Shown in pieces: positions 1 to 34,513 of a DNA stretch of 34,513 bases. Origin of the DNA: an uncultured Kordiimonadaceae bacterium (lineage in GTDB: Bacteria; Pseudomonadota; Alphaproteobacteria; Sphingomonadales; Emcibacteraceae); NCBI GenBank assembly GCA_937914685.1, contig CALDNY010000250.1:1-34513 (forward strand). Direction: 5' to 3'. How positions within the stretch are numbered: the stretch's first letter is position 1; each line of letters starts with the position of its first letter. Below the pieces are notes generated by a model. The model was given only the letters and a program-made list of their open reading frames with translations, did not search any database and was not told the DNA's origin. The position numbers and the translations under genes are program-made.

Positions 1-2
1 CA

Positions 3-1124
3 AATGTGGCGCTTGTTGAGGCAGAATTTAATGGTTTTGGGGGTTCAGGGCGCAATGTGGGGCTAACAAATGCTGGCTTATGGCGTAATCCGGATGATAT
101 TGAGCGGGATATTGGTAAGAAATATGGCACCCGCCTGCATGAATTTTTATCAACAGCCCCTGATCTCGTGCATCAGCTTATTGACCAGCATAAAATCGAG
201 TGTCAATCCCACCGTAATGGTACACTTCACTTGGCTCATAATGTCGCAGGAATGAAAGCCATAGAAGATAGAGCATGGCAAATAAATGCCCGTGGTGGCA
301 GCGTTATGATGCTTGATCGGGAGCAAACTTTTAAATTAACTGCCGCCGAAAATTACTTGGGCGCTCTTCATGATATGCGCGCGGGTACTATTCAACCTTT
401 GGAATATTGTCATGGTTTAAGCATTAGCGCGCAAAAGGCAGGGGCTAAAATTTATACAAACTCGCCCGCCCTAAATGTTAAGTATAAACGAGGAAAGTGG
501 CATATTAAAACACCAAAGGGGTTTCTGATAGCGGGCCAAGTATTAATGGCAACCAATGCCTATTTAATCAATATTTTCCCCAAAATTAGAGCCTCTTATA
601 CGCCGCTTCATTATTGCCAGATGGCCTCTAACCCTTTGAGTGAGGAGCAATTAAAGCATTTTCTTCCCGCTAAAAACGGCACTTGGGATACACGTATGGT
701 TATGCGTTCTTTTCGCACAGACGACAGCGGGCGGCTGATTATTGGCACGATCGGTAATATATTTAAAAATGACGCGCCATTATTACAGTCATGGGCAAAT
801 AAAATAGTCAAAGAAACGTTTCCTAATGTTGGTCCCGTAACATGGCATTATAAATGGGCAGGAAGTCTCGCTTGTTCACAAAATTATATCCCAAATATTC
901 ACGATTTAGGACAAGGGCTATATAGTATAAGCGGTTTTAGTGGTCGCGGTATTGCCCCGGGCACGGCCTTTGGTCGGCTGATGGCGGATTATTTATTGGC
1001 AAAGATTTCATCAAAAGATTTACCCTTACCCTTAAGCCCGATCAAAGCTGTCGCTTTCAATAAAATAAGAGAAGCATTTTTTGAAAGCGGTGCACAGCTT
1101 TCACGGCTTTATGATCATCTTTAG
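3..1124 (+). CDS. FAD-dependent oxidoreductase (DAO family), 5' truncated by window edge
   Basis: ORF open to the left edge. 'VEAEFNGFGGSGRNVGLTNAGLW' matches the segment after the Rossmann GxGxxG in DAO/PuuB-like proteins. C-terminal 'GLYSISGFSGRGIAPGTAFGRLMADYL'. Confidence 0.85.
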   Translation, partial: NVALVEAEFNGFGGSGRNVGLTNAGLWRNPDDIERDIGKKYGTRLHEFLSTAPDLVHQLIDQHKIECQSHRNGTLHLAHNVAGMKAIEDRAWQINARGGSVMMLDREQTFKLTAAENYLGALHDMRAGTIQPLEYCHGLSISAQKAGAKIYTNSPALNVKYKRGKWHIKTPKGFLIAGQVLMATNAYLINIFPKIRASYTPLHYCQMASNPLSEEQLKHFLPAKNGTWDTRMVMRSFRTDDSGRLIIGTIGNIFKNDAPLLQSWANKIVKETFPNVGPVTWHYKWAGSLACSQNYIPNIHDLGQGLYSISGFSGRGIAPGTAFGRLMADYLLAKISSKDLPLPLSPIKAVAFNKIREAFFESGAQLSRLYDHL

Positions 1125-1132
1125 TTTCGTTT

Positions 1133-2446
1133 TTATAGGGTTGTTAAAATATCATCTAATGTATTGATGATGGTATCAATTTGCTTTTCCTCAATGATAA
1201 GCGGCGGTGATAAGGCAATGATATCGCCGGTAGTACGGATCAGAAGCCCTTGCTCAAAAGCTTTAAGATAAGCATCAAAGGCGCGCACTGATGGAGCCCC
1301 TTCTCTGGGGATAAGGTCAATGGCGGCGACCATACCGAAATTTCGAATGTCCCTCACTATATTATGACGTTTAAGGCTATGAACGGCTTTTTCAAAATAG
1401 GGACTTAAGGCTGCGGCGCGTTCAAATAAATTTTCTTCTTTATAAACATCTAAGGTGGCAATTCCCGCCGCGCAGGCAAGGGGATGGCCCGAATAGGTAT
1501 AACCGTGGAATAGCTCAATCACATCGGGTGGGCCATCAACTATGGTTCTTTGAATTTCATCACTGACCAAAACGGCTCCCATAGGCACGGCACCGTTGGT
1601 GAGACCTTTGGCCGTATTAATCATATCGGGTTGGATATTTAGGAGAGTGGCGGTTGACACATCACCTATGCGGCCAAAGGCGGTAATCACTTCATCAAAA
1701 ATAAGCAAAATATCATTGTCTTTGGTTATTTTGCGCAAGCGCTCTAAATATCCTTTTGGAGGTACAACAACACCAGCGGACCCTGCCATCGGCTCGACTA
1801 TGACGGCGGCAATGGTATCAGCACCGTGAAGTTCAATAATTTCCAGCAAACGATCTGCAAGTTCCACGCCGTGTTCTGGTTGGCCTTTTGAGAAAAGATT
1901 ACCTTCCACATTATGAGTATGAGGAAGATGATCGACCTCTGGTAAAAAGGGACCAAAAACTTTTCGTGCAGCAGGAATGCCCCCTACAGAAAGGCCGCCA
2001 AAATTAACACCGTGATAGCCTTTATCACGGCCAATTAGTTTTATTTTTTCAGGATTACCACGCGCCTTAAAATAGGCCCGGGCCAGTTTGAGCGATGTAT
2101 CGGCGGATTCTGATCCTGAATTAGTGAAAAACGCATGGTTTAAATCACCAGGAAATAAGTCTGTCAAACGTTCGGCAAATTCAAATGCCCCAAGATGCCC
2201 ACCTTGAAAGGCAGGAGAATAGGTCATTTGATCCACTTGGAATTTAATGGCGTCATTAATTTTTTTATTACCGTGACCTGCGTTGACACACCATAACCCA
2301 GCGCAACCATCAAGAACTTTTTTGCCCTCTGTGGTTTGGTAATACATGCCCGAGGCCGAGGCAAAAAGCCGAGGATTTTTCTTAAAAGCACGATTGGCAG
2401 TAAACGGCATCCAATAGGATTCTAGATTTTGCATATTTGCGGTCAT
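1133..2446 (-). CDS. Class-III PLP-dependent aminotransferase (omega-amino acid/amine:pyruvate type)
   Basis: 437 aa. 'FTNSGSESADTSLKLARAY', 'GYHGVNFGGLSVGG', 'LLIFDEVITAFGR', 'NTAKGLTNGAVPMGAV' (PLP lysine). Confidence 0.9.
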   Translation of the reverse strand: MTANMQNLESYWMPFTANRAFKKNPRLFASASGMYYQTTEGKKVLDGCAGLWCVNAGHGNKKINDAIKFQVDQMTYSPAFQGGHLGAFEFAERLTDLFPGDLNHAFFTNSGSESADTSLKLARAYFKARGNPEKIKLIGRDKGYHGVNFGGLSVGGIPAARKVFGPFLPEVDHLPHTHNVEGNLFSKGQPEHGVELADRLLEIIELHGADTIAAVIVEPMAGSAGVVVPPKGYLERLRKITKDNDILLIFDEVITAFGRIGDVSTATLLNIQPDMINTAKGLTNGAVPMGAVLVSDEIQRTIVDGPPDVIELFHGYTYSGHPLACAAGIATLDVYKEENLFERAAALSPYFEKAVHSLKRHNIVRDIRNFGMVAAIDLIPREGAPSVRAFDAYLKAFEQGLLIRTTGDIIALSPPLIIEEKQIDTIINTLDDILTTL

Positions 2447-2516
2447 AATGTTTCCTTTAGTTCTTTATATTGGTAAACTATATACGGGTAATTTACCTTT
2501 AATCAATCAGATAAAT

Positions 2517-3818
2517 CTATTTGCCTTCAATATTATCAAGAAAATTATGCCATTTTAATATAGCAGGCATAAACCATGGATTTCCGTAATAAAAAGGTTT
2601 TGTCTCAAAGCTCAAATCATCAAAGGCGGTCTGACAGTCGTCTTGTCCTAAAATGCGCCGTGACAGTTGACGGGCAAGATAAATAGAGCGTGTAACGCCA
2701 GATCCGCAATAGCCTATGGCATAATAAAGGCCATCATGAATTCCTAAATGTGGCGTATGATCAAAAGTATAAGCCACTTTACCAGACCATGAATATTCAA
2801 TTTTGACATTGTTTAGTTCTGGGAATATTCTACAAAGATTACTTTTTAATCCCTGACCATTTTGTATTGGCCTGTCCCATTGGTCGGTGCCGCGTGCGCC
2901 AAATAAAACCCGCTTGTCATCAGGACTGGCGCGATAATATTGCACAAGTCGGTGATTACCGCCGTGCATGCGCCGTTTTGGAAATAAACGATTGATGAGC
3001 TCTAGCGGTAATTGTTCGGTGGCAATCATGGCCGATGTTATGGGCAGGAGACGTTTGTAAAAATAAGATGAAAATTTACCAGAAAACCGCTTACTATAAC
3101 CATTACTGGCGATGACAACTTTGTCTGAGACCATGGTGCCTTTATTTGTCGTTGTCTCAAACCCATTTGGTGTTTTTATAATATCGCCGACCAGTGTTTC
3201 TTCAAAAATTTGCCCCCCTAAATCCACAATTTTTTTAACCAATCCCATGAGCAGCTTATTTGGATGAAGTCCACCGTCCCTTGGGTATATCACGCCGCCT
3301 TTATAAAGATCAGAGCCAATTTCGCTCTGAACGTCGCTGCCTTTGACCACCTCAAATTTAAAGCCTTTTAAATTCATGAGGTTTTCACAGTCAATAATAA
3401 CCTGATCTAAATCTTTTTGATTGGTAATGCCGCGAAACCGCCCTGTCATTTTAAGGTCACAATCAATATTTTCTGACTTAATGAATTGGGGAAAATAATC
3501 GATGGCGTTGATGCCTTCTTGTAATATGGCCAATGCTTTTGTTTTGCCGTATTTTTGGCTAAGGCCATCAAGGCCGAGCTTGTGAAGGCTTGGCCCCACC
3601 ATCCCGCCGTTCTTACCGCTGGCGCCGTGACCTAATTTCATGGCATCAAAAAGAACAACGGATTTTCCAGCTTTTAACAGATGGAGTGCTGTTGCCAGTC
3701 CCGTAAAGCCAGCCCCAACAATGCAAAAATCAGCAGATTGAGGGATTTTATCATTTAACTTATTGGGATTTTTAACGTCTAAATGCCAAAAAGGTATTTC
3801 ATTATATTGATCGGTCAT
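2517..3818 (-). CDS. FAD-dependent oxidoreductase (DAO family, gamma-glutamylputrescine oxidase-like)
   Basis: 'ADFCIVGAGFTGLATALHLLKAGKSVVLFDAMKLGHGASGKNGGMVGPSLH', C-terminal 'YAIGYCGSGVTRSIYLARQLSRRILG'. Divergent from the REC gene. Confidence 0.88.
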   Translation of the reverse strand: MTDQYNEIPFWHLDVKNPNKLNDKIPQSADFCIVGAGFTGLATALHLLKAGKSVVLFDAMKLGHGASGKNGGMVGPSLHKLGLDGLSQKYGKTKALAILQEGINAIDYFPQFIKSENIDCDLKMTGRFRGITNQKDLDQVIIDCENLMNLKGFKFEVVKGSDVQSEIGSDLYKGGVIYPRDGGLHPNKLLMGLVKKIVDLGGQIFEETLVGDIIKTPNGFETTTNKGTMVSDKVVIASNGYSKRFSGKFSSYFYKRLLPITSAMIATEQLPLELINRLFPKRRMHGGNHRLVQYYRASPDDKRVLFGARGTDQWDRPIQNGQGLKSNLCRIFPELNNVKIEYSWSGKVAYTFDHTPHLGIHDGLYYAIGYCGSGVTRSIYLARQLSRRILGQDDCQTAFDDLSFETKPFYYGNPWFMPAILKWHNFLDNIEGK

Positions 3819-3934
3819 GCATTGCTTATTTTTTTAATTGCTGATTGTGAATATCTATTTATAGTTTGTCAGTAAGTTTGATGTAATGATATAGTTTAGT
3901 TCATAAAAATATAAAAAAATGGGTAAATTGGAAT

Positions 3935-4444
3935 ATGGCTTTAACTGACCTTAGCAATTTAAGAATAATGATTGTCGATAGTAACGTTTTTATTGCAAAA
4001 ACTTTATTTTCTATTCTTGAAGCCTTTAATGCGGGTAAGATCATTGTTTGTGAGACTATTGAGGACGCCGAAAAGGTGATTACGCAAACTAATTTAGATT
4101 GTGTGTTTATTGATTTTATGGTTGAAGACCGAAGAGGTCTTGGTTTTGTCAAAACGGTGAGAAATATGGCTGAGGGTAAGAATGACAAAACATTACCGAT
4201 TATTTTAAATACAGGCTTAACGGATATGAAAACAATTTTTATGGCCCGTGATTATGGTGTTAATGAAATTATCAGCAAACCATTTTCACCAGATCAGGTT
4301 TTGTTAAAATTGGATAATGCCATCAACAATAAAAGAGAGTTTATTGATATGGATGAATTTATCGGGCCAAACCGTCGCCGCCATAAAGTCAATATGACCG
4401 ATTGGACGGGTGAAAAAGACCGCCGTTCCGCTAAACCAGAATAA
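3935..4444 (+). CDS. Single-domain response regulator (REC) with short C-terminal extension
   Basis: 'LRIMIVDSNVF', phosphoacceptor region 'CVFIDFMVEDRRG', 'LNTGLTD', 'ISKPFSPDQ'. No output domain. C-terminal 'FIGPNRRRH'. Confidence 0.85.
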   Translation: MALTDLSNLRIMIVDSNVFIAKTLFSILEAFNAGKIIVCETIEDAEKVITQTNLDCVFIDFMVEDRRGLGFVKTVRNMAEGKNDKTLPIILNTGLTDMKTIFMARDYGVNEIISKPFSPDQVLLKLDNAINNKREFIDMDEFIGPNRRRHKVNMTDWTGEKDRRSAKPE

Positions 4445-4453
4445 ACCTACTCT

Positions 4454-4497
4454 TAAATTAATAAAATATATTAGGTAAATTAATAAAATATATTAGG
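4454..4497. repeat. Perfect 22-bp tandem direct repeat (TAAATTAATAAAATATATTAGG x2)
   Basis: Read directly: copies at 4454-4475 and 4476-4497, ending 7 nt before the ATG at 4505. Confidence 0.95.
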
Positions 4498-4504
4498 AAT
4501 TCGC

Positions 4505-4906
4505 ATGGACGATGATAGTAAAATAACTAAAGATGAATTGATATCTCGTGCTAATGCGGCGCTTAAAAAAATTGTTCCTGAATTTGTTGGTAATTTAAAA
4601 GAAAGGGTGAGTAAACTTGAAACGGCAATTCATAAAAATGAACGCGAGGAAGCTATGTCCATAGCGTATGATCTTGAATGCGAAGCCGCGACATTTGGCT
4701 GGCCCCGCGTGACGCGAATTTGCAAATGGATTAGAAAAATACTCAATGGAGACTATGACAATAAACCAAGTGCCGAAGACGTTCTAAAGACACTGAATGC
4801 TTTAAAATTGATGGTCTGTGATCCTGAAAATCCTAATGAAGACCGTGATATGGCACTTTTTAAAGAGCTCTACCCTATCTTACAAAAATCCATTTCAGAT
4901 ATTTAA
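4505..4906 (+). CDS. Small Hpt-like protein with Tyr at the phospho-His position (pseudo-Hpt)
   Basis: 133 aa, helical. 'SIAYDLECEAATFGWPRVTRICKWIRKIL' resembles the Hpt signature 'xxHxLKGxAxxxGxxxLxxxCxxLE' with H->Y, K->E, G->C. Confidence 0.55.
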   Translation: MDDDSKITKDELISRANAALKKIVPEFVGNLKERVSKLETAIHKNEREEAMSIAYDLECEAATFGWPRVTRICKWIRKILNGDYDNKPSAEDVLKTLNALKLMVCDPENPNEDRDMALFKELYPILQKSISDI

Positions 4907-4916
4907 TATTTTAGCC

Positions 4917-6116
4917 TTATTTTTTTAAGGCATTTATATACCAGTTTACGAAATGCTGCTCCATGTCTTCCATCTTGGAAAATTTTCCTGGGCTATAAAA
5001 TCTAGAATCTACCCCTTTTCTGTTGTCGACAATGATTTTTTCATCGTCCAATATTGTCACGTGCCAAAGCCAAATTAAGGTCTCTAGGTCATAATCTTTT
5101 CCCTCAACCGCATCTTCGCGCACAAACCAAAATACATCGGCTACGCAGGTGTCAATTGACGTAGGTAGGAAGCGATAACCAACCATATGATCATCATATA
5201 TTAAGAAAAATGTAACCGGCCCTACCGAGAATTCAGACGCGCCTTCGCTAAAGTGATTTATTTTGCCAAGCAATGGGGCGACGGGCTTACCACCAAGGCT
5301 ACCGCTTTTCATTCCTTTAAGTAGGGGATTTCTCTCATATTGGTAGCCTTCATCGCCCTCTTTTGCGAGATCAAAATAATAGGAGGATGGTTTGGTTCTC
5401 ACATTACTTGTGGTTTCTTTTAAGTAGGTTTCCTTAAAGGGGTTAAATTTTTGTGGAGTTAAAGCAAGGGCATGGATTTTTGCATAATCAATGTGGGACG
5501 GCGCACAGTGGTAGCATTCTTGATAATTTTCCACAGCCAGCTTCCAGTTCGATTGAACGGGATAAGTATTTTGTTTGACCAGTTTCATTTTATCAAAACC
5601 AAATTGATCGAAAACATCAGTGAGGTCTTCCTGCATCCCTCTTAAAGAAGGAGGGTTTTGCGCTAGGCTAATGAATATTAACCCTCCGACCAGCTCCACA
5701 TGGGCTTGATGAAGGCCATTTTCAGATTTATCAAAATCACTATCCATGATACGCGCTGCAATAAGTTTGCCGTCTAGATCATAACTCCATGCGTGATAAG
5801 GACAGGTGAATGCTTTGGCATTGCCGGATTTTTTAAGACATACATGCGAACCTCTATGGCGACATACATTGAGATGAGCTTTAATTTTACCCTGTTTCGA
5901 GCGGGTAATGATGATGCTCTCTTTGTCAAACTCGAATAGGAAAAAATCACCGGGATTTGGAATTTGTGAAACGTGGCCCGCTAAAAGCCAATGATGGAGG
6001 AATATATTTTTCATCTCCTTATCATAAATTTGAGGGTTCTTATAAAAGTCCTGCTTTAGCGAATATCCATGTTGGTAATCAGCGATAAGATCAGATATTG
6101 ATTTGTCAGTGGCCAT
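4917..6116 (-). CDS. Rieske [2Fe-2S] ring-hydroxylating oxygenase alpha subunit (CntA/betaine-type)
   Basis: Rieske motif 'CRHRGSHVCLKKSGNAKAFTCPYHAWSYDLDG'; 'ENYQECYHCAPSH' iron site. Start chosen at MATDKS (6116); the tracked ORF extends to 6197 but that part covers a palindromic intergenic element. Confidence 0.88.
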   Translation of the reverse strand: MATDKSISDLIADYQHGYSLKQDFYKNPQIYDKEMKNIFLHHWLLAGHVSQIPNPGDFFLFEFDKESIIITRSKQGKIKAHLNVCRHRGSHVCLKKSGNAKAFTCPYHAWSYDLDGKLIAARIMDSDFDKSENGLHQAHVELVGGLIFISLAQNPPSLRGMQEDLTDVFDQFGFDKMKLVKQNTYPVQSNWKLAVENYQECYHCAPSHIDYAKIHALALTPQKFNPFKETYLKETTSNVRTKPSSYYFDLAKEGDEGYQYERNPLLKGMKSGSLGGKPVAPLLGKINHFSEGASEFSVGPVTFFLIYDDHMVGYRFLPTSIDTCVADVFWFVREDAVEGKDYDLETLIWLWHVTILDDEKIIVDNRKGVDSRFYSPGKFSKMEDMEQHFVNWYINALKK

Positions 6117-6140
6117 ATTTTGCATTCCATTCTGTAGATT

Positions 6141-6156
6141 TTGTACAAGTGTACAA
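6141..6156. promoter_or_regulatory. 16-bp palindrome TTGTACA-AG-TGTACAA, candidate repressor operator
   Basis: Perfect 7-bp arms with 2-bp spacer, about 25 bp upstream of the proposed Rieske start and downstream of the tetR gene. Confidence 0.5.
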
Positions 6157-6215
6157 TAATAATTACAAATTCTATTTATGCAATAATATTCAACCAACCC
6201 TACAGTAGCAAAGGC

Positions 6216-6854
6216 CTATAAAAATGCCTGCTTATGTTTGGGGAAGATTTGACGTAGATATTGCATCATAACTTTTTCGGCGTCACTTCGCTTAAAACCA
6301 TTGGCAGAGATAAGAATATTAAGCCATAAGCCGTCGGCCATAGCGATAATACCTTGCGCTAATTCTGCAATATCCATAGGGGAATACTTTCCCTCTTCGA
6401 TCAGTCGAGCTAATAATTCTTTGAGTATTTCTCTATAATCGGTGACGCGCTCCTGAGATATTTTTTTGTAGGTGGGGCGTGATTTTGCCTCACCCCAAAA
6501 AGCGAACCAAACGGCGAGTTTTTTATTATCGGCTACTGTTTTTTGGTAATCCGAGCGTAATAAAGCGGCAAGCTGACTGGCAGGGTCGCTTGCTGATTTT
6601 TCAAGGGCGGCGCGCCAATTTTGTTCATATTCGGCTCGTAACTGATTGAGCGTTTCATTGAGAAGATTTTCTTTGCTGGCAAAATGCAGATTGACAATAC
6701 CTTGGCTTAGACCTGCCGCGGTTGATACATGGGCGAGGGTTGTATCGCCTAGCCCTCTTTTGGCAATAGATTCTATTGCGGCATCAATAAGTTGACGACG
6801 ACGGACTATTTTTGCGGCTCGTCTTGTTATTAGCGGTTTGGTTTGTGCCGTCAT
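6216..6854 (-). CDS. TetR-family regulator (BetI-like)
   Basis: 'RRRQLIDAAIESIAKRGLGDTTLAHVSTAAGLSQGIVNLHFASKENLLNETLNQL' HTH; 'VWFAFWGEAKSRPTYKKI' as in BetI. Confidence 0.88.
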   Translation of the reverse strand: MTAQTKPLITRRAAKIVRRRQLIDAAIESIAKRGLGDTTLAHVSTAAGLSQGIVNLHFASKENLLNETLNQLRAEYEQNWRAALEKSASDPASQLAALLRSDYQKTVADNKKLAVWFAFWGEAKSRPTYKKISQERVTDYREILKELLARLIEEGKYSPMDIAELAQGIIAMADGLWLNILISANGFKRSDAEKVMMQYLRQIFPKHKQAFL

Positions 6855-6932
6855 ATTCTATTCCAATATCAATATAACATTATTTTATTATAATAATTAA
6901 GTAAGTCAATATAAAAGGTTATGCTAATGTAC

Positions 6933-6946
6933 TGAATAACCATTCA
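6933..6946. promoter_or_regulatory. Candidate TetR-type operator TGAAT-AACC-ATTCA
   Basis: Inverted repeat in the divergent tetR / flavoprotein intergenic region, about 100 bp upstream of 7045. Confidence 0.3.
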
Positions 6947-7044
6947 TTCATTTTTAGACTGGACAAGTTATTTCTTTATAGGCATAATTCTCCAATGAAT
7001 AAGGTCTGATTCTTGGAAATCTTACTGGTAAGGGATACTGTATT

Positions 7045-8661
7045 ATGAAAAAATATGATGTTATTGTCATTGGTGCGGGTCACAATGGCTTGACCAATGC
7101 GGCATTTTTGGCAAAAGCTGGGCTTGATGTTCTGGTGGTGGAAAAAAATGACTATATCGGCGGTGCTTCTGTGAGCCGAAATCTTCATAAGGACTGGATG
7201 TATTCAAATTGTTCTTACGTTTGTAGTCTGTTTAGGCCGGAAATTTACCGTCAACTTAATTTGGGCAAGCATGGGCTTCAGGTTGTTACCTATAATGGTG
7301 GCTTTTCCCTTACCGATAGCGGTGATTATCTTGGTAGTTATAGCGATCATGAAGTTATGCGCCGAGAAATTAAACGTCATAGCCCCATCGATGTTGATGC
7401 TTACGACCGCTATTATACAGAAATGGCAAAATGGTGCCGTTTTATTCGCCCAATGTTGCTGCGTACGCCGCCAGATCCGACAAGTTTTAAATTCCGCGAT
7501 CTCGATGAGCTTAGGTTTCTTGCTAAGAAATTCGGCGAATTAGGCCCTAAGGATTTGCATGATTTTATGCGCTTTTTCACCATCAGTGTGGGTGATTTTG
7601 TTGATCAGTTTTTTACATCTGATTTGATTAAGGCTCATAAGGCTGGTTCAGCCGTTGTTGGCACAAATCTTGGCCCTTATTCGCCGGGAACTGCTTATGT
7701 ATTGCTTCATCACTATATGGGTGATGTGGATGGCGCGACAGGGGCATGGGGTTTTGCCCGCGGTGGTATGGGATCAGTTGCCAAAGCTCTTTGTGGTGCT
7801 TTTCAGGAATTTGGCGGTGAGGTTCGAACAAATGCGGGCGTTGATCAAATTATGGTTAAGCGCGGAAAAGTAACGGGTGTCCGTCTGGACAACGGCGAAG
7901 AGATATTGGCCGATAGGGTGGTTTCCAACCTTGATGCCAAGAAAACCTTCCTAGGTATGATGGATCCAAAAGATGCAGGTGAGAAAGTTGTAAAAGCGGC
8001 CAAAAGGTTTAAAAGCCGAGGCTCATCAGGCAAGCTTAATATCGCCCTTAATGGTGTACCAGATTTTACGGCTCTGCCAAAAGGCAGTAAGCTGATCCAA
8101 GGGGATTTTCATATTATTGATAATATGGAAGCCTATGAGCGAGCTTATGATCAATGGAAAGATGGAACATGGTCGACAAGTCCATACCTAGATGTTCTGA
8201 TTCCGACACTGACAGATCCAACAATGGCTCCTCCAGGTAAGCATTTTATGTCTGTATTTGTTCAATATTGTCCAGCAAAGGTCAAAGGTAAAGAATGGAC
8301 AGACGATCTGATAAAACAGTTTGGTGATAATGTGATCGATAATATTGCTAAATATAGCCCGAATTTCAAAAGCCTTATTGAACATGTTGAAGTAAGAACA
8401 GGAAGCGTGATTGATAAAGAAGTCGGACTAACTGAAGGTAATATTTTTCAAGGCGAATTATCGCTTAACCAACTTATGTTTAACCGCCCATTTCCAGGCT
8501 ATGCCCAGTATCGGGGACCTGTCAATGGCATGTATATGTGCGGTTCTACCACTCATCCGGGCGGCGGCGTTATGGCGGCTCCGGGGGCTAATGCGGCCCG
8601 TGAAATATTGATGGATATGAAAATAAGTACCACCGTACCGGAGGACGAAGGCGATGACTGA
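7045..8661 (+). CDS. NAD(P)/FAD-dependent oxidoreductase, phytoene-dehydrogenase/PYROXD2-like (copy 1)
   Basis: 'YDVIVIGAGHNGLTNAAFLAKAGLDVLVVEKNDYIGGASVSR', C-terminal 'MYMCGSTTHPGGGVMAAPGANAAREIL'. Confidence 0.88.
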   Translation: MKKYDVIVIGAGHNGLTNAAFLAKAGLDVLVVEKNDYIGGASVSRNLHKDWMYSNCSYVCSLFRPEIYRQLNLGKHGLQVVTYNGGFSLTDSGDYLGSYSDHEVMRREIKRHSPIDVDAYDRYYTEMAKWCRFIRPMLLRTPPDPTSFKFRDLDELRFLAKKFGELGPKDLHDFMRFFTISVGDFVDQFFTSDLIKAHKAGSAVVGTNLGPYSPGTAYVLLHHYMGDVDGATGAWGFARGGMGSVAKALCGAFQEFGGEVRTNAGVDQIMVKRGKVTGVRLDNGEEILADRVVSNLDAKKTFLGMMDPKDAGEKVVKAAKRFKSRGSSGKLNIALNGVPDFTALPKGSKLIQGDFHIIDNMEAYERAYDQWKDGTWSTSPYLDVLIPTLTDPTMAPPGKHFMSVFVQYCPAKVKGKEWTDDLIKQFGDNVIDNIAKYSPNFKSLIEHVEVRTGSVIDKEVGLTEGNIFQGELSLNQLMFNRPFPGYAQYRGPVNGMYMCGSTTHPGGGVMAAPGANAAREILMDMKISTTVPEDEGDD

Positions 8662-10225
8662 TAATTCAAACAACATATATGACGTAATCATCGTCGGTGG
8701 CGGTCACAACGGTTTGGTCTGCGCGGCATACCTTGCTAAAGCAGGTAAAAAAGTGGTCGTTTTAGAATCTAATAATCAAGTGGGTGGCGGCGCTGTTACC
8801 TCTGAATTAAGTTACGGCAAAAAAGTATCTTCCTGCGCTCATTATCTAAATCAACTCAATGGCAAAGTCTCCAAGGACCTGAATTTATCACGTCACGGTC
8901 TAAAAATGGCGGCGACAGATGTTTCGACGATCGCTCTTGATGTGGGGGGGGACCATTTATATCTGACTAAAAATAACGCAAGCGGCGGCGGCATGACCCA
9001 GAGCGAAACCGACGCTTACAAAAGCTTTATGTCGCTGATACGTGAATATGCAAAAACGTTGGGTTTTCTAGCCGATATACCGCCGATTGATATTTTTAAT
9101 CTTGATTGGGACAACAAAGTTGCCGCCTTAAAGTTAGGTTGGAAATTAAGGTTTGGTCTTGGCGCCGAGAAGATGTCAGAATTCCTTCGCATGATTGGAA
9201 TGAATATCAATGACGTTCTGAATGACGAATTTGAAAATGAAAAACTCAAAGGCGCTCTCTCTTTTGATGCAGTGCTTGGCACGCATACTGGGCCTTATTC
9301 ATCGGGAAATTTCCTAACATTTTTATATCGTTTTGCTTCTGGAAACAGTGGCGCCTTGGATATTCCTGAGGGCGGTATGGGTGCGGTGACGGCGGCAATG
9401 GCCAAGGCGGCGATTGCTTTTGGTGCTGAAATTCGTGTAGGGGCCCGTGTTGGCTCGATTAATGTTGAAAATTGCGCCATCAGCGGTGTTACGCTCGAAG
9501 GCGGCGAAGAGCTTCGCTCTAACATTGTTGCCTCAAATGCTAATATGAAAACAACAGTGTTCGACATGGTTGGTACCAAGCATTTTGAAGCTGACTTTGT
9601 AAAGCGTGTGGTTGATATTCGCATGCGCGGAGCCACGGCAAAACTTCATATTGCCCTGAGAGGTCTTCCTGATTTTAAAGGTGTTGCACAAAGTGAACTC
9701 CATAACCGACTTGTTATTGCTCCGACACAAGATGATGTGGAACGGGCTTTCAATCACGTAAAATACGGCGAAGTATCACCATCACCGATGATGGAAATAT
9801 CAATCCCGTCATTGGTGGATAGCACTCTTGCTGAAAACGGACATGTTTTATCAGCGACCATACAATATGCTCCCTACAATTTAAAAGGCGGTTGGACAGA
9901 TCAGGCAAAAGCAGATTTCCTAGAGATTTGCATTGATAGGATAGCTCAATATGCTCCTGATATTAGGGATCAGATTGAACATGCTGAACTTCTGACACCA
10001 AAAGATATTGAAGAGCGCTTTGGCATGATCGGCGGTAACTGGCACCACGGCGAGCTTACACTAGATCAAATGATGATGTTACGCCCTGTGCCCGAAGCCT
10101 CTAGATATGCCCTACCACTTGGTGGGCTTTATATCTGTGGTGCTGGTGCTCATCCGGGCGGCGGCGTTATGGGAGCAGCGGGTCGAAACGCGGCACAAGC
10201 AATACTTAAAGGAGAGGCATCATGA
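8654..10225 (+). CDS. NAD(P)/FAD-dependent oxidoreductase, phytoene-dehydrogenase/PYROXD2-like (copy 2)
   Basis: 'YDVIIVGGGHNGLVCAAYLAKAGKKVVVLESNNQVGGGAVTSE', C-terminal 'LYICGAGAHPGGGVMGAAGRNAAQAIL'. 8-bp overlap with the upstream gene. Confidence 0.88.
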   Translation: MTDNSNNIYDVIIVGGGHNGLVCAAYLAKAGKKVVVLESNNQVGGGAVTSELSYGKKVSSCAHYLNQLNGKVSKDLNLSRHGLKMAATDVSTIALDVGGDHLYLTKNNASGGGMTQSETDAYKSFMSLIREYAKTLGFLADIPPIDIFNLDWDNKVAALKLGWKLRFGLGAEKMSEFLRMIGMNINDVLNDEFENEKLKGALSFDAVLGTHTGPYSSGNFLTFLYRFASGNSGALDIPEGGMGAVTAAMAKAAIAFGAEIRVGARVGSINVENCAISGVTLEGGEELRSNIVASNANMKTTVFDMVGTKHFEADFVKRVVDIRMRGATAKLHIALRGLPDFKGVAQSELHNRLVIAPTQDDVERAFNHVKYGEVSPSPMMEISIPSLVDSTLAENGHVLSATIQYAPYNLKGGWTDQAKADFLEICIDRIAQYAPDIRDQIEHAELLTPKDIEERFGMIGGNWHHGELTLDQMMMLRPVPEASRYALPLGGLYICGAGAHPGGGVMGAAGRNAAQAILKGEAS

Positions 10226-11427
10226 CATCACAAGTGGATAAAGACCATTGGCGTAGTGCGGTAAAATACACGCCTTTCTATAATAAAATGAAAGAACATG
10301 ATTATGTTAATGAGTGGCACCGCTGGGCTGAGTATACGGTGCCGACGGTTCTGGAAAATACCACATTCGAATATTTTGCTATTCGTAATGCCGCGAGCCT
10401 TTTTGATATTACACCAATGTCAAAATACAGAATTAAAGGACCAGAAGCACTGGACTTTATGAACCGCCTGTTACCACGAGATATGAAAAAACTCAAAATC
10501 GGCCGTGTTGCCTATACGGTTTGGTGCGACGATGAAGGTATGGTCATTGATGATGGGACAGTGTTTCGGGTTGCTGAAGATGAATATCTTTTATGCGCTC
10601 AAGAAAGACAATTGGAGATTTTGAAGCGTAATGCTATCGGTTTTGAGGTTGAGTATGGTGAAGTGACGGATGATATTGCGGCACTTTCATTTCAAGGGCC
10701 TGTTACCTGCAAAATTCTCAAAAATATGGGACTTAAAGACGTTGAGACCATGAAAATGTTCGACCTTCGTTTTTTCGATTTTCCCGGTGGTGAAATTATG
10801 GTGTCCCGCTCTGGTTATACTGGAGATTTGGGTTATGAAATCTGGACTAAAAATGATCAAGCAGAGCCACTTTGGGACGCTATTTTTGAAGCGGGAAAAG
10901 ATTATAATATACGTCCTATTGGCGGTAATGCGCTTGAAATAGCTCGTGTTGAAGCAGGATTAATTGCTGCAGGATCTGATTTCTTGCCAGCCAATGAAGC
11001 TGTGCGGCCGGGACATGCCAAATCACCCTATGAACTTGGTTTGGGCTGGTTGGTTAAGCTTGATAAAGGGGTGGTATTTAACGGGCGGCGCGCTTTGACA
11101 AAAGAAAAGAAAAATGGTTCGCGCTACCGTTTTGTCAAACTGGATGTGGAGGGTAATAAAACGGCCTGTAATGCTTATCTTTTTGACAAGGAAAATGGCA
11201 AAAATATCGGTTATGTTAGTAGTACGGCCTGGGCGCCATCAGCCAAGAAAAATATTGCCCTTGGTTTTGTTGATATGCCCCACGGAAAAGTGGGCGATGA
11301 AGTATGGGCCGAAATATATTATCAGAAGGAACTTAAATGGAATAGGCGCTGGGCAAAATGTACGGTTATGAAAGACCCCGCATGGAACCCACCACGTAAA
11401 ACGCTTACGCCACCAGGGGATTTTTAA
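10222..11427 (+). CDS. GcvT-fold aminomethyltransferase/demethylase (folate-dependent, DmdA/GcvT-like)
   Basis: 'NAASLFDITPMSKYRIKGPEALDFMNRLLPRDM', 'SRSGYTGDLGYEIW', 'ALEIARVEAGLIAAGSDF', 'GLGWLVKLDKGVVFNGRRAL'. ATGA overlap with the upstream gene. Confidence 0.85.
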   Translation: MTSQVDKDHWRSAVKYTPFYNKMKEHDYVNEWHRWAEYTVPTVLENTTFEYFAIRNAASLFDITPMSKYRIKGPEALDFMNRLLPRDMKKLKIGRVAYTVWCDDEGMVIDDGTVFRVAEDEYLLCAQERQLEILKRNAIGFEVEYGEVTDDIAALSFQGPVTCKILKNMGLKDVETMKMFDLRFFDFPGGEIMVSRSGYTGDLGYEIWTKNDQAEPLWDAIFEAGKDYNIRPIGGNALEIARVEAGLIAAGSDFLPANEAVRPGHAKSPYELGLGWLVKLDKGVVFNGRRALTKEKKNGSRYRFVKLDVEGNKTACNAYLFDKENGKNIGYVSSTAWAPSAKKNIALGFVDMPHGKVGDEVWAEIYYQKELKWNRRWAKCTVMKDPAWNPPRKTLTPPGDF

Positions 11428-11429
11428 GC

Positions 11430-12050
11430 TCACGCTGACTTAATGTCTAGCCCGGTAGTGCTTTCGACAAAATTATAGACAATTTTTAAATTTTCTTGTT
11501 TTGAGAAAGCATCCGGGTTAAGGCAACATTCGAGCCAAAGTCCATCAAGTAAGGCATTTATACCGATTGCAAGTGCTTTAGGATTTTTATCACTATAGTC
11601 GATACCATTGCTTTTATAGATATCGATCAGCATGGCTTCGATTGAGGTGATATAATGATTATAAATTTCTTTATGGGCATTTCTTAATTTTGGTTCTGTA
11701 AGAGTGAGGGTCCAAAAAGTAATCCAAACCCGCAAATATTTTGCCCCCAAAATATCAGGTTCAAAAATGTTTTGAAAAAAGATTTGCAATGCTTTTGCAG
11801 GGTTAGATTTATGGTCGGCGATTTTTTCTTTAAAATTATCGAGAAACTGATTGGCAAGATAAATATAACTTTCTGCAATCAGAACTTCCTTGCCTTTATA
11901 ATAGTGAGTAAGAAGTCCCGGCGCCACTCCGGCATATTTGGCAATTTGACGGACAGTCGTTCCTTGATAGCCATGTTCGCTGAGCGATACGATGGTTGCA
12001 TCAATGAATAGTTGTTTTTTATCATTGCTATTGCGGTTAATGTTAAAAAT
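11430..12050 (-). CDS. TetR-family regulator (BetI-like), probable ATT start
   Basis: The tracked ORF starts at GTG 11927 (V-A-P-G), cutting off the HTH. The same frame continues upstream as IFNINRNSNDKKQLFIDATIVSLSEHGYQGTTVRQIAKYAG-VAPGLLTHYYKGKEVL, with no ATG/GTG/TTG before the in-frame TAA at 12084-12086. SD-like AAAGGA lies 6 nt before ATT at 12050-12048. Confidence 0.65.
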   Translation of the reverse strand: MFNINRNSNDKKQLFIDATIVSLSEHGYQGTTVRQIAKYAGVAPGLLTHYYKGKEVLIAESYIYLANQFLDNFKEKIADHKSNPAKALQIFFQNIFEPDILGAKYLRVWITFWTLTLTEPKLRNAHKEIYNHYITSIEAMLIDIYKSNGIDYSDKNPKALAIGINALLDGLWLECCLNPDAFSKQENLKIVYNFVESTTGLDIKSA

Positions 12051-12083
12051 TATTTTTCCTTTTACTAATGTTTTAGCCGCAGG

Positions 12084-12545
12084 TTATACGTAATTTAACG
12101 GTAATATTGTGGTGCTTTTAATTTCCTCCATGACAAAACTGGAACTGACGTCATATAAATCGTCAATTTTAGAAATAATTTCCTGATAAACCCGGTCATA
12201 TTCAACCATATCGGGCACGAGAATCTTCAATGAATAATCTGTTTCACCACTTAAGCGTAATATTTCAATAATTTCTGGAATATGAATGATGGATTTTTTA
12301 AAATTTATCAACCAATCCTGAGAATGCTGTTTGGTTTTAATGCTGACAATAACGCTAAGGCCAAGGTTTAATTTCTTTTTATTAACAAGGGCGACGCGTC
12401 TTTCAATAAAGCCCTTTTCTTCGAGCATTTGCACCCGCCGCCAACAGGGGGTAGTAGAAAGACCAATTTTTTGCGACAAGGCCGCCGTAGAAATGGTGGC
12501 GTCTTCTTGTAAGCATTGTAAAATTTTTTTATCAAATTGGTCCAT
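12084..12545 (-). CDS. Lrp/AsnC-family transcriptional regulator
   Basis: 'LDQFDKKILQCLQEDATISTAALSQKIGLSTTPCWRRVQMLEEKGFIERRVALVN' HTH, followed by an AsnC-type C-terminal domain ('IIEILRLSGETDYSLKILVPDMVEYD'). Confidence 0.92.
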   Translation of the reverse strand: MDQFDKKILQCLQEDATISTAALSQKIGLSTTPCWRRVQMLEEKGFIERRVALVNKKKLNLGLSVIVSIKTKQHSQDWLINFKKSIIHIPEIIEILRLSGETDYSLKILVPDMVEYDRVYQEIISKIDDLYDVSSSFVMEEIKSTTILPLNYV

Positions 12546-12619
12546 GGTGCGTCTTTCTATAAATTATTAGAATAATATTCTACAGAATAGCAGTATTTAA
12601 GCAATTTCATACTATAAAA

Positions 12620-13999
12620 TCAGAGATCAAATATAACGCCCGGATTTAGAATGCCTTTTGGATCCATGGTTTGTTTCAAAGTTTTCATGAGGGCCACCTC
12701 CGTATCTGAGCGACTGTGGGTTAGCCACGCCTTTTTCTCAAGGCCAATACCGTGTTCTGCAGAAACGGATCCGCCAATTTCTTTTAAGGGGCCGTAAGCA
12801 ATTTGATCTGACTTTTCGTGCAGTGATTGGTCCCCTTCTTTGGGAAGAATGAAAAGATGTAAATTGCCGTCACCAATGTGACCAATAGCATAACAGACAG
12901 AATTGGGCCATGCGGCCAAGACATTTTTTTGAACTTCATCAATGTAGGTTTCCATATTTTTAATGGGCAAACTTACATCATAAAGAAATATTGGTGCATT
13001 ATTTAACAGCGGGCCAAATCCTTCACGAATGGTCCAGACTGCGCTTCGTTCGCTTTCTGATTTGGGCAAGATCGCATCTAGAATAATATTTTCATCTAAG
13101 GCTTTCTCCAAGGTATTGATAAATATTTCTGCGTCTGAATTGGGATCGGTTCCACTACATTCGGTGATGACATAGTACGGGTGATCGCGGTCCATGGGCG
13201 CGTTATGTCCTCCCTCTTCTGTAACCGCATTATAATAATTACCCCACATCACTTCAAAGGCCGTTAGTCGACTTCCTGTAGATTTTTTCATATGAGTTAA
13301 AAAGCGAACCACCGAAGAAAAACTATCTAAGCCTACCAATGCGGTTTGACAATTATTAGAGGCATCTTCCAACTTGATAATAACCTTTGTAATAATACCC
13401 AAGGTTCCTTCTGAGCCGATAAAAAGCTGCTTTAGGTCATAGCCCGCGTTATTTTTAATCACTTTATTCATGGAAGAAATAATGGTGCCGTCAGCAAGAA
13501 CCACTTCTAATCCCAAAATATGATTACGCATCATGCCGTAACGGATAACATTAATTCCACCGGCGTTGGTGGCGGCATTACCGCCAATGGTACAGCTTCC
13601 TCTTGCCCCTAAATCAAGGGGGAAATAAAAGCCTTTATCGGCTGTTAATTTTTGAATATTTTCTAAAATGGCACCTGCCTGCACAGTAATCGTGCCACCA
13701 ATTTCATCAAATTCTTCGACGGCGGTCATATTTTCCGTAGAGAGAATAATATGATCAGGCGTGGTATCGGCGGCGCGTGCGCAACCGGTAAGCCCGCCGT
13801 GGGTGATAATGATTTGACCAACTTGATGGCATCGTTTTATAATTTCCGCACATTGTTGAGTTGATGTTGGGCGGACTAAGGCTTTAGCGCAAATAGGCCT
13901 CGGGTCCCAAAAGCTACTGGCACGGTTGGAAATCTGCTCTGCTGTTAATACAATTTTTGGGCCATAATCGGCGATAAACTGGCTTATTAAGTCGGGCAT
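12620..13999 (-). CDS. FAD-binding 2-hydroxyacid dehydrogenase (GlcD/D-lactate dehydrogenase type)
   Basis: 'DLGARGSCTIGGNAATNAGGINVIRYGMMRNHILGLEVVLADG', 'QLFIGSEGTLGIIT', 'AIGHIGDGNLHLF', 'SAEHGIG'. Confidence 0.92.
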   Translation of the reverse strand: MPDLISQFIADYGPKIVLTAEQISNRASSFWDPRPICAKALVRPTSTQQCAEIIKRCHQVGQIIITHGGLTGCARAADTTPDHIILSTENMTAVEEFDEIGGTITVQAGAILENIQKLTADKGFYFPLDLGARGSCTIGGNAATNAGGINVIRYGMMRNHILGLEVVLADGTIISSMNKVIKNNAGYDLKQLFIGSEGTLGIITKVIIKLEDASNNCQTALVGLDSFSSVVRFLTHMKKSTGSRLTAFEVMWGNYYNAVTEEGGHNAPMDRDHPYYVITECSGTDPNSDAEIFINTLEKALDENIILDAILPKSESERSAVWTIREGFGPLLNNAPIFLYDVSLPIKNMETYIDEVQKNVLAAWPNSVCYAIGHIGDGNLHLFILPKEGDQSLHEKSDQIAYGPLKEIGGSVSAEHGIGLEKKAWLTHSRSDTEVALMKTLKQTMDPKGILNPGVIFDL

Positions 14000-14126
14000 A
14001 AATGTTACCTATTGTCATTATTATTGGTTATACTATTCAACTATATTGATTGTGAATTTAAAATAAAGAATTAAATGGCCATGGATTAACTCAGGCAATA
14101 TTATTGACGAAAAGGGGAGTAATATT

Positions 14127-15269
14127 TTGAGCAAAATTGATAAATGCCTCAATATTGAAGACTTGCGAATTGCGGCGCGGCGGCGCGCCCATAAAATGGT
14201 TTTTGACTATATTGATGGGGGGGCGGATGATGAAAAAACATTGGCACAAAATAGCGCTGCCTTTGATGATTTGGAGCTTTATTACCGCGTTTTAAGCAGC
14301 ACTGATACACCCGATACATCGACAACACTATTAGGGACTAAAATTGACGTGCCTTTTATTCTCTCCCCTGCTGCAGGCAACAGGTTATTTCATCATGACG
14401 GTGAAAGGGGACCAGCCAAGGCGGCGGATAAAGCAGGTACTATTTATTCATTATCATCCTTTTCATCAGTATCCATTGAAGAAATCAGCCGCTTAACAAA
14501 GGGGCCAAAATGGTTTCAGCTTTATATTTGGAAAGACAGAGGACTGGTCAAGGAAATGATGGACCGGGCCAAAGCAGCAGGATATACCGCGCTAATTTTA
14601 ACCGTTGATCTGCCTATAACTGGCAACCGCGAACGCGACCCCAGAAATGGTTTATCGGTACCGCCAACAATTGGCTTAAAACAAATATGGCACGGCCTAC
14701 AAGCCCCTTATTGGTGCTGGGATTATTTGACCAAGCCAGAGATCCGCTATGCAAATCTGTCGGACGAGCTTTCTGCTGTTAGCTTGCAGGAATATGTCTC
14801 AACACAATTAGACCCTTCATTCAATTGGGACGATGCCCAGTGGTTATTGGGAGAATGGGGTGGACCTGCGGTGCTCAAAGGCGTGGTCCGCGCCGATGAT
14901 GCCTTAAAAGCGGTTAAAACGGGCTTTAAGGCTGTGGCAATATCCAATCATGGCGGACGTCAGCTTGATACTTCGCCTGCGCCTATATCCTGCCTTCCGA
15001 CAATTCGTGATGCGGTTGGTGATAGCGTAGAATTAATTGTTGATGGCGGAATTAGACGCGGTACGGATATTATAAAGGCTCTCGCCCTTGGTGCGGATGC
15101 GGTTAGCTTTGCTAGACCTTATTTATTTGGCCTCGCCGCCGCAGGCGAACAAGGGGCTATTCGTGCCATTGACATAATGGTTGAAGCCCTTAAGCGCGAT
15201 ATGACGTTGCTTGGGGTAAAATCCATTAAAGAAATTGATCGCTCGTTTGTTGGTAAAAAAGGCTCTTGA
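14127..15269 (+). CDS. FMN-dependent alpha-hydroxy acid dehydrogenase (LldD/lactate oxidase family)
   Basis: TTG start after AAAAGGGGAG. 'NIEDLRIAARRRAHKMVFDYIDGGADDE', 'ISNHGGRQLD', 'VDGGIRRGTDIIKALALGADAV'. Confidence 0.93.
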   Translation: MSKIDKCLNIEDLRIAARRRAHKMVFDYIDGGADDEKTLAQNSAAFDDLELYYRVLSSTDTPDTSTTLLGTKIDVPFILSPAAGNRLFHHDGERGPAKAADKAGTIYSLSSFSSVSIEEISRLTKGPKWFQLYIWKDRGLVKEMMDRAKAAGYTALILTVDLPITGNRERDPRNGLSVPPTIGLKQIWHGLQAPYWCWDYLTKPEIRYANLSDELSAVSLQEYVSTQLDPSFNWDDAQWLLGEWGGPAVLKGVVRADDALKAVKTGFKAVAISNHGGRQLDTSPAPISCLPTIRDAVGDSVELIVDGGIRRGTDIIKALALGADAVSFARPYLFGLAAAGEQGAIRAIDIMVEALKRDMTLLGVKSIKEIDRSFVGKKGS

Positions 15270-15471
15270 TTTAGAATAATCGTTTGTTTTTTATGGTTTT
15301 ATGAAGCAAGGCGATAGATGGTAATATCTATATTACAACATTATATCATTCGCATGTTCTAATATTTACGAGACTCTTGATAATCCTTGTGTTAGGCTTA
15401 TTTTTCCGCACTCATAACCTTGGGGGTTTCATGAGCATTAGGGGAAATCAAAATATAAAAGGGGGTTTTTT

Positions 15472-16395
15472 ATGACCAATATTCAAAAATATTTCACACA
15501 ATTTTTGCTTGGCGTTTTTTTAATGGCAATACCAGGCTTAGCTTTAGCGGCCAAAGATGATAAAGAGCGCTTTAAGCCCTTTATTTATGCTCAATCAAGT
15601 TCAGAAGATTTAGAGACAACAGCGACCAATGTTCGCGCAAAACTAATAGAAGCAGGCTTTACCATCGCAGGGGAATATAGCCCTTACGACGGCGTGCTTG
15701 ACCTTGCTGTGACCAATGCGGCCCTGCAAGCCGAGACATCAGCCAGTGATTTTGGCAATTTTGCCGCAGTGCAAAGAGTAGCCCTAACCAAAATGGGTGA
15801 TGTGGTTCAGGTGATCTACACTAACCCCACTTATATGGCATTGGCTTACCGGTTAAAAAGCGATTTGGCACAAACCAAAGCAAGTCTTGAAAGCGCCCTT
15901 GGTGCTGAAAATGAAATAGGGTCCAAAAAAGGCCTAGAGGCGAAAAAATTAGCAAAATATCGCTATATGGGTTTTCCGATGTTTACGGAAAGATTTGACC
16001 AACCGGATTTACTTGCCACATACGATAGTCATGATCAAGCTGTAGCGCGTCTAGAAGAAGGCTTAGCGGCGGGCGCGGGCGGCGTATCCAAAGTTTACAG
16101 AGTTGATATTGAGGGTACTACGGACACACTTTTCGGTGTTGGAATGGCTGATGGAGACAGCAGTGACGCTCACATTATGGGGAAAATTGATTTTGAAGAC
16201 ACACGTTCTTCGGCTCATTTACCTTATGAAGTTTTGGTTAAGGATAATGAAATATATGCTCTTGGCGCTCGCTTTCGCATTGCCATTAGTTTCCCAGATT
16301 TAAAAATGGTTGGCGGCCATTCTTTCGCGGGCATTATGAGCGCTCCTGGTGCCATTAAAAAAGCACTGAAAACAGCCTCTGGAAATGCTAAATAA
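15472..16395 (+). CDS. Secreted uncharacterized protein (DUF302-like by weak resemblance)
   Basis: Sec-type signal 'FLLGVFLMAIPGLALAAKD'. 'IEAGFTIAGEY...VVQVIYTNPTYMALAYRL' weakly recalls DUF302. Strong SD AAAGGGGG. Confidence 0.6.
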   Translation: MTNIQKYFTQFLLGVFLMAIPGLALAAKDDKERFKPFIYAQSSSEDLETTATNVRAKLIEAGFTIAGEYSPYDGVLDLAVTNAALQAETSASDFGNFAAVQRVALTKMGDVVQVIYTNPTYMALAYRLKSDLAQTKASLESALGAENEIGSKKGLEAKKLAKYRYMGFPMFTERFDQPDLLATYDSHDQAVARLEEGLAAGAGGVSKVYRVDIEGTTDTLFGVGMADGDSSDAHIMGKIDFEDTRSSAHLPYEVLVKDNEIYALGARFRIAISFPDLKMVGGHSFAGIMSAPGAIKKALKTASGNAK

Positions 16396-16420
16396 TATTA
16401 TTTTAAAATAATCTAAATTT

Positions 16421-16455
16421 AAAACGCCCCGTTTAATTGATTGGGGCGTTTTTTT
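16421..16455. terminator. Rho-independent terminator between convergent genes
   Basis: AAAACGCCCC (16421-16430) / GGGGCGTTTT (16443-16452), 12-nt loop, followed by T-run; usable in both directions. Confidence 0.85.
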
Positions 16456-16481
16456 GTGACAGTAAAATTATTTTTTCGAAA

Positions 16482-17441
16482 TTACCGATTTAACATAACG
16501 GAATTTTTGGCGGAATTTAAAATATGGTACGTTAAGCTAGATTTGAAGAAACGCCTAAAGCCACGTTGGTGTTCCCCTGAAAGGACAATCAGAGAATAAT
16601 TTTGTCCTTCTTCAACAATCTGCTCGACAGTATCACCAATCGCAACCTTCTCTCCCGCAATTGGGTATCCCGCGGCTTCAATCGCGGTGCGGGCCTTTGC
16701 AATAATGCTGTTGGCCGCTTCGACCTTACTTTCGTCGCTTGCGACGGAAAAAAGAAAGATCGGGCAATTACATTTACTGGCAAGAACCGCATCACGCATC
16801 GCCGCGTTGAAAGAGGCGTCAGAACCACTAAGGCACAATAAATGGCCGTGGTTTTCTTCTAACGCCTTGGCGACGATGACCGTCTTTGCTGATTCTGTTG
16901 CAACTACTTGTGATACAGATCCACTAAACATGAGGTTTTTTTCAGATTGTGTGTTGTCGTCTGAGGCGGATAATATTGTCACATCATAATCACCCATTTC
17001 CCCTTCATCTAAAATGCCAAGGTCTGGGGACGGTGAAACCATCAGTTTTAAAGTAACTTTGCACCCTTCTTTACTAGTATATTCGACCAGATTATCACCA
17101 AGAGGATCGCCTTGAATGTCCACATGAGATGTTATAGTTCGCCAGTCTTCGTCTAGATAACCATCTTCAATTAAAATATCCCGAGCGAGTTTTAAAGAAG
17201 TCATACCGGGCATTTCCAAACCCCATTCGAGCATATTCTCTCTCGCCATACGAATATCAAGGCCGCCAGTGTGGAGTTCTTTATCAACTTGTCTGATATA
17301 GAGTAAAGTAATGTCGGCTTTGATATTGGAGCCTAGGCGCACCGCATAACGTAATCCCCGGTAGCTTTCCTTTGAGCCATCAATACAGACAAGTACCTTA
17401 AAGCGTCTCGCTTTGTCATTTTCTGTCATATCATTATCCAT
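16482..17441 (-). CDS. Universal stress protein family (UspA) protein
   Basis: 'RFKVLVCIDGSKESYRGLRYAVRLGSNIKADITLLYI', C-terminal 'YSLIVLSGEHQRGFRRFFKSSLTYHIL'. Confidence 0.75.
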   Translation of the reverse strand: MDNDMTENDKARRFKVLVCIDGSKESYRGLRYAVRLGSNIKADITLLYIRQVDKELHTGGLDIRMARENMLEWGLEMPGMTSLKLARDILIEDGYLDEDWRTITSHVDIQGDPLGDNLVEYTSKEGCKVTLKLMVSPSPDLGILDEGEMGDYDVTILSASDDNTQSEKNLMFSGSVSQVVATESAKTVIVAKALEENHGHLLCLSGSDASFNAAMRDAVLASKCNCPIFLFSVASDESKVEAANSIIAKARTAIEAAGYPIAGEKVAIGDTVEQIVEEGQNYSLIVLSGEHQRGFRRFFKSSLTYHILNSAKNSVMLNR

Positions 17442-17456
17442 TTAAAGATTTACTCC

Positions 17457-18977
17457 CTATCCGTCCAACAAAGGCCAATAAAAAAAAGCTGATAAAATTA
17501 ATACGGTAGTCGACATAATCAGCATTCGCCAGCCAACTTTTAAAAAATCAGAAGGCTTTAAATATCCTGAAGCATAAACAATGGTACAGGCAGGTGTGCC
17601 AATAACAGTTAAATAGGCAAAAGAAGAAGATATAGCGGTAATATAACCCATCACTAATGGGCTTTCATTCGCCCCGGCGGCCATCTTGAGCGTGATAGGC
17701 CCTAACATAGCAACGGCAGCACCGTTCGACATTGTGTTGGTAACGCCTGATGTTAACGCTGAAATACTCAGCCAAAGAGAAGGGCCAGAATCGGCACCGA
17801 TACTGGCTAATACCATTAGGATTTTATCTGCTAACCAGACCGCGGCCCCTGTATCTTTCATTTGTACGCCCAGCGATATAGCGGCACCATAAAGCAATAC
17901 CACACCCCAATTTACATTGGCGTTTATGTCGTTCCAATTGACCAAGCCCACCACTAAAAAGGCAATAGAGCCAAGCAGGGCAATAATACCAAGACCAAGA
18001 GTATCAGACATGGTAATCCAGCCAATGAGAGTGCAGAAAAGAATAGCGATTGTACTCCAGTCTCCTATGTCCATCTTTCCTTGTTCAGCAAGCTGGGTTC
18101 TAAGTTTTACAACGGCGCGGGTCAAAGTGCTTTGCTCGGGCTTGAAAACTTTTAAGATAATCCATGATGTTAACGGAAGTTGAATCAGAAAAACTGGAAA
18201 ACAATAAATTGCCCAATCCACATAATTGACCAGATACTTAAATGTTTCAGGATTTAAGGGATCATAAAAAAATTCGTGCCAAAAGCCGATCATGATGGCG
18301 TTTCTTGCGCCGCCCGATGGTGTACTTATGCCTGCAACGGCACACCCGTATGAGATTGAAAACAATAATGCCGCCGCTAATCGGCGAACATCTTTGGGGT
18401 TGTCGGAGGTTAAACGGATCAAGGTGATGGCGACAGGTAACATCATTGCAGCAACGGTATGTTCGCCGATCATAGATGCCATCAATCCAGAAATAACAGT
18501 GATACCCACACATATTCTAGCCGTACTGGTACCTGTTAATTTAACAATGAAAAAGGCTATTCTCTTATCGAGCTTCTGCTTGACGATTGACACGGCCAGC
18601 ATAAGGGAGCCCATAATGAATAGAACACTATCGCTCATGATGCTTTTGGCAACATCATTTGAATTGGCTCCAAGCAATAATACTTGGCTGACAATTATCA
18701 AAAGGGCGACAGCGGGCAGTGGTATTGGTTCTGTTATAAAAAGGATCGTAGCGACAATGGATATGATCAGAACATTATAGCCAACATCACTTAAACCTTC
18801 GGGGGCGGGTAAATTGTGTAGAAGAGCGCCGATGGCCAAGGCAATGATAAACCAGCCGCGACCTTGTAAGACCAGTTTGATACCACCAGCTCTAACATTG
18901 CGACGCCTTAGCCCTCGCATTAGATTAAATAACAGACTTCTAATGCTGTGGTAGAGATTTAAACTAATATAGCGCAT
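17457..18977 (-). CDS. SLC13/DASS-family anion (dicarboxylate/sulfate) transporter
   Basis: Many TM segments; 'ITEPIPLPAVALLIIVSQVLL', 'SISYGCAVAGISTPSGGARNAIMIGF', 'SALTSGVTNTMSNGAAVAML', 'TVIGTPACTIVYASGYLKPSDFLKVGW'. Confidence 0.85.
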   Translation of the reverse strand: MRYISLNLYHSIRSLLFNLMRGLRRRNVRAGGIKLVLQGRGWFIIALAIGALLHNLPAPEGLSDVGYNVLIISIVATILFITEPIPLPAVALLIIVSQVLLLGANSNDVAKSIMSDSVLFIMGSLMLAVSIVKQKLDKRIAFFIVKLTGTSTARICVGITVISGLMASMIGEHTVAAMMLPVAITLIRLTSDNPKDVRRLAAALLFSISYGCAVAGISTPSGGARNAIMIGFWHEFFYDPLNPETFKYLVNYVDWAIYCFPVFLIQLPLTSWIILKVFKPEQSTLTRAVVKLRTQLAEQGKMDIGDWSTIAILFCTLIGWITMSDTLGLGIIALLGSIAFLVVGLVNWNDINANVNWGVVLLYGAAISLGVQMKDTGAAVWLADKILMVLASIGADSGPSLWLSISALTSGVTNTMSNGAAVAMLGPITLKMAAGANESPLVMGYITAISSSFAYLTVIGTPACTIVYASGYLKPSDFLKVGWRMLIMSTTVLILSAFFYWPLLDG

Positions 18978-19020
18978 TTTCCTTACTCTGCGAAAGAGAG
19001 GTTATCTGAAAAAGGAAGAA

Positions 19021-19056
19021 TGTAAATCAGCTTGGCATTATCCAAGCTGATTTACA
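19021..19056. promoter_or_regulatory. Perfect 15-bp-stem hairpin in the fadL-SLC13 intergenic/leader region
   Basis: TGTAAATCAGCTTGG (19021-19035) - CATTAT - CCAAGCTGATTTACA (19042-19056), 44 nt upstream of the SLC13 start. Confidence 0.8.
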
Positions 19057-19088
19057 ATATTTTGAATTGGAATATTTCTTCCAATGTT

Positions 19089-20378
19089 TTAGAATTTATT
19101 AGACCAGCCTAGCATAAGAGCAAACTGATACATTTCAACTTTAATCGTGTGTCCAGGATTGCCCGGGAATGCTTCCGGTCCAGTTACAGATACAGTTGGC
19201 ACATAAGCCGCTGATAATTCTAATGAACTTGTGTCTGAAGTTTTATAAGCAAAACCACCAGTAAAGCGTGTTTTAACAACACCCGGGGCTAAAATATTCA
19301 ACATGACATCTTCAGGGCCGATAGGATTATCGTTAGTAGATATACCCGCACGTAAAGTTAGTTGGTTTGATTGTTTCCATTCAATACCCGCTTTGTAGGC
19401 CATTACGTCAGCCCATCCAAAGCCAGGACCACCAGTAGCACCAAACGGTAGAGGAATATTTGTAGCATTGCCGACTGATCCAACTTTAGAATAATAAATC
19501 TTTTTAACGTCAGCCATAAAAGTAACATCATCAGACATATCAAAGGCGATACCAACCACGAAGTTCATGGGAATATCCATACCTCCTTGATCGGCGAATA
19601 GGCCTGCATATTTCTTTAATTTACCCATTTTTGTTTTTGGCTGAAATGAAGCCGCTACACGAAATTGATCGCTTAAATTATAAGTAGCACCAATTTTTAC
19701 GCTAACGCCAAATGCCCAAGAATGGCCATTATCGCTAAGATTAGCAGCGTCAGATGAAAAACTACTAAACGCTAATAAACCTTCGGCTTTAAAACGTTGG
19801 AATGCGAGCAATGGCGTAATACCAATAGATAGATTGCCGAAACTTCTGGCGTAGCTAGGGGCTATAAAACCTTGCATTAGGTCAACACCAAGAGGACCGG
19901 CACAGAAAATTCCTTCCCCGCCAGTTGGTGGACAATCAGGCGATGGACGACCCGCCGCCGGAAAATTGGTATTCATTCCACCGTTGCCGTAAACTGTAAG
20001 ACCCCATGCGGAGTTTTCATCAATGCGTTGGCTATAAGCGATGTTTGGAATGATAAAATAATTTGAATCACTAACCACTTCACCCATGGAACTAAAACCC
20101 GGTTGATCACTCCCCGTATATTTACGTCTAGGACTAAACAGTGTCATTCCTAGGCTGATCTCGCTGCCTTCTAGAGACATTAAGTTGGCTGGGTTGATTA
20201 TTTGGCCAGTAGCATCTTTACCATCAGCTACGCCTGCGCCGCCTAGTGCAGAGTGACGCGCACCCCAAGCATATTGAAAATATCCTTCTGAAGCCGCCGC
20301 TTGTTGTGAAATCAGAACGCTTGTAGCTAAAGCGCCTATTAGTAACCCTGTATATTTAGCTTTTTTTAGTATAGTCAT
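19089..20378 (-). CDS. OmpP1/FadL/TodX-family outer-membrane transport protein
   Basis: Signal peptide then 'SEGYFQYAWGARHSALGGAGVADGKDATGQIINPANLMSLEGSEISLGMTLFSPRR'; repeated beta-strand pattern; C-terminal 'QFALMLGWSNKF' ending in F. Confidence 0.88.
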   Translation of the reverse strand: MTILKKAKYTGLLIGALATSVLISQQAAASEGYFQYAWGARHSALGGAGVADGKDATGQIINPANLMSLEGSEISLGMTLFSPRRKYTGSDQPGFSSMGEVVSDSNYFIIPNIAYSQRIDENSAWGLTVYGNGGMNTNFPAAGRPSPDCPPTGGEGIFCAGPLGVDLMQGFIAPSYARSFGNLSIGITPLLAFQRFKAEGLLAFSSFSSDAANLSDNGHSWAFGVSVKIGATYNLSDQFRVAASFQPKTKMGKLKKYAGLFADQGGMDIPMNFVVGIAFDMSDDVTFMADVKKIYYSKVGSVGNATNIPLPFGATGGPGFGWADVMAYKAGIEWKQSNQLTLRAGISTNDNPIGPEDVMLNILAPGVVKTRFTGGFAYKTSDTSSLELSAAYVPTVSVTGPEAFPGNPGHTIKVEMYQFALMLGWSNKF

Positions 20379-20443
20379 AGTCTTTTCTCCCCAAGAGAAT
20401 GTTAATATTTTGTAGTATTTTAGTTTTAATTTTTTTGATGTAG

Positions 20444-20671
20444 TTAGTTTTTCTTGATGTAGAAAGTGTAAATTCCGTTTTCTTCGTTTGAACTAAGTAA
20501 TTCATTGCCAGTGGTACGGCAGAAGGCTTCAAAGTCAGCAATAGACCCAGGGTCTGTTGCTAAAATTTCTAAAACATTACCAGTTTCGAGAGCTTTAAGC
20601 TCTTTTTTGGCTTTTAATATTGGCAGTGGGCAGTTTAGGCCCTGTGCATCTAAGGTCGCATTTGCATCCAT
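20444..20671 (-). CDS. tusA: TusA-family sulfurtransferase
   Basis: 'LDAQGLNCPLPILKAKKELKALETGNVLEILATDPGSIADFEAFCRTTGNELL' with the CPxP motif. Confidence 0.95.
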   Translation of the reverse strand: MDANATLDAQGLNCPLPILKAKKELKALETGNVLEILATDPGSIADFEAFCRTTGNELLSSNEENGIYTFYIKKN

Positions 20672-20701
20672 TTTAGTTTCTTTCTTTGATAAGTATATTC
20701 G

Positions 20702-21193
20702 TTAAATAAAGAGATTAATATCTGACTTTAAGGCTCTTTCCATATAAGTAGCCGCACCACCAAGTGTGATACCATCAATCATATCATCCAAACTATATTC
20801 AAATAGATCCATTGTCATCTGACAGGCGATCAGTTCAATATCGGCTTCAACAGCAAGCTCGCGAAGTTCTTCGATTGAGGCAACACCCTTTTTCTTCATC
20901 ATGTTTTTCATCATGATGGTGGCCCCCGCAGTGGCTCCTGGTAACGCTGCAAAAATATTAGGCATAGACATATGTCCGCCAGCCATAGGCATTTCCATTG
21001 CAGGATTGCCCAGTGTAGTAAGTTTTAAATCAAGTTTTTTCTTAAGCAGCGGTAGGCCGTAAAAAGTAAAAAACATCGATACATCAACTCCCATTGCTGC
21101 AGCCGTTGTCCCCAAAATCATTGGTGGATATGCCCAATCTAATGATCCTTTTGTTACAATAATAGACATGGACTTAGCGTTATTTTCAGCCAA
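20702..21193 (-). CDS. dsrE2: DsrE/DsrF/DrsH-like protein (DsrE2 type)
   Basis: 'MSIIVTKGSLDWAYPPMILGTTAAAMGVDVSMFFTFYGLPLLKK', 'ELIACQMTMDLF', 'GGAATYMERALKSDINLFI'. Confidence 0.88.
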   Translation of the reverse strand: MAENNAKSMSIIVTKGSLDWAYPPMILGTTAAAMGVDVSMFFTFYGLPLLKKKLDLKLTTLGNPAMEMPMAGGHMSMPNIFAALPGATAGATIMMKNMMKKKGVASIEELRELAVEADIELIACQMTMDLFEYSLDDMIDGITLGGAATYMERALKSDINLFI

Positions 21194-21227
21194 TTTAATT
21201 CCCCTTAATTGTTATTTTAATTCCCGA

Positions 21228-21296
21228 TAGTATATTACATTGACTATACTAACATATTATAATGTACTAAATTATGATATAATAATATAGTACATT
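21228..21296. promoter_or_regulatory. Divergent promoter region with nested inverted repeats
   Basis: TAGTATA(21228-21234)/TATACTA(21245-21251) and AATGTACTA(21261-21269)/TAGTACATT(21288-21296). -35-like TTGACT at 21240-21245. Confidence 0.5.
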
Positions 21297-21349
21297 TAAA
21301 CTTTTAGCAATATTATATGTTGATTGGTGGGATACTTTAGGGTGAACCT

Positions 21350-22495
21350 TTGGAAGGTTTCTCGCCAAGGAATATTGAATTTATGGACAATAGTTTGAAA
21401 ATAAAGCCCTTTTTTGTCGGTAGTAATATTTTTGCTCGCGAGTTATTTGGTAAGATGCACCCTTTATCTGGCAAGCGCGTTTCTGGGGTTATTGAGCTTT
21501 GTCAGGCTATGGGATGGCTAAAAGATGAGGATATTACTCAGAGTCGCGCCGCTTCCTTTAACACTTTATCGCGGTTTCACGACAAGCAATATATCACAGC
21601 CATTAAAGAAGCGGATCAAGCAGGTATGGTCAGCGCACAGATCCGTAATAAATATTGTTTGGGCACGATGGAAAACCCGCTCTTTAAAGGGCTCTATCAA
21701 CGGGCAGCAACAACAGTGGGTGGTAGCATACTCGCGGCCCAATTATTAAAAGACGGTGGCACCGTTTATCATCCCTCCGGCGGCACTCATCACGGACGTC
21801 CAGATAGAGCCAGTGGTTTTTGTTATTTTAATGATCCGGTATTTGCCATTTTAGAATTTCTTGATCAGGGTCTTAAGTCCGTTGCTTATGTGGATATTGA
21901 TGTTCATTTTGGTGACGGAGTTCAGGACGCCTTTGAACAAGAGCAGAGGGTTCATACTTTTTCAATTCATGAAGAAAAACGCTGGCCTTATACAGGCGGG
22001 CTTGAGGATAGAGGGGGTGGGCAGTCGTTTAATATGCCTGTACCACACGGCCTTAATGATACGGAGTTTGACTATATGTTAGACCAAGTGGTTTACTCCA
22101 ATCTTAAGAGAATTAAACCGCAAGCGATTGTCATCACACTCGGGGCGGACGGACTTTACGGTGACCCTTTATCGAAAATGAACCTTAGCAATGGTGCACT
22201 ATGGCGTTGCGTCATGAATCTACGGGCGATGAGCCCTCGTACTATAATTCTCGGCGGTGGTGGATATAATCCTTGGACGACGCTTCGCTGTTGGGCGGGG
22301 ATGTGGGGACTTTTGATTGGCGCGGATTTGAATGCAGAGCTTAATTCTGAGGCTCGCGCTGTTTTAAACGCGTTAGAATGTGACCTGATCGATGAGGATG
22401 AAATGGAAAACGATTGGTTAAGCCGCATAACCGATGAGCCAAGAACGGGCGATATCAGACCTTCTGTCATTGAGGTGGCGGCTCAAGCAAAATAA
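21350..22495 (+). CDS. Histone deacetylase/AcuC/acetylpolyamine amidohydrolase-fold protein
   Basis: 'HPSGGTHHGRPDRASGFCYFNDPVFAI' (HH dyad), 'YVDIDVHFGDGVQDAF' (Zn D/H), 'LGADGLYGDPLSKMNLS' (Zn D), 'LGGGGYNP' (catalytic Y). True start may be ATG 21383. Confidence 0.92.
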   Translation: MEGFSPRNIEFMDNSLKIKPFFVGSNIFARELFGKMHPLSGKRVSGVIELCQAMGWLKDEDITQSRAASFNTLSRFHDKQYITAIKEADQAGMVSAQIRNKYCLGTMENPLFKGLYQRAATTVGGSILAAQLLKDGGTVYHPSGGTHHGRPDRASGFCYFNDPVFAILEFLDQGLKSVAYVDIDVHFGDGVQDAFEQEQRVHTFSIHEEKRWPYTGGLEDRGGGQSFNMPVPHGLNDTEFDYMLDQVVYSNLKRIKPQAIVITLGADGLYGDPLSKMNLSNGALWRCVMNLRAMSPRTIILGGGGYNPWTTLRCWAGMWGLLIGADLNAELNSEARAVLNALECDLIDEDEMENDWLSRITDEPRTGDIRPSVIEVAAQAK

Positions 22496-22642
22496 ATATA
22501 AAATGTGATTGAGTAGTTACATTTAGATAATTTTATCAAAAGCCAGTTGCCTAAGTTTAAAAATACTGGCATTGTTTATTAGAAAAATCTTATAAATACA
22601 TTTAATATTTTAGCTTTACGTAAAAGAAATAGAGGAATTTTA

Positions 22643-23680
22643 ATGAGTTGGTTAAAGGCCATAGAGGACATAGAAGAGCTTGAAGATGCTGTTCTGGATC
22701 ACAATTTGATCGAAAGAATGCAACAAGAATCACTTTCTTATGCCAAAAGGGAAATCCGATTTTCCACGCCTACTTTTAAGGAATATTCAAGCACTGAAAT
22801 ATCAGGCTGTTCAAGTAATAGTTTTCCTGCCTTTTCAATTACGGGCGGGGGTTGTGCTTTAATGTGTGATCATTGTCAGGCAAAAATATTAGAGCCGATG
22901 GTGCCTGTGGTTAAACCAGAAATCCTAGAAGAAAAGGTCCGGGATTTGATTTTAATGCAAAATTTACAGGGGTTTTTACTTTCTGGCGGCTCTAACCGTC
23001 GCAATGAAATAGATTATAGTCGTTATTATCCTGTTATTGAAAAGTTGAAAACTGAATTCCCTCACCTGAAAATCGCCATTCACACTGCCTTAACGGACGA
23101 AGCGTCTGCGAAGCGAATGGAGGCTGCTGGTGTTGATACGGCGATGATGGATGTCATTGGCGCCCAGGAAACAATTCGTGATGTTTATCATCTTGAGCGC
23201 AGTGTTGATGATTTTGAGGCCACATTGGCGGCTCTTTCATCGACCAATATGGAAATTTCGCCCCATATCGTAATTGGATTACATTATGGGCGAATTTTGG
23301 GAGAACGCAATGCTTTGGAAATGGTTTCGCGTTATAATGTTGGGGCATTGGTGTTGGTGGTAATAATGCCTTTTTATGCAAAGCCAGGGACTTTCATTAC
23401 CCCTGCCAGCCGTGATGTTGGTGAAATTTTTCTAGAAGCGCGTAAAATAATGGGTGAAAAGCCGGTCCTATTGGGTTGCGCCCGACCCCCGGGCATGGCT
23501 AAAAGAGAGATAGACACGTATGCGGTTATGGCAGGTCTTGATGGCATTGCCTTTCCTGCTGATGGTGTGGTTCAGGTGGCGGAGGCTATCAACAGACCTT
23601 ATAGCCAATCCCACGCCTGTTGTTCCATAAAAATTGGTAATGTTGCTGGCTCAGGCCTAGCGTCGGCTTGTGTTGCATAA
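22643..23680 (+). CDS. lipS1: Radical SAM protein, LipS1-type lipoate assembly enzyme (subtype tentative)
   Basis: CX3CX2C in 'GGGCALMCDHCQAKILEPM'; directly followed by a second radical SAM gene and a lipoate ligase. Confidence 0.7.
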   Translation: MSWLKAIEDIEELEDAVLDHNLIERMQQESLSYAKREIRFSTPTFKEYSSTEISGCSSNSFPAFSITGGGCALMCDHCQAKILEPMVPVVKPEILEEKVRDLILMQNLQGFLLSGGSNRRNEIDYSRYYPVIEKLKTEFPHLKIAIHTALTDEASAKRMEAAGVDTAMMDVIGAQETIRDVYHLERSVDDFEATLAALSSTNMEISPHIVIGLHYGRILGERNALEMVSRYNVGALVLVVIMPFYAKPGTFITPASRDVGEIFLEARKIMGEKPVLLGCARPPGMAKREIDTYAVMAGLDGIAFPADGVVQVAEAINRPYSQSHACCSIKIGNVAGSGLASACVA

Positions 23681-23735
23681 TAGAAAAAACAAAGGCTTGA
23701 AAGCCGTTATAAAAATATTGAATAGAAAGTAAATT

Positions 23736-24989
23736 ATGGGCTGTATTGAAAATAAAACTGAACCATCTACCTTGAGTGCTCCGGGTCAACTGGATTATAA
23801 CTCAAAAGAAGCCATGCAGCCGCGCGCGCCAGCAATTCCTTCAAAGGAGCTGAAAAATGGCGGCAGAGTGAAAAGCAATGACGTTGTCCCTGAAGGTCTT
23901 TACCGTCCAAATTATAGGATCATGACGCCCAATATGCGTTCTCCAGAATATGTTCAGCTTTCAACCGCTGCGGCCATTACGCTTGGTGTCACTAATGGCA
24001 AAATGTACCGTTGTGAATGTACGCGCTGTTTAAATATTTTACTGACCTATCCTGAAGGATGTCGCGCCAATTGTGCTTATTGCGGACTAGCGCGTCACCG
24101 CGAGGCGGAACGGGATTTTGCGGACCGTAACTTTATTCGCGTAGATTGGCCGGCTGTTCCCATTGATGAAATCATTGAAATTGTTGCAAAAGATCCAGAA
24201 AAAAGCCCCTTTCACCGCATGTGTATTTCTATGATTACCCATCCAAATTCAGAAGATGATACTTTTACTATTCTTAAAAAATGGACAGATAAAATATCTC
24301 CTGATGCTATTCCGATTTCTATATTGTCCAACCCGACGACTATGAGCAGAGAAGATGTGCAAAGAACAAGGGATCTTGGTGCTGATATCTTTACCGTTGC
24401 GATCGATGCTGCAACACCAGAATTATTTGACCGCACCCGTGGTCGGGGCGTACAATCGCCGCACCGTTGGGATAAATATTGGGAAATTTTACTGGCCGCG
24501 CGGGATATTTTTGGCCCCGGTAAGTTTGGCGCTCACATCATTGTTGGTATGGGAGAAACGGAACAAGAAGTATTGGATCTTGTACAAAAATTAGTGGATA
24601 TGGGAGGGCATAGCCATATGTTCTGTTTTTTCCCAGAAAAAGGCTCCTTGATGGACCATCTTCCTGCGACCCCACGTGATCAGTGGCGCCGGGTACAGTT
24701 GGCGCGCTATCTGATTGATTATTGTGATGTGAATTTTGATCAAATGGATTTTGATGATCAAGGCCGTGTCGTGGGCTTTGGGATCGAGCAAGAGGAGCTG
24801 TCAAAGATTATAGATGCTGGAATTGCGTTTCGTACATCAGGTTGTCCGGGGAAATTCCAAGATGATATTTCCGCATGCGACCGTCCTTACGGCGATAGCC
24901 CGGTCAGTGATATTGCCAGTTATCCTTTTAAATTGAACAAAAAAGATATTAAAAAGGTTCGTAAAGACCTTGATATGCCATCGATATGA
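23736..24989 (+). CDS. lipS2: Radical SAM protein, LipS2-type lipoate assembly enzyme (subtype tentative)
   Basis: CX3CX2C in 'PEGCRANCAYCGLARH'; 'CECTRCLNILLTYPEGC'; position before the lipoate ligase. Confidence 0.7.
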   Translation: MGCIENKTEPSTLSAPGQLDYNSKEAMQPRAPAIPSKELKNGGRVKSNDVVPEGLYRPNYRIMTPNMRSPEYVQLSTAAAITLGVTNGKMYRCECTRCLNILLTYPEGCRANCAYCGLARHREAERDFADRNFIRVDWPAVPIDEIIEIVAKDPEKSPFHRMCISMITHPNSEDDTFTILKKWTDKISPDAIPISILSNPTTMSREDVQRTRDLGADIFTVAIDAATPELFDRTRGRGVQSPHRWDKYWEILLAARDIFGPGKFGAHIIVGMGETEQEVLDLVQKLVDMGGHSHMFCFFPEKGSLMDHLPATPRDQWRRVQLARYLIDYCDVNFDQMDFDDQGRVVGFGIEQEELSKIIDAGIAFRTSGCPGKFQDDISACDRPYGDSPVSDIASYPFKLNKKDIKKVRKDLDMPSI

Positions 24990-25019
24990 AGTCGCAAAAA
25001 TAAACTAAAGGACTAAGGC

Positions 25020-26096
25020 ATGAGTAAGCCAATATTGAGAGTGATTGAGACTGATTTTAATGATTCGCGCATGCATATCTCCTATGGTCAAGCCATGGTC
25101 GATCAGCACCAGCAAGGCTTGCAACCAGACACTTTGCGTTTCATGCGTTTTAACCCTTCCGTACTGATTGGTCGTCATCAAGTGCTTAATGACGAAGTCA
25201 ACATTGATTATTGTCAGAAAAATAATATTCAAATCGTAAGACGGATAACGGGCGGCGGCGCTATTTACATAGACTCCGGGCAGTTAGGCTGGGAGCTGGC
25301 CATCAGCAAAAAAAATATAGGATCAGGCCAATTATCAGAAATCACCAAGATTTTATGTGAAGCGGCTGCAAAAGGACTTGGCAAATTAAATATTGATGCC
25401 AAATTCCGCCCCAGAAACGATCTTGAGGTTGATGGTCGAAAGATTGCCGGTACAGGCGGTTTTTTTGATGGAGATACACTCTTTTTTCAGGCGGGCGCGT
25501 TGGTCGATATGGATGTTAATCATATGACATCATCGTTAAATATTCCCGCCGCTAAATTAAACAAGAGAAATATTAAATCTGGTAGTGACAGAGTGGTTAC
25601 GGTGAGAGAGCTTTTGGGGGATAAGACGCCTTCAATTCAAGTTTTCAGTGATAATTTATGTGATGCTTTGTGTGAAGCTTTAGGATTAGAGCCTCAGCGA
25701 GCAGAATGCTCTCAAGCAGAGCTTGAACTGGCACAAGAATATTATGATGATGAAATTGGCCAAGATGATTATGTTTATGAAATTAACCGTATTCATCAGG
25801 GTGATGTTGTAAGGCGCGGTCATACCGTAACACCGGGTGGTATTATATATGCCTCAGTCAAATTAAAAGGCGCTAAACTTAATATGATCGGCGAAATTGT
25901 TTTTAATGGTGATTTATTCGTATCGCCGCCCCGTGTTTTGTATGATTTAGAAGCGCATTTAAAAGGTGTTTATCTGCCCGATGTGGCGGCTGCTATAGGG
26001 AGTTTTTTCGAAAAAACAAAAATTAATATGATGAGCGTGCAGCCAGAGCATTTTGTCAATGCCATTAATAATGCACTAGAGCAGGGTCAGGCATGA
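25020..26096 (+). CDS. Lipoate-protein ligase, sLpl(AB)-like, with fused C-terminal accessory domain
   Basis: 'VRRITGGGAIYIDSGQLGWEL', 'FRPRNDLEVDGRKIAGTGGFFDGDTLFFQAGALVDMD' (ligase core); C-terminal 'RRGHTVTPGGIIYASVKLKGAKLNMIGEIVFNGDLFVSPPRVL'. Confidence 0.88.
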   Translation: MSKPILRVIETDFNDSRMHISYGQAMVDQHQQGLQPDTLRFMRFNPSVLIGRHQVLNDEVNIDYCQKNNIQIVRRITGGGAIYIDSGQLGWELAISKKNIGSGQLSEITKILCEAAAKGLGKLNIDAKFRPRNDLEVDGRKIAGTGGFFDGDTLFFQAGALVDMDVNHMTSSLNIPAAKLNKRNIKSGSDRVVTVRELLGDKTPSIQVFSDNLCDALCEALGLEPQRAECSQAELELAQEYYDDEIGQDDYVYEINRIHQGDVVRRGHTVTPGGIIYASVKLKGAKLNMIGEIVFNGDLFVSPPRVLYDLEAHLKGVYLPDVAAAIGSFFEKTKINMMSVQPEHFVNAINNALEQGQA

Positions 26097-26794
26097 AAAA
26101 TTTAACCGTTATACAGCATACGTCGGCTGAATTCCTCGGTCTTATGGAAGACCATCTTGAAGGAAGGCGAATACGTTTTAATTATTGCCGACCATTCGTT
26201 GAAGGCACACCTATTCCTCATCAGGATGTGGTTGGCGATGGTTTAATACTTTTGGGCGGTGGCCCATGGGGCTCCGCCGGTGGGCGCAACGTGCCAACGT
26301 TGGATGCTGAAATTAAATTAACCCGTTCTTGTTTGATGATGGGATTACCGGTCATTGGTATTGGTCTTGGTGCTCAGATTTTGGCGATAGCCTCGGGCGG
26401 GGACAGCTTAGAACATAAGTTGACCTCTCATGTTGGTATGGCGCACCGGGTTAATGAAGAGGCGCTTGCGGGGTATATTCCGGAAAAATACCCACTTGTT
26501 AAATACATGCGCGACAAACCCGTACTCAGTTCATATGCTCAAACTTTAGCCGTTGATGATGAGGGGGAAGTAGCTCTTTTCCAAGTTGGTGACAATAGTT
26601 TTGGTTTTATTGGACATCCCGGTATTAAGCCGGCGATGGTTGAGGATCTGGTCATGGAATTTGAAGAGGCACCAGAAAATTCCAGTGAAACATTACAATC
26701 GATAAGGCCAATGGTTTCTCAAATTGAAGATAGTCTTATGTCAATTATGACAGGGCTAGTTCGTGTAACGGGAATTATGGAAGAGAGTTTATAG
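26093..26794 (+). CDS. Class-I glutamine-amidotransferase-like protein, catalytic Cys replaced
   Basis: 'LPVIGIGLGAQILAIASGG' corresponds to the canonical GxCxGxQ nucleophile elbow with Gly at Cys; 'GFIGHPGIKPAMVEDL' corresponds to the 'QFHPE' region. ATGA overlap with the ligase. Confidence 0.75.
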   Translation: MKNLTVIQHTSAEFLGLMEDHLEGRRIRFNYCRPFVEGTPIPHQDVVGDGLILLGGGPWGSAGGRNVPTLDAEIKLTRSCLMMGLPVIGIGLGAQILAIASGGDSLEHKLTSHVGMAHRVNEEALAGYIPEKYPLVKYMRDKPVLSSYAQTLAVDDEGEVALFQVGDNSFGFIGHPGIKPAMVEDLVMEFEEAPENSSETLQSIRPMVSQIEDSLMSIMTGLVRVTGIMEESL

Positions 26795-26827
26795 TCAAAA
26801 ACGACTAAATATAGTGAATATCACTTG

Positions 26828-26845
26828 AAAATAAAATTTTATTTT
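26828..26845. repeat. 18-bp perfect palindrome AAAATAAAATTTTATTTT
   Basis: Read directly, in the intergenic region upstream of dsrE3; may be only AT-rich background. Confidence 0.6.
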
Positions 26846-26991
26846 GGAACTTGTTTTTTTTATATTATAATATTATAATAAGCTAACATTAAAATAGAAT
26901 CATTTAAATAAAATGATCTGTTTGGGATTATGTTTATGTGCTATTATAGGGGCGCATTCTATACTTGGGGTCGAATTAAAGGGAATTTAAA

Positions 26992-27372
26992 ATGGCTGAA
27001 AAGCTCATAATTGTTATGTTGAATACGGATCCTAATAATGGCGAAGAATTAGGGGCCCCAATTTTTCAAGCCTCTGTGGCGGCTGCTATGGAATATGAGG
27101 TCGAGGTCATTTGTACCGCGACATCAGGCAGATTGATGAAAAAAGGCGTTGCTGAAAATCTTTATGTTAAAGAAGGATCACCAAAATCTGTTTATAGCTT
27201 CATCCAAGATGCCCATGAAGCGGGTGCAAAATTCTATTGCTGTTCTCCAAATCTTGATCTTTTTGATATGACTGTAGACGACCTTATTCCAGAGTGTGAA
27301 GGTATCGTAGGCGGCGCTTATCTGATTGAACAAATTATGGAAGATGATGACACCAGAGTCCTCACTTATTAA
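26992..27372 (+). CDS. dsrE3: DsrE-family protein (DsrE3 type) of the sHdr cluster
   Basis: 'EKLIIVMLNTDPNNGEELGAPIFQASVAAAMEYEVEVICTATSGRLMKKG', 'AGAKFYCCSPNLDLFDMTVDDLIPECEGIVGGAYLIEQIM'; immediately upstream of the shdr genes. Confidence 0.85.
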   Translation: MAEKLIIVMLNTDPNNGEELGAPIFQASVAAAMEYEVEVICTATSGRLMKKGVAENLYVKEGSPKSVYSFIQDAHEAGAKFYCCSPNLDLFDMTVDDLIPECEGIVGGAYLIEQIMEDDDTRVLTY

Positions 27373-27421
27373 TCTATATAAGTTCAGATGATTTAATATT
27401 TAATATTAAGAGTAGTATATT

Positions 27422-28177
27422 ATGACGAATTCAAGCTCAACACGTGTGCAGGAATTTATTGGCGACCCTTTATCGGAAGAGCCGATTGTTGACCGTGGAA
27501 AATTAGAAGCGGTTTTTAACGATATTCAGGCAGATATGCGCTATGATCATGAACTGAACGGATGTCTTAATTGCGGGATTTGCACGGCCACATGCCCCGC
27601 CGCACATTATTATGATTTTAGCCCCAGAGAAATAGTTCAGCTTTTGTGGACCGAAAACCTTGAAGGCATTCATGATGCTATGCAGGAAAAAATTTGGTCT
27701 TGTGCTCAATGTTATACCTGTGCGGCGCGCTGTCCATTTGGGAATTCCCCTGGCGGCCTTGTGATGATTATGCGCGAAACAGCTATTAAACACGGAATGG
27801 AATCGGCGAAATCAGTGTTGCGGCCTTTTAGTCGAGTTATGTTGAAATTAATTTCAACAGGGAACCAGCTTGCTCCTGATATGATTACAGCAGACCATTT
27901 CCCTGATTGGGGCCCTAATATTTCAAAAGTAGACGCACCACTTGATTTGTTGCGTAAAGCGATTCCGATGCCGACGCTTAATACAACAAAAACCGCGTGG
28001 GAAGTGAATTTGAAAACGTCGGTGGAATTATTCACGATCTGGGAAGAAACTGGTGTTCTTGATCAGTTAGAGACTATTGATGAAAATCTTTTTGATGTGA
28101 TCGAAGATTTTATGGAAGAAAAACGCGAAGATTTAGAAGATTGGGAAGAGGAGCAGGACGATGATGATGATGAATGA
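27422..28177 (+). CDS. shdrC1: sHdrC1: sulfur-oxidizing heterodisulfide reductase-like subunit C1
   Basis: Two [4Fe-4S] motifs 'CLNCGICTATCP' and 'CAQCYTCAARCP'; gene order. Confidence 0.9.
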   Translation: MTNSSSTRVQEFIGDPLSEEPIVDRGKLEAVFNDIQADMRYDHELNGCLNCGICTATCPAAHYYDFSPREIVQLLWTENLEGIHDAMQEKIWSCAQCYTCAARCPFGNSPGGLVMIMRETAIKHGMESAKSVLRPFSRVMLKLISTGNQLAPDMITADHFPDWGPNISKVDAPLDLLRKAIPMPTLNTTKTAWEVNLKTSVELFTIWEETGVLDQLETIDENLFDVIEDFMEEKREDLEDWEEEQDDDDDE

Positions 28178-28212
28178 TCACCCATACCAACGCTCAACGA
28201 AGGAGATAGACT

Positions 28213-29571
28213 ATGACTACAATTGATAAGAATGGTGGACCAAGCCTAACTGGTCACGGTGATGAATGGCGCGATGCAAAATTATCTGCCCATGACGCCC
28301 GTACCGCTACCAACTGGGTAGAGCAGAAAATAGACCGTCGCTCGATGTTAACGGGTAAAAACCGCGTAAGTGATGACCGTGATCTTATGTGGCAGCTTGA
28401 AAAAGAAGGCGAAATTGTTGTTCACCGGGTTAATGATGGCAATAAAGTTTCTATGGCTAAAACTCTTTATGGTTGGGATAAGAAAATACCAACTGATCGC
28501 TTGTGGCACCATAAATCTTGTGGTCAATGTGGTAATATTCCTGGCTATCCCACCTCCCTCCTGTGGATGATGAATAAATTAGATGTTGAGTATCTTGATG
28601 AAACGGATCAGACATCTTGTACGGCTTGGAACTATCATGGTTCTGGCATTGGTAACATTGAAAGTCTGGCCGCTGTATTTTTGCGCAATTTTCATCAGGC
28701 CTATGTCTCTGGTCGCGCCCAAGGACTTCCTGATGGATATTTTTTCCCATTGGTTCATTGCGGCACCTCTTTTGGTAACTATAAAGAAGTAAGAGGCTAT
28801 CTCTTGCATTCGGCCGAACTACGGGAACGCGTTAAGAAAATTCTTGGCAAGCTCGGCCGTCTGGTTGATGGTAAATTACTTATTCCAGAAGAAATTGTTC
28901 ATTATTCAGAATGGGTCCATGTTATGCGCGGCGAAATTGCCAATCATCAGGTATATGATTGTAGCCATATTCGCTCCACCATTCATCCAGCGTGCCATGT
29001 ATATAAAATGGTACCCCAAGATGTGATCTATGATGATGATGTGTTGGATGGTAACAGAGTGGCCGTCTCCACGGGTATTATGGAAAGCATGGGAACGCAG
29101 GTTATTGATTATTCCACATGGTATGATTGTTGTGGTTTTGGCTTCCGCCATATTATTTCAGAGCGTGAATTTACCCGTTCCTTTGCTATTGATCGCAAAC
29201 TACGAGTAGCGGTTGATGAGGCAAAATCAGATGTTATGATCGGCCATGATACGGGCTGTGTGACAACATTGGATAAAAGCCAATGGATTGCGCAAGCCAT
29301 GGGCGAGAAAATTGAACTCCCTGTGATGGCAGACATCCAGTTTGCCGCGCTAGCATGTGGTGCCCATCCTTATAAAATTGTCCAACTGCATTGGCATGCC
29401 TCAGCGGTTGAAAAATTACTAGAGAAAATGGGTATCGACCAAGCCGCTAGTATGGCCGAGTTTGAGGCTTATCTTGAACAAGTTAAAATCGGCAAGCAGG
29501 AAAACCTTTATGACCCCCGCAAGATGATCACATCTGGACCGGGCTTTGAAAAAATTGAGCAAAAATTATGA
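28213..29571 (+). CDS. shdrB1: sHdrB1: heterodisulfide reductase-like subunit B1 with non-canonical CCG motifs
   Basis: 'HKSCGQCGNIPGYPTSLLWMM', 'HPACHVYKM', 'YDCCGFGFRHI', 'GHDTGCVTTLD'; between C1 and A. Confidence 0.88.
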   Translation: MTTIDKNGGPSLTGHGDEWRDAKLSAHDARTATNWVEQKIDRRSMLTGKNRVSDDRDLMWQLEKEGEIVVHRVNDGNKVSMAKTLYGWDKKIPTDRLWHHKSCGQCGNIPGYPTSLLWMMNKLDVEYLDETDQTSCTAWNYHGSGIGNIESLAAVFLRNFHQAYVSGRAQGLPDGYFFPLVHCGTSFGNYKEVRGYLLHSAELRERVKKILGKLGRLVDGKLLIPEEIVHYSEWVHVMRGEIANHQVYDCSHIRSTIHPACHVYKMVPQDVIYDDDVLDGNRVAVSTGIMESMGTQVIDYSTWYDCCGFGFRHIISEREFTRSFAIDRKLRVAVDEAKSDVMIGHDTGCVTTLDKSQWIAQAMGEKIELPVMADIQFAALACGAHPYKIVQLHWHASAVEKLLEKMGIDQAASMAEFEAYLEQVKIGKQENLYDPRKMITSGPGFEKIEQKL

Positions 29572-30605
29572 GTAAACCATATTTAGTTGTTGGTGGCGGC
29601 CCTGCGGGCTTATCTGCCTCACATTCCCTGGCAGCACTTGGGAAAAAAGTTATTCTGGTCGAAAAAGAAGACCGTTTGGGCGGCGCTCCTATTTTGGATG
29701 GCTACGCCAAACTTGTTCCAAGCGGTGAATGGGCCAAAGATGCCATTGGGTCTATGGTCGACCGTGTGACGGGCAATGATAATATAACCGTTATGACGAG
29801 CACTACTGTTGTTGAGCAAAAAGGTAAAGATGGTAACTTTGATGTCACTCTTTCGAACGGTGATGTGATCAATGTGAACTCAATAGTGCTGTGTACTGGC
29901 TTCACCCATTTTGATTCAGTTAATAAACCTGAGTGGGGTTTTGGTACTTTCGAAGATGTTGTCACAACAACGCAAGTTGAGCAGATGATTTCGTCTGGTA
30001 AAGGTGTGCGTTGTCCGTCCGATGATCGCAAACCGAAACGGGTGGCAATATTGTTATGTGTTGGCTCCCGTGACCGTCAGATTGGCCGTGAATGGTGTTC
30101 AAAAATTTGCTGTTCAGTTTCGGCTAATATTGCCATGGAAATCCGCGAAGAATTACCAGACTGTCATGTTTATATTTATTATATGGATATTAGAACCTTT
30201 GGCTTGCTTGAAACCCATTATTACTGGAAAAGCCAAGAAGAATATAAGGTTAAATATATTAAGGCCCGTATCGCCGAAGTGACCTCCAATGGCAAGCAAT
30301 TGATTGTTAAGGGTGAAGATACATTGGTTAAGCGTCCGATCACCATTCCATTTGACATGGTTGTTCATGCTATTGGTATGGATCCCAATGTGGATAACAT
30401 GCTGATTAGTTCAATATTTGATGTTGACCTTGAACAACATGGATTTATCGACAAAGGGAATACATATGGCTCTCTTGGTGCCACATCGCATACTGGAATT
30501 TTTGTTGCTGGTGCGGCTACTAGCCCTGAAACTATTGACGATTCAATTGCTCAAGGTGCGGCTGCGGCCATGTCAGCCATTGAATACGCAAATTTAAATA
30601 GCTAA
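29568..30605 (+). CDS. shdrA: sHdrA: FAD/FeS heterodisulfide reductase-like subunit A
   Basis: 'YLVVGGGPAGLSASHSLAALGKKVILVEKEDRLGG', 'LLCVGSRDRQIGREWCSKICCSVSANIAMEIRE', 'GIFVAGAATSPETIDDSIAQGAAAAMSA'. ATGA overlap with B1. Confidence 0.93.
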   Translation: MSKPYLVVGGGPAGLSASHSLAALGKKVILVEKEDRLGGAPILDGYAKLVPSGEWAKDAIGSMVDRVTGNDNITVMTSTTVVEQKGKDGNFDVTLSNGDVINVNSIVLCTGFTHFDSVNKPEWGFGTFEDVVTTTQVEQMISSGKGVRCPSDDRKPKRVAILLCVGSRDRQIGREWCSKICCSVSANIAMEIREELPDCHVYIYYMDIRTFGLLETHYYWKSQEEYKVKYIKARIAEVTSNGKQLIVKGEDTLVKRPITIPFDMVVHAIGMDPNVDNMLISSIFDVDLEQHGFIDKGNTYGSLGATSHTGIFVAGAATSPETIDDSIAQGAAAAMSAIEYANLNS

Positions 30606-30616
30606 AAGAGTAAAAA

Positions 30617-31480
30617 ATGTTGGGACTATTTACCAGACATAAGCAAGATAACGTAGAGGCTACACCAGTTGAGCTTGACTTAAGTGGTGAGCATCTTAAA
30701 TACGCGTTTGAAAGCCTGTTGTCTGCCAGCGAAGAGCAAGGCGGAGTGGAACGCTTCATCTATGCCTTACAGGTAAGGAGGGACGCTTTTAAAGAAGCTT
30801 TTAATTTTAAAACGCCTTCGATGCCAGATACGGCCATGCTACAGGCCTTATGTTCGTTTATGCCGACGGTTAGACGCCGCATTGCCCCGTATCTTGAAAA
30901 TAGCGAAAAAAAAGAAATTCTAAAGAACGCCTTATTAACGCTGCAAGAGGGAGCCGAAGATGTGTCGGCGGCCGATGAGCGCATTGCTCAATTTTGCAGC
31001 GTATTTCCAAAGGATAAAGATCATCGCTGGACGCGGGATTTAGCCAGTGAAGTGCTGCACGGCACTGACCCTGAACGTTATCCACTTATGTGTCGCTGGG
31101 TATGGGATACGGCGACAAATACAGGGGTCTTACGTGAAATATGGTTCTCAGATAATATCGATAATCTGGTTATTGATGTTGTTGATAACTTCGAAACTTT
31201 CATCACTCTTAGGCAGGAAATAAGCCAGTATTTGAGTGATAACGGTGTATATAAAGATATGTTGCAGATTGTTGATTTGCTGCAAGCTCAAATTTATGCC
31301 GGTTATATCTGCGATCACGGAAACACTTATATTAGGGCTGATTTTACCAACCCTGAAGATCCGATGATGCATATTCGCCGCCTTCTAGGTCTTGATGGAG
31401 TTTCTGCTAAAGGCAGATCAAAACTCAAGACAATTGAAGGCCAATCTGTTATTTTTGATACTCTAGACGCTCTGAGTTGA
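30617..31480 (+). CDS. sHdrH-type hypothetical protein of the sHdr operon
   Basis: Uncharacterized 287-aa ORF between sHdrA and sHdrC2, the position of the conserved 'hyp' gene in described sHdr clusters. Confidence 0.8.
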   Translation: MLGLFTRHKQDNVEATPVELDLSGEHLKYAFESLLSASEEQGGVERFIYALQVRRDAFKEAFNFKTPSMPDTAMLQALCSFMPTVRRRIAPYLENSEKKEILKNALLTLQEGAEDVSAADERIAQFCSVFPKDKDHRWTRDLASEVLHGTDPERYPLMCRWVWDTATNTGVLREIWFSDNIDNLVIDVVDNFETFITLRQEISQYLSDNGVYKDMLQIVDLLQAQIYAGYICDHGNTYIRADFTNPEDPMMHIRRLLGLDGVSAKGRSKLKTIEGQSVIFDTLDALS

Positions 31481-31493
31481 GCGGGAGAAATTT

Positions 31494-32273
31494 ATGCCAA
31501 TTCATGAAAAATCGCTGATCCGCCCGGAAAACATCAAGTCCCATGACGAACTTGTCATTGAAGGCATTGATGTCTCTGGACATTGGAGCACGTTCATCCA
31601 AAGTCGTGTGGTTACGGATTATAATGAAGAGCTGGAGGAAGAAATTTCTGCATTGCCGGGCGGTGAATATATTCATCGTTGTTTTCAATGTGGTTCTTGT
31701 ACCAATGCTTGTACGGTTAATGCGCTAAATGCTGATTTTAACCCGCGTTATTGGATTTATCTGATCCGTATGGGAATGGAAGAAGAATTGTTGCGTGATA
31801 AAGAGATCATTTGGCAATGTGTGTCTTGTAATAAATGTACTTATATCTGCCCGCGTGATGTGGCACCCGAAGGCGTGATGAAAGCGACATCCCATTGGTT
31901 GGAGCTGAAAGGTCACACCCCAAAGTCACATTCGACGATATTTGATGAGGTCTTTACGGATCAAGTTATGGAGACAGGTATGATTGAGGAATCTCGGACT
32001 ATCCGTGGTTTCTTTGGCCGCACCAAACAAAGTCTGACCCAAGGATGGTTGATAGAGATGGTTAAGCGTTTAATGCGTAATTTACCTGTTGAAATGTTAA
32101 TAAAATTAGGACTTGCCACATTTCTTCGCCCAAGAACAAAAAACTGGGGTGCTGCGAGGGACGCTATGAAAGAATATGCCCAAGAGCAACATGCTCTTCA
32201 CCGTAAGGCATTAAAGCTAGATCAAGTTACGCAAAGTGACGATTCCAATACCGCTAATCAGGAGACTAATTAA
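31494..32273 (+). CDS. shdrC2: sHdrC2: heterodisulfide reductase-like subunit C2
   Basis: FeS motifs 'CFQCGSCTNACTVNAL' and 'CVSCNKCTYICPRDVAPEG'; operon position. Confidence 0.9.
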   Translation: MPIHEKSLIRPENIKSHDELVIEGIDVSGHWSTFIQSRVVTDYNEELEEEISALPGGEYIHRCFQCGSCTNACTVNALNADFNPRYWIYLIRMGMEEELLRDKEIIWQCVSCNKCTYICPRDVAPEGVMKATSHWLELKGHTPKSHSTIFDEVFTDQVMETGMIEESRTIRGFFGRTKQSLTQGWLIEMVKRLMRNLPVEMLIKLGLATFLRPRTKNWGAARDAMKEYAQEQHALHRKALKLDQVTQSDDSNTANQETN

Positions 32274-33208
32274 TGTCTGAGAATAAAGAAAAATATAAAA
32301 ATGTGGCCTACTATCCGGGCTGTGCCTTGGAGGGTACGGGGCACGCTTATAATAAATCTACTAAGGCCATTGGTAAGGCTTTAGACTTAGGATTAGAAGA
32401 AGTAAAAAATTGGAACTGTTGCGGCGCCATGGAAGTTAAAAACGTTGATCCAAAACTTCAAACCTATTTATCATCGAGGGTCATGTCCATTGCGAGTAAT
32501 GAAATGAAGCATGATGTGGTTATGGCGCCTTGTAATGGCTGTTATCACAATCTGAAAAAAGCCGAATATGATCTTGAAAACGATGCTGCTTCCGTCGAAG
32601 TAGTTGAACAAATTTCTAAAAAAGCGGGTCATGAAACTTATAAGGCAGGTTCAATTGAAACCATTCACGCTTTGGACTGGATTAAAAAAGCGGTTGGTGA
32701 AGAAGAGCTAGAAAAGAAAATTAAAGGCGGCTTGAAAGGCTTGAAAGTCGCTAATTATTACGGCTGCATGTATACTCGCCCCCGTAATATTTTTCCTGAA
32801 AAAGACCAAGGGGGGGATAGCGAATCAACCGATAAACCACATTATATGGACGATCTTTTAGCTGTGGCTGGTGCTGATAATGTGGACTTTCCGTTAAAAA
32901 CAGCCTGTTGCGGCGGTGCGCATACTTTATCTGATAGCGACACATCAACTAAATTGGTTCTGAATATATTGATGGCTGCTGAGGCATCTGGTGCCGAGGT
33001 GATCGCCACAGAATGTCCGACTTGTCACAGTGGTCTGGAAATGCATCAAATTCGCGCAGAAAAAATGTTTGGTAAGAAAACCAATGTAAAAATTGTCTAT
33101 TTCACTCAATTGCTCGGTATGGCCTTAGGTTTGAGCAAGCGAAAAGTAGGATTGCAGGAAAATATTTCTGATAGTTATGCTCTTATGAAAGAAAAAGGGA
33201 TTGCATGA
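32273..33208 (+). CDS. shdrB2: sHdrB2: heterodisulfide reductase-like subunit B2 (two canonical CCG domains)
   Basis: 'YYPGCALEGTGHAYNKS', 'NWNCCGAMEVKN', 'APCNGCYHNLKKAE', 'YYGCMYTRPRN', 'TACCGGAHTLSDSD', 'TECPTCHSGLEMHQ'. Confidence 0.93.
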   Translation: MSENKEKYKNVAYYPGCALEGTGHAYNKSTKAIGKALDLGLEEVKNWNCCGAMEVKNVDPKLQTYLSSRVMSIASNEMKHDVVMAPCNGCYHNLKKAEYDLENDAASVEVVEQISKKAGHETYKAGSIETIHALDWIKKAVGEEELEKKIKGGLKGLKVANYYGCMYTRPRNIFPEKDQGGDSESTDKPHYMDDLLAVAGADNVDFPLKTACCGGAHTLSDSDTSTKLVLNILMAAEASGAEVIATECPTCHSGLEMHQIRAEKMFGKKTNVKIVYFTQLLGMALGLSKRKVGLQENISDSYALMKEKGIA

Positions 33209-33606
33209 GAACGTTTTTAGATATTGGCAAAGAACTTGAAGCAGATGCCTTGTCGCCCAGCACTATGTTAGCGCTTGGTGAAGAGACGTTGGAATGCTGG
33301 ATCACCGCCAATGATCAAGTGCCTACGGATAAAGAAAAAGAAGGTTTTCGCTTAATAGCATTGCACCGTCAAGGGGCTAAAGGTGATCCAAGTTTTAATG
33401 CCTGTAGAGAAACGTGCCGCGAATTGATTTATCATTATAATTTAATAACACTTGACCCTGAACACGATCAAACATTACAAAGACTGAATATGATGAAGTT
33501 GGTCGCAAGCCATCTTTATTATTTTATAGCTGGGAAAATAGAAAAATCAGATTTTGGAGAGTTCTGTTGCTCTTCGCGTTCAGTTAGAGCTAAACTGGAT
33601 AGCTAA
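33205..33606 (+). CDS. Small Cys-containing conserved hypothetical between sHdrB2 and LbpA
   Basis: 133 aa, ATGA overlap with shdrB2, 'NACRETCRELIYHY', 'FGEFCCSSRS'. Confidence 0.8.
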   Translation: MRTFLDIGKELEADALSPSTMLALGEETLECWITANDQVPTDKEKEGFRLIALHRQGAKGDPSFNACRETCRELIYHYNLITLDPEHDQTLQRLNMMKLVASHLYYFIAGKIEKSDFGEFCCSSRSVRAKLDS

Positions 33607-33628
33607 TAATAATAAGGAGGATTTACCG

Positions 33629-34072
33629 ATGCCTAATATACGTGGATGTAATTTACCAGATGATTTATTGTATGATGTTGAAAATCATATTTGGTTCCGT
33701 GAAATGGGAGACGGTAAAGTCAAACTTGGCATGACGATGGTCGCGACAGCCCTTGCAGGGCAATTGGTTGCTTTTACTGCTAAAAGAGTTGGCAAAAAAA
33801 TTAAAGCAGGAAAATCTGTTGCTACGGTTGAATCTGGTAAATGGGTTGGCCCTGCTAAGTCTGCGGCAGCCGGTGAAGTGATCGAGGTTAATCAGGCACT
33901 GGTAGATAGCCCTAGTTTGGCAAATGATGATCCTTACGAAGCGGGTTGGATGATTATATTGCAACCAGAAGACTGGGATAGTGTTAAAAGTTCTTTGGTT
34001 CTTGGGTCAGCAGTAACACCAAGTTATGAAGCAAAAATGGATGCAGATGGTTTTGAGGGATGTGGCGCGTGA
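33629..34072 (+). CDS. lbpA: LbpA: lipoate-binding GcvH-like protein of the sHdr pathway
   Basis: Start moved to ATG 33629 after AAGGAGG (tracked ORF starts 33554). 'HIWFREMGDGKVKLGMTMVATALAGQLVAFTAKRVGKKIKAGKSVATVESGKWVGPAKSAAAGEVIEVN'; predicted lipoyl-Lys codon 33839-33841. Confidence 0.93.
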   Translation: MPNIRGCNLPDDLLYDVENHIWFREMGDGKVKLGMTMVATALAGQLVAFTAKRVGKKIKAGKSVATVESGKWVGPAKSAAAGEVIEVNQALVDSPSLANDDPYEAGWMIILQPEDWDSVKSSLVLGSAVTPSYEAKMDADGFEGCGA

Positions 34073-34115
34073 TTTATAACGTGTTTGTTGAACAAAAGGC
34101 AGTAGGTGAGAATGT

Positions 34116-34442
34116 ATGATGGTGGGGGAAAAAAAGATGGATATAGAATTGCTCAAAGACAATGCAAAGAATGTATCTGAATTATTAAAAGTTATGTCCA
34201 ATGAATGGCGTTTGCTCATTCTTTGTTATTTAGCAACTGAGGAACGAAGCGTAGGTGAGCTAGAAGTGTTGCTTGGACTAGGTCAATCAGCATTATCACA
34301 GCATTTAGCCGTTTTACGCAGAGAGAAACTGGTGCGAACAAGGCGTAGTGCTCAGTCTGTGTATTATACGTTAGATAGTGATGATGTTGAGGTCATTATG
34401 GGGACGCTTTATGAGCGATTTTGCAAAACTGATACTGCCTGA
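34116..34442 (+). CDS. ArsR-family regulator, SqrR/BigR/sHdrR-like
   Basis: 'SNEWRLLILCYLATEERSVGELEVLLGLGQSALSQHLAVLRREKLVRTRRSAQSVYYTL', C-terminal 'LYERFCKTDTA'; two Cys at SqrR-like positions. Confidence 0.9.
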   Translation: MMVGEKKMDIELLKDNAKNVSELLKVMSNEWRLLILCYLATEERSVGELEVLLGLGQSALSQHLAVLRREKLVRTRRSAQSVYYTLDSDDVEVIMGTLYERFCKTDTA

Positions 34443-34450
34443 TTGCTCAT

Positions 34451-34471
34451 AAAAAAGAATTTCCCTTTTTT
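34451..34471 (+). terminator. Weak terminator-like stem (AAAAAAG/CTTTTTT) after the arsR gene
   Basis: 7-bp A/T-rich stem with a T-run just 3' of the ArsR stop codon. Confidence 0.3.
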
Positions 34472-34513
34472 ATTTCTATCTTTTATATTATATAAATCTA
34501 ATATACATTATTA

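Follow-up and report, generated by a model that had tools for sequence, protein, structure and literature searches.

A described route to a lipoate-modified LbpA in sulfur oxidizers is the sLpl(AB)-LipS1/LipS2-LipT assembly (Tanabe et al. 2023, PMC10332631). The ligase sLpl(AB) lacks octanoyltransferase activity, and its acyl substrates are confined to free octanoate and lipoate (PMC6067878, PMC10332631). The genes lipS1-slpl-lipT-lipS2 alone modified LbpA in E. coli, with inefficient insertion of the second sulfur, and the main text of the same paper mentions no deacetylase (PMC10332631). The parts of the published accounts that were accessible do not explain the source of the free octanoate or lipoate used by this dedicated ligase. 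The window analyzed here, a 34,513-nucleotide stretch of DNA from an uncultured Kordiimonadaceae bacterium, shares with the described assembly the genes for LipS1, LipS2, sLpl, a LipX-like protein, and a FadL/LipY-like protein. These lip genes are headed by a gene for a histone deacetylase (HDAC)-fold zinc amidohydrolase (Table 1). The preliminary description of this locus knew of no role for such an enzyme in sHdr clusters, and our literature search, which had most subscription papers and preprints outside its reach, likewise found no report linking a deacetylase to LipS1, sHdr, or LbpA.

The HDAC reading frame is open on the plus strand from 21350 to 22495 and yields 381 aa when read from the TTG codon. 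The ATG at 21383 is favored because conservation among orthologs sets in shortly downstream of it and an AAGGA motif lies just upstream. The extent and motifs first assigned to this gene therefore stand, while its start moves to the ATG. The protein belongs to Pfam family PF00850 (231 bits, E = 2.4e−68, cut-off 27.9) and has every catalytic residue in place, as expected from the initial claim of an intact HDAC-fold enzyme; it has no NCBIfam match. It is also, as first described, the product of the first plus-strand gene ahead of LipS1, LipS2, and sLpl, with 147 bp between its stop codon and LipS1. The gene, its active site, and its position beside the lip genes are not due to chance. The host genome encodes two further HDACs, both distant.

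The names LipS1, LipS2, sLpl, and ArsR are based on matches below curated cut-offs together with conserved gene order. The predicted lipoyl lysine of LbpA is K71, numbered from the ATG at 33629. The ArsR-type regulator encoded at 34116 may use the palindrome between DsrE2 and the HDAC as its operator. The LipX-like protein reads GIGLGAQ where GxCxGxQ is usual, as do all 29 relatives in which the elbow was read; lacking the nucleophile Cys, it is probably not a working glutaminase. Positions 4917 to 11427 of the window encode a GbcA-like Rieske oxygenase, two CrtO-like FAD oxidoreductases, and a GcvT-like demethylase, which together may form a block for the catabolism of methylated amines beside the sulfur island. 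No LipS1 was found in 13 further genomes from the host's genus, indicating that the sulfur island is patchy in this lineage.

Table 1. Features of the sulfur island in the window and, in the last row, ligase fusions at other loci
Feature	Position	Strand	Basis or remark
FadL-type outer-membrane protein, LipY-like	19089..20378	-	Present in 29 of 80 HDAC loci
DsrE2, divergent neighbor of HDAC	20702..21193	-	NF047629, 222 bits, above cut-off
Divergent promoter region, DsrE2/HDAC	21194..21382	.	AT-rich palindrome at 21235-21299
HDAC-fold zinc amidohydrolase (LIP clade)	21383..22495	+	370 aa from ATG 21383; longer alternative start TTG 21350
LipS1, radical-SAM lipoyl synthase part	22643..23680	+	NF053742, E = 1e−58, below curated cut-off
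LipS2, radical-SAM lipoyl synthase part	23736..24989	+	NF053743, E = 2e−57, below curated cut-off
sLpl(AB) lipoate:protein ligase, 358 aa, no hydrolase fusion	25020..26096	+	PF21948, TIGR00545, LplB match
LipX-like class-I GATase, nucleophile-elbow Cys replaced (GIGLGAQ)	26093..26794	+	
DsrE-family sulfurtransferase	26992..27372	+	PF13686
sHdr genes C1, B1, A, H, C2, B2	27422..33208	+	Named from order and conservation with other clusters
LbpA, GcvH-like lipoate-binding protein, K71 in ESGK	33629..34072	+	PF01597
ArsR-type regulator, BigR/sHdrR-like	34116..34442	+	NF040642, E = 2e−24, below cut-off
sLpl–alpha/beta-hydrolase fusions	L023:4968-6866, L024:12906-14807, L025:12631-14493, L214:2505-4376		lip clusters without HDAC

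GTDB contigs were scanned with an alignment of eight HDAC orthologs, and the best 80 loci were kept. LipS1 and LipS2 were encoded near the HDAC in 64 of these best 80 loci, which spanned alpha-, beta-, and gammaproteobacteria, and lipS1 was generally the next gene after the HDAC gene on the same strand, separated from it by a median of 49 bp in the 57 close same-strand pairs. The surveyed hosts that carry the HDAC include the culturable species Oricola nitratireducens and Pinisolibacter aquiterrae. DsrE2 adjoined the HDAC in 47 of the 80 loci, and a FadL-type gene was present in 29. For 10 of the 16 loci without a linked LipS1, LipS1 was found elsewhere in the genome; the remaining 6 include two members of the THI clade defined below. 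A correlation between LipT and the HDAC was rejected, as LipT occurred in 31 of the 80 loci and in HDAC-free clusters too. Because the seed orthologs were themselves linked to lipS1, the proportion of 64/80 is biased when taken alone, and the HDACs were therefore classified by sequence.

A tree of 117 HDAC sequences, built without an AcuC reference sequence, contained two sister clades, LIP (86 sequences from alpha-, beta-, and gammaproteobacteria) and THI (27 sequences), with moderate support for the split (86 to 94 SH-aLRT). Profiles of the two clades set all tested full-length sequences apart by ∼70 bits or more and one truncated fragment by less. In the LIP clade, which is thus defined by sequence, 73 members lie near lipS1/lipS2, 6 lie beside DsrE2/FadL, and 7 have other contexts. 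The preliminary description had tied the enzyme to the lipoate-assembly genes and held that unlinked homologs would speak against this; the clade gave the opposite outcome. Genes of the THI clade are mostly divergent from an NMT1-type ABC transporter for thiamine precursors, and a TPP riboswitch was found near the HDAC in 9 of 9 THI loci tested; these enzymes may be amidohydrolases of thiamine pyrimidine salvage. At alphaproteobacterial loci L185 to L204 (e.g., L201:4356-8107), the THI gene is divergent from a ThiXYZ-like NMT1-type transporter, often with DUF192. Four genomes (G223, G307, G377, and G440) encode one member of each clade.

A LipS1 search of 386 genomes of the class gave 11 positives; in 7 of these, including the host genome, the lip cluster contains the HDAC. 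Of the 386 genomes, 7 encode a LIP-clade member, and all 7 are among the 11 that are LipS1 positive (Fisher P of about 1e−12, with relatedness not corrected). It is not universal with LipS1, as genomes G061, G233, G264, G379, and G441 contain either an HDAC of the THI clade only or no member. The broader proposal that the whole family at 40 to 50% identity is lipoate linked was rejected, since the family occurs in 70 of the 386 genomes and the fetched members from LipS1-negative genomes are THI; ∼40 lower-scoring family matches were left unfetched, each scoring below every LIP member seen. No plasmid-borne copies of LipS1 were found. A tight LIP subgroup (L042, L056, and L081) comes from metagenome-assembled genomes in which no LipS1 was found, which may reflect loss, a new role, or incomplete genomes. 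The pairing of HDAC and lipoate genes recurs across many unrelated sulfur-oxidizing bacteria, and the HDAC is therefore probably an unrecognized part of the lipoate cofactor pathway rather than a random neighbor.

All positions of the catalytic set in HDAC8 numbering (H142/H143, D176, D178, H180, D183, D267, and Y306) are occupied by the same residues in the window HDAC and in 86/86 members of the LIP clade. In the numbering of the window HDAC, these include zinc ligands D173, H175, and D256, the dyad H136/H137, and the catalytic tyrosine Y295, and the relay Asp is equally invariant. F176 occupies the position of HDAC8 H181, which is His in 84/86 relatives and is not a zinc ligand. An AlphaFold model of the protein (pLDDT of 94, pTM of 0.94) has the arginase/deacetylase fold, with its best structural match to HDLP (TM of 0.93 to 1c3r). 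The foot-pocket position of HDAC8 W141 is Thr in LIP and THI alike (T135 in the window HDAC), a replacement that would be expected to give a roomier foot pocket. This small residue is common to the THI clade, and no pocket residue of the window HDAC proves C8 specificity. HDAC8 D101 binds the substrate backbone. The equivalent acid, E97, is kept in all 86 LIP sequences versus 11 of 27 THI sequences, which favors a protein or peptide substrate.

Several lip clusters without the HDAC encode an altered ligase. The sLpl proteins of G061, G233, and G379 (620 to 633 aa) carry a C-terminal alpha/beta-hydrolase domain, as does that of G808; the absence of a LIP-type HDAC holds genome-wide for the first three and is not a genome-wide statement for G808, G816, and G821. 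The fused domain resembles esterases and has an intact GHSDG nucleophile elbow, with its Ser, and a conserved His. No such fusion was found among ∼70 complete sLpl sequences of HDAC-positive genomes, which are 346 to 375 aa long. G264 and G441 have neither the LIP HDAC nor the hydrolase fusion. In G264, LipS2 and sLpl appear to be fused in one open reading frame (L026:625-2994), and the sLpl of G441 has a Cys-rich C-terminal extension that is DUF116-like by eye (L220:10424-12091). All HDAC-negative ligases fall on one side of a single split from the HDAC-positive ligases in the ligase tree. Repeated independent replacement of the HDAC by an alpha/beta-hydrolase is thus unsupported, and the exchange counts as one contrast that may be a single event.

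Sequence analysis shows that the HDAC combines an intact catalytic center with a class-I-like HDAC fold, that it belongs to a distinct clade, and that its gene holds a conserved position in the lip operon. We propose, with a probability of roughly 0.4, that the sLpl/LipS1/LipS2 pathway of sHdr sulfur oxidizers uses this enzyme as a dedicated zinc-dependent deacylase acting on a C8 acyl amide. Since sLpl is limited to free octanoate or lipoate, we favor release or editing of C8 acyl groups around sLpl and LbpA by a deacylase, and the chemistry of an amide hydrolase fits octanoyl- or lipoyl-lysine. The enzyme would hydrolyze octanoyl-, mercaptooctanoyl-, or lipoyl-lysine on LbpA itself or on degraded or other lipoyl proteins. 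Such hydrolysis could make free octanoate or lipoate available to sLpl(AB) again, reset LbpA that is wrongly or incompletely modified, or do both, and the hydrolase fused to sLpl may meet the same need where the HDAC gene is missing. Because LbpA was modified in E. coli without the HDAC gene, the enzyme would be accessory and not essential for attachment. A point against the proposal is that, judging by its published gene order, H. denitrificans seemingly has no HDAC beside lipS1, yet its sLpl is unfused. The fuller form of the proposal is more doubtful: that this is the first HDAC-fold lipoamidase or octanoyl-amidase of a bacterial cofactor pathway, making LbpA lipoylation reversible and providing C8 acid for sLpl, and that it was swapped in another lineage for an sLpl-fused alpha/beta-hydrolase.

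The main rival to C8 deacylation is a regulatory, AcuC-like lysine deacetylase acting on sLpl, on K71 of LbpA, or on sHdr proteins, for instance by freeing acetylated K71 for lipoate. The class-I-like tunnel of the window HDAC (F146 and W201), the invariant E97, and the peptide deacetylases that are the closest structural matches of the model all suit such an enzyme, and its operon position suits control of the pathway. However, no acetyltransferase was identified among the conserved neighbors, which are partly annotated, and deacetylation leaves the alternative fusion of sLpl with a hydrolase without a reason. We regard it as rather unlikely.

Hydrolysis of a small acylated amine or another amide, whether an acetylpolyamine or a compound metabolized by the flanking catabolic genes, is hinted at by the sister THI clade, with its thiamine-pyrimidine transporters under TPP riboswitches. 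The preliminary description had considered an acylated amine from the flanking region and named acetylpolyamines as control substrates. Conservation beside the HDAC extends to the lip genes but not to the catabolic genes in the first 16 kb of the window. The gatekeeper Glu of HDAC10, which we take to be E274 at the position of HDAC8 M274, is replaced by Leu in the window HDAC and in 85/86 clade members, while E97 is retained. Both small-amine and polyamine substrates are weakened by these observations, and we consider them improbable. Least probable is that the HDAC serves another part of sulfur oxidation, such as an acylated DsrE, TusA, or sHdr component, and shares an sHdr island with the lip genes: several Robiginitomaculum genomes do have the HDAC with DsrE2 and FadL and lipS1 elsewhere, but a linked HDAC gene almost always immediately precedes lipS1, and no sHdr gene was found in the retrieved stretches of the G720 and Ancalomicrobiaceae loci, which do contain the HDAC, lip genes, and LbpA.

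The HDAC fold itself is known; the dedicated clade and its link to the lipoate pathway appear to be new. A conserved HDAC gene leading the operon and, in clusters lacking it, a hydrolase fused to the ligase point to a missing step that is directly testable. C8 deacylation would assign a defined pathway to a bacterial HDAC clade and give a lead on the role of HDLP-like bacterial enzymes. HDLP of Aquifex aeolicus (1C3R/1C3P) is the nearest solved relative of the window HDAC (sequence E = 9e−64, ∼31% identity) and has the same full catalytic set, but it falls outside the LIP and THI clades. We know of no established natural substrate for HDLP. The class I enzymes human HDAC8 and HDAC1-3 share with the window HDAC the zinc site, the HH dyad, the Tyr, the aromatic tunnel, and an acid at the D101 position; they differ in the foot-pocket Trp141, which is Thr here, in overall sequence (26 to 29% identity), and in a histone context that the window lacks. 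The AcuC-type bacterial deacetylases belong to PF00850 and are presumed to act on acyl-lysine, and no acu genes were recognized in the window. The same outcome as proposed here, removal or repair of a lipoyl modification, is attributed to the lipoamidases Lpa (an amidase) and CobB (a sirtuin; PMC5596343) and to ABHD11 (PMC12643935). Their folds are unrelated to that of the window HDAC, which matches PF00850 alone and has neither an amidase-signature nor a sirtuin fold, but it could still work like the lipoamidases Lpa and CobB.
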